Shown here one piece after another: positions 1 to 59,486 of a stretch of DNA of 59,486 bases. A program made the position numbers and the translations under genes. The stretch is from contig QHSP01000039.1 of assembly GCA_003220495.1 (NCBI GenBank), positions 1 to 59,486 of the forward strand, given 5' to 3'. Each line of letters begins with the position of its first letter. Within the stretch, counting starts at the first letter, position 1. A model generated the notes under the pieces. That model had not been told where the DNA came from. It was given only the letters and a program-made list of their open reading frames with translations, and made no database searches. The DNA comes from Candidatus Rokuibacteriota bacterium. Lineage in GTDB: Bacteria > Methylomirabilota > Methylomirabilia > Rokubacteriales > CSP1-6.

Positions 1-547
1 TGAACATGGGGAAGATGAAGTAGTGATCGTCGAGCGTGTTCTTCGGGATCGCCACGGTCAGCAGCAGATCCAGCGCCTCGCCATGGGGGATGTTGTCCCA
101 GAGCCAGAGGAAGTGGCGATCCGCACCGTTGTACAGGCCGCGGTCCACGCAGGCGAAGAATGCCTTCTTGGTGGCCTCGACGCCGCCCGAATCCAGGGGC
201 TCGGCATCCGCCAGGATGTACGGGCCCATGTTGGGATGATTGACGTGCTTGTTCGACAGCGCGACGTGCTGAAGCACCGGCAGGAAGCGCTGCTCGCCCG
301 ACACGCGCTCGACCGTGTTGTGGAGCGCATGGATTCCGACGAGCGGGTGCAGCGGCCCGCCGTGGTGGCCGGGTGGCAAGTCCGAGGAACGAGTGACCGC
401 CAGCGCCGACGCGGTCAGGAGCTTCCTGACCGACAGGCCTTCGCGCAGCTTGCCCAGGGTGGCTTCGAGGATCCGGCTGGGTTCGGTCTCCTCGATGAAC
501 TGCACCAGCGGCTCGATATCATCGGCAAACCGTACGGGCGTATGCAT
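1..547 (-). CDS. Unknown histidine-rich protein, N-terminal part (runs off left edge)
   Basis: Open reading frame read leftward from an ATG at 547, preceded by a strong GAGGAGAGAG ribosome site, and still open at base 1, so only the first 182 residues are visible. The protein starts MHTPVRFADDIEPLVQFIEE and contains a histidine cluster (HHGGPLHPLVGIHALHNTVE, near residues 61-80) followed by further His and Asn residues (SNKHVNHPNMGPY). Such a cluster could bind a metal, but I do not recognise the family. There is no signal peptide or membrane segment in the visible part. It is divergent from the luciferase-like gene at 740, so the 192-bp gap must hold promoters for both. Codon use has more A/T at third positions than the core of the window. 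The opposite-strand frame over the same bases lacks a credible protein. Confidence 0.8.
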   Translation of the reverse strand, partial: MHTPVRFADDIEPLVQFIEETEPSRILEATLGKLREGLSVRKLLTASALAVTRSSDLPPGHHGGPLHPLVGIHALHNTVERVSGEQRFLPVLQHVALSNKHVNHPNMGPYILADAEPLDSGGVEATKKAFFACVDRGLYNGADRHFLWLWDNIPHGEALDLLLTVAIPKNTLDDHYFIFPMF

Positions 548-739
548 GATCTCTCTCCTCTCGTTCCGTCGAGAGCGCGTGGTGCCTGAATCCTACCGCG
601 TAGCCGGATCCTGCGCAGCAAACTTGTGGGAACGCCTTTTCGCGGTCGCCACCCATTCTTCCCGCCCCCCAGACCTCCGCCGGAGGGTGCTAAAGTTACT
701 ACCCTCAATGCGGCACGGGCTGAAGCGGAGGAGGCGGCG

Positions 740-1801
740 ATGGATTTCGGGATCTTCAATCTGATGGGGTCGCGCGAAACGGACAAGCCGACGGCGCAGG
801 TGTTCAGCGAAGTCGCCGAGCAGACGAGGCTGGCCGACGCGCTCGGCTACACGATCGCTTGGTTCGCCGAGCACCATTTCTCCAATTATTGCCTGTGTGC
901 GTCGCCATTGATGATGGTGGCGCATTGCGCCTCGATCACCAAAAAGATCCGGCTCGGCACCGCGGTCGTCGTATTGCCCCTGTACAATCCGGCTCGGCTC
1001 GCCGCCGAAATCGCCACTGCGGACGCATTGTCGCATGGCCGACTGATGCTCGGCATCGGCGCCGGTTATCAGCCATACGAATTCGAGCGGTTCGGTGTCG
1101 ACATCGCGCAGAACCTCGAAATGACCGACGAGTTCTGCGACATCCTCGACCTGGCCTTCAGCCGGGATTTCTTCAGCTACAACGGCAAGCACTACCAGAT
1201 GCCGGACACTCATGTCCCGGCCCGCCCGGTGCAAAACCCGCTGCCGATCTACGTCGCTGGCCACACCCAGGCGATGTTCCGCGCCGCCGCGCGGCACGGC
1301 TATCGGGTGTTGACATCGGGCCGAGTCGGCGGCACCCAATTGCTGGCCGAGCAGTATGCCGACATCGTCGCCGCGTTTGCCGCCGAGAACGCGCAGTTGT
1401 CGCGGGCGCACATCACGGTCAATCGGTTCGCCCACATCACCGACAGCCGCGAGGATGGGATGCGCTTTGCCGAGAACGCGCGCTATCAGTCGCGGCTCGC
1501 GTCGAGCCTCAGGCGCCGGAAGGAGGTCATGCGCGGGACCGTATTGGTTGATGTGCCGTTCCCCGACGAACCGCCGCTCGAAACCATCTACAACGATCTG
1601 CTGATCGGCGATGTCGAGACGGTTGCCGAAAAGCTCGTCGCCGAGATCCGCGCGACCAAGCCCGTGCATGTGTGCTTTTCGTTCAAGGTCGGCAACACGC
1701 CGCACACGGCGGCGATGCGCTCGATGGAGCTGATGATCGGCGAGGTCAAGCCGAAGCTCGAAAAGGCGCTCGGGCCGCTCGGACGAGTCGCGGCGGAGTA
1801 G
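740..1801 (+). CDS. LLM-class flavin-dependent oxidoreductase
   Basis: A 353-residue luciferase-like monooxygenase (TIM-barrel flavoenzyme using FMNH2 or F420H2); the substrate cannot be told from sequence. Typical family features are the start MDFGIFNLMGS, the AEHHFSNY segment near residues 47-54, the RLGTAVVVLPLYNPARLAAE stretch and the DALSHGRLMLGIGAGY loop. I chose the ATG at 740 because the family begins at MDFGIF and a GGAGGAGG ribosome site lies just upstream; the frame extends 38 codons further up to 626, but that part is Pro/Arg-rich and unlike the family. Third positions use more GAA, AAT and TTT than the neighbours, hinting at a different origin. Monocistronic as far as can be seen. 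Confidence 0.9.
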   Translation: MDFGIFNLMGSRETDKPTAQVFSEVAEQTRLADALGYTIAWFAEHHFSNYCLCASPLMMVAHCASITKKIRLGTAVVVLPLYNPARLAAEIATADALSHGRLMLGIGAGYQPYEFERFGVDIAQNLEMTDEFCDILDLAFSRDFFSYNGKHYQMPDTHVPARPVQNPLPIYVAGHTQAMFRAAARHGYRVLTSGRVGGTQLLAEQYADIVAAFAAENAQLSRAHITVNRFAHITDSREDGMRFAENARYQSRLASSLRRRKEVMRGTVLVDVPFPDEPPLETIYNDLLIGDVETVAEKLVAEIRATKPVHVCFSFKVGNTPHTAAMRSMELMIGEVKPKLEKALGPLGRVAAE

Positions 1802-1857
1802 CGTCAACCGCCTCGAGGGGCGCGCCGTAGTTCGTGACCACCGCGCGACGGCTTTGC

Positions 1858-1863
1858 TAGACT
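1858..1863 (+). promoter_or_regulatory. Probable -10 element TAGACT directly upstream of a GTG start
   Basis: TAGACT ends 9 bases before the GTG start at 1873, leaving room for only a few untranslated bases and no Shine-Dalgarno. The nine bases GCTAGACTC recur before the binding-protein gene at 58954. A -35 box is not clear. It suggests a leaderless or near-leaderless transcript. Confidence 0.4.
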
Positions 1864-1872
1864 CAGATCGTC

Positions 1873-3015
1873 GTGAGCGTCTCCGGAGCGCGGTTCGCTG
1901 ATCTGCTCGAGCGTCACCGCATCGACTTCTCCGCGGGCGTCCCGTGCTCGCTCATCGAAGATCTCATCGCGACGCTCGAGACGCATCCGAGGCTCCCGTA
2001 CGTGGCGGCCGTGCGCGAGGACGTCGCGGTCGGGCTCGCCGCCGGCGCGTGGTTCGCGGGGCGCCGCCCCGCGGTCCTCATGCAGAACTCCGGGCTCGGC
2101 ACCAGCCTCAACGCGCTCGCCTCGCTGTCGCTGATGTACGGATTGCCGGTGCTGCTCCTCGTGACCTGGCGCGGCTACCAGGGCAAGGACGCCCCGGAGC
2201 ACATCCTGATGGGCGAGATCTCGCCGAACCTCCTCACGCTCTGCGGCGTTGCCCACCGCGTGCTCTCGGCCGCCTCGCTCGAGGCCGATCTTGCGTGGGC
2301 CGTCGCCGAGATGGAGCAGCGCCTGCAGCCCGTCGCGCTCCTGGTCCCGCCGGGCGTCGTCGAGATGGGGCGCGCCCACGCTCGGGCGGCCGACCAGCCG
2401 GCGACCCGGGAGGGCGGCGGCGTGCCGTCGCGATCGGTCGCGCTCGAGCCGCGTATCTCGCGCCTGGCCGCGCTCGGCGCCGCCCTCAAGCCGCTCGGCC
2501 GTGAGCCACTCGTCCACGCCAACGGCTACATCTGCCGCGAGTCGTTCTCGCTCGGCGACCGGCCCCAGAACTTCTACATGATCGGCTCGATGGGCCTGGC
2601 GTCCGCCATCGGCCTCGGTCTCGCGCTGGCCCGGCCACATCACCGCGCCGTCGTCTTCGACGGCGACGGCAACCTACTCATGAACCTGGGCATCCTCGCC
2701 CAGGTCGGGGCCCGCCGGCCGGCGAACCTGGTTCACTGCGTGTTCGACAACGGGGTCTACGGCTCCACGGGCAACCAGGCGTCCCTCTCGCACCAGGTCC
2801 GGCTCGACCGTCTCGCGGTCGCCGCCGGCTATCGTACCGCCGTCGCCGTCGTCGCGGCCGGCGAGGTCGAGGCCGCCATGCAAGCCGCCCTCGCGAGCGA
2901 GGGCCCGCACTTCATCCTCGTCAAGGTCACCCGCGAAGAGGCCGAGGCGCCGCGCATCCCGTTCACGCCCGCGGCGATCCGCGACCGCTTCCGCGCGAGC
3001 GTCCTCGCGGGCTGA
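1873..3015 (+). CDS. aepY: Phosphonopyruvate decarboxylase-like ThDP enzyme
   Basis: A 380-residue ThDP-dependent decarboxylase with fused PYR and PP domains. The PYR domain shows [13 protein letters not shown] near residue 19 and the catalytic glutamate in [14 protein letters not shown] (about Glu49). The PP domain carries the ThDP/Mg motif beginning [11 protein letters not shown] and ending at a DNGVYG segment. Sulfopyruvate decarboxylases share this architecture. The neighbour 20 bp downstream is a PEP mutase gene, which makes phosphonopyruvate, so conversion of phosphonopyruvate to phosphonoacetaldehyde plus CO2 is the best reading. Start is GTG at 1873, giving the expected family N-terminus. 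Because the PEP mutase is damaged in this sequence, this enzyme may lack its substrate unless the damage is an assembly error. Confidence 0.85.
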
Positions 3016-3035
3016 GGCCGAGTCAGGAGTCTTCG

Positions 3036-4479
3036 ATGCGCAAGACGACACGACTGCGTCAGCTCGTCACCCGTCCCGAGATCGCCTTCCTCATGGAGGC
3101 CCACAGCGGGCTCTCTGCGCGTATCGCGGAGGAGGCTGGGTTCGAGGGGATCTGGGGCAGCGGGCTCTCGATCTCGGCCGCCTTCGGCGTCAGGGACAAC
3201 AACGAGCTCTCGTGGTCGCAGGTGACCGACCACGTCGCCTTCATGGCCGATGCGACCTCGATCCCGATCCTGCTGGACGGCGACACCGGCTACGGAAACT
3301 TCAACAACATGCGCCGGCTCGTGCGCAAGCTCGAGCAGGCGGGAGTGGCCGGCGTCACCATCGAGGACAAGCTCTTCCCGAAGACGAACTCTTTCCTGCG
3401 TGCCGAGCTCCAGCCCCTGGCCGACGTCGACGAGTTCTGCGGCAAGATCAAGGCGGGCAAGGACAGTCAGCAAGACTCCGACTGCTCACCCATCGCGCTG
3501 GTGCCGACGAAGTACTGGCGCACACCCACCGAGGACTTTCGGGCCCGGCGCGTGAGCGTGGTGATCTGGGCCAATCACCTCGTGCGCGCGTCGATCGGCG
3601 GCATGCAGGCGACGGCACGCCAGCTCGCCCGGGAGCAGTCGCTGCTCGACGTCGAGCCCCGGGTGGCGCCGCTCCCGGAGGTCTTCCGACTCCAGGGTGA
3701 TCACGAGCTCGAAGAGGCCGAGCGCCGGTACCTGCCCGCAGCCCGCACCGCGTCACTCACCGCGGTCGTTCTGGCGGCCGGCGCCGGCGACGACTTCGGC
3801 GGCCTCGCTGCGGCCCTCCCCAAGGCGATGCTGAAGGTGCAGGGCCGGCCGATCCTCGCTCGTCTCCTCGACGATTTCGCGAGCCTCGGCAGCCGCGCGG
3901 CGGTCGTCGTGCGCGGCCACCGCGCGGAGGCCGTGGACGTGGCCGGCGCCCGCTTCGTCGACAACCCCGACTATGCGACCACCGGTGAAGCCTACTCGCT
4001 GTCGCTGGCGGAGGAAGAGCTCGGTGCGGGCACCCTCGTCGCCTTTCGGCGACATTGTGCTGAAACGCTACATCGTGCAGGCCATCCTGGAGGAGGCAGG
4101 GGAAGGCATCACGCTCGCCGTGGACAGCGCGCTGGCCGGCGCCGACGAGCCGGACCGCGTGCGCGGCGACCGTCCGGACACGGGCCGGTTCACCTTCGAG
4201 GGCGTGATCCTCCGCGCGATCGGCGACGGGGTGACCCCGGGCGAGAGCCACGGCGTCTGGATCGGGCTCCTCCACCTGGGCCCCGACGGCGCCCGCTGGC
4301 TCCGCGCCGCGATCGCGGCCGCCCGAGCCGACGGCACCCTGGCGACCGCGCGGCTATCCGATCTCCTCTCGCGCGTCCTCGACGCCGGCCACCCGGTCCG
4401 GATCGTCTACAGCCGCGGCGGTTGGGTGAACGTGAACGAGCTGCGCGATCTGCTCGACGCCTCCGGGCTTCACGTGTAG
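3036..4479 (+). pseudogene. aepX: PEP mutase-nucleotidyltransferase fusion, broken by an internal deletion and a frameshift
   Basis: The N-terminal part is a clear phosphoenolpyruvate mutase: [39 protein letters not shown] and the signature [10 protein letters not shown]. After [14 protein letters not shown] the sequence jumps straight to [17 protein letters not shown], dropping about 56 codons that in known enzymes hold the VARVEA and MHSK segments, including the catalytic Arg and His (Arg159 and His190 in the mussel enzyme). The loss is in frame. A nucleotidyltransferase domain follows ([26 protein letters not shown]). Its reading frame then breaks at the TTT of 4044-4046: skipping one T restores [12 protein letters not shown] and an intact C-terminus ending at 4479. 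Such PepM-cytidylyltransferase fusions are known from phosphonate biosynthesis. As sequenced it cannot be a functional mutase; decay and consensus error are both possible. ATG at 3036 follows AGGAG. Confidence 0.85.
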
Positions 4480-4491
4480 GTGGTGCGCCGC

Positions 4492-5238
4492 CTAGACGTC
4501 CCCCCGCCACAGCGCCATGCGCTTGAAACCCTCGGCGTGGGTGACGCCGACTTCCTTGCCATCGCGCAGAGCCCACGCGCGCAAGAGCTCGTCGACCCAC
4601 TCGCCCTTTCCCACCTGCGAGAGGTGCGCCTTGAGTGCCTGGCACTTGAGCGCGAGCGTGTCGGTGATGTCGACGTAGGTGTCGGCCGGGACGGCGCCGC
4701 TGATGAAGACCTCCTTCACCTTGTGCGGCTCGAGGCCTTCCGCGAGGAGCTCCTGGAAGATCACGCGCGTCTCTGAAGACGGGAAGACCGCGTCGAGCGC
4801 GGCGCTCGCGACCGCGCGGTGATCGGGATGGTTGAGGTACTCGTTGCCGTACCAGCGCATCGTCGGGTCGCCGCAGATGACCACGTGAGGCCGGATCCGT
4901 CGGATGACACGCGTGAGGTCGCGCCGCAGCGCGATGGTCGGCTCGACGATGCCGTCCTGATACCCGAGAAAGACGATGTCCTTCACGCCGAGGATCTTGG
5001 CGGCGGCCCACGACTCGCGCTCGCGGATCGGGATCAGCCCGGTGTTGTCGGGCGTGTGCTCGTTGGTGCCGGAGCCGCCGGTCGTGACCAGACAGAACAC
5101 GACGTCGCGTCCCTCACGCGCCCAGCGGGCGACGCTGCCGGCGATCGTGAACTCGTTGTCGTCCGGGTGGGCCGAGATGCAGAGAATCCGCGTGAACTCG
5201 GAAGAGAGCGTGTGCGGCTTGCGCTTGCTGTCGGCCAT
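4492..5238 (-). CDS. PIG-L family deacetylase (LmbE-like)
   Basis: A 248-residue zinc-dependent N-acetylglucosaminyl deacetylase-fold protein. The metal motif AHPDDNEF lies near residue 24 and the second motif [16 protein letters not shown] near residue 127; [18 protein letters not shown] is typical of the family. Substrates in this family range from GlcNAc-PI and mycothiol or bacillithiol precursors to antibiotics, so the exact substrate is unknown. It is the last gene of a leftward operon, 15 bp behind acyl-CoA carboxylase, and ends 12 bp from the end of the convergent PEP mutase gene. No signal peptide is present, so it is probably cytoplasmic. Confidence 0.9.
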
Positions 5239-5253
5239 CAGGCCACTCCGAAG

Positions 5254-6801
5254 CTACCCGCGCATGCCGAAGGTCGAGGGGCCCGTCCGCCTCAGCGGGG
5301 CGGTGAGGTTGGCGAACTCGCAGAGGAGCGGCCGCGTCTCGCGCGGGTCGACGATCTCCTCGATCCAGAAGGTCTCGGCCGAGCGGAACGGGGAGCGGAG
5401 CTTGTTCAGCCGCTCCTCGATCTCGGCCATCTTCGCCTTCCGGTCCGGCGCCGCGTCGAGGTCGGCGCGATAGGCGGCCTCGATGCCGCCCTCGAGCGGC
5501 AAGGAGCCCCAGCGGCCCGAGGGCCACGCGTAGCGCATGCAGTAGCGGCTCTGGTTTCTGTGCGCGGCGCCGGCGACGCCGAACGAGTTGCGGACGATCA
5601 CGGCGCACCAGGGGATCGTCGTCTGCCACATCGCAGACATCGCGCGGACGCCCTGCTTGATCGTCCCGGACTTCTCCGCGTCGAGCCCGATCAGAAATCC
5701 GGGGCAGTCGACCAGGTAGACCACCGGTAAATGGAACGTCTGCGCGATGTCGAGGAAGCGCTCGACCTTCTGGCAGGTGTCGGCCGGCCACGCGCCCCCG
5801 TAGAAGTAGGGATCGCTCGCCATCAGCGCGACGGGCCAGCCGTCGAGCCGCGCGTACCCGGTGATGACGGAGCGGCCGTAGAGCGGTGCCACCTCGAAGA
5901 ACGAGCCCCGGTCGACGACCGATTCGACGATGCGCCGCATCTTGTACGGCTTTCGCGGGTCGTGCGGGATCGCCTCGAAGAGCCACGGATCACGACGCTG
6001 CGGGTCGTCCCCGCGCGGTCCACGGGGCGGCAGGTCGTCGATCGACGACGGGAAGTACGACAAGAAGCGGCGCGCGCAGGCGAACGCCTCTTCCTCGCTG
6101 TCGACGGCGTCGTCCACGGCGCCGGCCTTGAGCTGGATCTCCCAGCCGCCGAGCTCGTTCTTGGTGAGCTTCTGACCCAGACGCTCGACCACCGGCGGGC
6201 CGGCGACGAACAGGGCCGACAGGTTCTTCACCATGACCGAGTAGTGCGCGGCGGCGAGGTGGGCGGCGCCGAGGCCCGCGACCGAGCCGAGGCCGAGCGC
6301 CACGCGCGGGATCGTCGCCATATTATTGACGACCCACTCCCAGCCATCGACTCCGGGCACGTTGGCTCGGCCCGTCGTCTCGATCGTCTTGACCGACCCA
6401 CCGCCGCCCGAGCCCTCGACGAGCCGGATCAGCGGCAGGCGCAGGTCGTGGGCCATTCGCTCGCACTGGTTGTGCTTGCCCTTGATGGTCGCGTCGGCCG
6501 ACCCGCCGCGCACGGTGAAGTCGTCGCCGCCGATCACGACCGGCCGGCCGTCGACCTCGGCGCGGCCGAACACGAAGTTCGACGGCGTGAAGGCGACCAG
6601 GTCGTTGTTCGCGTCATAGCGGGCGCTGCCGGCGATCTTGCCGATCTCGTGGAAGCTGCCGGGATCAGCGAGCTTGGCGACGCGCTCGAGGATCGTCAGA
6701 CGCCCGCCGTCGTGCTGGCGCTTCACGCGCTCGGGCCCGCCCAGCTGCGAGGCGAGCTCCTCGCGGCGCCTCAGCTCGTCCAGCTCCTTTTGCCAGTCCA
6801 T
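5254..6801 (-). CDS. Acyl-CoA carboxylase, carboxyltransferase (beta) subunit
   Basis: A 515-residue carboxyltransferase of the propionyl/methylcrotonyl/acetyl-CoA carboxylase beta family, with N- and C-terminal crotonase-fold halves. Markers are the acyl-CoA pocket segment LVEGSGGGGS, the GLGSVAGLGAAH stretch in the N-terminal half, and VYLVDCPGFLIG plus IVRNSFGVAGAAH in the C-terminal half. It transfers carboxyl from carboxybiotin to an acyl-CoA. The biotin carboxylase/carrier subunit is not in this window, so the holoenzyme must draw on a distant gene. The gene is central in a three-gene leftward operon between a 48-aa protein and a PIG-L deacetylase. Acyl-CoA specificity cannot be assigned by eye. 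Confidence 0.92.
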   Translation of the reverse strand: MDWQKELDELRRREELASQLGGPERVKRQHDGGRLTILERVAKLADPGSFHEIGKIAGSARYDANNDLVAFTPSNFVFGRAEVDGRPVVIGGDDFTVRGGSADATIKGKHNQCERMAHDLRLPLIRLVEGSGGGGSVKTIETTGRANVPGVDGWEWVVNNMATIPRVALGLGSVAGLGAAHLAAAHYSVMVKNLSALFVAGPPVVERLGQKLTKNELGGWEIQLKAGAVDDAVDSEEEAFACARRFLSYFPSSIDDLPPRGPRGDDPQRRDPWLFEAIPHDPRKPYKMRRIVESVVDRGSFFEVAPLYGRSVITGYARLDGWPVALMASDPYFYGGAWPADTCQKVERFLDIAQTFHLPVVYLVDCPGFLIGLDAEKSGTIKQGVRAMSAMWQTTIPWCAVIVRNSFGVAGAAHRNQSRYCMRYAWPSGRWGSLPLEGGIEAAYRADLDAAPDRKAKMAEIEERLNKLRSPFRSAETFWIEEIVDPRETRPLLCEFANLTAPLRRTGPSTFGMRG

Positions 6802-6814
6802 GCCCGGCGCTCGG

Positions 6815-6961
6815 CTACTCCTTCTTGCGGCGACGATCGTCGCCGCGCTCCGGGTACCTCTGGCGCAGGAGCTCGATGAGCTTTTGCTCCTCTTTCTTCG
6901 TCAGGGCGTCGAGCCAGCTCCTGGCGTCACGGCGGTCGTCACGATCGGCGTTCTCGGACAC
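6815..6961 (-). CDS. Small charged protein, 48 aa
   Basis: Short leftward frame from GTG at 6961 to TAG at 6815-6817, encoding MSENADRDDRRDARSWLDAL then TKKEEQKLIELLRQRYPERG and a basic tail. A GGGGGAGG ribosome site sits about six bases upstream, and a consensus TATAAT lies 25 bases further up, which supports translation from here rather than from the longer upstream frame. It is mostly charged with one predicted amphipathic helix. The carboxylase start lies 13 bp downstream, so the two are probably co-transcribed. I do not recognise a family. Confidence 0.6.
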   Translation of the reverse strand: MSENADRDDRRDARSWLDALTKKEEQKLIELLRQRYPERGDDRRRKKE

Positions 6962-6986
6962 GTCACACCTCCCCCAGGGCCTCGCC

Positions 6987-6992
6987 ATTATA
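6987..6992 (-). promoter_or_regulatory. -10 element TATAAT for the leftward carboxylase operon
   Basis: Perfect TATAAT on the minus strand, 25 bases upstream of the GTG at 6961. No good -35 hexamer is visible at 16-18 bp. It lies in the 184-bp divergent gap shared with the HerA-like gene. Confidence 0.55.
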
Positions 6993-7145
6993 CGGGACGC
7001 GTGGCGGCGCCGGCGCTGTGTTACCAATGTAGCGCGAGCGTATCTCGAGCCGATTGGCGCGGATGGATGTGCGGCGGCAGAGCGAACAGATGTGCGCGCC
7101 GCAGGCCGTCGCGGGCCGAGGCGCGGCTCTAGAAAGGGGCCCGGC

Positions 7146-8684
7146 GTGGACGACATACTCATCGGGAAAGGTGAACGGCCGGTCCATCTGCTGCCGAGAT
7201 ACGGCAACCGTCACGGCCTGGTCGCGGGCGCCACCGGCACCGGCAAGACGATCTCGCTGATGGTGATGGCGGAAGGCTTCTCGCGCCGGGGCGTGCCGGT
7301 GTTCATGGCCGACGTGAAGGGTGACGTCGCCGGCCTGGCGATGGCCGGCACGCCGAACGAGAAGATTCAGCAGCGCGTCGCGCAGATCGGCATCCAGGGC
7401 TACACGAACGAAGCCAGCCCGGTGGTGTTCTGGGATCTCTACGGCAAGGCGGGACATCCCGTCCGCGCGACGGTCAGCGAGGTCGGCCCGAGCCTGCTGG
7501 GTCGCATGCTCGAGATCAACGACACACAGGAGGGCATGCTCGAGATCGCCTTCAAGCTCGCAGACGACCGCGGCCTCTTGCTGCTCGATCTCGACGACCT
7601 GCGCGCGCTCCTCGGCTTCGTCGCCGACAATCGCAAGGAGATCTCGACGAAATACGGGCTGATCAGCACCCAATCCATCGCCGCCATCCAGCGCGCGCTG
7701 CTCGGGCTCGAGCGGGGCGGGGAAGCGCTGTTCGGCGAGCCGGCGCTCGACCTGAAGGACCTGATGCGCACAGATACGAGCGGCCGCGGCATCGTCAACA
7801 TCCTCACGGCCGACCAGCTCATCTTGAAGCCACGGCTCTACTCGAGCTTCCTTCTCTGGCTCCTCTCGGAGCTCTTCGAGAATCTCCCGGAGGTCGGCGA
7901 TCTCGACAAGCCCAAGCTGGTGTTCTTCTTCGACGAGGCCCACTTGCTCTTTGACGACGCGCCGACGTCGCTGCGCCAGCGCGTCGAGCAGGTCGTCCGG
8001 ATCATCCGGTCCAAGGGTGTGGGCGTGTACTTCTGCTCGCAGTTCCCCGACGACGTCCCCAACGAGATCCTCGGCCAGCTCGGCAACCGGGTCCAGCACG
8101 CGCTGCGCGCCTACACCCCGCGCGACCAGAAGGCCGTGCGCACCGCCGCCGAGACGTTCGTCGCGAACCCCAAGCTCAACGTCGCCAAGGCCATCGCCGA
8201 GCTCGCCGTCGGCGAGGCGCTCGTGTCGATGCTCCAGGACAAGGGCGTGCCGATGCCAGTGGAGCGCACGATGATTTGCCCGCCGCGCTGCCGGATGGGC
8301 GCGATCACGCCTGACGAGCGCACGACGGTCCGCGCGAAGAGCCCGATCGCCGGTAAGTACGACACCCGCGTGAATCGCGAGTCGGCGTACGAGATCCTCG
8401 GCAAGCGCAGCGTCTCGGCCGATGCGCCGGCCGCGCGCCCGAGCGCGGCTCCGCCGCGGGAAGCCGCGCCCTCGCAGGATCGGGCCCCGAGGCAGGAGCC
8501 GGCTCCGGCGAAGGACGAGTCCACGCTCGGCACGCAGGTGAGCGACATCCTCTGGGGCACGACGCGTCGCCAGGGCATGGTGGAAGCGATGGCCAAGCAG
8601 GCCGCGCGCACCGTCGGCAGCCAGATCGGCCGGCAGATCCTGCGCGGCGTCCTCGGCGGGATCCTCGGGGGCTCCCGGCGGTAG
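7146..8684 (+). CDS. HerA-like helicase/ATPase (DUF853, YjgR type)
   Basis: A 512-residue FtsK/HerA-clade P-loop ATPase of the DUF853 family. Walker A is GATGTGKT near residues 28-35, Walker B is LVFFFDEAHLLF, and an arginine-finger-like VGVYFCSQFPDDVPNEILGQ follows. The C-terminus has a low-complexity Ala/Pro linker and a Gly-rich tail (LRGVLGGILGGSRR), usual for the family. Its cellular role is not established; DNA translocation or a membrane-associated function have been suggested for relatives. The GTG at 7146 was chosen because the family begins DDILIGKGE and AAAGGGG lies just upstream. The frame extends further up to 6825 but without family similarity. The nitrilase-like gene starts 14 bp downstream. 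Confidence 0.9.
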   Translation: MDDILIGKGERPVHLLPRYGNRHGLVAGATGTGKTISLMVMAEGFSRRGVPVFMADVKGDVAGLAMAGTPNEKIQQRVAQIGIQGYTNEASPVVFWDLYGKAGHPVRATVSEVGPSLLGRMLEINDTQEGMLEIAFKLADDRGLLLLDLDDLRALLGFVADNRKEISTKYGLISTQSIAAIQRALLGLERGGEALFGEPALDLKDLMRTDTSGRGIVNILTADQLILKPRLYSSFLLWLLSELFENLPEVGDLDKPKLVFFFDEAHLLFDDAPTSLRQRVEQVVRIIRSKGVGVYFCSQFPDDVPNEILGQLGNRVQHALRAYTPRDQKAVRTAAETFVANPKLNVAKAIAELAVGEALVSMLQDKGVPMPVERTMICPPRCRMGAITPDERTTVRAKSPIAGKYDTRVNRESAYEILGKRSVSADAPAARPSAAPPREAAPSQDRAPRQEPAPAKDESTLGTQVSDILWGTTRRQGMVEAMAKQAARTVGSQIGRQILRGVLGGILGGSRR

Positions 8685-8698
8685 CGAGCGAAGACCCA

Positions 8699-9475
8699 TT
8701 GAGGATCACGGTGTGCGAGCTCCCCGACGAGACCGCGCGCAGAGACGCCGCGTGGACGGACCTGGTCCGCTATCTGCGCGCGAGCCCCACCGACGTCGTG
8801 GTGCTGCCGGAGATGCCGTTCTGCGACTGGGAGATGTTCAGGAAGCGCACGGTCGATCTCGCCGCCTGGCGCTCGGCGCTGGCCGCTCACGACACGATGG
8901 TGGCGCGGCTCGGCGAGCTCCACACCGGCACGGTGCTCGCGTCACGTCCCGTCGAGCTCCGGGGCAAACGTCTCAACCAGGCCTTCGCGTGGACGCAGGA
9001 CGGCGGATATCGAGGCGCGCGCGCGAAGTACTACCTGCCGGACGAGCCCGACGGCTGGGAGGCCAGCTGGTTCGATCGCGGCGACCGCGAATTTCCGCCG
9101 GAGAGCGCAGGGTCGGTGAAGGTCGGATTCCAGCTCTGTACCGAGCTCTTGTTCAGTCAGGCGGCCTGGGAAATCGGCCAGCAGGGCGGTCAGCTCATCG
9201 CGGCGCCGCGGGCGACCGGCGGGCACCGGCGGTGGCCCATGGCAGCCTGCCTGGCCGCGATCATGGCCGGCTGCTTCGTCGCCTCGACGAATCGCCGCTC
9301 GTACGACACCGACGCGTTCGCGGGCCGAAGCTGGCTCGTCTCCCCCGAAGGCGAGATCCTCCTGGAGACGAGCGCTGATTCACCGTTTCTGACCGCCGAG
9401 ATCGACCTCTCAGCCGTCGATCGCGCGCGTCAAACGTACCCCCGCAACCTCGTCATCCCCCGAGCAGTTAACTGA
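8699..9475 (+). CDS. Carbon-nitrogen hydrolase (nitrilase superfamily)
   Basis: A 258-residue hydrolase with the Glu-Lys-Cys triad visible: Glu38 in VVVLPEMPF, Lys in ARAKYYLPDE, and Cys in FQLCTELLF. It cleaves a non-peptide C-N bond (amide, nitrile or carbamoyl), but the substrate is not evident. The best start is TTG at 8699, which yields MRITVCELPDE, the beta-strand that normally opens this fold; a GTG at 8711 would cut that strand. It is likely co-transcribed with the HerA-like gene 14 bp upstream. An inverted-repeat region follows immediately. Confidence 0.85.
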   Translation: MRITVCELPDETARRDAAWTDLVRYLRASPTDVVVLPEMPFCDWEMFRKRTVDLAAWRSALAAHDTMVARLGELHTGTVLASRPVELRGKRLNQAFAWTQDGGYRGARAKYYLPDEPDGWEASWFDRGDREFPPESAGSVKVGFQLCTELLFSQAAWEIGQQGGQLIAAPRATGGHRRWPMAACLAAIMAGCFVASTNRRSYDTDAFAGRSWLVSPEGEILLETSADSPFLTAEIDLSAVDRARQTYPRNLVIPRAVN

Positions 9476-9494
9476 AATGTGATGCGCGCCGAAG

Positions 9495-9515
9495 CTGGCG
9501 CACTCCGGGCGCCAG
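9495..9515 (+). terminator. Stem-loop just past the nitrilase gene
   Basis: CTGGCGC and GCGCCAG pair perfectly around a seven-base loop, 20 bases after the stop codon. There is no T-run, so if it terminates it is not a classic intrinsic terminator. Confidence 0.4.
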
Positions 9516-9557
9516 TCGCATCGCTAGCCCGAAACCATTCTGGCGCGGAAGCATCTG

Positions 9558-9705
9558 GAGCCGAGCGGGTGGCGCCGGGCACGCCCCGCCGGGGCGGCGG
9601 AGTGGGACCCCCTCGTCCCGCGCGCAGCTCGAAAGAGCTGCGAATCGGGCGAGCAGGCGACGGAGCCGCCCCGGCGGGGCGTGCCCGGCGCCACCCGCTC
9701 GGCTC
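9558..9705. repeat. Long perfect inverted repeat (41-bp arms) with an internal hairpin
   Basis: Bases 9558-9598 are the exact reverse complement of 9665-9705, separated by 66 bp. Inside the spacer a second perfect hairpin (CGCAGCTC, loop GAAA, GAGCTGCG; 9623-9642) closes with a GNRA-type loop. The element fills the gap between convergent genes (stops at 9475 and 9738) and has no coding potential. Arms this long and perfect resemble a MITE-like or palindromic intergenic repeat, or a bidirectional transcription barrier. Confidence 0.8.
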
Positions 9706-9737
9706 ACACGCGCTCACGCGAGAAGAATAGACTCGAG

Positions 9738-10589
9738 CTAGATCTGCGAGTAACCGCTACCCGGCATTTCGACGCCGCGCCCGCGGGCATCAGAGATCCA
9801 GCCAAACTCTTTGAGAATCTGCTGGCTGTACGTCACGCGCCCTGAGACCTTCTCGAGCGGCTCGGTCGCGAGCAGGAGCGCCGCCTTCGCCATCAGGTCC
9901 GGCGGCTCGCCCCGCGGGTCGTCGATGCTCTTGACGAGACGGTGATAGACGGTGCCCGGCGTCGGCACGATCTGTGAGGGCGACACGCACGTGACCGAGA
10001 CGCCGTACTGATAGACCTCCGCGGCGAGGCCCTGCGAGAAGCGTTCGAGCGCCGCCTTCTCCGCGCCGTAGCACGTCCCGCCGCGCGCGCCGATCGCCGG
10101 GTCCGGATAGGGGCCGCGTCCGGGTCCGATGGCGGCACCGGACGAGATATTGACGATCGCGCCCGTGCGCCGCGGAATCATCTCGGCGAGCGCCAGCTGG
10201 CTCAGGACGAACGGCGCGTGGAAGTTTACGGCCCACGAGCGTAACCAGCGGTTGAGCGGGAAGTCCTTGGTCGGCACGTAGTAGGTCAGCGCCGCGTTGT
10301 TGACGAGCACGTCGACGGGGCCGTAGCTCGCGCGCGCGGCGCCGATCAGCTTCTCGCATTCGGCGGGCTCGGCGATGTTGGCGGTGAAGGCCCGCGCCTC
10401 GCCGCCCGCGGCGCGGATCGCCGCCACCGTGGTCTCGAGCGAGCCCGCGAGCTGGTGGTCGCCCTCGCGCAGGGTGCGCGCCCCACAGACCACCAGGCCC
10501 CCTTCGGCCGCGAAGAGCTGCGCGATCTCGGCGCCGATTCCGCGCGAGGCGCCCGTCACCACCACGACCTTGCCGTCGAGTCTTCCCAT
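9738..10589 (-). CDS. Short-chain dehydrogenase/reductase
   Basis: A 283-residue classical SDR. The NAD(P)-binding motif TGASRGIG is near residue 12, NNAALTYY near residue 96, the catalytic Ser is in VNISSGAAIG, and Tyr-x3-Lys is YGAEK. An unusually long loop (PGRGPYPDPAIGARGGT) lies between the catalytic Ser and Tyr. It reduces or oxidises an unknown alcohol/ketone. The extended C-terminal part after the catalytic core is typical of hydroxysteroid or acyl-chain SDRs, but specificity cannot be assigned. The gene is alone on its strand, convergent with the nitrilase gene. Confidence 0.9.
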   Translation of the reverse strand: MGRLDGKVVVVTGASRGIGAEIAQLFAAEGGLVVCGARTLREGDHQLAGSLETTVAAIRAAGGEARAFTANIAEPAECEKLIGAARASYGPVDVLVNNAALTYYVPTKDFPLNRWLRSWAVNFHAPFVLSQLALAEMIPRRTGAIVNISSGAAIGPGRGPYPDPAIGARGGTCYGAEKAALERFSQGLAAEVYQYGVSVTCVSPSQIVPTPGTVYHRLVKSIDDPRGEPPDLMAKAALLLATEPLEKVSGRVTYSQQILKEFGWISDARGRGVEMPGSGYSQI

Positions 10590-10811
10590 GCGTTCTCGCG
10601 GATCTGTCGATCACCCGGCCTGACCAGACATGGGCCCGGGCTCGCGCGGCCGCCGCCCATGAATAACGCCGCGGAAGGCTTGGCGCAAGCGACTTTCGCG
10701 CGCCGGCGGGGCGGGTTCTTCCACGCGTCGCTTGGGGGAAAGGCCTGATTGAGACGGGCCGGCTGCGACGCGAAAGTGTTTCAGAGTGGCGAAGGAGCCA
10801 AGGAGAAGCCG

Positions 10812-10991
10812 ATGAAGGTTGTGTGCGCGTGGTGTCAAGACCAGGGACGGACGACGGTGCTCCGAGAGAAGGAGCCGTTCGACCGTCCAACGATCTCGCA
10901 TGGCATCTGTGAGGAGCACGCTCGGCTCTTCCTCGAGGAGGTGCGCGAGACGAAGACCGCCGTGCCCGCGCTCGATCGTCGCGGACCTTAG
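10812..10991 (+). CDS. Small zinc-ribbon-like protein, 59 aa
   Basis: Begins MKVVCAWCQDQGRTTVLREK and ends with GICEEHARLFLEEV and a short tail. One CxxC and one CxxxH pair could hold a single zinc. The ATG at 10812 follows AAGGAGAAG, a good ribosome site, so I prefer it to the in-frame upstream ATG at 10749. It precedes the stressosome operon by 175 bp and is in the same orientation. Function unknown; similar tiny single-zinc proteins are common in soil bacteria. Confidence 0.65.
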   Translation: MKVVCAWCQDQGRTTVLREKEPFDRPTISHGICEEHARLFLEEVRETKTAVPALDRRGP

Positions 10992-11051
10992 TCGCTTTCC
11001 GCTCGCCCGCCGAAGGCTCGCGCAATCCCGTCCTGGGATTTCCGCGCGATG

Positions 11052-11069
11052 ATCAGGTAAACACCTGAT
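11052..11069. promoter_or_regulatory. 18-bp dyad upstream of the stressosome operon
   Basis: ATCAGGTAAACACCTGAT is a perfect 7-bp inverted repeat around AAAC, about 100 bases before the rsbR start. Its AT-rich core and symmetry look like an operator for a dimeric regulator rather than a terminator. Confidence 0.45.
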
Positions 11070-11166
11070 AGGAGCGTCAGCATATAACCCCTAAGGTTGT
11101 TCTGTTAGAGCATACGCAGGCGTCCTCGACACCGTCGAGCATGTCGCGCATGGCCAGGAGGGCCTG

Positions 11167-12066
11167 ATGAGTGGCAGCCAGGATGTGGCGACCGTGACGC
11201 AAGCGCGCCTCGAGACCACGGCTTCACGACTGCGCGAGCTGGTCGCGCACCTTCGACATCAGCGGGCACAGCTCCGCGAAGAGTGGGCCCGGCTGATCAC
11301 CGAGGCCAAGCTGCTGACGGCGATGACGAAGGAAGAGATCTTCGCCGAGGCCACGTCGGTGTACGACAATTACGTGGAAGCGCTCGAGACCGGCACGTAC
11401 GAAGCGTTGCAGGCCTACGCGCGCAATCTCTCGGAGCGCATCATTCCGCGGGGCGTCGAGACGCACGAGGTCGTCGGGATCGTGCTCCTCCTTCGCGACG
11501 TGCTCGCCCGATCGCTGTTCGCGACCTACCACGAGGACTTCAACAAGCTGAACCGCATCCTCGACGCCTACGAGCCCGCGGCCAACCGGATCGCGGCCAC
11601 GGTGGCCGTCGGCTTCGTGCAGGAGCGCGAGCGCATCATCCGCGAGCAGCAGGAAGCGATCCGCGAGCTGTCGACGCCCGTTCTCCAGGTTCGCGAGCGG
11701 CTGCTCATCCTGCCGATCATCGGCGTCATCGACCCGCAGCGCGCCCGGCAGCTGACCGAGCAGCTGCTCCGCGGCATCCGGACCAATCGGGCCAAGGTCG
11801 TCGTGCTCGACATCACCGGCGTGCCGTACATCGACTCGCCGGTCGCGAACCATCTGGTGCAGACGGTCGAGGCCGCGCGGCTCCTCGGTGCGACCGTGAT
11901 CGTCACGGGCCTTTCCCCCGAGATCGCCCAGACCCTTGTTAATATCGGAGTAGACCTGGGGAAGATGAACACGGTCGGCGATCTCCAGGGAGGTATCGAG
12001 GAGGCCGAGCGGTTGCTCGGCTACAAGGTCGTCCTGATGCAGGAGTCCGTGGCGCAGTCCGCTTAG
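11167..12066 (+). CDS. rsbR: RsbR-type stressosome sensor/scaffold
   Basis: A 299-residue protein with an N-terminal helical sensor region (about 1-165, RsbRD-like rather than the globin-like fold of B. subtilis RsbRA) and a C-terminal STAS domain (about 175-290). The STAS phosphorylation loop reads VLDITGVPYIDSPVANHL; the conserved Thr of the DTxVA motif is Ser here. RsbR forms the stressosome core with RsbS and is phosphorylated by RsbT. ATG at 11167 follows AGGAGGG. It is the first gene of rsbR-rsbS-rsbT-rsbX-kinase-regulator. Confidence 0.93.
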   Translation: MSGSQDVATVTQARLETTASRLRELVAHLRHQRAQLREEWARLITEAKLLTAMTKEEIFAEATSVYDNYVEALETGTYEALQAYARNLSERIIPRGVETHEVVGIVLLLRDVLARSLFATYHEDFNKLNRILDAYEPAANRIAATVAVGFVQERERIIREQQEAIRELSTPVLQVRERLLILPIIGVIDPQRARQLTEQLLRGIRTNRAKVVVLDITGVPYIDSPVANHLVQTVEAARLLGATVIVTGLSPEIAQTLVNIGVDLGKMNTVGDLQGGIEEAERLLGYKVVLMQESVAQSA

Positions 12067-12078
12067 GGGGATGAGGGC

Positions 12079-12462
12079 GTGCAGGTTCCGATCCTCAAGC
12101 AGGGCGCCTACCTGATCGCGACGGTGCAGTCTGCGCTGACCGACGAGGACTTGAAGCAGCTGCGCGACACCCTGGTGCTGCAGGTGAGCAAGGTGCGCGC
12201 CCGGGGCGTCATCGTGGACGTCACCGCGCTCGACGTGATCGACTCGTTCGCCACCCGCACCTTGCGGGACGTCGCCTACATGATCCGGCTGCGCGGCGCC
12301 GAGACCGTCATCGTCGGCATCCAGCCGGAGGTCGCCTTCTCGATGGTCAAGCTCGGGCTCACTCTGGAGGGCGTCGCGACCTCGCTGGATCTGGAAGAGG
12401 GCCTCGCGTACCTCGACCGCAAAGCGAAGGCTCACGAGCGGGAGGTTCGGGCTCATCGCTGA
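12079..12462 (+). CDS. rsbS: RsbS-type STAS antagonist
   Basis: A 127-residue single STAS domain protein. It opens VPILKQGAYLIATVQSALTD, typical of RsbS, and carries the phosphorylatable serine in VDVTALDVIDSFATRTL. In known stressosomes RsbS together with RsbR sequesters RsbT until RsbT phosphorylates them. The GTG start at 12079 lies 12 bp after rsbR and only 4 bp precede rsbT, consistent with fixed stoichiometry in one transcript. Confidence 0.93.
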   Translation: MQVPILKQGAYLIATVQSALTDEDLKQLRDTLVLQVSKVRARGVIVDVTALDVIDSFATRTLRDVAYMIRLRGAETVIVGIQPEVAFSMVKLGLTLEGVATSLDLEEGLAYLDRKAKAHEREVRAHR

Positions 12463-12466
12463 TGAG

Positions 12467-12856
12467 GTGCGGGTCCCGATAGATTGCGACTCCGACGTCG
12501 TCGCCGCCCGGCAGAAGGGGCGCGAGTTGGCGTCCCAGTGCGGGTTTCCGTCCACCGACATGGCCGTCGTGGCCACCGCGATCTCGGAGCTGGCGCGCAA
12601 TATCGTCCGCTACGCGGTGCGCGGCGAGATCATCCTCCGCCTCGTGCAGAATAACGGCAAGCGGGGAATCGAGGTCGTCGCCGCCGACGACGGCCCGGGC
12701 ATTCCCGATGTCGGCCTGGCCATGCAGGACGGCTATTCCACCTCGGGGGGGCTCGGGCTCGGGCTGCCGGGCACGCGGCGCCTGATGGACGACTTCGAGA
12801 TCACCTCCGACTTCGGCAAGGGCACGAAGGTCACGGTCCGGCGGTGGAGACGCTGA
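12467..12856 (+). CDS. rsbT: RsbT-type serine/threonine kinase switch protein
   Basis: A 129-residue GHKL-fold kinase. The N-box is ISELARNIVRYA, the G1 box ADDGPGIPD, and the G2 region GGLGLGLPGTRRLMDDF. RsbT phosphorylates RsbR and RsbS, leaves the stressosome, and activates a partner carrying an RsbU-type N-terminal domain. Here that partner appears to be the kinase two genes downstream rather than a PP2C phosphatase. GTG start at 12467; its 3' end overlaps rsbX by 13 bp. Confidence 0.93.
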   Translation: MRVPIDCDSDVVAARQKGRELASQCGFPSTDMAVVATAISELARNIVRYAVRGEIILRLVQNNGKRGIEVVAADDGPGIPDVGLAMQDGYSTSGGLGLGLPGTRRLMDDFEITSDFGKGTKVTVRRWRR

Positions 12857-13458
12857 TCAAGCCGCCGATCGAGTGGGCCGTTGCCGAGCTGGCTCAGCGG
12901 GGCGAGCGTGAGTCCGGCGACTGTTATCTCGCCCTCTCGACACCGGACGGCGGCCTCGTCGCCGTCGTGGATGGCCTGGGGCATGGGGCCGAAGCCGCCA
13001 GCGCCGCGAAGGTCGCGGTGCGGACGCTCGAGCAGGGCGCGGATCGTCCGCTGGTCCGGCTCTTCCGCGAGTGTCACCAGAGTCTGATCGGCACGCGCGG
13101 CGCGGTCATCAGCGCCGCCGCATTCGCCTGCCACGACGAGACCATGACCTGGCTCGGCGTCGGCAACGTCGAAGGCCTCCTGCTTCGCGCGCCGGCCTCC
13201 GGGGGGGCGCGGACCGAGTCGCTCCTCGTGCGTGGAGGCGTCGTCGGGATCCATCTGCCTCCGCTCCCGGCGCAGGTCGTCCCCATCCGTCGAGGGGATA
13301 CGCTGGTCCTCGCAACCGACGGCGTCCGGAGCGACTTCCTCGACGCGCCGCTGCCGTACCAGGAGCCGCGGGCGCTCGCCGATCACGTCCTGGCGCGCTG
13401 GGGCACACGTACTGACGACGCGCTCGTGCTCGTCGTCCGCTATCTCGGGCCCGCATGA
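12844..13458 (+). CDS. rsbX: RsbX-type PP2C phosphatase
   Basis: A 204-residue PP2C/SpoIIE-fold phosphatase. Metal-binding motifs are SGDCYLAL (about residue 24), VVDGLGHGAEA, VLATDGVRSDF and TDDALVLVVRY. RsbX resets the stressosome by dephosphorylating RsbR and RsbS. The small size and lack of an N-terminal binding domain separate it from RsbU. GTG start at 12844, overlapping rsbT; its end overlaps the next gene by 4 bp, so the whole set is translationally coupled. Confidence 0.9.
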   Translation: METLIKPPIEWAVAELAQRGERESGDCYLALSTPDGGLVAVVDGLGHGAEAASAAKVAVRTLEQGADRPLVRLFRECHQSLIGTRGAVISAAAFACHDETMTWLGVGNVEGLLLRAPASGGARTESLLVRGGVVGIHLPPLPAQVVPIRRGDTLVLATDGVRSDFLDAPLPYQEPRALADHVLARWGTRTDDALVLVVRYLGPA

Positions 13459-14786
13459 ATCCCGAGCTCCGCGACCTGGCCAAGCAGTACGCGCGCGCGC
13501 TTCAAGAGTACGTCGCCGGCCGCGGGGAGGCCGCGCTGCAGGAGGCCTGCGACATGGGTCGCAAGGCGCTCGGCGACGGGGTCGGTGTGCACGACATGGC
13601 GGCGATCCAGCATCGCGCCCTGTTGAAGGCGCTCATGCGCGTGCGCACACGCGAGGAGAGCTCGAGCACCCTGCGCGCGGCCAGCCGATTCATCGTGGAG
13701 AGCCTCCTGCCGTTCGAGATGTCCCATCGCCGCAGCCAGGAGGTCAACGCCGCCCTGCGCGAGTCCGAGGAGCGGTATCGGAGCGTGGTCGACACCGCGC
13801 GCGACATCATCTTCACGCTCTCGTCCGACGGCAAGATCATGTCGATGAATCCCGGCTTCGAGACGGTCACCGGCTGGTCCCGCACCGAATGGATCGGCAA
13901 GGACTTCCTGCCCCTGGTGCATCCGGACGATCGGCCGCGCGCCGCGGAGATCTACCAGGCCGTGCTGAAGGGCCAGGTGCCGCCGCTCTTCGAGCTGGGC
14001 GTGCGCGCGAAATCCGGTTTCACGATCCCCGGCGAGTTCGTCGCCACGCCGCTGGCACGCGATTCGCAGATCGTCGGCGTGCTCGGGGTCGCGCGCGACA
14101 TCACCGATCGCAAGCGCGCCGAGCGGGCGCTGCGTCACCTGAACGAGGCGCTGGAGGAAGAGGTCAAGCGGATCGCCCACGCGCTGCACGACGAGGCCGG
14201 CCAGCTACTCGCCTCCGTCCACATCGGCCTCGCCGACATCGCCCGCGACCTGCCGGCCCCGGCCGCGCGGCGGCTGGAGGACATGCGCGGGCTCCTGGAC
14301 AAGATCGAGGAGCAGCTGCGCCACCTCTCGCACGAGCTCCGGCCGACGATCCTGGACGACCTCGGCCTGGGCCCGGCGCTCGAGTTCCTGGCCGACGGCG
14401 TCTCGAAACGCACGGGGCTCCAGATCACCGTCGAGGGATCGCCGGGCAAGCGGTTGCCGGCGCCCACCGAGACGGCGCTCTACCGCATCGTCCAGGAAGC
14501 GCTGACCAACGTGACCAAGCACGCGCAGGCGACGCGGGTCTACATCAAGTTCATGCGCAACCGCCGCCTCCTGCGCGGCGTCATCCGGGACGACGGCGTG
14601 GGGTTCGACGTGCCGGCCGTCCTGACGCGACGGGGCGCGCGCGGGCTCGGCCTCACCGGGATCCGCGAGCGGCTGCACGCCGTCGGAGGCAACCTCGAAA
14701 TCATCGCCACCCCGCGTGCCGGAACTCAATTGATCCTCACCGTACCGGTGGAGGCAGACAATGCCGAATCGGATTCTCCTCGCTGA
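13455..14786 (+). CDS. NarL-family histidine kinase with RsbU-type N-terminal domain
   Basis: A 443-residue soluble kinase. Residues about 1-90 match the RsbU N-terminal (RsbT-docking) domain pattern: YARALQEYVAGRGEAALQEA, then GRKALGDGVGVHDMAAIQHR. A PAS domain follows (about 105-220, ending GVARDITDRKRAE). A HisKA_3 dimerisation helix carries the phospho-His near residue 245 (AHALHDEAGQLL), and the ATPase domain shows IVQEALTNVTKHA and DDGVGFD. No membrane segment is present. Its position right after rsbRSTX suggests that free RsbT docks on the N-terminal domain and sets kinase activity. Overlaps rsbX by 4 bp and the regulator gene by 26 bp. Confidence 0.92.
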   Translation: MNPELRDLAKQYARALQEYVAGRGEAALQEACDMGRKALGDGVGVHDMAAIQHRALLKALMRVRTREESSSTLRAASRFIVESLLPFEMSHRRSQEVNAALRESEERYRSVVDTARDIIFTLSSDGKIMSMNPGFETVTGWSRTEWIGKDFLPLVHPDDRPRAAEIYQAVLKGQVPPLFELGVRAKSGFTIPGEFVATPLARDSQIVGVLGVARDITDRKRAERALRHLNEALEEEVKRIAHALHDEAGQLLASVHIGLADIARDLPAPAARRLEDMRGLLDKIEEQLRHLSHELRPTILDDLGLGPALEFLADGVSKRTGLQITVEGSPGKRLPAPTETALYRIVQEALTNVTKHAQATRVYIKFMRNRRLLRGVIRDDGVGFDVPAVLTRRGARGLGLTGIRERLHAVGGNLEIIATPRAGTQLILTVPVEADNAESDSPR

Positions 14787-15393
14787 CGACCACGCGATCG
14801 TCCGGCAGGGGCTCAAGGCTTTGCTGGAGCGCGAGGGCTACGCGGTCGTCGCAGAGGCCGGCGACGGGCAAGAGGCGCTGCGCGAAGCCCGCGAGCGCTG
14901 TCCGGACGTCGCCGTCCTGGACTTCTCGATGCCGCTCCTGAACGGGCTCGATGCCGCGCGAGAGATCCTCAAGGTCTGTCCGCGCGCCCGAGCTATCTTA
15001 TTGACGATGCACACCGACGACCACTACGTGCTCGAGGCGGTCCGCGCGGGCATCAAGGGCTACGTCGTCAAGACCCAGGCGTCGGCCGATCTGGTGCGCG
15101 CGATCAACGAGGTCCTGCGCGGCATGATGTACCTGAGCCCCGGCATCTCGCACGCCGTGGTCGAGGCTTATCTGGCCAAGTCGGAAATGCCGCCCGACCC
15201 GCTGACCTCGCGGGAGCGCGAAGTGCTCCAGCTGGTCGCGGAGGGGAAGTCGACGAAAGAGATCGCGCGGCTCCTGGGCATCAGCTTCAAGACCGCCGAG
15301 TCCCACCGCACGCGCATCATGAAGAAGACCGACATCCACGAAACCGCGGGGCTCGTCCGCTACGCGGTTCGCCGCGGCCTGATCCAGCCCTGA
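14761..15393 (+). CDS. NarL/FixJ-type response regulator (stressosome output)
   Basis: A 210-residue regulator: receiver domain (about 1-120; acidic pocket ADD at 8-10, phospho-Asp54 in VAVLDFSMP, Lys in YVVKTQA) and a LuxR-type helix-turn-helix (LTSREREVLQLVAEGKSTKE to HRTRIMKKTD). The start overlaps the kinase by 26 bp, so the two form a cognate pair. It should bind DNA as a dimer when phosphorylated; targets are unknown. It closely resembles the regulator at 15568. Confidence 0.95.
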   Translation: MPNRILLADDHAIVRQGLKALLEREGYAVVAEAGDGQEALREARERCPDVAVLDFSMPLLNGLDAAREILKVCPRARAILLTMHTDDHYVLEAVRAGIKGYVVKTQASADLVRAINEVLRGMMYLSPGISHAVVEAYLAKSEMPPDPLTSREREVLQLVAEGKSTKEIARLLGISFKTAESHRTRIMKKTDIHETAGLVRYAVRRGLIQP

Positions 15394-15438
15394 TCCTCCT
15401 CGCCGCCTGATCGCGTGGCCCCGCCGCCTGATCGCTGG

Positions 15439-15484
15439 GGCGCGACTCGGCCGGCGGGGCCCCAGCCCCGCGACCGCCGGCAGC
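15439..15484 (-). repeat. GC-rich dispersed intergenic repeat, copy 1
   Basis: Read on the minus strand this 46-base stretch matches 55693-55739 at nearly all positions, sharing the exact core GTCGCGGGGCTGGGGCCCCG with a few substitutions and one-base indels outside. Both copies lie just after a stop codon. The core is itself self-complementary, typical of REP-like elements. Confidence 0.65.
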
Positions 15485-15495
15485 GCGGACGACGC

Positions 15496-15518
15496 GGGGG
15501 GATTACCGCCCCCCTTTT
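15496..15518 (+). terminator. Intrinsic terminator after the stressosome operon
   Basis: GGGGGG, seven-base loop ATTACCG, CCCCCC, then TTTT: a textbook hairpin plus T-run, about 100 bases after the regulator stop. It separates the operon from the second regulator gene. Confidence 0.75.
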
Positions 15519-15555
15519 ACGGCGCTTGCCTGATTTGCGCCCGCGTGCGGGTCTC

Positions 15556-15561
15556 TAGAAT
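15556..15561 (+). promoter_or_regulatory. -10 element TAGAAT six bases before an ATG
   Basis: TAGAAT is followed by GCCAGT and then the ATG at 15568, leaving no space for a ribosome site. TTGCGC at 15535-15540 is a possible -35 with a short 15-bp spacer. The transcript is probably leaderless. Confidence 0.5.
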
Positions 15562-15567
15562 GCCAGT

Positions 15568-16200
15568 ATGGCGACGCGCGTTTTGCTTGCGGACGACCAC
15601 ACGATCGTGCGGCAGGGCCTCAGGATCTTGCTGCAGCGCGAGGGGTTCGAGGTCGTGGGCGAGGCGGCCAACGGGGTGGAGGCGGTGCGCCTGGCCACCG
15701 AGACCGTCCCCGACGTCGTCGTCCTCGACTACGGCATGCCGGTCATGAACGGCCTCGCCGCCGCCCGCGAGATCATGGCGACGTGCCCGCGCGCGAAGCT
15801 GATCCTCCTGACGATGCACGCCGACGACCGCTACGTGCTCGAAGCCGTGCGCCTCGGCGTGAAGGGCTACGTCGTCAAGAGCCAGGCGCCGACCGATCTG
15901 GTGCGCGCGATCCACGAGGTGCTCAACGGCATGATGTACCTGAGCCCGCGCGTCTCGCGCACGGTCGTCCAGGCGTACCTGGCCAAATCGGAGCTGCCGC
16001 CCGATCCGCTCACGCCGCGTGAGCGCGAAGTGCTTCAGCTGGTCGCGGCCGGCAAGACCACGAAGGAAGTCGCCGAGCTGCTCGGGATCAGCGTGAAGAC
16101 CGCCGAGTCCCACCGGACTCACATCATGCAGAAGCTCGACACGTCGAACACCGCCGGCGTCGTTCGCTACGCGATCCGTCAGGGTCTGATCCAGGTCTGA
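15568..16200 (+). CDS. NarL/FixJ-type response regulator, paralog of the stressosome regulator
   Basis: Same length (210 aa) and layout as the protein at 14761: phospho-Asp54 in VVVLDYGMP, YVVKSQAPTDLVRAI, and the LuxR helix-turn-helix LTPREREVLQLVAAGKTTKE. The two are similar along their whole length and appear to be a tandem duplication. This copy has no kinase gene attached and its own promoter behind a terminator, so it may be phosphorylated by the same stressosome kinase or may have diverged. It ends at a strong hairpin. Confidence 0.95.
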   Translation: MATRVLLADDHTIVRQGLRILLQREGFEVVGEAANGVEAVRLATETVPDVVVLDYGMPVMNGLAAAREIMATCPRAKLILLTMHADDRYVLEAVRLGVKGYVVKSQAPTDLVRAIHEVLNGMMYLSPRVSRTVVQAYLAKSELPPDPLTPREREVLQLVAAGKTTKEVAELLGISVKTAESHRTHIMQKLDTSNTAGVVRYAIRQGLIQV

Positions 16201-16218
16201 GCGGCGCCTTCGCGCCGC
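16201..16218 (+). terminator. Stem-loop abutting the second regulator stop codon
   Basis: GCGGCGC, loop CTTC, GCGCCGC: perfect seven-base stem starting on the base after TGA. No T-run follows. It probably isolates the regulator from the exopolysaccharide operon. Confidence 0.5.
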
Positions 16219-16378
16219 GCTCCGTCGTCGCACCCGCCGCTCGAGGCCGCGTGTCAAAGTCCCGATCGCCGTCTGCGGGATTTTCCGAATGCGCCTTTGG
16301 GGGTTCGGCGAATTGAGTGCGCGTTCCGGAGAACGTAACGTCGAAGTCGTGCATCGCAACGTGACGCGCGCAGAACAC

Positions 16379-16394
16379 TGGCCGCGGAGGAGCG
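16379..16394 (+). promoter_or_regulatory. Weak -24/-12-like sequence before the exopolysaccharide operon
   Basis: TGGCCGCGGAGGAGCG has GG and GC at the right 10-base separation for a sigma-54 promoter and lies 57 bases before the first gene, but the flanking bases match poorly. A GGATTTTCCGA box at 16279-16289 loosely resembles the conserved upstream box found at 47440, 49911 and 54170. The rest of the 250-bp gap shows no other signal. Confidence 0.25.
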
Positions 16395-16450
16395 CGAAGC
16401 CCCACGAAATCGCACAGCGCTCACGAGATCAGGAAAGGGGACGAGTCATC

Positions 16451-17098
16451 ATGATCCTGTACAAGCCCATCGTCGCCTCGGTCGTCGTCTCACTGATGAT
16501 CGCGGGGCTCGCCGCCGCGCAAGACGCGACGAAGCGGCCGCCCGCGCCGGCCGCCGCGGCGCCCGCTGCAGCACCCGCCGCAGCCACACCAGCGCCCGCC
16601 ACCGGGGGCATTCCCGTCGGCCCCGAATACAAGATCGGGATCGACGACGTGCTCGACATCGCCGTCTGGAACAACACCACGGTCAGCCGGACCGTGCCGG
16701 TCCGCCCCGACGGCAAGATCACCCTTCCGCTGATCAACGAGGTGCAAGCGGCGGGGCTGACCCCGTCCCAGCTGCGGGCCTCGATCATGGCCAAGCTCGT
16801 CGAGTACATGCCGACGCCCGAGCTGTCCGTCATCGTGCGCGAGGTGCACAGCAACAAGATCTCGGTGCTGGGCGAGGTGCGAAAGGCCGGACGCTACGAG
16901 ATCACCCAGCGCGCGACCGTGCTGGATGCGGTGGCACTCGCCGGCGGATTCAACGACTGGGCGCGGCGCTCGAAGCTCGTGATCATGCGTCATGACGGCA
17001 ATACGGTGAAGCGCATCCCGGTCAACTACAACCGGATCGTCGCCGAAGAGGACGAGAACGTTTTCCTTCAGCCCGGCGACATCGTGGTCGTCCCGTGA
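16451..17098 (+). CDS. Polysaccharide export outer-membrane protein (Wza family)
   Basis: A 215-residue periplasmic/outer-membrane export protein. Signal peptide is MILYKPIVASVVVSLMIAGL followed by an AAAQ cleavage region; no lipobox cysteine is seen, unlike Wza itself. An Ala/Pro-rich linker (about 28-58) leads to the poly-export domain (YKIGIDDVLDIAVWNN, VRPDGKITLPLINEV) and one SLBB domain (ISVLGEVRKAGRYEI). It forms the export channel with the Wzz/kinase pair. The start at 16451 was chosen for the signal peptide, with AGGAAAGGGG upstream. First gene of the operon; stop and next GTG overlap in GTGA. Confidence 0.93.
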   Translation: MILYKPIVASVVVSLMIAGLAAAQDATKRPPAPAAAAPAAAPAAATPAPATGGIPVGPEYKIGIDDVLDIAVWNNTTVSRTVPVRPDGKITLPLINEVQAAGLTPSQLRASIMAKLVEYMPTPELSVIVREVHSNKISVLGEVRKAGRYEITQRATVLDAVALAGGFNDWARRSKLVIMRHDGNTVKRIPVNYNRIVAEEDENVFLQPGDIVVVP

Positions 17099-18606
17099 AC
17101 CTCGCGGCGCTCTCGGCGATCTGGGCCCGTCGTAAGTATCTGGCCCTCGGCGTCCTGGCCGCGACCCTGGCGGCGGGCCTCACGGTGGCGCTGACCATGC
17201 CGGGGATCTACCGCTCGACCGCGACCGTCCTGGTGGCACGGCCGGAGATGGCGAATCCGTCGGCCCGGGCGGCGTTCACCAGTGAGCTCGAGGCTCGGGT
17301 GAATCGGATCAGCGAGGAGGCGCTGAGCCGCGCCCGCCTCGAGTCGCTCATCGAGCGCCACGGACTCTATGGCCCCCGCGCGAAAGAAGACGAGCAGAGC
17401 GTGACTCGTCTGCGACGCGACATCCGGATCGAGCTGAAGGGGGTCGACCCGGTGCAGCAGCGTGGAACGCCGATCGCGTTCGCCGTGAGCTTCCGCGGCT
17501 CCAATCGGGAGACGGTCGCTCAGGTGACCAACGAGCTGGCGGCCTTCTACGTGTCGGAGAACTCCACCATCCGGGAGCGGCGGGCGGCCGAGGCCCTCCA
17601 GGACGTGAAGCGTGAGGTGGAAGACGCCCAGCGGCGACTCGACGAGCAGGACCGCCGCACGAACGAGTTCAAGCGACGCAACATGGGCCAGCTTCCCGAG
17701 CAGGTCGGCGCGAATCTGGCGATGCTCGAGCGGTTGAACGCCCAGCTCGCCCTCAACAACCACAACCAGGTCGTCGCCATGGAGCGGCGGACCGCGATGC
17801 GCCGATCCGGCGACGGCGAGATGCACGCGGCCGCGACGCCCGAAGAAGCGCTGACGATGCGCCTGAACCAGCTGAACTTCGACCTGGCGAAGCTCCAGCG
17901 CCAGTACAGCGACAAGTATCCGGACATCATCACCACCAAGCAGGACATCGAGAACACCAAGAAGCAGCTGGCAGAGCTGGGGCCGAGGCCGGGGAAATCC
18001 GCACCGGCCCAGGCGCCCCGCGGCACCGCCGTTGACAGCGAAATGACCGCTCTCAAGGCCGAGGACAAGCGGCTACGCGAGATGATCGCCGCGTACCAGA
18101 CGCGGGTCGAGTTGGCGCCGGAGCGGGAGCAAGAGCTCCAGCAGCTCTCGCGCGACTATCGGGCCACCCGCGAGATGTACGACGCCGTCCTGAAGCGGTA
18201 TCACGACGCGGAGGCGGCGGTCGACGTCGAGCGGCTTCGGGCCGGCGCGGAGTTTCAGATCCTGGAGCGGGCGGTCCCAGCGCGCGAGCCGGCGGCGCCC
18301 AACCGCGCCAAGCTCGTCCTGCTCGGCGTGGTGCTGGCCTGCGCGCTGACCGGGGCGGTGGTGATGCTGGCCGAGCAGCTCGACACCTCGTTCCACGGCG
18401 TCGACGATCTCCGGTCGTTCAGCAAGCTCCCGGTGCTCGTCACGATTCCCGAGATCACGACCCACGCTGACCGTACGCGCCGGCGGTGGCGCATGCGGCT
18501 GGCGGCGTGCGCCGGCGTGGTGGGCCTCTTTCTGATCGTCGGCGTCGCCTACGTCGGCGCACACCACGATCTGTTGATCTCGTTGCTGACACGAACCGGA
18601 TCCTGA
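17095..18606 (+). CDS. Wzz/GumC-type chain-length determinant
   Basis: A 503-residue inner-membrane copolymerase. N-terminal membrane helix (about 15-37), a Wzz domain, a long coiled-coil region (about 150-400), and a C-terminal GNVR segment with a membrane helix (KLVLLGVVLACALTGAVVML). After about 30 residues a further hydrophobic helix follows (AACAGVVGLFLIVGVAYVG), as in exosortase-associated Wzz proteins. It sets polymer length and activates the CpsD kinase two genes on. GTG start overlapping the export gene by 4 bp. Confidence 0.92.
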   Translation: MNLAALSAIWARRKYLALGVLAATLAAGLTVALTMPGIYRSTATVLVARPEMANPSARAAFTSELEARVNRISEEALSRARLESLIERHGLYGPRAKEDEQSVTRLRRDIRIELKGVDPVQQRGTPIAFAVSFRGSNRETVAQVTNELAAFYVSENSTIRERRAAEALQDVKREVEDAQRRLDEQDRRTNEFKRRNMGQLPEQVGANLAMLERLNAQLALNNHNQVVAMERRTAMRRSGDGEMHAAATPEEALTMRLNQLNFDLAKLQRQYSDKYPDIITTKQDIENTKKQLAELGPRPGKSAPAQAPRGTAVDSEMTALKAEDKRLREMIAAYQTRVELAPEREQELQQLSRDYRATREMYDAVLKRYHDAEAAVDVERLRAGAEFQILERAVPAREPAAPNRAKLVLLGVVLACALTGAVVMLAEQLDTSFHGVDDLRSFSKLPVLVTIPEITTHADRTRRRWRMRLAACAGVVGLFLIVGVAYVGAHHDLLISLLTRTGS

Positions 18607-18617
18607 GGGCCACCACC

Positions 18618-19601
18618 ATGTATTTGAAGTTCTACGGACTACTGGAGAAGCCGTTCAACGCCACGCCAGATCCCCGGTTCCTCTACATGAGCCCCGGCCA
18701 TCGCGAGGCGCTCGCCCAGCTCCACTACGGAACCCAGGAGCGCAAGGGCTTCATCGTGCTGACCGGGAGGGTGGGGACCGGCAAGACGACCCTGCTCCAC
18801 GCCCTGCGCCAGCGCCTCGACGGCCAGACGGCGGTCTCGTTCATCTTCAACTCGACCATGCCGTTCGACGACATGCTCGAGTACGTCCTCGTCGACCTCG
18901 GCATCAGCAAGCGAGAAGAGTCGAGGGCGCGGCGGATCATGGCGTTCAACGATTTCCTCATCGAGCGCGAGCGCGCCCGCCAGAACACGGTGCTCATCAT
19001 CGACGAGGCGCAGAACCTCTCCACCGAGACGATGGAGCAGGTGCGGCTGCTCTCCAACTTCGAGACGGCGACCACCAAGCTGCTGCAAATCTTGTTGGTG
19101 GGCCAGCCCGAGCTCAAGGCCAAGCTCGACCTGCCGGAACTTCGCCAGCTCAAGCAGCGGATCGGGCTGCGGTGTCAGATTCCGCCGCTGACGGTGGACG
19201 AGGCGCGCCAGTACATCCGCAACCGGCTGCGGATCGCCGGCGCGCGCGATCTCGGCATCTTCACGGACGCGGCGATCGAGCGCATCACGGAGTACTCGAG
19301 CGGGATCCCGCGGATCATCAACATCCTCGGGGACCACTGCCTTCTCTTCGGGTACGCCGACCAGATCCGGCGGATCGACCGCTCCTCCGTCAACGAGACG
19401 ATCGAGTACATGGAAGATGGCATGCCGACGCAGCGCCGGATCTTCTCCTTCGGCAGCCGGGTGATTCCCCGGCGCCGGTCGCAGTGGTTCGTCAAAACCT
19501 CCATGTTCGCGCTCGCGGTGGCGGCGGCGGGCCTCGCGCTCAGCTACGACACGGGCGTCGTGAACCTCTTCGCGTCGCTGCGACGGGCGGTGATGCCATG
19601 A
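18618..19601 (+). CDS. ExeA-like AAA ATPase of exopolysaccharide loci
   Basis: A 327-residue ATPase beginning MYLKFYGLLEKPFNATPDPR, the hallmark of the ExeA/GspA and exosortase-A-associated ATPase family. Walker A is GRVGTGKTT, Walker B TVLIIDEAQNLS. A C-terminal hydrophobic segment (SMFALAVAAAGLALSYDTG) may anchor it in the membrane. In XrtA-type loci it sits between Wzz and the tyrosine kinase, exactly as here; its function is unproved. ATG at 18618 lies 11 bp after wzz and its stop overlaps the kinase ATG. Confidence 0.92.
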   Translation: MYLKFYGLLEKPFNATPDPRFLYMSPGHREALAQLHYGTQERKGFIVLTGRVGTGKTTLLHALRQRLDGQTAVSFIFNSTMPFDDMLEYVLVDLGISKREESRARRIMAFNDFLIERERARQNTVLIIDEAQNLSTETMEQVRLLSNFETATTKLLQILLVGQPELKAKLDLPELRQLKQRIGLRCQIPPLTVDEARQYIRNRLRIAGARDLGIFTDAAIERITEYSSGIPRIINILGDHCLLFGYADQIRRIDRSSVNETIEYMEDGMPTQRRIFSFGSRVIPRRRSQWFVKTSMFALAVAAAGLALSYDTGVVNLFASLRRAVMP

Positions 19602-20530
19602 GCAAGTTCTTCAAGGCGCTCGAGCAAGCCGAGCGCGATCACGCGCAGCGCGAGCCCGTGATTCCGGCGGAGGCGTCGAGCGAGCGCGCCTCCGTCGTTC
19701 CTCACTGGCCCGAGCCGGCCGCCGAGCAGCCCCCGGTGTTCACGCCGCCGCCCCCGCGCGCGCCGCGCGCCGTGATCGAGTCGCGGGTCCCCGTCGACTC
19801 GCCGCGGATTGCGCCGGCGTTGCTGGACGAGCACCTGGTGAGCCTCCAGGCGCCGGCCACGCCCGCCGCCGAGCAGTACCGCGTGCTCCGCCATCTCGTG
19901 GAGACCTTGCGCAAGCGGGCCAACCTGCAAGTCATCGCCGTGACGAGCGGCGGAGTCGGCGACGGAAAGACCGTGACCTCGATCAACCTGGCCGGCGCGC
20001 TCGCGCAATCGGAAGACGCGCGCGTGCTCCTGATCGACATGGATCTTCGCCGCCCCTCGATCGCGCGCTATCTCGCGCTCGGCGCGACCCGGCCGACCCT
20101 GGCCGACGCGCTGGAGGCGTCCGGGCCCGAGCTCAAGGATGCGGTCGTCCGGATACCCCGCTTCAACCTCTCGGTGCTGCGGGCGCCGGTGTCGACCGCC
20201 GCGCCGTACGAGGTGCTCCGATCGCCCAAGCTCGAGGCGCTGCTGGCCGAGGCGCGGCGGCAGTACGACTACGTTGTGATCGACACGCCGCCGTTCGTGC
20301 CGTTCCCCGATTGCCGGCTGATCGCGAAGAGCGTCGACGGGTTCGTCCTCGTGGTCGCCTCCAATCGGACGCCGCGCGGCGTCCTGGCCGAAGCGCTGAA
20401 AGCCATGGACTCCGAGAAGGCGGTCGGCTACGTGTTCAACGCCCACCCCTGGACCCCGACTTCGTACTACGAGGACGGCAACGGTCACGGGCGGACGCGC
20501 TCGTGGCACCGCAAAGGAGAGAACTCGTGA
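19598..20530 (+). CDS. CpsD/CapB-type tyrosine kinase
   Basis: A 310-residue BY-kinase. Walker A SGGVGDGKT, Walker A' LLIDMDLRRPS, Walker B YDYVVIDTPPF. A Pro/Ala-rich N-terminal extension (about 25-75) precedes the domain. The C-terminus has only a short Tyr pair (SYYEDGNG), unlike the Tyr-rich tails of Wzc/CpsD. It works with the Wzz at 17095 to control polymerisation. The start overlaps the upstream ATPase in ATGA and the end overlaps the YvcK-like gene in GTGA. Confidence 0.92.
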   Translation: MSKFFKALEQAERDHAQREPVIPAEASSERASVVPHWPEPAAEQPPVFTPPPPRAPRAVIESRVPVDSPRIAPALLDEHLVSLQAPATPAAEQYRVLRHLVETLRKRANLQVIAVTSGGVGDGKTVTSINLAGALAQSEDARVLLIDMDLRRPSIARYLALGATRPTLADALEASGPELKDAVVRIPRFNLSVLRAPVSTAAPYEVLRSPKLEALLAEARRQYDYVVIDTPPFVPFPDCRLIAKSVDGFVLVVASNRTPRGVLAEALKAMDSEKAVGYVFNAHPWTPTSYYEDGNGHGRTRSWHRKGENS

Positions 20531-21510
20531 GGGTCGTCGCGATCGGCGGCGGGACCGGGCTCCCGGTTGTGCTCACGGCGCTGCGCCGCCATCTCGCATC
20601 GAGCGACCGGATCACGGCGGTCGTGACGGCCGCCGACGACGGCGGAAGCTCGGGAGCCCTGCGAAAGGAGTACGGCGTGATCCCGCCCGGAGACATCCGC
20701 AACTGTCTCCTGGCGCTCGCCCGCGTCGCGCCGGAGGTGTCGGCGGCGCTCCAGTACCGGTTCGATGGGGGCGACGCGCAGCACCCGGTCGGGAATCTGT
20801 TGCTGGCGGCGCTCGACATGGTCGCGACCGACGGGCTGACCGCGATCAAGCTCGCCGCCCAGCTCCTGGGCGTGAACGATCTCGTCCTGCCCTCCACCAC
20901 GGAGCGGGTGCACCTGGTCGCCGAGCTCGCGGACGGGCGCTCGGTCTACGGCGAGTCGTCGATTCCGCGAAGCGGCGCGCCGATCAAGCGCGTCCGTATC
21001 GACCCGGCCACCGCGGTGGCGACGCCCGTCGTGCTCGAGGCCTTGCGCGAGGCCGACGCGCTGATCCTCGGGCCGGGCAGCCTCTACACGAGCCTGCTGG
21101 CGACGCTCGTCGTCCCCGGCGTGGTCGAGGCGGTGACGAGCTCGTCGGCGACCCGGATCTTCGTGTCCAACGCGATGACCGAGCGCGGCGAGACCGACGG
21201 CTACGGGATCGCCGAGCACCTCGAGGCGCTCGCCTCGCACGGTCTGCCGCTCGAGAAGCTCCACTACGTCGTCACGCCCACCACGCCGATTCCGGCGAAG
21301 GTCCTCGGACGCTACCTCTCCGAGGGAGCCGTGCCGGTCGATGCCGACTTCGTGCCCCCGAGCGCGTCACCGGTGACCGTCCGGGCCGACCTGCTCGAGC
21401 TCGGACCGGTGGTACGGCACGACCCCGACAAGCTGGGGCCGGTCCTCTGCGACCTGGCGGCGCGCCGTGTCGAGACCCGTCGCGCGTTGCGGATGGCAGC
21501 GCGGGTGTGA
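20527..21510 (+). CDS. YvcK/CofD-like protein (gluconeogenesis factor family)
   Basis: A 327-residue protein starting RVVAIGGGTGLPVVLTALRR, with VTAADDGGSSGALR, PPGDIRNCLLALA and GPGSLYTSLLATLVVPGV, all diagnostic of the YvcK/UPF0052 family. Characterised YvcK proteins bind UDP-sugars such as UDP-GlcNAc and influence cell-envelope metabolism. Here it is embedded between the tyrosine kinase and the priming transferase with 4-bp overlaps on both sides, so it probably acts in this pathway rather than as a general house-keeping factor. GTG start. Confidence 0.9.
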   Translation: MRVVAIGGGTGLPVVLTALRRHLASSDRITAVVTAADDGGSSGALRKEYGVIPPGDIRNCLLALARVAPEVSAALQYRFDGGDAQHPVGNLLLAALDMVATDGLTAIKLAAQLLGVNDLVLPSTTERVHLVAELADGRSVYGESSIPRSGAPIKRVRIDPATAVATPVVLEALREADALILGPGSLYTSLLATLVVPGVVEAVTSSSATRIFVSNAMTERGETDGYGIAEHLEALASHGLPLEKLHYVVTPTTPIPAKVLGRYLSEGAVPVDADFVPPSASPVTVRADLLELGPVVRHDPDKLGPVLCDLAARRVETRRALRMAARV

Positions 21511-22646
21511 ACGCCTTGGCTTTCGCCCACCAGCTCCTGCCCGAGATTCGGTTCGGAGACGGCGCGCTGCTCGCGTGCCTCTTCGTCCTGACCTTCGTCC
21601 TCGGATCCCGCGTGTACGGCGGCGTCCGACAACTTCGCGGATTCGGCGAGCGCCTGCTGATCGTCGGGACGAGCCCGCTGGCGCGTCTGGTCGTCGAGGA
21701 GATCGCCCGGCGCCCCCAGCGCTACGCCCTCGTCGGCGTGGTCGAGGACGGGGCCGAACTCGATCGCCTCGTCGCCGAGCGGCGACCGGACCGGATCGTC
21801 GTCGGGTTCGCGGACCGGCGCGGGCGGGTGCCGCTCTGCCATCTCGTCGAGTCGCGGGCGCGCGGCATCCGGGTCGAGGACGCCGTCGAGACGTACGAAA
21901 GCCTGACCGGCAAGCTCGCCCTCGAGCTGATGCCGCCGAGCCGCGTCATCTTCTCGCACGAGTACGCGACGGCGCGCTTCCAGCCCGCGTTCGCCCGGGC
22001 GCTCAGCCTCCTCGTCGCCGTCACCGGCCTGATCGTGCTGGCCCCCGTGATGGCCGTGATCGCGCTCGCGATCAAGCTGGACTCCCGCGGTCCGGTCTTC
22101 TTCGTCCAGCAGCGTGCAGGGCTCTACCGGTTGCCGTTCAACCTGATCAAGTTCCGCACGATGCATCCGGTCGAGGGCGTCCACTCCGAGTGGGAGCGGG
22201 ACAACTCGAACCGGATCACGCGGTGCGGACGGTGGCTCCGGCGCTTCCGGCTCGACGAGCTGCCCCAGCTGATCAACATGCTCCGCGGTGACATGAACCT
22301 CGTGGGTCCGCGGCCCCATCCGATGACGAACGTCGAGCTGCTCGTCCTGACCGCGCGCAACCTGAGCGAGGTGTCGGGCGACGCGATCCCGTACTACTCG
22401 CTCCGCTGCTCGGTGCGGCCGGGCATCACGGGTTGGGCCCAGGTGCGGTACCGCTACGCGAACTCGCTCGAGCAAGAAGTGGAAAAGATCCGCTACGACT
22501 TCTACTACCTCAGACATCGTTCGGTCTGGCTCGACGTCAGGATTCTGCTCGAGACGGTTCGGATCGTGGTGTCGGGGCACCGGACCATCCCGGCCGAGGT
22601 CGAGGCGCCTCGAGAGACCGTCGAGGCCCATCGGGAGCGCGCGTGA
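21507..22646 (+). CDS. Priming sugar-phosphate transferase (PHPT, WcaJ-like) with short N-terminus
   Basis: A 379-residue polyprenyl-phosphate hexose-1-phosphate transferase. A Rossmann-like segment (ERLLIVGTSPLARLVVEEI) is followed by the membrane helix ARALSLLVAVTGLIVLAPVM and the catalytic domain (LIKFRTMH, FRLDELPQLINMLRGDMNL, VGPRPHPM). Full-length homologues are near 460 aa with four or five N-terminal helices; here only one N-terminal helix (ALLACLFVLTFVLG) remains. It loads the first sugar on undecaprenyl phosphate. GTG start overlapping the YvcK-like gene. Confidence 0.9.
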   Translation: MNALAFAHQLLPEIRFGDGALLACLFVLTFVLGSRVYGGVRQLRGFGERLLIVGTSPLARLVVEEIARRPQRYALVGVVEDGAELDRLVAERRPDRIVVGFADRRGRVPLCHLVESRARGIRVEDAVETYESLTGKLALELMPPSRVIFSHEYATARFQPAFARALSLLVAVTGLIVLAPVMAVIALAIKLDSRGPVFFVQQRAGLYRLPFNLIKFRTMHPVEGVHSEWERDNSNRITRCGRWLRRFRLDELPQLINMLRGDMNLVGPRPHPMTNVELLVLTARNLSEVSGDAIPYYSLRCSVRPGITGWAQVRYRYANSLEQEVEKIRYDFYYLRHRSVWLDVRILLETVRIVVSGHRTIPAEVEAPRETVEAHRERA

Positions 22647-23971
22647 TGGAGCGACCGGCCGTGACCGCGGCCGACCTCACCCGCCGTATCGCCGACCGCG
22701 CCGCCCGCGTCGGCATCATCGGTCAGGGCTACGTCGGCCTTCCGCTCGCCGTCGAGTTCGCGCGGGTCGGCTTCGCCGTGACCGGCTTCGACACGAGCGT
22801 CGATCGCGTGACGAACCTCAACGCCGGCCGATCGCACACCCCCGACGTGCCGGACGACGTGCTCCGGGCGCGAATCGAGGTCGGCCGCTACGAGGCGACG
22901 ACCAACCTCGCCGGCCTCGCCCAGTGCGACGCGGTGATCATCTGCGTGCCGACGCCGCTGCGGAAATCGAAGGATCCCGACATCTCCTTCGTCGCGGCCG
23001 CCGCCCAGGAAGCGGCCGCGCGGTTCCGACCCGCCCAGCTCGTGATCCTCGAGTCGACCACGTATCCGGGGACGACGCAGGAGCTGCTGGCCCCGATGTT
23101 CGAGGCGCGCGGCGGCCGGCCGGGCGTCGACTGCTTCCTGGCCTTCTCGCCGGAGCGGATCGACCCCGCGAACCCGACGTTCGCCGTGAAGGACATTCCC
23201 AAGGTCGTCGGCGGTCTCACGCCCGAGTGCGCGGCGCTGGCGGCGGTGCTCTACCGCCAGATCGTCGACCGCGTCCTCACGGTCTCGAGCCCGCGCGTCG
23301 CCGAGCTCGCCAAGCTCTACGAGAACGTCTTCCGCAACGTCAACATCGCGCTCGCCAACGAGCTCGCCCTGATGTGCCGGCAGCTCGGCGTGAGCACGCG
23401 CGAGGTCATCCAGGCCGCCGCGACCAAGCCCTTCGGCTTCATGCCGTTCTATCCGGGACCGGGGATCGGTGGGCACTGCATCGGCGTGGATCCCGCGTAC
23501 CTCGCGTGGCGGATGCGCCTGAACGGCTACGAGGCGCGCTTCATCCATCTGGCCGACGAGATCAACCGGGCCATGCCGCAATACGTCGTCGACCTCGTGA
23601 GCGAAACCCTGAATGGCCGGCGGCGCTGTCTCAACGGCGCCCGCATCCTGGCGCTCGGCATCGCGTACAAGCGCGGCGTCGGCGACACGCGCGAATCGCC
23701 GGCCCTCGAGGTGATCGCGCGGCTCATGGATCGCGGGGCGACCGTGGCGTACGCGGATCCGCACGTGCCCGAGATCGCCTTCGACGGCCGAGCCCTGAAG
23801 GCGGTCGAGGTGACCGACGAGCGGCTCGCGGAGGCGGACTGCGTCGTGATCCTCACGGACCATCCCGAGTTCGACTACACGAGGATCGTCGAGGCCTCGA
23901 CGCTCGTCGTGGACACTCGCGGGGCGACCCACGCGCTCGGGGCGCCCGCGGATCGGGTGGTGGCGCTCTGA
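22646..23971 (+). CDS. UDP-N-acetyl-hexosamine 6-dehydrogenase (WbpA/TviB type)
   Basis: A 441-residue nucleotide-sugar dehydrogenase. NAD motif VGIIGQGYVGLPLAVEFA, substrate loop SPERIDPANPTF, catalytic Cys in GPGIGGHCIGVDP, and the C-terminal IAYKRGVGDTRESPALEVI. The SPERxxPG-like and GGHCIGVDP motifs favour the UDP-GlcNAc/ManNAc branch, giving an aminouronate for the polymer. ATG at 22646 overlaps the previous stop by one base; GTG at 22643 is also possible. A second, different dehydrogenase lies at 42138. Confidence 0.9.
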   Translation: MERPAVTAADLTRRIADRAARVGIIGQGYVGLPLAVEFARVGFAVTGFDTSVDRVTNLNAGRSHTPDVPDDVLRARIEVGRYEATTNLAGLAQCDAVIICVPTPLRKSKDPDISFVAAAAQEAAARFRPAQLVILESTTYPGTTQELLAPMFEARGGRPGVDCFLAFSPERIDPANPTFAVKDIPKVVGGLTPECAALAAVLYRQIVDRVLTVSSPRVAELAKLYENVFRNVNIALANELALMCRQLGVSTREVIQAAATKPFGFMPFYPGPGIGGHCIGVDPAYLAWRMRLNGYEARFIHLADEINRAMPQYVVDLVSETLNGRRRCLNGARILALGIAYKRGVGDTRESPALEVIARLMDRGATVAYADPHVPEIAFDGRALKAVEVTDERLAEADCVVILTDHPEFDYTRIVEASTLVVDTRGATHALGAPADRVVAL

Positions 23972-25218
23972 TGGCGACGCGCTCGACCCTCGAGTCGCGG
24001 CCTCCGTCGGCGTCGGCCGTGGAGCGGGTCCGGCTCCTCACGTTCACGACCCTCTTCGCGATCGGCGGCACCGAGCGCCACGTCGTGAGCCTGGCGGACG
24101 GGCTCGACTATTCGCGGTTCGAGCTCGAGTTCGGATGCCTGCGTCGCTCGGGCGAGTTCCTCGAGCAGATCCAGGCGCGCGGGCTGACCGTCAACGAGTA
24201 CGCGGTGGCGCGCCTCTACGGACCGCACACGGTGGCCCAGCAGATCCGCTTCGCTCGATACCTCCGGCGCCGGCGGATCCACATCATGCACAGCTACAAC
24301 TTCTATCCGAACGTCTTCGCGATTCCGGCGGCCCGTCTGGCGCGGACACCGGTCGTGCTGGCCTCGATCAGGGACACCGGCGTCTACCTCACGCCGCGCC
24401 AGCGCCGCGTGCAACGCCTCGCGTGCCGGCTCGCCGACCACATCCTGGTCAACGCCGAGGCCGTGAGGCAATGGCTGACCGCCGAAGGCTACGACCCGAC
24501 CCGGATCAGCGTGATCCGGAACGGTCTGGACCTGTCGCGCTTCACGCCGCCCGGCGACGACGCGTCGCTGCGCCGGGAGCTCGGGCTCCCAGCCGGGGTG
24601 CCCGTCGTGGCGATGCTGTCGCGCCTGAGCCGCATGAAGGGCGTGGAGGACTTCCTCGACGCCGCGGCCACCGTGGCCGAGCGCTTCAAAGAGGCTCACT
24701 TCCTCGTGATCGGCGACACCATCGACCCCGACGGCAGCCGCTACCGGCGCGAGCTCGAGGACCGCGCGGCTCGCCTCGGACTCCAGAAGCGCGTCACCTT
24801 CACCGGCTTCCGGCTCGACGTGCCGCGCCTCTTGTCGGCGGTCACGGTATCGGTCCTGCCGTCGCTCAGCGAAGGTCTCTCCAACACGATCCTCGAGTCG
24901 ATGGCGGCCGGCGCGCCGGTGGTCGCGACGCGGGTCGGCGGAAGCCCGGAGGCGCTCGAGGACGGCGTGGACGGGCTGCTCATTCCGCCGCGAGACTCGG
25001 CGGCGCTGAGCCGGGCGATCGCCTGGGTGCTCGAGCATCCGGAGGCGTCGCGCGAGATGGGGCGTCGCGCGCGCGCCCGCGTGGCCGAGGAGTTCTCGCT
25101 CCAGCGCATGATTCGCGAGACCGAGTGTCTGTACGCGCGGCTGCTCGAAAGCCCGCCGCGCCGCAAGCGCATCGCGGGATCCATCCAATCTTCGTCGAAG
25201 GGATCGGAGGCCCGGTGA
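23971..25218 (+). CDS. Glycosyltransferase family 4
   Basis: A 415-residue retaining glycosyltransferase with GT-B fold. The N-terminal domain has IGGTERHVVSLADGLD and HSYNFYPNVFAIPAARL; the C-terminal domain has VVAMLSRLSRMKGVEDFLDA and the E-x7-E donor-binding motif PSLSEGLSNTILESMAAG. It adds a sugar to the lipid-linked repeat unit in the cytoplasm; donor and linkage unknown. It starts at an ATG overlapping the dehydrogenase stop by one base and overlaps the deacetylase by 4 bp. Confidence 0.92.
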   Translation: MATRSTLESRPPSASAVERVRLLTFTTLFAIGGTERHVVSLADGLDYSRFELEFGCLRRSGEFLEQIQARGLTVNEYAVARLYGPHTVAQQIRFARYLRRRRIHIMHSYNFYPNVFAIPAARLARTPVVLASIRDTGVYLTPRQRRVQRLACRLADHILVNAEAVRQWLTAEGYDPTRISVIRNGLDLSRFTPPGDDASLRRELGLPAGVPVVAMLSRLSRMKGVEDFLDAAATVAERFKEAHFLVIGDTIDPDGSRYRRELEDRAARLGLQKRVTFTGFRLDVPRLLSAVTVSVLPSLSEGLSNTILESMAAGAPVVATRVGGSPEALEDGVDGLLIPPRDSAALSRAIAWVLEHPEASREMGRRARARVAEEFSLQRMIRETECLYARLLESPPRRKRIAGSIQSSSKGSEAR

Positions 25219-26324
25219 ACGCGATGGGACGGGCTCACCTCAAGACGGGCCTGGCCCTCGTGCTCGGGGTGACGCGCACCGACCGGCTCATCCGGCTCAT
25301 GTCCGGCACACGCCGGTTGCCGCTCGTGGTCGGCTATCACCGAGTGGTCGACGACGGGCGCCCACGCCGGGCGTCGATCATCGCGCCGATGCTCGTGAGC
25401 CGCCGCATGTTCGAGCGCCAGCTCGACTGGATCGGCCGGCGCTTCCGGTTCGTCTCGCTCGACGAGCTGGGCTCGCGGCTCGAGTCGGGGGTGCCGTTCG
25501 AGACGCCGACCGCGACGATCACGTTCGACGACGGCTACCGCGACATGTACGAGCACGCGTATCCCGTGCTGAAAAGCAAGGGGATTCCGGCCGCCGTCTT
25601 CGTCGTCACCGACTGGATCGGGCGCGCGAGCGCCCTGTATCACGACCGGCTCTACCTCCTGCTCACGCGCGATTGGCCAGCGTCGCGCGAGGTGCTGATC
25701 GACCTGGGCGTCATGCGCCCTGAGCAGGTCCTGATGGCGCGCGGGTCGAACGAGCCGTTCGCCGCTCTGCGACACGTCCTGACGACGCAGTCCCAGGAAG
25801 GGCTGGCGCGCGTGATTGCCGCGCTGGAGGAAAAGCTGGGGATCGACAGCGGCCGGCTCGACGGTCTCAGGCCGCTGAGCTGGGCGATGCTCGCCGAGAT
25901 GCAGCGCGGCGGCGTCATCACGGTGGGCTCGCACACGCGGACCCACGCCATTCTCACCCGCGAGAGCGCGTCGCGGATGCTCGAGGAGACCGCCGGCGCG
26001 CGCCTCGCGCTGGAGGACCGGCTCGGGACCCCGATCAAACACTTCGCCTATCCCGACGGCGCGTTCGACGCCGAGACCGTGGAGACGGTGGCGCGCGCCG
26101 GCTACCGGTTCGCCTACACGACCTGCCACCACCGTGACCGGCGACACCCGCTGCTGACGATCCCGCGCTCGCTGCTGTGGGAGAACTCGTGCCTCGATCC
26201 CGCCGGCCGCTTCTCGGCCGCGGTCGCGAGCTGCGTGACGAGCGGTATCTTTCATTTCGCATCGGGCTGCCGGTACCGCCACGGTGTGACCCCCCGGCCC
26301 GTCGCGCCGATGGTGCTTCGATGA
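25215..26324 (+). CDS. Polysaccharide deacetylase (NodB-like)
   Basis: A 369-residue carbohydrate esterase 4 protein. Motif 1 TFDDGYRDMYEHAYPVLKSK (Asp-Asp pair), motif 2 SHTRTHAILT (His-x3-His), and a later FAYPDGAFDAETVETVA segment. No signal peptide is clear, so it may act on a precursor in the cytoplasm. A second deacetylase of a different subfamily is at 37251, so the polymer probably holds N-acetylated sugars that are partly deacetylated. GTG start in a GTGA overlap. Confidence 0.9.
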   Translation: MNAMGRAHLKTGLALVLGVTRTDRLIRLMSGTRRLPLVVGYHRVVDDGRPRRASIIAPMLVSRRMFERQLDWIGRRFRFVSLDELGSRLESGVPFETPTATITFDDGYRDMYEHAYPVLKSKGIPAAVFVVTDWIGRASALYHDRLYLLLTRDWPASREVLIDLGVMRPEQVLMARGSNEPFAALRHVLTTQSQEGLARVIAALEEKLGIDSGRLDGLRPLSWAMLAEMQRGGVITVGSHTRTHAILTRESASRMLEETAGARLALEDRLGTPIKHFAYPDGAFDAETVETVARAGYRFAYTTCHHRDRRHPLLTIPRSLLWENSCLDPAGRFSAAVASCVTSGIFHFASGCRYRHGVTPRPVAPMVLR

Positions 26325-27709
26325 CCGAGCCGAATCTCTCCCTCGTCTCGGTGCCCGATCCGCAGTGGTGGCGCCCCGAGCCCGAGACGGCGGGTGCGGT
26401 CGCCGACGAGGTGCGCGCCGAGCCGATCGTCCCGGACGCCGCGGGCGCGCCGGTGGCCTTCTGGGCGCTGATCGGGTTCACGTTCGTGCTCCTGATCGCG
26501 CCGCAGAACATTTTCCCGGCACTGCGGCCCCTTCGCGTCGGGATGCTGGCCGCCGGGACCGGCCTCGCCGCGCTGCTGATCGACCGGCTCGGCCGCGGCC
26601 TGCCGATCACGCGGGTCACGCGCGAGATCAAGCTCGCCGCCGCCCTGCTCGCGTGGGCGATCGTGACGGTTCCCTTCTCGTACTGGCCGGGTGGATCCAT
26701 CGGCGTGCTGACCGACCTGTACCTGAAAACTCTGGCGATCTTCCTCCTGATCGCCAACGTGGTGAGCACGGTCGACCGCCTCCGGAAGGTCGCGTGGGCG
26801 CTCACGCTCATGACGATACCGATCGCGCTGACCGGCGCGGAGAACTTCGCCGGCGGCGTCTACGTGCGCGGCGGCATGGACCAGGCGGTGAAGCGCATCG
26901 TCGGCTACGAAGCGGCGCTCACGCAGAATCCGAACGACCTGGCCCTCTTGCTGAACCTCATCTTGCCGTTGACGGTCGCCCTCTTCTTGATCACGCCGTC
27001 CGCCGCCCGGCGCATGGGCCTGTTCGGCATCGTCGCCCTCCAGGTGGTCGGCATCGTGGTCACCTTCTCGCGCGCGGGCTTTCTGACCCTGGCCACGACG
27101 CTCGTCGTGTCCGCGTTGACGTCCGCCGGGCGACTGGACCGGCGCTGGACCTGGGCCGTACTCGTCCTGGCCATCGTCTGCATACCGCTCCTGCCGGCGG
27201 ACTACGTCAGTCACCTGTTCACGATCACCGACATCGACAGCGATCCGACGGGCTCGGCCCAGGACCGATGGGCGCAGCAGATCGCGGCCATCGGCTACGT
27301 CGCCGGCCATCCGCTCATCGGCGCCGGGATCGGCCAGAACATCCTGGCCATGAACGAGGCCCTCGGGCCGGCCTGGCTCATGATGCACAACGCGTATCTG
27401 CAATACGCGATCGATCTCGGGCTACTCGGCCTGATCCTCTTCGTCCTCCTGTTCGTCGCGAGCGTTCGTAGCGCGGGCCGCGCCGCGCGCCTGGCGGCGA
27501 ATCGGCCGGATGGGCGCGAGCTGAGTATCCTGGCCAACGGGATCCGGACGAGCCTCCTGGCCCTCGCGGTCGCGGCGTTCTTCGGGCCGATTGCTTATCA
27601 CTTCCACTTCTATTACCTCGCGGGCCTGGCGATCGCCGCCCGGGCGATCGCCGAAGGCGACGAGGGCGCGGCACCGCCCGCGCAACCTGACGACGGCGCT
27701 CAGCCATGA
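26321..27709 (+). CDS. O-antigen ligase/polymerase (Wzy-like) membrane protein
   Basis: A 462-residue multi-spanning protein. A soluble N-terminus of about 45 residues precedes roughly ten hydrophobic helices (for example AFWALIGFTFVLLIAPQNIF, LGLLGLILFVLLFVASV). The periplasmic loop contains PLIGAGIGQN and MMHNAYLQ, the typical O-antigen ligase/Wzy loop, and EAALTQNPNDLALLLNL. It likely polymerises repeat units in the periplasm. No other polymerase is seen in the operon. Overlaps both neighbours by 4 bp. Confidence 0.88.
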   Translation: MTEPNLSLVSVPDPQWWRPEPETAGAVADEVRAEPIVPDAAGAPVAFWALIGFTFVLLIAPQNIFPALRPLRVGMLAAGTGLAALLIDRLGRGLPITRVTREIKLAAALLAWAIVTVPFSYWPGGSIGVLTDLYLKTLAIFLLIANVVSTVDRLRKVAWALTLMTIPIALTGAENFAGGVYVRGGMDQAVKRIVGYEAALTQNPNDLALLLNLILPLTVALFLITPSAARRMGLFGIVALQVVGIVVTFSRAGFLTLATTLVVSALTSAGRLDRRWTWAVLVLAIVCIPLLPADYVSHLFTITDIDSDPTGSAQDRWAQQIAAIGYVAGHPLIGAGIGQNILAMNEALGPAWLMMHNAYLQYAIDLGLLGLILFVLLFVASVRSAGRAARLAANRPDGRELSILANGIRTSLLALAVAAFFGPIAYHFHFYYLAGLAIAARAIAEGDEGAAPPAQPDDGAQP

Positions 27710-29091
27710 GCTCGGCGGCTCACGACCTGATCTCGATGAGTCTCCTGCAGCCGCTGCGCCGGGCCTACCGGCTCGCGCGGCCGTCCCTGCGACCGGCGGC
27801 GCTGGCGTCGGGCGAGGGGCTGCGCTTCCGTGAGCAGGCCGCGGGATGGCCCCTGGAGCAGCGGCGCGAGTGGATGCTCGACCGGCTTCGCGAGATGGTT
27901 CGGCGGGCGTGGTGGACGACGCCCTACTACAAGGCGTTGTTCGACGAGGTCGGATTCGACCCGCGCAGCAATTTCACGTTCGACGAGTTCGCGGCGCTTC
28001 CGGCGCTCGAGCGCGCGGACGTTCATCGGGCCGGGCATGCCCTGGTGTCGACCGCCGTACGCCCCGACGAGCTCAGGCAGGACGCGACCGGCGGCTCGAC
28101 GGGCGTGCCCACCGTCGTCTGGCTCGGGCCGCGCGAGCGGGGCTGGCGCGAGAGCGGGATCGAGCACTCGATGCGACGAATCGGTCTGCCGTCCGGCACG
28201 CGCGCCGCGTCCCTCTGGGGCCACAACCTCGATCCCAAGGCCAGCGACAGCGTCGGCGAACGCGTGCGCGCCTTCGTCGACAACTCGCACCAGCTCGAGT
28301 GCTTCCGTCTCTCGCCGTCGGCGCTGGCCGAGTACCACGCGACCCTGGAACGGTGGCGACCCCGCTACCTGCTCGCCTACGCGAACGCGCTGGGCGCGCT
28401 GGCGGCCGAGGTCGGCGCCCGCGGCTGGCGCCCGCGCTATCCGACGCAGTGCTTCGTGACGGGCGCGGAGAAGCTCACGCCGATGGTCCGGGACCTGGTT
28501 CAGTCGGTGTTCGGCCGGCCCGTGCACGAGCGCTACGGAAGCCGTGACGTCGGCTTGATCGCCTTCCAGATGAATCCGGATCGGAGCCTCGAGCTCGAGG
28601 TCGACTGGGCCAACGTGCTGATCGAGCCGGAGACGCGCGAGCCCGTCTCCTCGATTCTCGTCACGAAGCTCCACGGCGACGGCATGCCCATGTTGCGTTA
28701 CCGGATCGGCGACGTGGCCCGGTTTCCGGCGGGCAGCCGTCCGGGACATCCCGCGTTTGCGCTCGAGGAGGTCCTGGGCCGCGACCTCGACCGGATCTGG
28801 CTGCCCGGCGGCCGCTGGATCCACGGCATCGAGTTCCCGCACATGATGAAGGACCATCCGGTCCGCGAGTTCCAGGTCGTCCAGACCGACGACGCGAGGG
28901 TGACGGTCCGCGTGGTTCCGGCCCCGAGCTTCGGCGCGGACAACCGCGCCGGCATTCTCCGGACGCTCCGCGCGAACCTCGACGGCCTCGTCGTGAGCCT
29001 CGAGCTCTGCGAAGCCCTGCCGCGGACTCGGGCGAACAAGGTCCGCGCCGTCATCAGCGAGATCGACGAGCGCCGGCGAGCCCAGCGATGA
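27706..29091 (+). CDS. PaaK/CapK-like adenylate-forming enzyme
   Basis: A 461-residue member of the phenylacetate-CoA ligase-like family often called CapK. The nucleotide loop is DATGGSTGVPT, the acyl-adenylate motif YGSRDVGLIAF, and the ribose-binding region MLRYRIGDVARF. N-terminal WWTTPYYKALFDEVG is typical. Relatives occur in many capsule loci but their reaction is unproved; activation of an acyl group for polymer decoration is an inference. Tightly coupled to the DUF362 gene (4-bp overlap), so the two probably act together. Confidence 0.85.
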   Translation: MSSAAHDLISMSLLQPLRRAYRLARPSLRPAALASGEGLRFREQAAGWPLEQRREWMLDRLREMVRRAWWTTPYYKALFDEVGFDPRSNFTFDEFAALPALERADVHRAGHALVSTAVRPDELRQDATGGSTGVPTVVWLGPRERGWRESGIEHSMRRIGLPSGTRAASLWGHNLDPKASDSVGERVRAFVDNSHQLECFRLSPSALAEYHATLERWRPRYLLAYANALGALAAEVGARGWRPRYPTQCFVTGAEKLTPMVRDLVQSVFGRPVHERYGSRDVGLIAFQMNPDRSLELEVDWANVLIEPETREPVSSILVTKLHGDGMPMLRYRIGDVARFPAGSRPGHPAFALEEVLGRDLDRIWLPGGRWIHGIEFPHMMKDHPVREFQVVQTDDARVTVRVVPAPSFGADNRAGILRTLRANLDGLVVSLELCEALPRTRANKVRAVISEIDERRRAQR

Positions 29092-30548
29092 CGGACCGAG
29101 ACTTTACGCGAGATCGGCAGGTGGCCGCCGTCCGGACGCCCGAGCCCCCGCGAGGGCCCCAGGACGCCGGCGCGCTCTCGGAGAGCCTCGGCCGTCTTGC
29201 CGCGCTGCTCGGCTGGAGCCGCGAGGGCCGGGGGCCCTTCGGCGGCGCGATCCCGCGCGGGGCGCGCGTGGTCGTGAAGCCCAACTGGGTGATTCACGAG
29301 AACCGCGGACCGTGGGGGCTCGAGCCCCTCGTCACCGACCCCATGCTGATCCGCGCCGTCGTCGCCGGCGTGCTCGCCGCGGGACCGTCGCGGGTGATCG
29401 TCGGCGACGCGCCGCTTCAGGGCTGCGACTTCGAGCGGCTGTTGCGCGACACGGCCCTCGATCGTTGGGCGGCGGACCTGCGAGCGCGCGAGCCGCGCTT
29501 CGGGGGGGTGCAGGACTTCCGGCGGACCACGTGCGCGTTTCGCTACGGCGTGCGGATGGCCCGCGAGGACCAGATCCCCGAAGCGGACTTCGTGCTGTTC
29601 GATCTCGGCGCCGAGAGCCTGCTCGAGCCGATCACCGACGCGCGGGGCTCGTTCCGGGTCACGCAATACGACCCGCGCGAGCTCCGTAAGACGCACGCCC
29701 ACGGCCGCCACCGCTATCTCGTCGCGCGGGCGATCGTCGAGGCCGACGTCGTCGTCAACGTGCCGAAGCTGAAGACCCACTGCAAGGCCGGGATCACCGG
29801 CGCCCTCAAGAACCTCGTCGGCATCAACGGCAACAAAGAATTCCTGCCCCACCATCGTGTCGGTGGCTCGCATCACGGCGGCGACTGCTACCCCGGCGGC
29901 AGCGTGCTCAAGCGGGCGATCGAGGTCGCGCTCGATCAGTCGAATCTCGCCCGCGCTCCAGGGCCCCGCGCGTTCGCGTGGAGCGCAACCGGCGACGTGC
30001 TCGGCCGCATCTTGCAGCGAATGGGCGATGAGATCGGAGTCGAGGGCGCGTGGTCGGGCAACGACACGGTCTGGAGGATGTGTCTCGACCTGAACCGGGT
30101 CCTCCACTACGGGCGGCCCGACGGGACGCTCGCCGAGACCCCGCAGCGCCGTGTCCTGCACGTCGTCGACGCGATCGTCGCCGGGCAGGGCGACGGCCCG
30201 CTCGCCCCCGAGCCGCTGAGCCTGGGGCTACTGCTCGGCGGCGGCAACCCGGCGGCGGTGGACTGGGTCGGCGCCCACCTGCTCAGCTACGATCCGCGCC
30301 GCGTCCCGCTCGCCCGCGAGGCGTTCGGGCGCTTCCGGTGGCCGATCGCCGCGTTCGAGTCCGACGAGGTTCGCCTGATCGGCGACCTCGAGGACGGGGC
30401 GGACTCCCTGGCCGGGGCCCTCGGCGCCGCGCAAGCGGTGAAGCACCCGCCGGGCTGGCGCGATTCCGCGGCCGCGTGGTGCGCGCGCCAGACGGTCGCG
30501 GGGGGGCGCCGCCGGCCGGGCGCGACACCGGGGACGGAGCGCCGCTGA
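29088..30548 (+). CDS. DUF362 family protein
   Basis: A 486-residue protein with the DUF362 core: VVVKPNWVIHENRGPWGLEP, VIVGDAPLQGC, VVNVPKLKTHCKAGITGALK, then NLVGINGNKEFLPHHRVGG. Some DUF362 proteins bind iron-sulfur clusters, but no ferredoxin-type cysteine array is visible here. The C-terminal portion (LGLLLGGGNPAAVDWVGAHL) is typical. The biochemical role of the family is unknown. It overlaps the CapK-like gene by 4 bp and the flippase start by one base, so it belongs to the polymer pathway by context. Confidence 0.85.
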   Translation: MTDRDFTRDRQVAAVRTPEPPRGPQDAGALSESLGRLAALLGWSREGRGPFGGAIPRGARVVVKPNWVIHENRGPWGLEPLVTDPMLIRAVVAGVLAAGPSRVIVGDAPLQGCDFERLLRDTALDRWAADLRAREPRFGGVQDFRRTTCAFRYGVRMAREDQIPEADFVLFDLGAESLLEPITDARGSFRVTQYDPRELRKTHAHGRHRYLVARAIVEADVVVNVPKLKTHCKAGITGALKNLVGINGNKEFLPHHRVGGSHHGGDCYPGGSVLKRAIEVALDQSNLARAPGPRAFAWSATGDVLGRILQRMGDEIGVEGAWSGNDTVWRMCLDLNRVLHYGRPDGTLAETPQRRVLHVVDAIVAGQGDGPLAPEPLSLGLLLGGGNPAAVDWVGAHLLSYDPRRVPLAREAFGRFRWPIAAFESDEVRLIGDLEDGADSLAGALGAAQAVKHPPGWRDSAAAWCARQTVAGGRRRPGATPGTERR

Positions 30549-32092
30549 TGCGCGCGACGCTCGCACGGAGGGTCATCTGGCTCGCGTCCGCGAAGGCGGT
30601 CGCGTTCGGGCTCGGCTTCGCCCTGCCGCTCGTCCTCGTGCGCAGCTTGAGCCAGACCGAGTTCGGCCTGTACAAGCAGGCGTTCCTGCTCGTCAACACC
30701 GCCACCACCATCCTCCCGCTCGGCTTCGCCATGAGCGCCTTCTACTTCCTGCCGCGCTGCGAGGGCGAGCAAGGGCGGGTCGTCTTGAACATCGCGCTGT
30801 TCCATCTGATGGTGGCGGGGCTGACCGGGCTCGCGCTCCTGGTGTACCCGGACCTCCTCGAGCTGATCTTCGGCAGCCCCGAGCTCGTCGGCCACGCCCA
30901 CGGCCTGGCGCTCCTCGTCTTTCTGGCGGTCGCCACCTCCGTGCTCGAGATCATCTCGGTCGCGAACGGGGAAGTCGCCTTCGCGGCGCGCCTGATCGTC
31001 GCGACGTACCTCGTCAAGACCCTGCTGTTCCTGGGCGCCGCGTGGCTCGCCCCGTCGATCGAGGCGCTCATCGCCGCCGCCACGCTCAACTACCTCCTGC
31101 AGGCCCCGCTCGTCTTCTGGTACCTCGCCTCGCGGTTCCCGAGGTTCTGGGCCACGCGCGACTGGCCGCTCATGCGCGCGCAGCTCGCCTACGCGCTTCC
31201 GCTCGGCGCGGCGACGATGCTCTCGATGGCCCAGCTCGACCTGCACAGCTACTTCGTCGCCCGCACCTTCGATGCCGCGACGTTCGCGATCTACGCGGTC
31301 GGCTGCTTCCAGCTGCCGTTCCTGTACATCGTCAACGAGTCGGTCGGCGCGGTGATGATCCCGACGGTCAGCCGGCTCCAGCTCGAGAACCAGCCGGGTG
31401 AGATCGTGCGGCTCGTCGCCCGCATGATGCGCAAGCTCGCCGCCCTGTACTTTCCGCTCTACGCCTGCCTGCTCGTCACCGGGCGGGAGTTCGTCACCGT
31501 GCTCTTCACCGAGAGCTACCGTGCGAGCTGGCCGATCTTCGCGGTGAACCTGACCCTGATCCCGCTCTGCATCCTCACCGCCGCGTGCGACCCGGTGTTG
31601 CGCGCGTACCCGGCCTACACGTCGGTGCTCGTGCGGATCCGCGTCGCGCTGATCGCGGTGCTGGTCTCGGGGCTCTGGATCGTGACGGCGCACCACTGGC
31701 TGCTCGGCGCGATCGTCGTCATGGTCGGGGTCGCCGCGATCGACCGGTTCACGGTGAGCGTGATGCTCGGGCGCGTGCTCGACGTGACGTGGCGCGATCT
31801 GAGGCTCTTCGGTGACATCGCGAAGCTGGCGGCGGCGGCCGGGCTCGCCGGCGTGATCGCCGCCGGGGTGCGCCTGCTGGTCGCGGGCGCGGGCCCGCTG
31901 ATCGTGCTCGTCGCCGGCGCCGCGGCGCTGGCCGCCGTCTACGTCGCGTCCGTCGCGGCGCTCGGCGTTGCGACCGCGGCCGAGCGCCACGCCCTCCGCC
32001 GCCACGGGCTGGCGCTGCTGCGGCGTGTCGGGGTCGATCGTCGTGAACCGGCGTTACGGGATGTCCCCGAACGCGCCAGGGTCAAGCCATGA
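30548..32092 (+). CDS. Polysaccharide flippase (Wzx/MATE-MurJ superfamily)
   Basis: A 514-residue membrane protein with about 12-14 hydrophobic helices. It starts MRATLARRVIWLASAKAVAF and continues LVRSLSQTEFGLYKQAFLL, the standard Wzx opening. It should translocate the lipid-linked repeat from the cytoplasmic to the periplasmic face. The ATG at 30548 overlaps the preceding stop by one base and gives the family N-terminus; the frame is open further upstream but in a region occupied by the DUF362 gene. Overlaps the next gene by 4 bp. Confidence 0.9.
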   Translation: MRATLARRVIWLASAKAVAFGLGFALPLVLVRSLSQTEFGLYKQAFLLVNTATTILPLGFAMSAFYFLPRCEGEQGRVVLNIALFHLMVAGLTGLALLVYPDLLELIFGSPELVGHAHGLALLVFLAVATSVLEIISVANGEVAFAARLIVATYLVKTLLFLGAAWLAPSIEALIAAATLNYLLQAPLVFWYLASRFPRFWATRDWPLMRAQLAYALPLGAATMLSMAQLDLHSYFVARTFDAATFAIYAVGCFQLPFLYIVNESVGAVMIPTVSRLQLENQPGEIVRLVARMMRKLAALYFPLYACLLVTGREFVTVLFTESYRASWPIFAVNLTLIPLCILTAACDPVLRAYPAYTSVLVRIRVALIAVLVSGLWIVTAHHWLLGAIVVMVGVAAIDRFTVSVMLGRVLDVTWRDLRLFGDIAKLAAAAGLAGVIAAGVRLLVAGAGPLIVLVAGAAALAAVYVASVAALGVATAAERHALRRHGLALLRRVGVDRREPALRDVPERARVKP

Positions 32093-33147
32093 GGATCGCG
32101 GTCGTGGCGGCGAGCCTCGACATCCTGGGAGGCCAGTCGATCCAGGCGCAGGCGCTCTGCGCCGGGCTCCGGCAGGCGGGCTACGAGGTCGACTTCGTTC
32201 CGATCAACCCGCGGTTCCCGCGCGGGCTCGGCTGGGTCCGGCGCTACCCCTACGTGCGGACCGTGCTGAACCAGTCGCTCTATCTGCCGAGCCTCCACCG
32301 GCTGCGTCGAGCCGACGTCGTCCACGTCTTCTCGGCGTCGTACTGGTCGTTCCTGATCGCGGTGGCGCCAGCACTTCTGGTGGCGCGTCACTATCGCAAG
32401 CGAATCTTGTTGAACTACCACAGCGGCCAGGCCGACGACCATCTCGAGCGCTGGGGCACGCTCGTCCATCCCTGGCTCGAGCTCGCCCACGAGATCGTCG
32501 TGCCCTCCGAGTATCTCCGCGCGGTGTTCGCGCGACACGGCTACCCGGCGCGCGCCGTGCCGAACCTCGTGGACACGACGCGATTCCGATACCGGGACCG
32601 GATGCCGCCGCACGCGCGCTTCGTATCGGCCCGCAACCTCGAGCCCATCTATCGCGTGAACGTCACGCTCGAGGCGTTCGCGATGGTGCGAGAGCGGTTG
32701 CCGTCGGCGACCTTGACCATTGCCGGGGACGGTAGCGAGCGCGCTCGGCTCGTGCGGCGGGCGGCGGCGCTGGGCGAGCGCGGGATCACCTTCCGTGGGC
32801 GCGTCAACCCCGTGGACATGCCGGCGCTCTACGACGAGGCCGACATCTTCGTGAATTCGTCGATCGTCGACAACCAACCGTTGTCGGTGCTCGAGGCCTT
32901 CGCCGCGGGCCTTCCAGTGGTCTCGACCGCCACCGGGGACATCGCGGCGCTCGTGCGCGACCGCGAGACCGGGCTGGTCATCCCGCCTGACGACGCGTTC
33001 GCGATGGCCAAGGCGATGACGACGATGCTCGAGTATCCGGTCCGCGCCCGGCAGATGGCCCGTCGGGCACGGTCCGAGGTCGAAGCGTTCACGTGGTCGC
33101 GCCTGCGCGAGCAGTGGGATGCCGCCTACGCGGGAGTGCCGGCGTGA
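32089..33147 (+). CDS. Glycosyltransferase family 4
   Basis: A 352-residue GT-B enzyme. N-terminal LDILGGQSIQAQALCAGLRQ, a hydrophobic patch (YWSFLIAVAPALLVARHYRK) that may associate with the membrane, and the C-terminal motif NSSIVDNQPLSVLEAFAAGL, in which the usual first Glu of the E-x7-E motif is Asp. The donor sugar is unknown. It is coupled to the flippase and heparinase-like genes by 4-bp overlaps. Confidence 0.9.
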   Translation: MRIAVVAASLDILGGQSIQAQALCAGLRQAGYEVDFVPINPRFPRGLGWVRRYPYVRTVLNQSLYLPSLHRLRRADVVHVFSASYWSFLIAVAPALLVARHYRKRILLNYHSGQADDHLERWGTLVHPWLELAHEIVVPSEYLRAVFARHGYPARAVPNLVDTTRFRYRDRMPPHARFVSARNLEPIYRVNVTLEAFAMVRERLPSATLTIAGDGSERARLVRRAAALGERGITFRGRVNPVDMPALYDEADIFVNSSIVDNQPLSVLEAFAAGLPVVSTATGDIAALVRDRETGLVIPPDDAFAMAKAMTTMLEYPVRARQMARRARSEVEAFTWSRLREQWDAAYAGVPA

Positions 33148-35339
33148 TCCGACGGCTCGCTCGCGCCGGGGCCGACGAGCTGATCTGCCGGGGCCGTCAG
33201 GAAGCCGCGAAGCTCCTCGAGCGCACCGGCGTGGTCACGCGCGCCGGACTCGGACCGGATCACGGCATGACCCTGGAGCGCTTCCGCGCCCTCACGCCGC
33301 GCCACTTCTTCGACGGGGCGGTGAGTGACCGGACGCCTCGCCTCCTGATCGATCGGATGCCGGGCGCGGTCGACGAGATCGTGAAGGTCGCCGAGGCAGC
33401 GTGCCAGGGCCGTTTCGATCTGCTCGGCTACGAGGGGCTGTCGTTCGGCGATCCGGTGGACTGGCGCCTGGATCCGGTCTCCGGACGTCGCGCACCCCGG
33501 ACTCACTGGAGTCTCGTGAATCCGCTCGACCGGAACTCGGTCGGCGACAGCAAGGTCGTCTGGGAGCTGAACCGTCACCAGTGGATGGTCCAGCTCGGAC
33601 AGGCCTATCGCCTGACCGGCGAGCTTCGCTACGCGCGCGCCTTCACCCGGTATGTCGAGCAGTGGCTCGATGCCAACCCCCCGGGGATCGGGATCAACTG
33701 GGCGAGCAGCCTCGAGGTGTCGTTCAGGCTGATCGCATGGTGCTGGGCGCTCGTGCTCATCCGAGGAGCCCTCGTGTTGTCGTCAGCCCTGTTCGATCGG
33801 ATCGTCCGCTCGATCTGGGACCACGCCGCACACGTGGAGCGCTATCTCTCGTACTACTTCTCGCCGAACACGCACCTGACCGGCGAGGCCCTCGGCCTCG
33901 TCTACGCGGGGCTGATCTTTCCCGACCTGCCGCGCGCCGATCGCTGGCGCGAGCTCGGCACGCGGATCCTGATGGACCAGAGCGCGCGCCACATCCTGTC
34001 CGACGGCGTCTACTTCGAGCTGTCGACGGGCTACCAGCGCTACACGCTCGAGTTCTATCTGCATCTCTTGATCCTCGCCAGACGAAACGGCCGGCCGATC
34101 CCGGCGTCGGTCCTCGAGCGCGTGGCCGGGATGCTCGACTTCGTGCTGGCGCTGCGCTGCCCCGACGGCTCGATGCCCCAGATCGGAGACGCCGACGGCG
34201 GCACGCTCCTGCCGCTCGCGCCGCGCGCCCAGGACGACTTCCGCGGCGTCCTCGCGACCGCGGCCGCCTTCTTCGGTCGCGCCGATAGCGCGTGGGCGGC
34301 CGGTGGTGCGGCCCCCGAGGTGCTCTGGCTCCTGGGCCCGTCCGGACTCGACGCCTTCGACGCCCTGCAGCCGGCGCCGCCGGCCGGCCCGCCGTCGCGC
34401 CACTTCGCGGCCGGCGGATACGCGGTCATGCGGAGCGGCTGGGGCCCCAACGACCATCAGCTGATCTTCGACGTCGGACCGCTCGGCTGTCCCGTGACCG
34501 GCGGGCACGGCCACGCCGACCTCTTGAGCGTGCAGTGCGCCGTCTTCGGCGAGCCGTACCTGGTCGACTCGGGCACGTATTGCTACGCCGGTGATCCCGC
34601 GAGTCGCGACTACTTCCGGTCGACCGCGGCGCACAGCGCCGTGGTGGTGGACGGGGAATCTCAGGCGGCGCCGGTCGGGCCGTTCCGGTGGGCGAAGCGG
34701 CCGGGGGCGCAGCTCCTCGAGTGGCGCTCGGCCCTGGATCTGGACTTTGCCGAGGCGCACCATCGCGCCTACGCCGAGCTGCCTGGGGGTGGCGCCATCC
34801 ACCGGCGCCGCGTGCTCTTCGTCAAGGGCCGCTACTGGGTGGTCGTCGACGACCTCGAGGGTGACGGCGAGCACCAGGTCGACCTGCAGTTCCAGTTCGC
34901 GCCCCTCGAGGTCCAGGTCGACCCCACCCTCTGGGCGTGCGCGCGAGGGCGGAGAGGGAGCGAGCTCCTCGTCCGGCCGTTCGCGAACGTGTCGCTCAAG
35001 GCGGTCCTGCACACCGGCGAGCTCGAGCCGCTCCGCGGCTGGGTTTCGCCGATCTATGGACGGCGCGAGCCCGCGCCGCTCCTGGTCTACTCCACCGTCA
35101 CGAGCCTTCCACTGCGCGTGGCGACCCTGCTCCTGCCGAGCGCCGGCCCGCGCGCGGCGATGCCTTCCGTCTCGGCGGTGAACGACGCGAGCGGCGCGCC
35201 CGTAGGCCTCGTCCTCGGGGACACGGGCGAGCGCATCGCGTTCGGCGAGCGCGGACTACCCGAAATCGCAAACCATTCGATGCCGGGGGAGCGCGACACG
35301 AAGCCGCCGGCGTCGTGGAGAACAAATGGTGACCCATGA
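33144..35339 (+). CDS. Heparinase II/III-family polysaccharide lyase
   Basis: A 731-residue protein with an alpha/alpha toroid N-terminal half (HWSLVNPLDRNSVGDSKVVW, NWASSLEVSFRLIAWCWAL, YYFSPNTHLTGEALGLVYAG) and a C-terminal beta-sandwich half (GGHGHADLLSVQCAVFGEPY, VDSGTYCYAG). Tyr, His and Asn residues in these segments are the usual catalytic set. No signal peptide is evident. Such lyases are standard in exosortase-A exopolysaccharide loci and may trim or release the uronate-containing polymer. GTG start in a GTGA overlap. Confidence 0.9.
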   Translation: MIRRLARAGADELICRGRQEAAKLLERTGVVTRAGLGPDHGMTLERFRALTPRHFFDGAVSDRTPRLLIDRMPGAVDEIVKVAEAACQGRFDLLGYEGLSFGDPVDWRLDPVSGRRAPRTHWSLVNPLDRNSVGDSKVVWELNRHQWMVQLGQAYRLTGELRYARAFTRYVEQWLDANPPGIGINWASSLEVSFRLIAWCWALVLIRGALVLSSALFDRIVRSIWDHAAHVERYLSYYFSPNTHLTGEALGLVYAGLIFPDLPRADRWRELGTRILMDQSARHILSDGVYFELSTGYQRYTLEFYLHLLILARRNGRPIPASVLERVAGMLDFVLALRCPDGSMPQIGDADGGTLLPLAPRAQDDFRGVLATAAAFFGRADSAWAAGGAAPEVLWLLGPSGLDAFDALQPAPPAGPPSRHFAAGGYAVMRSGWGPNDHQLIFDVGPLGCPVTGGHGHADLLSVQCAVFGEPYLVDSGTYCYAGDPASRDYFRSTAAHSAVVVDGESQAAPVGPFRWAKRPGAQLLEWRSALDLDFAEAHHRAYAELPGGGAIHRRRVLFVKGRYWVVVDDLEGDGEHQVDLQFQFAPLEVQVDPTLWACARGRRGSELLVRPFANVSLKAVLHTGELEPLRGWVSPIYGRREPAPLLVYSTVTSLPLRVATLLLPSAGPRAAMPSVSAVNDASGAPVGLVLGDTGERIAFGERGLPEIANHSMPGERDTKPPASWRTNGDP

Positions 35340-36460
35340 TCTGGATGGCATTCCTCGCTTTGGGTCTCGTCGTCGTTTTCGTCTCGTACGGCGGGTACGC
35401 GCTGTGGGTGGCGTGGCTCGCGCGCGTGCGACCGGTTCCGACGGCCGCGCGGTATCTGCCGGACGCGCTCCTGCCCAGCGTCACCTGTGTGATGGCGGCC
35501 TCGAACGAGGCCGTGCTCATTCGCCACAAGCTCCGTGGACTCACCCGGCAGGACTACCCGGCGGACAAGCTCGCGATCATCGTGGTGAGCGACGGGTCGA
35601 CCGACGCCACCGACGCCATCGTGCGGGCCTGGGCCCGTCGTGATCCCCGGATCCGCCTGTTGAGGACGGAGCGCCGGAGCGGTAAGCCCACCGCGCTGAA
35701 CCTGGCGCGTGGGCACATCGTGAGCGACGTCACGGTGCTCATGGACGTTCGCCAGGCTCTCACGCAGGGCGCGCTCCGCGAGCTCGTGGCGCAGCTCGCC
35801 GACCCCGGCGTCGGCGTCGTGTCCGGCGACCTCCGGGTCAAGGGCGACGCGTACTGGACGTACGAGGGGTTCGTGCGCAAGTGCGAGTCACGCTCCGGCT
35901 CGATGGTGCAGGTCACCGGCTCGCTCTACGCGGTCCGGACCGCGGATCTGCCGGAGATTCCTCCGGACACGATCCTGGACGACGTGTACGTGCCGCTGAA
36001 GGTCGCGCTGAGCGGCCGGCGGATCGTCATGGCGGAGGGCGCCGGTAGCCTCGACGTCGCCACCCGCACGGCGAGCGACGAGTTCGTGCGCAAGGTGAGG
36101 ACGCTCGCTGGACTCGTCCAGATCTGCCACCACGTGGACGGCTGCCTCAATCCCGCGAAGAACCCGGTCTGGGGGCGCTTCGTCCTGCACAAGCTCTCTC
36201 GGCTGGCCTGCCCGTACGGTCTGCTCCTCGTGCTGGCGAGCTCCGCGATGGCCGAGGGCCTGGGATACGGCACGGCGCTCATCACGGGCGTCGCGGTGGG
36301 CCTCATCGGCCTCACGCAGTGGCGCGGGCCCTCGCCGCGTCTGGTGTCCCTGCTCAGATCCTTCCTGGCGCTGAACCTGGCGGCGCTGTGGGCGATGCCG
36401 TCCTACTACCTCGGGCGCACGTCGGTGACGTGGCGACGGGTGGGGATCGACCGGACATGA
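35336..36460 (+). CDS. Glycosyltransferase family 2, membrane-bound
   Basis: A 374-residue processive-type GT-A enzyme. N-terminal helix (MIWMAFLALGLVVVFVSYGG), donor loop ASNEAVLIRHKLRGLTRQDY then IIVVSDGSTDATDAIVRA, an acidic MDVRQ at the DxD position, and DDVYVPLKVALSGRRI. The C-terminus has two or three hydrophobic segments. It resembles hyaluronan/cellulose-synthase-like transferases but lacks a clear QxxRW motif. Overlaps both neighbours by 4 bp. Confidence 0.88.
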   Translation: MIWMAFLALGLVVVFVSYGGYALWVAWLARVRPVPTAARYLPDALLPSVTCVMAASNEAVLIRHKLRGLTRQDYPADKLAIIVVSDGSTDATDAIVRAWARRDPRIRLLRTERRSGKPTALNLARGHIVSDVTVLMDVRQALTQGALRELVAQLADPGVGVVSGDLRVKGDAYWTYEGFVRKCESRSGSMVQVTGSLYAVRTADLPEIPPDTILDDVYVPLKVALSGRRIVMAEGAGSLDVATRTASDEFVRKVRTLAGLVQICHHVDGCLNPAKNPVWGRFVLHKLSRLACPYGLLLVLASSAMAEGLGYGTALITGVAVGLIGLTQWRGPSPRLVSLLRSFLALNLAALWAMPSYYLGRTSVTWRRVGIDRT

Positions 36461-37254
36461 GCCCGCGACCGCTCCGCCTGCACATCATCACCGAGGAGGA
36501 TCCGTTCTACCTCCCGGTCTTCTTCCGGGAGTTCCTCGCCGAGCTCCCGCCGGACCGGTTCGAGCTCCTGGGCATCGACATCACGCCCCCCTTGAATCAA
36601 CCGACGCGCCGCGCGCTGGCGCGAAAGCTCTACAGCTTCTACGGCGGGCTCGACTTCGTCCGCCTGCTCGGCCGCTACGCGGCTTCGAAGACGCTCGACC
36701 TGCTCGCCCCGCGTCGCTGGTGGAGCGGCACCATCAATCGGCTCGCGGCCCGCCACCGGGTCGCCTGCCGGGTCGTCAAGAACGTCAACGCGCCCAAGTA
36801 CGTCGCCGAGCTGCGCCGGCTCGCGCCGGATCTGCTCGTGTCGGTGGCGGCGTCGCAGATCTTCAAGCCGGATCTCCTGTCGGTCCCGCGGCTCGCCGCC
36901 GTGAACGTCCACACGGGTCCGCTGCCGAGCTATCGCGGGATGATGCCGGTCTTCTGGCAGATGTACGACCGTCGGAAGTCGATCGTCGTCACCCTGCACA
37001 CGATGACGGCCGACGTCGACGTGGGCACGATCTTGCTGCAGCGCGAGGTGCCGCTCAACGGCGATCGCAGCCTCGACCTCGTGATCCGCAAGATGAAGCG
37101 CGAGGGCGCCCAGACGCTGATCGAGCTGCTGGAGCGCTATCGCACGGGGGCCGTGGAGCCCGTCGCCATGGACCGCTCCCGGGAGCACTACCACTCATTT
37201 CCGGGACGCGCCGAGGCGGCACGGTTCCGCCACATGGGGTATCGCCTCGTATGA
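36457..37254 (+). CDS. Formyltransferase-fold protein
   Basis: A 265-residue protein of the methionyl-tRNA/sugar formyltransferase fold. The Asn-His-Asp catalytic set is present: AVNVHTGPLPSYRGMMPVFW, then TLHTMTADVDVGTILLQREV. In polysaccharide loci such enzymes N-formylate amino sugars using N10-formyl-THF. The neighbouring deacetylases would expose the amine needed for this, so N-formyl sugars in the polymer are a plausible inference. Overlaps both neighbours in ATGA. Confidence 0.85.
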   Translation: MSPRPLRLHIITEEDPFYLPVFFREFLAELPPDRFELLGIDITPPLNQPTRRALARKLYSFYGGLDFVRLLGRYAASKTLDLLAPRRWWSGTINRLAARHRVACRVVKNVNAPKYVAELRRLAPDLLVSVAASQIFKPDLLSVPRLAAVNVHTGPLPSYRGMMPVFWQMYDRRKSIVVTLHTMTADVDVGTILLQREVPLNGDRSLDLVIRKMKREGAQTLIELLERYRTGAVEPVAMDRSREHYHSFPGRAEAARFRHMGYRLV

Positions 37255-38138
37255 TTCCTTGCCTCCTGACCTTCGACATCGAGGACTGGTTCCAGGTTGA
37301 GAACCTCCGGCCGCTCTTTCCACCCGAGAGCTGGGAGGCGATCCCGCGCCGGGTGGCGAGCGCCACGCGCCGTGTGCTGCGGCTGCTCGCGGAGCATCAG
37401 ATCCGCTCGACCTTCTTCGTCCTGGGCTGGGTGGCCGAGCGCGAGCCCGCGCTCGTCCGCGAGATCGCCGCGAGCGGCCACGAGATCGCGAGCCACGGCC
37501 ATAGTCACGTCATGCCGATGCAGCTCACCCTGACCGAGTTCCGCGACGACATCGACCGGTCACGCAAGGTGCTCGAGGACGTCTCGGGGCGGGCGGTCGT
37601 CGGCTACCGCGCGCCGTCGTTCAGCATCGATCGCAAGCGACTGACGATCCTCGAGGGCTGCGGATTCCGCTACGACTCGAGCCACCATCCCTTCAGCCTC
37701 CACGAGCGCTACGGCCGGCTCGGCGATCTCGGGCCACCGGTCGTGCCCGGAGTGTATGCCCTCGGCGAGCGGATGGTGGAGCTCGCGCTTCCGGTCGAGC
37801 GCGTGGGCCCGCTCGCGCTGCCCGTGTCCGGTGGGGGCTACTTCAGGCTGTACCCGGCCGCGCTCTATCGCACGCTCGTCGCGCGCTCGATCGCCCGGCT
37901 GGGCTCGTATCTGATGTACCTGCACTCGTGGGAATTCGACCCCGAGCAGCCGCGCGTCCCCGGCGCCGGCCGGGTCCGAACGGCCAAGCACTACGTGAGC
38001 CTCTCGCGCACCTTGCCGCGCATGCGCCGACTCATCGCGATGCTCGAGGGCGCCGGCGCCAGCTTCATGACGGCGCGGGACTTCATCGAGCGCGTGGTGG
38101 CTCCCGGGGCGTCGTCGCCTCGCGTGGAGGGAGCATGA
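37251..38138 (+). CDS. Exosortase-A-type polysaccharide deacetylase
   Basis: A 295-residue NodB-fold deacetylase with the subfamily opening LLTFDIEDWFQVENLRPLF. The Asp/Glu-Asp metal pair is in TFDIEDWF, His-x3-His in SHGHSHVMP, and the C-terminal DUF3473 region includes YLMYLHSWEFDPEQPRV. Members of this subfamily occur almost only in XrtA/PEP-CTERM exopolysaccharide loci, the best single sign of what kind of locus this is. No signal peptide. Overlaps both neighbours by 4 bp. Confidence 0.92.
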   Translation: MIPCLLTFDIEDWFQVENLRPLFPPESWEAIPRRVASATRRVLRLLAEHQIRSTFFVLGWVAEREPALVREIAASGHEIASHGHSHVMPMQLTLTEFRDDIDRSRKVLEDVSGRAVVGYRAPSFSIDRKRLTILEGCGFRYDSSHHPFSLHERYGRLGDLGPPVVPGVYALGERMVELALPVERVGPLALPVSGGGYFRLYPAALYRTLVARSIARLGSYLMYLHSWEFDPEQPRVPGAGRVRTAKHYVSLSRTLPRMRRLIAMLEGAGASFMTARDFIERVVAPGASSPRVEGA

Positions 38139-39013
38139 GGCCGAAGGCGCCGTCCCGTTCGGCCGTCGCGTTGGAGAAGCTCTCGGACTGGGACGTCTAC
38201 CGGTTCGGCCTCCGAGTCGGCGCACGGACCCTCCCGCTCGCGCCGCGGGACGCGCTCAAGCGGCTCGTCCTGCCCGTCGAATACATCCGCTGCGCGGAGT
38301 TCCGCTACGTGCTCGAGCACCTGGACGTCGGCGCGGAGCACCGGGTCCTCGATATCGGGAGCCCGAAGCTGCTGTCGCTGTTCCTGGCCTCGCGCGTCGG
38401 CGCGCGCGTCTGGGCGACGGACCTCGTCGACTACTTCTTCCCGGCCTATGCCGCCTACGCCGCGAGCGTGCTGGGCTCCCGCCGGGAACGCTATCTCATG
38501 GAGACGCAGGACGCCCAGGGGCTCACGTACGAGGACGGCGCGTTCGACCGCGTCTTCTCGGTCTCGGTCATCGAGCACATCCCGGGGGACGGTGACGTCG
38601 CGGCCATGCACGAGATCGCGCGCGTGCTCAAGCCCGGCGGGATCGTCTGTCTCACCGTGCCCTGGAGCGACCGGGGCTACGTCGAGGAGTTCCATCGTCC
38701 GGACGCCGATGCCTACTGGGTGAAGCCGGGCGACGACGAGCGGGTGTTCTACCAGCGCGCTTACGACCGCGACTCGATGCAGAAGCGTCTGCTCGGCCAT
38801 CATCGTCTCGACGTCGTCGACGTGAGCTTCTGGGGCGAGCGCCGGATCGCGGTCGAGGACGCGATCCTCAACCGTCGCCTGCCTCGGCTCGCCCGGTACG
38901 CGATGCTCCCCGCGCACTTCGCGCTCAACCGCCTCTTCTTGAGACGCCTCGGGGAAGAGGAGCCCTCGCGGAAGAAGGTCGCGTGCGTGACCCTCCGCAA
39001 GCGGGCGACCTGA
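38135..39013 (+). CDS. Class I SAM-dependent methyltransferase
   Basis: A 292-residue methyltransferase. SAM motif I is RVLDIGSPKLLSLFLASRVG, motif II ATDLVDYF, then FDRVFSVSVIEHIPGDGDVA and LKPGGIVCLTVPW. It probably methylates a sugar or lipid-linked intermediate; the target is unknown. ATG at 38135 in ATGA with the deacetylase. The next gene follows after 13 bp, one of only three non-overlapping junctions in the operon. Confidence 0.9.
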   Translation: MRPKAPSRSAVALEKLSDWDVYRFGLRVGARTLPLAPRDALKRLVLPVEYIRCAEFRYVLEHLDVGAEHRVLDIGSPKLLSLFLASRVGARVWATDLVDYFFPAYAAYAASVLGSRRERYLMETQDAQGLTYEDGAFDRVFSVSVIEHIPGDGDVAAMHEIARVLKPGGIVCLTVPWSDRGYVEEFHRPDADAYWVKPGDDERVFYQRAYDRDSMQKRLLGHHRLDVVDVSFWGERRIAVEDAILNRRLPRLARYAMLPAHFALNRLFLRRLGEEEPSRKKVACVTLRKRAT

Positions 39014-39026
39014 GGAGGCGCACGCC

Positions 39027-40952
39027 ATGTGCGGCATCGTCGGCACCGTCGGCCTGAATCCACTCGAGCCCGTGGACGAGGCGCGGCTCAAGATCATGCG
39101 AGACGTCCTACGTCACCGCGGGCCCGACGGCGAGGGGCTGTGGACCGAGGGCCACGTGGGGCTCGGCTTCCGGCGGCTCGCGATCATCGACGTCGCGGGC
39201 GGCGCCCAGCCCATGCCCAACGAGGACGGCAGCGTATGGGTCGTCTTCAACGGGGAGATCTACAACCACGCCAAGCTCCGGCCGTGGCTCGAGGCCCGCG
39301 GTCATCGCTATCGCACCCGTAGCGACACCGAGACGATCGTCCACCTTTACGAGGAGGAGGGCGAGCGCTGCGTGGAGCGACTCCAGGGCATGTTCGCGTT
39401 CGCGGTGTGGGATCGGCCGCGGCGGCGATTGCTCCTCGCTCGCGACCGGCTCGGCATCAAGCCGCTCTACTACGCGCTCACCGATCGCGAGCTGGTCTTC
39501 GCCTCCGAGATCAAGGCGATCCTCGCGGGGGGCGCGGTGACGCCGGCCCTCAACCGCGCGATCGTCCCCGAGTTCCTCGCCAACCGCTTCGTCGCCGGCT
39601 CCGAGACGTTCTTCCGAGGGGTGACGAAGCTCTTGCCCGGACGAACCCTGACCTGGTCGGCGGACGAGGGGGTGCGCGAGCGTCGCTACTGGAGCTTGCC
39701 GGCCGAGGTGGACGGCGCCGACATGACCCCGGTGCAGGCCGCGGGCCGGGTCCGGGCCGACCTCGAAGCGGTGGTACGGAGCCACCTCATGAGCGACGTG
39801 CCGCTCGGCCTCTTCCTCTCCGGCGGGCTCGACTCGAGCGCCCTCGCCGCGCTGATGTCGCGGATGGTCCGAGCCCCGATCCGCACGTTCTCGGTGGGCC
39901 TGCCCGACACCGACTCGAACGAGCTCGGCTACGCGCGGCTGGTGGCGCGCGCCGTTCGCTCCGTGCACCGCGAGGTCGTCGTCACGGCCAGCGAGTTCTT
40001 CGACGCCCTGCCGCGTCTCATCCGGCACGAGGACGAGCCGATCGCGTTCACGTCGAGCGTGCCGCTCTACTTCGTCTCGCGCCTCGCCGCCGAGGACGTG
40101 AAGGTGGTGCTCACCGGCGAAGGCGCCGACGAGCTGTTCCTCGGCTATCACCGGTACCGGATCACGCACTGGAACGACCGGCTCGGCCGGGTCTATGAAA
40201 GGCTGGCGCCCTCGGGCCTGCGCCGGACCATCGGCCGATCGCTCAGCCGCCTGCCGCGCCGGCTCGGCCGCTACGCGACGCGCACGTTCCTCGGGCTCGA
40301 GACCGGCCCCCGGCAGCTCTTCTGCGAAAACTTCGCGGTCTTCCCGACCGCGCTCCAGCAGGACTTGCTGGCGGATCCAGATCTCCTCGCGGCGCGCGAC
40401 CCGTACCAGGCGGCGCTCGAGCGCTACGCCGCGGCGCCGGGCGGCCACCTCGATCGGATGAGTCACGCCGATCTACAGACCTATCTCGTCGAGCTCCTGA
40501 TGAAGCAGGACCAGATGAGCATGGCGGCCTCGATCGAGAGCCGCGTGCCGTTCCTCGACCACGAGCTCGTGGAGCGCGTCGCCGTGATGCCCGGTCGTCT
40601 CAAGCTCCGCGGCTGGCAGACCAAGGCCGTGCTGCGCGCGGCCATCCAGGACGTGGTGCCGCGGGCGATCCTCGCGCGGCGGAAGATGGGCTTCCCGGTT
40701 CCGGTGGGCCGCTGGCTGCGCGGACCCTTCCGGCCCCTCGTCGACGAGCTCGTGCTGGGGCCGCGAGCGCTCGGCCGCGGACTCTTCGACCGGAGCGCGT
40801 TGCGCCGACTGGCCGAGTCGCACCGGGCAGGCCTCGCCGACCACGGCGACCGGCTCTGGCTCCTCATCAACCTCGAGCTCTGGCAGCGCATGTTCCTCGA
40901 CGGTGAGGACGCCGGCGGCCTCATGGACGGTCTCGAGGCGTCATGCGCCTGA
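39027..40952 (+). CDS. asnB: Asparagine synthase-type amidotransferase
   Basis: A 641-residue glutamine-dependent enzyme. Cys2 (MCGIVGTVG) is the glutaminase nucleophile, with RHRGPDGEG and VFNGEIYN. The synthase domain has the PP-loop LSGGLDSSALAAL and VLTGEGADELFLGYHRY. Exosortase-A loci usually carry an AsnB paralog; it may amidate a uronate carboxyl of the polymer instead of making asparagine, which would fit the two uronate-forming dehydrogenases here. Good GAGG ribosome site. It overlaps the next gene by 10 bp. Confidence 0.9.
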   Translation: MCGIVGTVGLNPLEPVDEARLKIMRDVLRHRGPDGEGLWTEGHVGLGFRRLAIIDVAGGAQPMPNEDGSVWVVFNGEIYNHAKLRPWLEARGHRYRTRSDTETIVHLYEEEGERCVERLQGMFAFAVWDRPRRRLLLARDRLGIKPLYYALTDRELVFASEIKAILAGGAVTPALNRAIVPEFLANRFVAGSETFFRGVTKLLPGRTLTWSADEGVRERRYWSLPAEVDGADMTPVQAAGRVRADLEAVVRSHLMSDVPLGLFLSGGLDSSALAALMSRMVRAPIRTFSVGLPDTDSNELGYARLVARAVRSVHREVVVTASEFFDALPRLIRHEDEPIAFTSSVPLYFVSRLAAEDVKVVLTGEGADELFLGYHRYRITHWNDRLGRVYERLAPSGLRRTIGRSLSRLPRRLGRYATRTFLGLETGPRQLFCENFAVFPTALQQDLLADPDLLAARDPYQAALERYAAAPGGHLDRMSHADLQTYLVELLMKQDQMSMAASIESRVPFLDHELVERVAVMPGRLKLRGWQTKAVLRAAIQDVVPRAILARRKMGFPVPVGRWLRGPFRPLVDELVLGPRALGRGLFDRSALRRLAESHRAGLADHGDRLWLLINLELWQRMFLDGEDAGGLMDGLEASCA

Positions 40953-42148
40953 TCTGGGTGAAGGTCGGAGGGCTCTGGCCGGTCAACACAGGCGGCCGCA
41001 TCCGCAGCTTTCACATGCTCCGCGAGCTCTCGCACCGGCACGAGGTGACGCTCCTCACGACTCACGGACCATCGGAGGATCCCCGGGCGCTCGAGGCCGC
41101 GCTCCCGCGCTGCGAGGTCGTCTCGGTCCCGTGGGCCCTGGCCAAGCGGGGCAGCGCCCGCTTCGCGCTGGCGCTCGTCCGGTCCTGGCTGTCGTCCCTG
41201 CCAGTCGATCTCTACAAGGCGCGGGTCCCGGCGCTCGGCCGCGAGATCGAGCGGAGGCTCGCCAACGAGCGCGTCGATCTCATCGTCGCCGATTTCCTGC
41301 TGGCCACGCCCAACGTCACGCGCGCCGCCGCGCCTCCCACCGTGCTGTTCGCCCACAACGTCGAGCACGTGATCTGGCAGCGGATGCGCGAGGTCGAGCC
41401 CCGCGCCTGGCGCCGTATCTTGCTGGCGCTCGAAAGCCGCAAGATGCGCCGCTACGAGGCGAGCGCGTGCGCGCGCGCCCAGCTGACGATCGCGGTCTCG
41501 GACGCCGACCGCCACCTGCTGGCCGCCGCCGCGCCGGGCGCGCGCGTCCGCGCGGTGCCGACGGGCGTCGACGTCGACTACTTCGCCCCCGACGGTGTCG
41601 CGGAGATTCCGGGCCGGCTCGTCTTCACCGGGTCGATGGACTGGTACCCGAACGAGGACGGCATCGTCCACTTCATCGACGCCGTGCTGCCGCGCATTCG
41701 CCGCGAGGTGCCGGCGGCCGCCTTGACGGTGGTCGGACGCAATCCGTCCGCGCGTCTTCGCGGCGCCGCGGCGGCGGCCGGCGTTCGAGTCACCGGTCTG
41801 GTCGACGACGTCCGGCCGCACATGGCCGAGGCGGCCGTCTACGTCGTGCCGCTCCGGATCGGCGGCGGCACCCGGCTCAAGATCTTCGAGGCGCTCTCGA
41901 TGGCCAAGGCGGTCGTCTCCACGACGGTGGGGGCCGAGGGCTTACCGCTGGCGCCGGGTCGGCATTTCCTGCAAGCCGATGAGCCCGCCGGGTTCGCCGA
42001 AGCCGTGACATCGCTCCTGCGGGATGCCGCCCGGCGCCGCGCGATCGGCGCCGCGGGCCGCCGCCTCGTCGAGGAGCGGTACTCATGGTCCAGGGTCGTC
42101 GACGAATTTGAACACCAATGTGGAGAGGTGCTTCGCCATGCGAGTTAG
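40943..42148 (+). CDS. Glycosyltransferase family 4 (exosortase-A-associated type)
   Basis: A 401-residue GT-B enzyme beginning LIWVKVGGLWPVNTGGRIRS. The C-terminal domain shows FTGSMDWYPNEDGIVHFIDA and VVPLRIGGGTRLKIFEALSM, which is the pattern of the TIGR03087-like PEP-CTERM/EpsH-associated transferases. Donor unknown. It overlaps asnB by 10 bp and the following dehydrogenase by 11 bp. Confidence 0.9.
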   Translation: MRLIWVKVGGLWPVNTGGRIRSFHMLRELSHRHEVTLLTTHGPSEDPRALEAALPRCEVVSVPWALAKRGSARFALALVRSWLSSLPVDLYKARVPALGREIERRLANERVDLIVADFLLATPNVTRAAAPPTVLFAHNVEHVIWQRMREVEPRAWRRILLALESRKMRRYEASACARAQLTIAVSDADRHLLAAAAPGARVRAVPTGVDVDYFAPDGVAEIPGRLVFTGSMDWYPNEDGIVHFIDAVLPRIRREVPAAALTVVGRNPSARLRGAAAAAGVRVTGLVDDVRPHMAEAAVYVVPLRIGGGTRLKIFEALSMAKAVVSTTVGAEGLPLAPGRHFLQADEPAGFAEAVTSLLRDAARRRAIGAAGRRLVEERYSWSRVVDEFEHQCGEVLRHAS

Positions 42149-43439
42149 CGTGTTCGGTCTCGGGTACGTGGGTTGCGTGACGGCGGCTTGTCTGGCGAAG
42201 GCCGGCCATGCGGTCGTCGGCGTGGACGTGAACGCCGAGAAGGTCGCGATGATCAACACGGCGACCCCGCCGATCGTCGAGCCCGGCCTGCCCGAGCTCT
42301 TGCGCGAGGTGGTGGGGACCGGACGCCTGCGGGCGACGACGTCGAGCGACCAGGCGGTCGCCGAGTCCGACGTCTCGCTGATCTGCGTGGGCACGCCCAG
42401 CCGCGCGAACGGCCGCATCGACCTCGACGCGGTCGTCCGCACCGGCCAGAGCATCGGCCAGGCGGTGCGCAAGCGCGCCGAGCCGCACGCCGTGGTGCTG
42501 CGGAGCACGGTGCTGCCGGGGACGGCCGAGCAATACCTCGTGCCGGCGCTGCTCGCCGGCGCCGGCGGGCGGGCGGCGACGCGGGTCGCGGTGAACCCGG
42601 AGTTCATGCGCGAGGGCTCCTCGCTGAGCGACTTCGCCAGGCCTCCGATGACGCTCGTCGGCTGCGGCGACCCGGCGACGGCGGCGCTCCTGCGCCTGCT
42701 CTACGAGAGCGTCCAGGCGCCGTTCGTCCACACCTCGATCCGCACCGCAGAGATGGTCAAGTACGCCGCGAACGCGTACCACGCGCTCAAGGTGTGCTTC
42801 GCCAACGAGGTGGCCGACGTCTGCGCCGCGCTCGGAGCCGACGGCAACGAGGTCATGCGCGTGTTCGCCATGGACCGCAAGCTGAACGTGTCCGAAGCGT
42901 ATCTGAGGCCGGGCTTCGCGTTCGGCGGCTCCTGTCTGCCGAAGGATCTCCGCGCGCTGCTCCACGCCGCCCGCGCCGCCGACGTGTCGACACCGGTGCT
43001 CGGGTCGATCCTGCCGTCGAACGAGGGGCAGGTCCGCCGCGGCGTCGAGGCGGTGCTGGCGTTGCGACGCCAGCGGATTGGCGTGGTCGGCCTGTCCTTC
43101 AAGGCGGGAACCGACGATCTCAGAGAAAGTCCGATCGTCGGGCTCGTCGAGACGTTGATCGGCAAGGGGTGCGACGTCAGGATCCTCGACCGCAACGTCG
43201 CGACGGCGCGCCTGGTGGGCGCCAACCGCCGTTACATCGAGCAAGAGATCCCGCACATCGCGTCTCTGATGTGCCCGAGCGCCGAAGCGCTGCTGGCCCA
43301 CGCCGAGGTCATCGTGATCGGCAACGCGTGCGAGGACGCGACCGAGGTGCTGGCCGCGGCACAGCCGGAGCACCTGACCATCGACCTCACCCGGGGCCAC
43401 GCGACGCGATCGGTGGGGCGAGGTGGCGCGGGGAGCTGA
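42138..43439 (+). CDS. GDP-mannose/UDP-glucose 6-dehydrogenase family
   Basis: A 433-residue NAD-dependent nucleotide-sugar dehydrogenase. NAD motif SVFGLGYVGCVTAACLAKAG, MVKYAANAYHALKVCFANEV, catalytic Cys in FAFGGSCLPKDLRAL, and C-terminal LSFKAGTDDLRESPIVGLVE. The FGGSCLPKD and ESP segments fit GDP-mannose dehydrogenase (AlgD) slightly better than UDP-glucose dehydrogenase, but this is not certain. It would supply a second uronate precursor. ATG at 42138 lies inside the end of the glycosyltransferase gene. Confidence 0.88.
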   Translation: MRVSVFGLGYVGCVTAACLAKAGHAVVGVDVNAEKVAMINTATPPIVEPGLPELLREVVGTGRLRATTSSDQAVAESDVSLICVGTPSRANGRIDLDAVVRTGQSIGQAVRKRAEPHAVVLRSTVLPGTAEQYLVPALLAGAGGRAATRVAVNPEFMREGSSLSDFARPPMTLVGCGDPATAALLRLLYESVQAPFVHTSIRTAEMVKYAANAYHALKVCFANEVADVCAALGADGNEVMRVFAMDRKLNVSEAYLRPGFAFGGSCLPKDLRALLHAARAADVSTPVLGSILPSNEGQVRRGVEAVLALRRQRIGVVGLSFKAGTDDLRESPIVGLVETLIGKGCDVRILDRNVATARLVGANRRYIEQEIPHIASLMCPSAEALLAHAEVIVIGNACEDATEVLAAAQPEHLTIDLTRGHATRSVGRGGAGS

Positions 43440-43442
43440 CGG

Positions 43443-45035
43443 ATGCCGACCCCCAGAGCCTTCACGCTCGGCGCGCTGCTGGTTCTCATCGCGTCGGCCG
43501 CCAGCCCGGCCGAAGGGCCAGCCGTCGCGCAGCAGCCGTCGGCGGTCGTCGATACCGCGGCGGTCGAACCATCGGGCCGCACCATCGCGGTGCCCGGCGA
43601 CGGAGACCTACAAGCGGCGCTCGATGCCGCCCGGCCGGGCGACGTCGTCACGCTCGAGCCCGGCGGAGTCTATCGAGGGTCGTTCACGCTGCCGAAAAAG
43701 TCCGGATCGGGCTGGATCGTCGTGCGTACCCGCGGCGACGCGGCGACGGCTCCGGCGGGGACCCGGGTCGACCCGGGCCAGGCCCGCACGCTCGCACAGC
43801 TCGTGGCGTCGTCGGGGTCGGTCGTGCGTACCGCGCCGGGCGCGCATCACTATCGCCTCAGCGGCCTCGACATCCGGCCGACCGAGGGCGCCTTCCTGTA
43901 CACCCTCGTCCAGATCGGCTCGGCCGAGACCGCGATGGAGGACGTCCCGCACCACGTGATCGTCGAGCGATGCCTCATCCGCGGCGACCCGCGGCGAGGG
44001 GCCCGCCGCGGCGTCGCGCTGAACGGCGCGCACGCCGCGGTGATCGACTCGTACATCGCGGACATCAAGGAAGTGGGCGCCGACTCCCAGGCGATCGCCG
44101 GCTGGAACGGGCCCGGCCCGCTCAAGATCGCCAACAATTACCTCGAGGGGGCCGGGGAGAACGTCATGTTCGGCGGCGCCGATCCGTCGATCCGCGATCT
44201 CGTGCCCTCCGACATCGAGATCCTCCGCAATCACATGGCCAAGCCGCTGGCCTGGAAGCCGGGCGACCCCGCGTACGCGGGCACCGCGTGGACCGTCAAG
44301 AACATCTTCGAGCTCAAGAATGCCCGGCGCGTGCGCGTCGACGGCAATCTCCTGGAGCACAGCTGGGTCCAGGCCCAGATCGGCTTCGCGGTTCTCCTGA
44401 CCGTGCGCAATCAAGACGGGCGCGCGCCGTGGGCGGTCGTCGAGGACGTGACGTTCGTCAACAACGTGATCCGGGGCGCGACCTCGGGCGTCAACATCCA
44501 TGGCCGCGACAACACCCACCCGAGCCAGCCGACGCGACGCATCGTGATCAGGAACAATCTGTTCGTCGACATCGGCGGCCCGCGCTGGGGCGGCGAGGGC
44601 CGGCTCTTTCAGATCGTGGACGGCACGAGCTCGATCGTCATCGACCACAATACGGCGATCCACATCGGCAACATCATCACCGCCGAGGGACCGCCGCACC
44701 ACGGCTTCGTCTTCACCGACAACATCGTGGCGCACAACACCTACGGCATCGCCGGCACCGGCGTCGGGACGGGGACGCAGGCCCTGGACGCGCTCTTCCC
44801 GGGCGCGATCGTGCGACGCAACGTGATCGTGGGCGGGAGCTCGGCCGAGTATCCGCGCGACAACTTCTTCGTGCGCTCCTGGGAACAGGTCAAGTTCGAG
44901 GATCTGTCCCAGGGACGCGTGCGACTGACCGCGAGCAGCCCCTTTCGGCGCGCCGGCCTGGACGGGACCGACGTCGGCGTCGACGACAACGCGCTGAGAC
45001 CGACGATCCGTCCAGGAGGAGACGGCCGCCGATAA
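43443..45035 (+). CDS. Secreted right-handed parallel beta-helix protein
   Basis: A 530-residue exported protein. Signal peptide PTPRAFTLGALLVLIASAAS ends near an Ala-rich cleavage region. A long stretch with repeated V-x-x-N-x-x and HN-type rungs (residues about 50-480) predicts a pectate-lyase-like beta helix. The conserved segment VGADSQAIAGWNGPGPLKIA and NNYLEGAGENVMFGGADP (about 210-245) recurs in the same register in the protein encoded at 51312-53999. It may bind, cut or epimerise the exported polymer; no catalytic residues can be assigned. Last gene of the operon, 3 bp after the dehydrogenase. Confidence 0.88.
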   Translation: MPTPRAFTLGALLVLIASAASPAEGPAVAQQPSAVVDTAAVEPSGRTIAVPGDGDLQAALDAARPGDVVTLEPGGVYRGSFTLPKKSGSGWIVVRTRGDAATAPAGTRVDPGQARTLAQLVASSGSVVRTAPGAHHYRLSGLDIRPTEGAFLYTLVQIGSAETAMEDVPHHVIVERCLIRGDPRRGARRGVALNGAHAAVIDSYIADIKEVGADSQAIAGWNGPGPLKIANNYLEGAGENVMFGGADPSIRDLVPSDIEILRNHMAKPLAWKPGDPAYAGTAWTVKNIFELKNARRVRVDGNLLEHSWVQAQIGFAVLLTVRNQDGRAPWAVVEDVTFVNNVIRGATSGVNIHGRDNTHPSQPTRRIVIRNNLFVDIGGPRWGGEGRLFQIVDGTSSIVIDHNTAIHIGNIITAEGPPHHGFVFTDNIVAHNTYGIAGTGVGTGTQALDALFPGAIVRRNVIVGGSSAEYPRDNFFVRSWEQVKFEDLSQGRVRLTASSPFRRAGLDGTDVGVDDNALRPTIRPGGDGRR

Positions 45036-45092
45036 AGCTGGACTCGTCCGGAGCCGAGCGGCGCTCCTCCAGCCGTCCCTGGCCCACCAGCG

Positions 45093-45302
45093 ATGATCGC
45101 GAGAGACAAGGTTGCGGCGTTTCTGCTGGCCCACCGAGGCCGCTTCTTCTGTGAGCGCTGCCTCGGCCGCGCCGTCGGGATCGACCCGTCAACTGGTCAC
45201 CGCGCGGCGACGCGGATCGCTCGTACCGGCGGGTTCGTCCGGGAGTACGGCGTCTGCTCCGAGTGCGGCGAGAGCCGCCTGGTGACCCGCGCCCCCTGCT
45301 GA
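45093..45302 (+). CDS. Small double-CxxC protein, 69 aa
   Basis: Starts MIARDKVAAFLLAHRGRFFC. Two cysteine pairs (FFCERCLG and VCSECGES) plus HRAATRIAR between them suggest a single zinc-ribbon/helical DNA-binding-like fold. It lies 57 bp after the beta-helix gene and 147 bp before the sensor kinase, same strand. The frame is well used (high G/C third positions), which supports a real gene. No function is known. Confidence 0.65.
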   Translation: MIARDKVAAFLLAHRGRFFCERCLGRAVGIDPSTGHRAATRIARTGGFVREYGVCSECGESRLVTRAPC

Positions 45303-45449
45303 GTCTCCACTCCGGACTTTCCTGCGCCGATCACCGGGGTTCCCCGCATTGAAGGCGCAGGGAACGGCACGTAGCATGGACAGCGAGCGCGGTAGAAGTT
45401 TCAGAGTTTTTGCCTCTGGCGTTGGCGCGCCTGGAGCGCGTGAGCTTTG

Positions 45450-47312
45450 ATGGCGACAGTAGCCGGTCAGCGAGCTGAATCCCCCGCAGAGGTCGGCGAA
45501 GCCCGCCGCGTCGCCTGGCCCTCCCTGTCGTGGACCTGGTGGAGGCTCGTGGCCCTCACCGGCGTCTACTTCGTCGCCGGCAAGCTGGGGCTGTCGCTGG
45601 CCTTCGTCCACGCCAGCGCGACGGCGGTGTGGCCACCGACGGGCATCGCGCTGGCGGCCGCCCTGCTGTACGGGCCCACGGTGTGGCCCGCGATCTTCCT
45701 CGGGGCGTTCCTCGTGAACGTGACGACGGCCGGATCGGTCGCCTCGTCGCTGGGCATCGCCAGCGGCAATACCCTCGAGATGGTCATCGGCGTCTGGCTC
45801 GTGAATCGCTGGGCCGGCGGCCGTGAAGTCTTCCTTGGCGCCCGGAGCTTCTTCGCCTTCGCGGGGCTGGCGGGGGGCGCCGGGACGGCCGTGAGCGCGA
45901 CCCTCGGCGTGGCGAGCCTGGCCCTCAGCGGATACGCGAGCTGGTCGCGTTTCGGCGAGATCTGGCTGACGTGGTGGCTGGGCGACATGGCGGGAGCGCT
46001 GGTCGTGACGCCGGTCCTGTTCCTGTGGGCGACGGATCGAATGAAGCCGCTCACGCGACCGGCCACCCTGGAGCTCGCACTGGTGCTCGCGTCGGTCGTC
46101 CTCGTCGGCGGCGTCGTCTTTGACGGGCTCGGCCCGGGGTGGATGCGCGGCTATCCGCTCGAGTTCCTCTGCATCCCGCCGCTCCTCTTCGCCGCGTTTC
46201 GATTCGGCCCGCGCCAAGCGGCGACGTGCGTGGCCCTGCTCGCCCTCCTGGCGATCATCGGGACCCTGGCGGGTCACGGACCGTTCGCGCGAGACTCCCA
46301 GAACGAGTCCCTTCTCTTGCTCCAGGCCTTCCTGATGACCCTGACGATCGTGACGTTCCCCCTCGCGGCCGTGGTGCGTGAGCACGAGCGGACCGAAGCG
46401 GCGCTCGCGCGCACCGCGGCCATCGTGGCTTTCTCGGACGACGCGATCATCGGCAAGACGCTCGACGGCGTCATCACCTCGTGGAACGAGGGGGCCGAGC
46501 GGCTCTACGGATACGCGGCGGCCGAGGCGATCGGGTGGCCGATCTCACTGGTGATCCCGCACGAGCTCAGCCACGAGCTGCCGGAGATTCTCGAGCGGCT
46601 CAGACGCGGCGAGCGGGTCGAGCACTTCGAGACCAAGCGGGTCGCGAAGAACGGCCGGCACATCGACGTCTCGGTCACGATCTCGCCGGTCCGCGATCCG
46701 AGGGACCGGATCGTCGGCGCTTCGTCGATCGCCCGCGACATCACGCACCGCAAGCGCAGCGAGGCCACGACGCGGGAGCGGGATACCTTGCGGTCAGTCG
46801 CCAGCCTGGCGGCGGGCGCGGCGCACGAGATCAACAACCCGCTCGCGGTCATCATGGGGCAGGTCCAGCTGCTGAGTGACGAGGTCGTCGGGCCGGCGCG
46901 CCACCGGATCACGGAGATCCTCGAGGCCACCGATCGGATCCGCGCGATCGTCGCCCGCATGCGGCACGTGACGCGCGTCGAGCTGTTCGAGGAATCTCCC
47001 GGGCTTCCCCCGATGCTGGACCTCAGACGATCGAGCGAGCCGGAGGCGGAGCCCGCGCCCGCGGTCACGACCGGAGCGCCGGCGCCGGCCGGGGGTAGTC
47101 TCGTCATCGTTGCGCGCGACGGCCCCGCGCGTTACGAGAGTCTCCATAGCATGTTCGCCGGCGCGGAGACCGAGGTGATCGTCGATCGCCGGCTGGGCGA
47201 GCGCCGCCGGTCCGGAGCCGACGAGTCAGGCGGCCGGCGGCGGGGGAGTCGACGTCAGCACGATGTCAGCGGCGAGCTCCGGGCGCGCGGCTGGACGCTG
47301 GTGGTGCGGTAG
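45450..47312 (+). CDS. MASE1-PAS-HisKA membrane sensor lacking the ATPase domain
   Basis: A 620-residue protein. Residues about 25-305 form a MASE1 membrane sensor (TGVYFVAGKLGLSLAFVHAS, AVWPPTGIALAAALLYGP, WWLGDMAGALVVTPVLFLW). A PAS domain (about 320-445) ends ASSIARDITHRKRSE. A HisKA helix with SLAAGAAHEINNPLAVIMGQ carries the phospho-His, but no N-, G1- or G2-box ATPase follows. Instead the C-terminus has an Ala/Pro linker and an arginine-rich module (VIVDRRLGERRRSGADESGG). As read it cannot autophosphorylate by itself. The next gene encodes a complete soluble hybrid kinase, a candidate partner. Start is ATG at 45450; TTG at 45447 is adjacent. Confidence 0.88.
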   Translation: MATVAGQRAESPAEVGEARRVAWPSLSWTWWRLVALTGVYFVAGKLGLSLAFVHASATAVWPPTGIALAAALLYGPTVWPAIFLGAFLVNVTTAGSVASSLGIASGNTLEMVIGVWLVNRWAGGREVFLGARSFFAFAGLAGGAGTAVSATLGVASLALSGYASWSRFGEIWLTWWLGDMAGALVVTPVLFLWATDRMKPLTRPATLELALVLASVVLVGGVVFDGLGPGWMRGYPLEFLCIPPLLFAAFRFGPRQAATCVALLALLAIIGTLAGHGPFARDSQNESLLLLQAFLMTLTIVTFPLAAVVREHERTEAALARTAAIVAFSDDAIIGKTLDGVITSWNEGAERLYGYAAAEAIGWPISLVIPHELSHELPEILERLRRGERVEHFETKRVAKNGRHIDVSVTISPVRDPRDRIVGASSIARDITHRKRSEATTRERDTLRSVASLAAGAAHEINNPLAVIMGQVQLLSDEVVGPARHRITEILEATDRIRAIVARMRHVTRVELFEESPGLPPMLDLRRSSEPEAEPAPAVTTGAPAPAGGSLVIVARDGPARYESLHSMFAGAETEVIVDRRLGERRRSGADESGGRRRGSRRQHDVSGELRARGWTLVVR

Positions 47313-47439
47313 TCGAGTCGCCACGTCGCTGTCAGATTCCTGAATCGCACTGTCACGTCGCCGACTCCTCTCGGCCTTCGTCGGGGCTGTGGGGCCGTGC
47401 GCGCTCTCGCCGCGCGTCGGCGCCGTCGATCCGATGCGA

Positions 47440-47502
47440 CGCAATTTCCAGATCTTCAGCCGTCTCGCCGCCCCGCATCGCTCGCCTGGCATCATCGATG
47501 CT
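47440..47502 (+). promoter_or_regulatory. Conserved upstream box plus -24/-12 promoter, copy C
   Basis: CGCAATTTCCAGA (47440-47452) followed 34 bp later by TGGCATCATCGATGCT (47487-47502), which has GG and GC ten bases apart as in sigma-54 promoters. It lies 68 bp before the hybrid-kinase ATG. The same box-plus-promoter arrangement occurs at 49851-49923 and 54107-54182 on the other strand. The remainder of this 258-bp gap shows no gene. Confidence 0.6.
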
Positions 47503-47570
47503 GCCCCTGGGGCGTCAGAGGGCCGCCACGTTGAACAGCCGGTTCACGAGAGGGCCCTCGAGGAGATGCT

Positions 47571-49139
47571 ATGGAGCCTGAGCCGTTTCGCGACGCCGCG
47601 ATTCTGATCGTCGACGACGAGCGGTCCATGGTGCGCCTCATGGAGGAGCTGCTCGCGCACGCCGGCTACAGGAATCTACGGAGTACGAGCGACTCTCGCG
47701 AGGTTCTCGGGCTCTGCGCGACGTTCCAGCCCGATCTGATCTTGCTGGATCTGCGGATGCCCAACCTCGACGGCGTCGAAGTGCTCAGGCGGCTCAAGCA
47801 GCAGCGGGCCGAGGCGTACCTGCCGGTGCTCGTTCTCACCGCCGACGTGTCGCGCGAGAGCAAGCGGGCGGCGCTCGAAGCCGGCGCGAGCGATTTCCTC
47901 ACCAAGCCCTTCGAGCAGATCGAGCTGCTGCTGCGCGTGCGCAACCTCATCGAGATGCGGAGCCTCCATCAGGACCTTCGACGCCAGAACGAGACGCTCG
48001 AGGGCCGCATCCAGGAGCACACGCACCAGCTGCTCGAGGCCGAGAAGCTGGCGACGATGGGGAATCTGCTCGCCGGCGTCGCGCACGAGCTCAACAGCCC
48101 GCTGTCGGTCATTCTCGGGCAGGTCGGGCTGTTCGCGCCCAGCGGCGAGGACCCGAACGCCCGGGCGCGCATCAAGGACATCGGCGAGGCGGCCGAGCGC
48201 TGCGTGCGGATCGTGCGGAGCTTCCTGACGATGGCCCGGCGGCACCCGCCCGAGCGGGGCCACGTCGCGCTCAATCACCTGCTGCGAGACGCGGTGGAGC
48301 TCCTGTCCTTCGAGCTCCGGATCGCCAACATCGAGGTGGGCTTCGATCTCGCGAAGGACCTGCCGCTCGTCTGGGCCGACGATCACCAGCTGAAGCAGGT
48401 CGTCGTGAACCTCGTGACGAACGCGCGCCAGGCCCTCCAGGACGCGTCCCCGCCCCACCGTCTGAGCCTCCGGACGCGCCACGACGCGGAAAGCCGGCGG
48501 GTGCGCGTCGAGGTCGCCGACAGCGGCCCGGGGATTCCGAGCGAGATCAGGGCGCGCATCTTCGATCCGTTCTTCACGACCAAGCCCGAAGGGGAGGGCA
48601 CAGGGCTCGGATTGGCGCTCGCCCGAGGGATCGTCGAGAGTCACGGCGGCTCGATCGGCGTCGAGAGCGCGCCGGGGGAGGGCGCACAGTTCGTCATCGA
48701 GCTGCCGGTGGAAACGCCTCCGCCTGCGGCTGACGAACGCGACGATCTCGGGACCACGCTCCCGGTGGCCGGAAAGTCCATCCTGGTGGTCGACGACGAG
48801 CCCGCCGTCGCCTCGCTGCTAGCCGAAGCGCTCTCACGCGACGGCTACAACGTCGACCTGGCCGCCAACGGCGCCGTCGCCCTGCGAATGCTCGGAGCGC
48901 GCGACTACGACCTCATCGTCAGCGACAGCGGCATGCCCGTTCTCAACGGGCCCGAGCTCTATCGCGAGGTGGCGCTGCGCGAGCCGCACCTGACCCGGCG
49001 GTTCGTCTTCGTCACCGGGGACATCCTGAATCCGAGGACGCGGGCGTTCCTCGCGCGGACGGGAGCCCCTCAGCTGGAGAAGCCCTTTACCATCGAAAGC
49101 GTCAAGCGCGTCGTGCGGCGCGCACTGCTCGCGCCGTAG
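47571..49139 (+). CDS. REC-HisKA-HATPase-REC hybrid histidine kinase
   Basis: A 522-residue soluble protein. The N-terminal receiver (about 10-125) has phospho-Asp60 in LILLDLRMP and Lys in FLTKPFEQ. A coiled-coil leads to HisKA ([20 protein letters not shown]), then HATPase ([33 protein letters not shown]). A second receiver (about 400-520) has [16 protein letters not shown] and VSDSGMP. The first receiver puts kinase activity under control of another kinase, plausibly the ATPase-less sensor upstream or an unlinked one. There is no DNA-binding domain. GAGGAGATGCT precedes the ATG, and a -24/-12-type promoter with the conserved box is upstream. Confidence 0.93.
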
Positions 49140-49151
49140 CCCGTCGGCCGG

Positions 49152-49823
49152 CTAGACCTTCCACCCCCACCGCACCGCCGAGCGATGACGCCAGCCTCGG
49201 CGCGATCGCAGCACCGCCAACCCCCGGGCGCCCTTGAAGGCGTGGAACGCGACGAGCCGTCCATGAGGAGCCAGGGCCCCGAGGTCGAGGCGAAACCTGA
49301 ACCAGATGGTCCCGAACAGACCGACCGCGGCCGCCGAGTGCGCGGAGTCGAACATCAACACGTGCCAGCCCGGCGACGGCGAGTGGAGCGGTGGCGTGAT
49401 CTCCCAGCGCTGGGGCCAGAGCGCACTCTCGCCGCCCATCAGGTGCCGGCGCAGCGTCTCGGACGGCGCGCTCGAGAGAACCGTCTGGCCGAGCTCGAGC
49501 AGGAGATAGCAGTAGAGGATCTTGGCGGCCGCTCGGTGCGCGCGACGCCAGTCGTCCGCCGACGCGTCGGACGCCGGCGCATCGGACGTCGCACCGGCGC
49601 GCACCTTGCCGCGACCCCGCGCCGCCATGGCCGCGGCGGTGAGCGCGAACCGCGTCGAGAGAAAATCGTCGGTCAGCTCCCGAACTCGCGCCGCGCAGTC
49701 GGGGCAGACGGCGCGCTTCAGCGCGAGCCGGCCCCCCAATGCGGCCGGAAGGACGGGCTCGGCGGTCAACACCGCGGCTCGGAAGTCGATGCGGCAATAG
49801 ATGCAGGAGCGCTGGCCTCTCAT
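49152..49823 (-). CDS. Unknown double-CxxC protein, 223 aa
   Basis: The ATG at 49823 gives MRGQRSCIYCRIDFRAAVLT, with a first CxxC at residues 7-10 and a second in AVCPDCAARVRELTDDFLST. The spacing recalls treble-clef/HNH-type zinc sites seen in proteins of unknown function. The C-terminal half has aromatic-rich strands (WHVLMFDSAHSAAAVGLFGT). No signal peptide. Its promoter region carries the conserved box and a -24/-12 element, which links it to the surface regulon. It ends 12 bp from the end of the convergent hybrid-kinase gene. I do not recognise a family. Confidence 0.75.
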   Translation of the reverse strand: MRGQRSCIYCRIDFRAAVLTAEPVLPAALGGRLALKRAVCPDCAARVRELTDDFLSTRFALTAAAMAARGRGKVRAGATSDAPASDASADDWRRAHRAAAKILYCYLLLELGQTVLSSAPSETLRRHLMGGESALWPQRWEITPPLHSPSPGWHVLMFDSAHSAAAVGLFGTIWFRFRLDLGALAPHGRLVAFHAFKGARGLAVLRSRRGWRHRSAVRWGWKV

Positions 49824-49850
49824 CGGATTCGCCTCTCTGCACGGGCGGGA

Positions 49851-49923
49851 GTGCACGGCGGGTGCCACGGACTCGACGGCGCACAGATGTGCCGTCGTGA
49901 AAACCGAAGCTCTGGAAATCGCG
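49851..49923 (-). promoter_or_regulatory. Conserved upstream box plus -24/-12 promoter, copy A
   Basis: On the minus strand CGCGATTTCCAGA (49923-49911) is followed 43 bp later by TGGCACCCGCCGTGCAC (49867-49851), 28 bp before the ATG at 49823. The -24/-12 match to TGGCAC-N5-TTGCA has one mismatch. An imperfect hairpin (CGACGGC...GCCGTCG, 49874-49897) lies between box and promoter. The 17-mer is identical to the one at 54107-54123. Confidence 0.65.
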
Positions 49924-50027
49924 CGGCGCCCACAGAAGCCCGGCTGGCGGTCGGAGCGGGCTTGGTGAAGCGTCGCGCCACGGGACGTGACAGATCGTCG
50001 CGGGCCGAGCCGGGACGGAGATCAAAC

Positions 50028-50043
50028 TGGCATCGCGGCGGCC
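50028..50043 (+). promoter_or_regulatory. Weak -24/-12-like sequence before the acyltransferase
   Basis: TGGCATCGCGGCGGCC has GG and GC ten bases apart. It could use the same conserved box (49911-49923) in the opposite direction, about 105 bp upstream. The match in the -12 half is poor. The rest of 49924-50190 holds no gene that I can see. Confidence 0.25.
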
Positions 50044-50190
50044 ATTGACGTCGAGGATTGCGGCCCGGGGACCGCGGGTTCAGGGCTTTTCCACAGCCGC
50101 TTGCGGCGGTTGCCCGATTCGGTCCCTCATTCGCGCCGCGTACGCTCGAACGCGATCATTGCGGTCTCCGACACGACGGCGGGATCCCTG

Positions 50191-51315
50191 ATGCGCGGCG
50201 ACCGGATCCCGTCGCTCGACGGATTCCGGGCGATCTCGATCGGGCTCGTCCTGTTCGGTCATCTGCTGGGCACCTCGGGTTTCTTTCTCCCCCACACGCT
50301 CAATGACCACCTCGCGCTGGGCGAGCTCGGGGTGCGCGTCTTCTTCGTCATCTCGGGCTTCCTGATCACGAATCTCCTGCTGACGGAGGTGGCCGCCACC
50401 GGCCGGATCCACATCGGGCGCTTCTATCTCCGCCGCACGTTCCGGATCTTTCCGCCGTACTACGTCTTCATCCTGGCGCTCGTCGTCACCGAGTTGGTGC
50501 GGTGGATCCAGCTCGCTCCCGGCGACCTCTTCCATACGCTCACTTACACGAGCAACTACCACGTCACGCGCTCATGGAATGTCGGCCACACCTGGTCGCT
50601 CTCGGTCGAGGAGCAGTTCTATCTCCTGTGGCCCGCGTTGCTCGTCCTCCTCGGAGGCCGTCGGGCGATCTGGCTCGCCGCCCTGTTCGTCGGCGCGGCT
50701 GGTGCGGCTTGGACTGTGGGAGCTCACGGTCTCGGCGCGGGAGGGCGTCGGCCACCGATTCGAGGCGATCGCCGACTCGATCGCCGTCGGCTGTGTGCTC
50801 GCAGGCGCACGGTCGTGGCTGCACCGCCAACCGCTCTATCATCGGGTGCTCGTCTCACGGTGGCTATTCCTGGCTCCGGTCGTCGTCGTCCTGTCGGGAG
50901 CTCTCAGCCAGCATCCGCGGATCGACTTCTTCGTCGGCTTCACGTTCCGCAACGTTGTGGTCGCTCTCTGCATCGATCGGTGGGTCACTACCCCTCCGAC
51001 CGGGTCGGGCGCGTCCTGAACTCACGGCCGTTCGTCTTCGTCGCCCTGATCAGCTACTCGATCTATCTGTGGCAGCAGCTCTTCCTCAACCGGGACGCGA
51101 TGTCGCTGCCCACGAGCTTTCCGTTGAACATCACCCTGGCCATCGTGGCCGCGCTGGCCTCGTATTATCTCGTCGAGCGCCCATCCCTGCGCCTGCGCCA
51201 GCGCCTCGAGCACCTGCTCTTTCCCAAGCGCGCCGAGCGCGCCGCGACGGTCCCGGCGGCGCCGGAGCGCCGGACGCTCCATCCCGAGGCGGAGCGCCCG
51301 GCGCCGGCTTCCTAG
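50191..51315 (+). pseudogene. Acyltransferase 3 family protein with two compensating frameshifts
   Basis: A membrane O-acyltransferase that begins DRIPSLDGFRAISIGLVLFG and shows VRVFFVISGFLITNLLL, FYLRRTFRIFPPYYVFILAL and WSLSVEEQFYLLWPALLVLL. After AALFVGA (about 50695) family similarity continues one frame over (RLGLWELTVSAREGVGHRF, VVVVLSGALSQHPRIDFFVG) and returns to the first frame at about 50988 with YPSDRVGRVLNSRPFVFVAL. A one-base insertion followed by a one-base deletion explains this. Repaired length is near 374 aa, normal for the family. It would acetylate an exported sugar. Either a decaying gene or consensus errors. Its TAG stop lies within CTAG, shared with the opposite gene. 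Confidence 0.85.
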
Positions 51316-53999
51316 AGACCGCCGGCCAGGACGGCGCTACCGATCGCGCCGCTGACGTTCGCGATGACCACGCCGAACGCCATCGCCGAGCTCGAGGCCT
51401 GGCTGCTGGTGTAGAAGACGGTCCCGTTCTTGGAGTACGTCACGACGCCCGCCTGCACGCTGATGCGGAAGACGTCGCCAGCCGCGAACGTGACATCCCT
51501 GCGGTAGACCCCTCCTTCGCGAACCTCGGCGATGTTGCCCTGCAGGCGGATGCCGAAGGCGATGGTGGCGGGGTTCGTGACGCTGAAGCCTGATGTGAGG
51601 CCGGCAACGCGCAGCGGCCCGGTGGCGCCGGCGGTGAATTGCGCGTAGCCGTTCGCCCCACTGATCTGCTGCTGGGAGGCGGCCCCGGCGTCGTTGCACC
51701 CGTCGCAGCCCGCGGTCTTGGTGAGCGAGTTGCCGGCCGCGGTCACGTTGACGGGATTGCTCCAGGTGATGCTCGCGGGCGCGGAGCCCGAGCCAGAGCC
51801 CGAGCCCGGGGTGGGAGAGGGAGAGGCGGACGGGCCTGCCGCGGACCCGCCGATCACAGCGCCGGCAACCACCCCGTTCCGGTTGGCGAGCGCGGCCGCC
51901 AGCACGAGCGGGTACGCGGGAGCGGCCTGGCTCGTATAGAAGACCGTGCCGTTCTTGGAGTAGCGCACGACGCCCGACTGGACGGCGACACGGAACACGT
52001 CTCCGGCCACGAACGAGGTGTCGGTGCGGTAGGCTCCACCTTCGCGAACCTCGGCGGTGGCGCCCTGGAAACGGATGCCGAAGGCGATGGTGCCCGGGTT
52101 CGAGGAGGCGAAGGACTGCGTGAGGCCAGTCGCACGCAGCGGCCCGGTGACGGAGGGACTGAACTGGGCGTAGCCGTCACCCGCGGTGATCGTCTGCTGC
52201 GAGATGGCGCCCGCATCGTAGCAGCCGTCGCAGCCTCCCGTCTTGGTCACCGAATTGCCGTTGGCCGTGACATTGACGAGGTTGGTCCAGGTGACGTTCT
52301 GCGCTGCGGCGTTGCCGGGAGCCGGCGCTGGCGAGAGGGCGGGCGCTGGAGCCGGCGCCGGCGCGGGAGCCGGGGACGGCGACGCCGCCGGGGCCGACGA
52401 CGCGGCCATGGCCGTCGCCATCGCGGTGAAGTCGACGCCGACGTCCTTGCCGTCAGTGCCGGCGCGGACGTAGGGCGTTCCCGCGGCGAGCGCGTAGTTG
52501 CGTCCGGCCAGGTCGATGAAGCCGACGGCGGAGAGGGCCGACGGGTAGTAGTTGTCGGCCGGGAAATTGGAGGCCAGCCCGCCGACGATTGCGTTGCGCG
52601 CGAACGAAGCGCCGGGCAAGTAGGCGTTGATCGCCTGCATCCCGAGCCCAACGCCGTAGTCGCCGAAGACTCCGTAGAGGTTGTAGGACAAGATGTTGTT
52701 GGTGAAGACGAAGCTTGTCGCGGAGTGCAGCGACGTCGCGTAGGTCGCGGTGATCATGTTGCCGGTCTGGAGCACGGTGTTGTGATCGATGACGATGTCG
52801 GTGCCACCGTCCATGTCCTGCAAGAAGACACCCGTCCCGTTCCAGGCGCCGCCGATGTCGTCGAACAGGTTGTTCTGGACCAGGATGCGCTGCGTCTGCT
52901 GGCTCGGATGGATGTAGTCGGTGCCCATCATGTTCAGGGCGGCCCCGCTGTGGCGCACGATGTTGTTCGTGAACGTCACGTCCCGTACGGCCACCCACGG
53001 CGAAGTGCCGTCCTGGTTGCGCGGGGTGAACAGGATGCCGTATCCATTCTGCGCATCGGTCCAGTTGTTCTCGAACAGGTTGCCGTCGACCAGGATGCGC
53101 TGGGCGTTCTTCAGCTCGAAGATGTTCTTGACCGACCAGTGGATCCCGGCGTAGCTCGAGCCGTCCGCCCGCCACGAGAGCGGCTTGACGAGGTAGTTCT
53201 TGCGGAATTCGATATCAGACGGCACGAGGTTCGAGATGCCCGGATCCGCGCCGCCGAACAAGACGTTCTCGCCGGCGCCCTCCAGATAGTTGTTCACGAT
53301 CTTGAACGGTCCGGGACCGTTCCAGCCGGCGATCGCCTGGCTGTCGGCGCCGACCTCGTGGTGATCGGACAGATACGAATCCACGACCGCCGTGCGGGCG
53401 CTGTTCATCAGGATCCCCCGGCGGATGTTACCGGTGGGCGTGCCGTGGATGTAGCAGCGGTCGAAGACGATGTCGGTCGGAACTTGCGCGAGCGAGGTGT
53501 TGCCGCCCGGTGCCTCCAGCGCCACCAGCCCGTAGTTGGTGGCGCTCGTCGACGCCCACGTCGTCGTGATCTCGACGCCGACGAACCGGAAGTGGTGGGC
53601 GCCGGCCGCCGTGCTGATCGCGGGTGCGGTGTTGGGGCTGACGATCTTCGGCATGAGGCTCGCCTGACCCGGGCCCACCCGCGTGCCCGCAGCCGGCAGG
53701 CTCGAGAGCGCCGAGCTCTGGATATAGATCCAGCCGCTGCCGCTCGTCACCGGTAGAGTGAAGTTGCCGGTGTAGGAGGCGCCGGCCTGCAAGACGATCG
53801 CGTCGCCGGGCTGCGCCGAGTTGAGCGCGCTCTGGAGATCGCCGCCGGCCGGAACGCTGGTCTGTCGTCCCGGCGCTGCGTACGTCGTGTCGAGGAACAC
53901 TCGCGGGCGCTCCGGAGCTTGGGCCGAGAACGTTGGCGCCGCTCCGAGCAGCGTGAGCGCGACAGCCGGACCGAGAACAAACTGCGGCCATTTGAACAT
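51312..53999 (-). CDS. Secreted beta-helix protein with duplicated C-terminal domain
   Basis: An 895-residue exported protein. Signal peptide MFKWPQFVLGPAVALTLLGA to about residue 26. A right-handed beta helix spans about 45-520 and is homologous to the protein at 43443 (same segment VGADSQAIAGWNGPGPFKIV and NNYLEGAGENVLFGGADP). A Pro/Ala linker (about 530-567) is followed by two copies (569-718 and 744-895) of a beta-rich domain. Each copy has a CDGC motif (GGCDGCYDAGA, AGCDGCNDAGA) and ends KNGTVFYTS plus a hydrophobic strand; a Ser/Gly/Pro linker separates them. No PEP-CTERM or LPXTG signal is present. GAGAAAGGAAG precedes the ATG. A -24/-12 promoter with the conserved box lies upstream. 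Confidence 0.9.
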   Translation of the reverse strand: MFKWPQFVLGPAVALTLLGAAPTFSAQAPERPRVFLDTTYAAPGRQTSVPAGGDLQSALNSAQPGDAIVLQAGASYTGNFTLPVTSGSGWIYIQSSALSSLPAAGTRVGPGQASLMPKIVSPNTAPAISTAAGAHHFRFVGVEITTTWASTSATNYGLVALEAPGGNTSLAQVPTDIVFDRCYIHGTPTGNIRRGILMNSARTAVVDSYLSDHHEVGADSQAIAGWNGPGPFKIVNNYLEGAGENVLFGGADPGISNLVPSDIEFRKNYLVKPLSWRADGSSYAGIHWSVKNIFELKNAQRILVDGNLFENNWTDAQNGYGILFTPRNQDGTSPWVAVRDVTFTNNIVRHSGAALNMMGTDYIHPSQQTQRILVQNNLFDDIGGAWNGTGVFLQDMDGGTDIVIDHNTVLQTGNMITATYATSLHSATSFVFTNNILSYNLYGVFGDYGVGLGMQAINAYLPGASFARNAIVGGLASNFPADNYYPSALSAVGFIDLAGRNYALAAGTPYVRAGTDGKDVGVDFTAMATAMAASSAPAASPSPAPAPAPAPAPALSPAPAPGNAAAQNVTWTNLVNVTANGNSVTKTGGCDGCYDAGAISQQTITAGDGYAQFSPSVTGPLRATGLTQSFASSNPGTIAFGIRFQGATAEVREGGAYRTDTSFVAGDVFRVAVQSGVVRYSKNGTVFYTSQAAPAYPLVLAAALANRNGVVAGAVIGGSAAGPSASPSPTPGSGSGSGSAPASITWSNPVNVTAAGNSLTKTAGCDGCNDAGAASQQQISGANGYAQFTAGATGPLRVAGLTSGFSVTNPATIAFGIRLQGNIAEVREGGVYRRDVTFAAGDVFRISVQAGVVTYSKNGTVFYTSSQASSSAMAFGVVIANVSGAIGSAVLAGGL
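51315..51770 (-). repeat. C-terminal lectin-like domain, copy 2
   Basis: Encodes residues 744-895 of the long beta-helix protein. It aligns with copy 1 without large gaps and well over half the residues are identical by eye, including AEVREGG, SKNGTVFYTS and CDGC. Confidence 0.85.
51846..52295 (-). repeat. C-terminal lectin-like domain, copy 1
   Basis: Encodes residues 569-718. The GDVFRVAVQSGVVRYSKNGT segment is typical of SPRY/concanavalin-like carbohydrate-binding folds; that fold is an inference from the pattern. Confidence 0.8.
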
Positions 54000-54106
54000 G
54001 GCGGTCTTCCTTTCTCGAGAGCGAAGACCACCAAGTCCCCGAGCCGTCCTACTTCATGTAAGAACTCGACTCGCGCAGACCCGCCGCTTCGCTGCGGTGG
54101 GCCGGG

Positions 54107-54182
54107 GTGCACGGCGGGTGCCACGTAACGATTCGACAACGAAATTCAATTCGTCGACGCGGCCGAAAATCTGGAAATCGCG
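54107..54182 (-). promoter_or_regulatory. Conserved upstream box plus -24/-12 promoter, copy B
   Basis: On the minus strand CGCGATTTCCAGA (54182-54170) is followed 46 bp later by TGGCACCCGCCGTGCAC (54123-54107), identical to copy A. A short inverted repeat (TCGACGAA / TTCGTTGTCGA) lies between them. The ATG of the beta-helix gene is 107 bp downstream; the leader contains a hairpin CCGC...GCGG (54081-54099). The rest of the 341-bp gap (54183-54340) shows nothing else. Confidence 0.65.
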
Positions 54183-54340
54183 TGGCCACTCGGCTGACCT
54201 CGCGGCGCGCATCGTCACGGCCCTCGCGCGCGCGTGGCCGCGACATCTTGTGACAACTCGTCGCGCGCGGGACTCGACGTTGCTCATTCTGGCACTGACG
54301 CGCGCTCGCGCGCGCGACCCGAGTGAGGCCGTTCCGCACA

Positions 54341-54691
54341 CTATTCGAGCGTGACGAAGATGCAGTTCCGCAGCTTGCCGTCGAGCGCCTTCGACAGATG
54401 TCCCTTGCCGTGCGTGTCTTCGACGAGAAGGACTTCGCCGGCGCCGATGCGCCGCGACTCGCCGTCGCTCGCCGTGATCTGCACGCCGGCATCGAGATTG
54501 ATGATGTACTGGCGGCGCGGCGCTGGATGCCAGTCGAGGTCGTAGTCGGGCTGGACCTCACGGAAGATGATGCCCGTCGCCGGCATCCGCTTCGAGAGCC
54601 GCCCCGCGCGGGTCGACTCCGCGTACTCGACCTCGACGTCTTGGAAGTGCGATTCGCCGTTCTTGTCCGCGTAGAGCCGATGGATCTTCAT
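54341..54691 (-). CDS. Cupin-fold protein, 116 aa
   Basis: The ATG at 54691 follows a very strong GGAGGAGGG ribosome site and gives MKIHRLYADKNGESHFQDVE. Central WHPAPRRQYIINLDAGVQIT and later GEVLLVEDTHGKGHLSKAL fit the two cupin motifs, with His residues that could bind metal. Relatives are usually annotated as cupin-domain proteins of unknown function. It is divergent from the oxidoreductase at 54783, and upstream of the beta-helix gene, which has its own promoter. Confidence 0.8.
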   Translation of the reverse strand: MKIHRLYADKNGESHFQDVEVEYAESTRAGRLSKRMPATGIIFREVQPDYDLDWHPAPRRQYIINLDAGVQITASDGESRRIGAGEVLLVEDTHGKGHLSKALDGKLRNCIFVTLE

Positions 54692-54769
54692 GGAGCCCTC
54701 CTCCGTTTCAGCTGGGGTGGGCCGATGATAGTGAGGCGACCGCCCGGTGGCAAGAGTGGCCGGAGCGTT

Positions 54770-54775
54770 TATACT
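54770..54775 (+). promoter_or_regulatory. -10 element TATACT seven bases before an ATG
   Basis: TATACT, then CCCGCAG, then ATG at 54783. No ribosome site fits between, so the mRNA is probably leaderless. A -35 box is not obvious. Confidence 0.5.
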
Positions 54776-54782
54776 CCCGCAG

Positions 54783-55691
54783 ATGGTCACGAAACCGGCG
54801 GTCGGTCTCATCGCAGTGGCCGGACGCCGGCGCGCGACGCTCGAGATGGCGCAGCGGCTCGAGCGCGAGGGGTTCACCGGGCTCTATTGCCCGAGCCCGG
54901 GCGATGGTCTGGCGCTCTGCGAGGCGCTGGCCCTTTCGACGCGCGAGATCACGTTCGGCACCAGCATCGCGAACATCTACACACGCCACCCCTTCGACTA
55001 CGCCCAGACCGCTGCGGTGATCCACGAGCTGTCGGGCGGACGGTTCAGATTCGGGATCGGCGTGAGCCATGGTCCTATCCATGAGCGGCTCGGGCTCCAG
55101 GCGGGCCAGCCCCTCGACGACATCCGGAAGTTCGTCGGCGACGTGGCCGCGCTGGCGCCCCAGGTTGGCGGGCTTCCGCCGATCGTCCTCGCGACGCTCC
55201 GGCGCCGCATGGTCGAGCTGTCCGGCGAGATCGCGCAGGGCGCGGTGTGGGCGAACGGCGCGCGGTCCCACATGGCGGTCTCGCTCCGCCACCTCTCCGC
55301 GTCGGCCCGAAGCGATCCGGCGTTCTTCATCGGCAACATGGTGCCGACCTGCATCGACGACGACCGCGCCGCGGCGGCCGCGGTGATGCGCCGCACCCTC
55401 GCGTCCTACGTCCGCCTGCCGAACTACCAGAACTACTGGATCGAGGCGGGATACGAGGATGAGATGCGTGCGATCCGCGCGGCCCTGGCGCGCGGAGAGA
55501 CCCAGCGCGTGCCCGAGCTCATGTCCGATCGCTGGCTCCGGGACGTCACGCTCTTCGGCAGCGTGGCGGACGTTCGCGAAGGCGCCGAGGCATGGCTGGC
55601 GACCGGGGTGCGGACGCTCATCGTGGTGGTTTCCTCGACCCGCGGGGGCCAGATGGTCGCCCTCGAGGAGCTGATCCGCGCGTTTCAGTGA
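54783..55691 (+). CDS. LLM-class (F420-type) oxidoreductase
   Basis: A 302-residue luciferase-like flavin or F420-dependent oxidoreductase, unrelated in detail to the one at 740. Family traits are EREGFTGLYCPSPGDGLALC, ITFGTSIANIYTRHPFDYAQ, IHELSGGRFRFGIGVSHGPI and the C-terminal LATGVRTLIVVVS. The substrate is unknown. I chose the ATG at 54783, since an upstream GTG at 54747 adds only 12 residues without family similarity and overlaps the -10 element. Confidence 0.88.
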   Translation: MVTKPAVGLIAVAGRRRATLEMAQRLEREGFTGLYCPSPGDGLALCEALALSTREITFGTSIANIYTRHPFDYAQTAAVIHELSGGRFRFGIGVSHGPIHERLGLQAGQPLDDIRKFVGDVAALAPQVGGLPPIVLATLRRRMVELSGEIAQGAVWANGARSHMAVSLRHLSASARSDPAFFIGNMVPTCIDDDRAAAAAVMRRTLASYVRLPNYQNYWIEAGYEDEMRAIRAALARGETQRVPELMSDRWLRDVTLFGSVADVREGAEAWLATGVRTLIVVVSSTRGGQMVALEELIRAFQ

Positions 55692-55692
55692 C

Positions 55693-55739
55693 GCTGCCGG
55701 CCGTCGCGGGGCTGGGGCCCCGCCCGGCCGAGGCGCGCC
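55693..55739 (+). repeat. GC-rich dispersed intergenic repeat, copy 2
   Basis: Matches 15439-15484 in opposite orientation (see that entry). It begins two bases after the oxidoreductase stop codon and fills most of the 79-bp gap before the SDR gene. Confidence 0.65.
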
Positions 55740-55770
55740 TATGACTAGATGATGCACGGGAGGCAAGCCG

Positions 55771-56553
55771 ATGGGGCAGCTCGTGGGTAAGGTCGCGCTC
55801 ATCACGGGAGCGAGCAAAGGTGTTGGACGCGTGATGAGCCGGATGTTCGCCGCGGAGGGCGCCGCGGTGATCTGCGCCGCGCGATCGCAGGATCTGGTGG
55901 AGGAGACGACGGCGCTGGTCAACGCCGAGGGCGGCCGGGCGATCGCGGTCGTGGGCGACGCCGCCGTCGAGGCCGATGTCCTGCGGATCGTCGACGCCGG
56001 AGTGAAGGCTTTCGGCAAGCTCGATATCCTCGTGAACAACGCCGGTGACGGCGGCCCCACCAAGCCGGTTCAGGACTACACACCCGAGGACTGGTTCTAC
56101 ACGATCAACTCCTGTCTCACGAGCTCGTACATGTGCACGCGCTTCACCGTGCCTCAGATGATCCGGGCGGGTGGGGGAGCGATCGTGAACATCTCCTCGG
56201 TCGCGGGTCGCCGGGGCCTCGCCTACCGCATCGGCTATTGCTCCGCCAAGGCGGGGCAGGTCGGCATGACATACGGGCTGGCGCTCGAGCTGGCGCCTCA
56301 CAACATCAGAGTCAACGCGATCGCCCCCGGCGCCGTCGCGGGCGATCGCATCGATCGCGTGATCGCGGGCCAGGCGCAGGTGAAGGGGGTGCCGTTCGAG
56401 GAGGAGCGGCAACGGCTCGTCGAGCGATCGCCGCTCAGGCGCATGTCGACCGCCGAGGACATCGCGTCGCTGGCCGTCTATCTCTGCAGCGACGCCGCGA
56501 AGAACCTCTCCGGCCAGTGCATCGCGGTCACGGCCGGCGAGCCCGCGGTCTGA
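55771..56553 (+). CDS. Short-chain dehydrogenase/reductase
   Basis: A 260-residue classical SDR. TGASKGVG near residue 13, NNAGDGG near 91, Ser in VNISSVAGRRG, and Tyr-x3-Lys as YCSAK. The C-terminus (SPLRRMSTAEDIASLAVYLC, then GQCIAVTAGEPAV) is the FabG-like ending. NAD(P) cofactor and substrate unknown. Ribosome site GGGAGGCAAG precedes the ATG. It may be co-transcribed with the F420-type oxidoreductase 79 bp upstream. Confidence 0.92.
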   Translation: MGQLVGKVALITGASKGVGRVMSRMFAAEGAAVICAARSQDLVEETTALVNAEGGRAIAVVGDAAVEADVLRIVDAGVKAFGKLDILVNNAGDGGPTKPVQDYTPEDWFYTINSCLTSSYMCTRFTVPQMIRAGGGAIVNISSVAGRRGLAYRIGYCSAKAGQVGMTYGLALELAPHNIRVNAIAPGAVAGDRIDRVIAGQAQVKGVPFEEERQRLVERSPLRRMSTAEDIASLAVYLCSDAAKNLSGQCIAVTAGEPAV

Positions 56554-56556
56554 GCG

Positions 56557-56955
56557 CTACCAGGCCTTGCGGCGATCCAGGCGGTCTTCGACCCAGTCGA
56601 AGGACAGGACCGAAACCCGATAGGCGGCCGCAGTCGGCACCGCGACTTCGAAGAACGCCCGGTTGTTCGGCGGAACGTCGCGGACCCACGTCGTCGTCTT
56701 CGTGACCGTTGTCCCGGAGCCGTCGAGACCCTCGACGAGCAGGATCATGTGCGCGGCGCGCCGATTCCCCGTGTTGTAGACGTAGCCGTTGACGTTCCGC
56801 CCGGCCCGAGACCACTCCAGGGTGAAATAGCGGTCCAGGGTCTGCGGTGCGTAGACCTCCGAGGCACGGGCTGGAGCGCTCATCGCGCCGGCGGCGCCGA
56901 GCAGGACGAGAGCCGTCCCCACGCGAAAAAGCGCGCCTCTTGTGCCCTGACTCAT
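56557..56955 (-). CDS. Small secreted FxLYD-like protein
   Basis: A 132-residue exported protein. Signal peptide TRGALFRVGTALVLLGAAGA to about residue 32 (PARAS). The mature part (RYFTLEWSRAGRNVNGYVYN, RAFFEVAVPTAAAYRVSVLS) has the beta-rich pattern of FxLYD/DUF-type extracellular domains. GGAGGT is directly before the ATG at 56955. It is divergent from the ThDP enzyme gene. Function unknown; it may sit at the cell surface. Confidence 0.8.
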   Translation of the reverse strand: MSQGTRGALFRVGTALVLLGAAGAMSAPARASEVYAPQTLDRYFTLEWSRAGRNVNGYVYNTGNRRAAHMILLVEGLDGSGTTVTKTTTWVRDVPPNNRAFFEVAVPTAAAYRVSVLSFDWVEDRLDRRKAW

Positions 56956-57079
56956 ACCTCCAGTCTGACACGCGATCCGGCGCCCTGCCAGCCGAGACGG
57001 GACGGCCCGTCGGGCGAGACAGGAACGGCAAATTCGGGTATCTTCTGACGCACCGGCTGACTATCCAGGGAGGCGCGGC

Positions 57080-58714
57080 ATGGCCACACTGACCGGGTCC
57101 GACATTCTCGCCAAATCGCTCGTCTCGCAGGGCATGGACACGCTCTTCTACATCATGGGCGGTCCCATGATCGAGACCGAGGCCGCCATCATCAAGCTCG
57201 GCGCCCGGGCGATCGACACCCGCCACGAGCAGGCCGCGAGCCTGATGGCGCACGCCTACACCCGCGTCATGAGAAAGCCCGGCGTGTGCATGGGCGCTTC
57301 GGGGCCGGGCGCGACCAACCTTGTCACGGGTGTCGCCAACGCGTTCGTCGACGCGGCGCCGCTGATCGCGGTGGGCGGCTCGAGCCCCCGCGTCTTTCTC
57401 GAGATGGAGGCGTTCCAGGAGATCGACCAGCTCGCGGTGTTCAAGCCGATCACGAAATGGGCGACGCGGATCTACGACGCCAGGCGCATTCCGGAGCTCG
57501 TCGCCACCGCGTATCGTCAGGCGACGACGGGAAAGCCGGGCCCGGTGTACATCGACATGCCCGGCGACGTTCTCGGTGAGGCGGTCGACGAGTCGACGAT
57601 CACCTATCCCAAGCCGTGGGCCCAGGCGCCGCGTACGCACGGTGATCCGGGTGCGATCTCCGAGGCGATCGCGCTGCTGGCGAAGGCCGAGCGTCCGCTG
57701 ATCCTTGGCGGCAGCGGCGTGTGGTGGTCGGATGCCGCCGCCGCGTTCCAGGCCTTCGTCGAGGCGACCGGGATTCCGTTCTACACGACGCCGATCTCGC
57801 GCGGGACCGTTCCGGAGGATCACGAGCTCGCGTTCCTCAACGCGCGCGCCAGGGCCTTCAGTGAAGTCGACGTGCTCCTGGCTGTCGGCACCCGCTTCAA
57901 CTTCGTGATCCAGTTCGGCCGCCCGCCCCGGTTCGCCCCCGACGCCAAGGTCATCCACGTCGACGTCAACCCGTCCGAGCTCAACCACAACCGGCAGGCC
58001 GACGTGCCGGTCGCCGGCGACGCGCGCGCCGTGCTCGAGCAGCTCACCAAAGAAGCGCGCGGCAAGATCGACAAGAGCCGGTACTCTCGGTGGGTGTCGA
58101 AGCTCAAGGTCCTCGACACGGAGAAAGCCTCGGAGATGGACAAGCAGATGAGCTCGGAGGACACCCCGATCCATCCGCTGCGTCTCTGCAAGGAGGTTCG
58201 CGACTTCCTGAAGCGCGACGCGATCCTCGTGGTCGACGGCCAGGAGATCCTGAACTACGGGCGCCAGTCGATCCCGACCTACGTCCCCGGCCATCGGCTG
58301 AACTCCGGCGCGTTCGGATGCATGGGCGTGGGCCTGCCGTTCGGCGTCGGCGCGAAGATTGCGAAGCCCAACACGCAGGTGGTCGTGCTCCATGGCGACG
58401 GCTCGTTCGGCATCAACGCCATGGAGATCGACACGGCCGTTCGTCACAGGGTCCCCGTCCTCTGCGTGATCAGCAACAACGGCGGCTGGACCGCGGACCC
58501 CAAGCAGGACAAGCCGGGCCGGAATCTCGGCTACTCACGCTACGACAAGATGGCGCAAGACTTCGGCGCGCACGGCGAGTACGTCGAAAAGCCGCACGAG
58601 ATCCGGCCCGCCCTCGATCGGGCGGCCGCTTCCGGGAAGCCGGCGGTCGTCAACGTGATCACGGACTACAGGGCTCGCGCGTCGACGATCCGCTTCTCAG
58701 CGTACGCGACCTAG
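57080..58714 (+). CDS. ThDP-dependent acetolactate synthase/2-hydroxyacyl-CoA lyase-like enzyme
   Basis: A 544-residue ThDP enzyme with PYR, central and PP domains. Catalytic Glu50 is in DTRHEQAASLMAHAY; the ThDP/Mg motif is HGDGSFGINAMEIDTAVRHR and ends at ISNNGGW. The GGPMIETE opening and SNNGGWTADPKQD resemble oxalyl-CoA decarboxylase/2-hydroxyacyl-CoA lyase relatives as much as acetolactate synthase, so specificity is open. GGGAGG precedes the ATG; TATCTT at 57036-57041 may be a -10. Isolated gene, followed by a string of hairpins. Confidence 0.9.
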   Translation: MATLTGSDILAKSLVSQGMDTLFYIMGGPMIETEAAIIKLGARAIDTRHEQAASLMAHAYTRVMRKPGVCMGASGPGATNLVTGVANAFVDAAPLIAVGGSSPRVFLEMEAFQEIDQLAVFKPITKWATRIYDARRIPELVATAYRQATTGKPGPVYIDMPGDVLGEAVDESTITYPKPWAQAPRTHGDPGAISEAIALLAKAERPLILGGSGVWWSDAAAAFQAFVEATGIPFYTTPISRGTVPEDHELAFLNARARAFSEVDVLLAVGTRFNFVIQFGRPPRFAPDAKVIHVDVNPSELNHNRQADVPVAGDARAVLEQLTKEARGKIDKSRYSRWVSKLKVLDTEKASEMDKQMSSEDTPIHPLRLCKEVRDFLKRDAILVVDGQEILNYGRQSIPTYVPGHRLNSGAFGCMGVGLPFGVGAKIAKPNTQVVVLHGDGSFGINAMEIDTAVRHRVPVLCVISNNGGWTADPKQDKPGRNLGYSRYDKMAQDFGAHGEYVEKPHEIRPALDRAAASGKPAVVNVITDYRARASTIRFSAYAT

Positions 58715-58719
58715 ATGAT

Positions 58720-58797
58720 GGGGGGCCTCGACGGGCCCCCCAAGCCCCCCGCGCTCGGAGGCGGCCCGGCGGAGCCGGGCCGCCCCTCGACGGGGCG
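58720..58797. terminator. Run of three GC-rich hairpins after the ThDP gene
   Basis: GGGGGGCC/GGCCCCCC (58720-58741), GCGGCCCGGC/GCCGGGCCGC around GGA (58761-58783), and CGCCCC/GGGGCG around TCGA. The stems are perfect and the set starts six bases after the stop codon. No T-run follows, so it may be a palindromic intergenic repeat that also stops transcription. Confidence 0.6.
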
Positions 58798-58865
58798 GAT
58801 CGTGAGTGGGGGCCTCGGGTCGTTCGTGGAAGAGTAGCATCGAGCCTCCGGCAGGTTGTTACCCA

Positions 58866-58896
58866 AGCGCCCCGGAGCAGTCCCGGCCGGGGCGCT
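58866..58896. other. Ten-base stem hairpin just upstream of a -10 element
   Basis: AGCGCCCCGG pairs with CCGGGGCGCT around an 11-base loop. It lies 22 bases before TAGACT (58919-58924). It could be an operator or the terminator of upstream transcription. Confidence 0.4.
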
Positions 58897-58918
58897 GGTG
58901 CGCGTCGTCACGCTAGGC

Positions 58919-58924
58919 TAGACT
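58919..58924 (+). promoter_or_regulatory. -10 element TAGACT before the ABC binding-protein gene
   Basis: TAGACT in the same GCTAGACTC context as at 1858. The ATG is 29 bases downstream (GTG at 58948 is an alternative). No clear -35. Confidence 0.4.
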
Positions 58925-58953
58925 CCCTGCCAGCCATCCTCACCGAGGTGCCC

Positions 58954-59486
58954 ATGCGCCGGATCGGGCTCGTTCTTGTGCTCGGCCTTGCACTTGTACC
59001 GTTTATCGCCGAGGCACAGTCTGCCGGTAAGGTCGCGCGGCTTGGCGTGCTTCTCTTCGGTACGCCCGCTACCGATCCCAACCTGGCCGCCTTCGTCGGG
59101 GGTTTGCGCGATCTCGGCTATGTCGAGGGCCGGAATCTCACGCTCGAATATCGCAGTGCCGAGGGCCGCCCCGAGCGAGTCCGCGAACTTGCGCTTCAGA
59201 CCGCAACGCAGAAGCCCGATGTGATCGTCGTTCTCGGGGGGGACATGGTTCCGTTCGTGAAGGACGCGACGAGCACAATCCCGGTCGTGATGCTCACTAG
59301 TCAAGACCCCGTGGAGGCAGGCGTGGTCGCCAGCTTCGCTCGGCCTGGCGGCAACCTGACCGGCGTCGCGTTCGTCTCTTCTGAGACTGCTGGCAAGAGG
59401 CTGCAGCTCCTGAAGGAGGCGGTTCCATCGCTGACGCGCGTCGCGGTGCTCTGGGACCCGAGCCATCGCGACCCGGAGTATCGTGA
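58954..59486 (+). CDS. ABC transporter substrate-binding protein (N-terminal part, runs off right edge)
   Basis: Open frame to the last base, so only about 177 residues are seen. Signal peptide RRIGLVLVLGLALVPFIAEA then QSAGKVARLGVLLFGTPATD, with ARPGGNLTGVAFVSSETAGK and LQLLKEAVPSLTRVAVLWDP, the pattern of the ABC_sub_bind (PF04392) family. These periplasmic proteins feed ABC importers; ligand unknown here. ATG at 58954 is preferred; GTG at 58948 would add two residues. Third positions contain more A/T than the core of the window, as in the left-edge gene. Confidence 0.88.
   Translation, partial: MRRIGLVLVLGLALVPFIAEAQSAGKVARLGVLLFGTPATDPNLAAFVGGLRDLGYVEGRNLTLEYRSAEGRPERVRELALQTATQKPDVIVVLGGDMVPFVKDATSTIPVVMLTSQDPVEAGVVASFARPGGNLTGVAFVSSETAGKRLQLLKEAVPSLTRVAVLWDPSHRDPEYR

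Follow-up and report, generated by a model that had tools for sequence, protein, structure and literature searches.

A predicted secreted beta-helix protein with a duplicated SPRY-like domain near an exopolysaccharide locus of a Candidatus Rokuibacteriota genome

Organization of the locus

The window, the whole 59,486-nucleotide stretch of contig QHSP01000039.1 that was analysed, contains an exopolysaccharide locus on the plus strand (16289..43439) which is tentatively assigned to the XrtA/PEP-CTERM type from XrtA-system scores lying below the NCBIfam curated cut-offs. Its genes encode an export protein, a chain-length protein, an ATPase, a sugar transferase, two nucleotide-sugar dehydrogenases, an O-antigen-ligase/Wzy-like protein, a flippase, glycosyltransferases, a heparinase II/III and AsnB (asparagine synthase). 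Directly after these genes, and adjoining a nucleotide-sugar dehydrogenase gene, lies a gene for a beta-helix protein (43443..45035, plus strand) whose counterparts in relatives are also found beside exopolysaccharide genes. A paralog of this protein is encoded approximately 7.9 kb past the exopolysaccharide genes, on the opposite strand and beside an acyltransferase gene, by an open reading frame of 895 codons (51312..53999, minus strand), for which orthologues of the same architecture were found at two further loci (L003 and L004).

The 895-residue protein begins with a hydrophobic segment (residues 1–27, 53919..53999, minus strand) which reads as a putative Sec signal peptide and is modelled with a pLDDT below 50, and on this basis the protein is predicted to be secreted. 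A right-handed parallel beta-helix, lyase/epimerase-like as judged from an AF2 model and its closest folds, occupies residues 43–535 or thereabouts (52395..53873, minus strand), and is followed by an Ala/Pro/Ser linker (residues 536–568, 52296..52394, minus strand). The remainder consists of a first SPRY-like domain, copy A (residues 569–718, 51846..52295, minus strand), a Ser/Gly/Pro linker (residues 719–743, 51771..51845, minus strand) and a second domain, copy B (residues 744–895, 51315..51770, minus strand). As the initial annotation had reported, the paralog at 43443 shares the helix, with 49% identity over 523 residues, and carries neither copy.

Tandem duplication of the C-terminal domain

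Two C-terminal copies sharing CDGC and KNGTVFYTS motifs had been proposed from the sequence, and both lie where they were placed. Local alignment of copies A and B gave 60% identity over 155 residues with no gaps and a score of 496, whereas none of 1000 shuffles scored above 75, ruling out a chance repeat; the corresponding DNA is 76% identical across 375 bp. The CDGC motif starts at residue 590 in copy A (residues 590–593, 52221..52232, minus strand) and at residue 765 in copy B (residues 765–768, 51696..51707, minus strand), with KNGTVFYTS at residues 682 and 857, and the sole cysteine outside the two CDGC motifs is C182. No further copies of the domain were found in the 5.98-Mb genome from which the window derives. 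In a tree including two other genomes of the same genus, A copies clustered with A copies (SH-aLRT 88) and B copies with B copies (98), indicating that the tandem is older than the split of the three genomes and ruling out a recent duplication.

Predicted fold of the C-terminal domain

The initial annotation had left the domain unnamed and had suggested structure prediction of one copy. An AF2 model of copy B, generated from 18 natural sequences, was all-beta with a mean pLDDT of 92 and a pTM of 0.88, and its fold can be named. In structural alignments ranks 1 to 23 were occupied by SPRY/PRYSPRY entries or complexes containing one, the best being RanBP10 (5jia; Z 16.2, 2.3 Å, 147 aligned residues), with 5jiu and 2yyo tied. 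Foldseek agreed on the SPRY fold, with 7ccb as its top match (E 7.9e-5). Below the SPRY entries were CBM66 (Z 13.8), a Bacillus subtilis carbohydrate-binding module, and an archaeal legume-lectin domain (Z 13.2), and structure searches with the copy B model indicated that galectin- and CBM66-like lectins have the same fold. This ranking places copy B as SPRY-like within the wider concanavalin-like superfamily, and the domain as modelled is a concanavalin-A-like sandwich in its SPRY/B30.2 form. The similarity to the SPRY/B30.2 domains of RanBP9/10, ASH2L and TRIM proteins extends across the whole domain (Z 13–16, 2.3–3 Å), although identity in ranks 1 to 23 is 6–13% and the domain described here occurs in a secreted bacterial setting. 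CBM66 likewise presents a concanavalin-type sandwich on a secreted protein, but it is 6% identical to copy B and ranked under the SPRY entries, its resemblance being one of fold.

At the sequence level the domain is absent from Pfam and NCBIfam: neither database returned a convincing family when searched with the whole protein and with 31 family members, nor did Pfam with 18 members. None of the 31 members matched the SPRY profile PF00622 at E values up to 10, and the domain is accordingly not filed as a PF00622 member. Single-sequence searches of the PDB with the protein and with its copies gave no match for the domain, and across all Pfam, NCBIfam and PDB searches, including those with alignments, the sole convincing domain match was a phage chain, 26gp_Q. 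Described carbohydrate-binding modules appeared as stray, weak matches of single members (CBM26, E 0.07; a ricin-B-type lectin, E 0.049).

Distribution of the domain family and linkage to exopolysaccharide genes

A scan of GTDB contigs identified ten loci encoding the domain, in Rokubacteria, Methylomirabilota, Acidobacteria (with Terriglobia and Sulfopaludibacter) and Deltaproteobacteria, and the family was found mostly in Acidobacteria and Rokubacteria. Whole-genome searches detected it in 6 of 59 relatives, in at least 17 of 396 genomes from the phylum of a Terriglobia record and in at least 3 of 282 from the phylum of a Deltaproteobacteria record, the last two being lower bounds since some candidates per genome were scored. 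The recurrence in other secreted proteins anticipated by the initial annotation was observed, with the domain accompanying a beta-helix (L003, L004, L006, L010, L017 and L086), exo/endonuclease-phosphatase (L089 and L090), FG-GAP (L007), RHS (L082 and L091) and Ig-like or fn3 modules (L078, L086, L093 and L096), as well as NPCBM with galactose-oxidase-like parts (L087). Two copies accompany a GH18 module at another locus (L011), and the highest copy number was 11, in a single open frame of 6354 residues. A role as a binding module would fit such architectures, for example that with GH18 and two copies.

Thirty-eight loci were compared according to whether their domains carry the cysteine pair of the CDGC motif (CxxC type), the one locus holding both domain types (L007) being counted as CxxC. 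Of 21 CxxC-type loci, 14 had a gene or region of the same beta-helix family either fused to the domain or next to it (seven fused, seven adjacent only), as against 1 of 17 others, and homologues of the exopolysaccharide genes of the window were present at 8 of 21 and 0 of 17, respectively. The nominal Fisher p-values, 1.6e-4 for beta-helix linkage and 0.005 for exopolysaccharide-gene linkage, overstate the associations because the 38 loci are related and not independent. When the window and its same-genus orthologues L003 and L004 were counted once, beta-helix linkage stood at 12 of 19. The remaining seven of the 21 CxxC loci have no beta-helix nearby.

The SPRY fold of eukaryotes serves mostly in protein binding, so the ligand of the two copies could be a protein. 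They might then anchor the enzyme to envelope or matrix proteins rather than bind the polysaccharide itself, as the protein-binding character of the top fold matches would suggest; relatives in phage virion proteins (see below) and in large multi-repeat proteins make protein contacts as likely there, and many host proteins (FG-GAP, RHS and HAF-like repeats) lack any recognised carbohydrate enzyme. Against this, one host carries GH18 with two copies and another NPCBM and galactose-oxidase-like modules, genes of the CxxC type tend to occur together with exopolysaccharide genes and a polysaccharide-lyase-like fold, and the SPRY-like fold is shared with galectin- and CBM66-like lectins. A protein ligand is considered rather unlikely, and the two SPRY-like sandwiches are probably tandem binding modules that would keep the enzyme on its polymer. 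Were the domains to bind glycans, they would bear on the ligands of the SPRY fold prior to its use in eukaryotic immunity, and could supply new probes for bacterial matrix sugars.

The CDGC cysteine pair

In an alignment of 69 domains, from which three gapped rows were set aside, both cysteines of the motif were present in 31 of 66, neither in 35 and one alone in none, a distribution that suggests a small disulphide. Thirty of the 31 domains with the pair have no other cysteine, and domains lacking the pair often show Trp or charged residues at these positions. The cysteine state changes at least six times on a domain tree built without the CDGC loop by a quick method that leaves many weak forks. 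An essential role for the CxxC is ruled out, as about half of the family lacks both residues. The initial annotation had allowed for either a disulphide or a metal site; the all-or-none pattern favours an optional structural disulphide, most likely a small intradomain bond that pins the loop joining strands three and four. CxxC is a classical metal and thioredoxin-type motif, and the joint gain or loss of the two cysteines would also be expected of a metal or redox site. Such a site is nevertheless improbable in a secreted protein where two cysteines stand alone, there being two thiols per domain with no conserved histidine alongside in the alignment, and with half of the family lacking the cysteines any metal or redox role would not be common to the whole family.

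The N-terminal beta-helix

The beta-helix region was modelled from seven sequences with a pLDDT of 73 and a pTM of 0.82. Its closest folds were RbmB and 6kfn (both Z 25.1), PL6 (24.7) and AlgE6 (24.5), with NosD, tailspikes and PfbA close behind the lyases at Z 23–24. Values of Z 21–25 fail to tell lyases apart from epimerases, hydrolases, NosD and tailspikes, and with scores so nearly equal the function of the helix cannot be read from its fold. The right-handed parallel beta-helix of a PL6/6kfn-type lyase is present in the AF2 model and its fold matches. In profile comparisons 6kfn was matched with E 1.2e-5 over 55 N-terminal positions; no family-level match to PL6 or 6kfn was found over the catalytic region, lyase matches covering 36–55 N-terminal positions. 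Many charged residues, among them K272, K291, E295, K297 and R327, are invariant across seven relatives and may be catalytic.

Among characterized proteins, PL6, the 6kfn alginate lyases and the AlgE epimerases share the beta-helix fold (Z 24–25) and weak profile matches at the N-terminal cap with the protein studied here, but differ from it in their C-terminal modules. Vibrio cholerae RbmB shares the fold (Z 25.1) but is 15% identical and tied with several other enzymes, and RbmB is not known to carry SPRY-like domains. It is described in one source as a lyase of the biofilm polysaccharide of Vibrio itself with a predicted parallel beta-helix (PMC11637428).

On this evidence the N-terminal beta-helix, resembling as it does those of uronate lyases and epimerases, probably cleaves or modifies the acidic exopolysaccharide that the nearby locus would produce, and the two nucleotide-sugar dehydrogenases and heparinase II/III encoded there are in keeping with this. 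The 7.9-kb separation of the gene from that locus and its location on the other strand weigh against the link. The helix might instead lack catalytic activity and act as an adhesin, a stalk or a scaffold of the matrix, with the whole protein serving as a structural component of the matrix. The scores of PfbA, tailspikes and NosD, near to those of the lyases, are compatible with this, as are secreted Acidobacteria relatives with up to three SPRY-like copies (L006), such as a multivalent matrix protein might have. The top fold matches are, on the other hand, enzymes of uronate polymers, the paralog adjoins a nucleotide-sugar dehydrogenase gene, and many charged residues, which may be catalytic, are invariant, so that a purely structural role is the less probable of the two. 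The preferred interpretation of the protein as a whole, to which we attach a probability of roughly 0.5, is that of a secreted exopolysaccharide-modifying beta-helix protein, a lyase or epimerase of uronate polymers in the matrix of its own cell, with tandem SPRY-like binding modules, each containing a CDGC disulphide.

Relationship to phage virion proteins

A profile of the 31-member family matched chain Q of PDB entry 26gp, annotated 'Structural protein', with E 1.2e-6, and 14 of the 31 members matched PHROG 19691, a virion structural protein family (best E 1.2e-13). The product of gp015 of Cellulophaga phage phi13:1, annotated as structural from MS/MS, also aligned with the family profile (hhalign 97.6%). 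By sequence, then, the domain family is related to phage virion proteins, although phi13:1 gp015 and 26gp chain Q are phage structural proteins whose aligned segments lack the CxxC. Among the structure matches in BFVD were a structural protein of phi13:1 and an ASH2-named protein of a marine phage. No match was obtained when PHROG was searched with copy B of the window alone, and a single-sequence PDB search with phi13:1 gp015 returned no chain.

Both the SPRY fold and the combination of an enzyme with binding modules are already known. Tail and virion proteins of jumbo phages are described as containing SPRY lectins (PMC7824862), and another account places the origin of SPRY in phage tail proteins and states that no prokaryotic conflict system with SPRY-like domains had yet been seen (PMC8195603). 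Our literature search found no description of the present domain family, its CxxC subfamily, its tie to exopolysaccharide loci or its tie to phage virions, and neither the family nor its connection with phages appears to have been catalogued. These secreted SPRY-like modules from uncultured soil phyla, tied to exopolysaccharide loci and related to phage virion proteins, form a family that can be put to experimental test. A more speculative and rather doubtful proposal is that these are an uncatalogued prokaryotic SPRY-like family, related to the phage-tail SPRY lectins, which in soil bacteria would hold enzymes on the exopolysaccharide of their own cell and in phages would recognise such surfaces. 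If so, the phage-tail lectins from which the SPRY immunity domains of eukaryotes are proposed to derive would have a living relative in this family.

Searches of plasmids and phages with copy B gave no match, pattern matches in IMG/VR viral contigs included none confirmed as a relative, and phage and plasmid host proteins showed no SPRY match against Pfam. With a relative of the Trp type as query, seven phage records and one Bacteroidota plasmid were recovered.

Genes adjoining the SPRY-like gene and within the exopolysaccharide locus

The acyltransferase gene at 49987-51315, which adjoins the SPRY-like gene (51312-53999), was compared with its orthologue at L003, a locus in a same-genus genome, and was found to pass from frame 1 into frame 2 for approximately 102 aa before returning to frame 1. 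The L003 orthologue is open and shares 82-85% identity with the window gene in each piece. The frame switches would represent either two compensating assembly indels or a recently damaged gene. Within the exopolysaccharide locus, a YvcK/CofD-related gene (20311-21510) scored above the NCBIfam cut-off.

SPRY-like domains at other loci

Nine SPRY-like matches were observed in approximately 34 kb of the Terriglobia contig JAIQFX010000059.1, which carries loci L006 and L007; their hosts are HAF-like, FG-GAP and beta-helix proteins, and homologues of the window's exopolysaccharide genes lie close to the L006/L007 matches. In genomes of the Terriglobia record's phylum, RHS-repeat proteins at two loci (L082 and L091) contain SPRY-like domains without the CxxC pair. 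This pair is absent from all eleven copies of the SPRY-like tandem array at L106 (G632, contig C103, 24828-30212), which are encoded in a single 6354-aa open frame. A stop-riddled SPRY-like remnant at L107 (G263, contig C18, 9660-9902) is possibly a decaying copy, and a stretch of the same locus (L052) also encodes a beta-helix relative.
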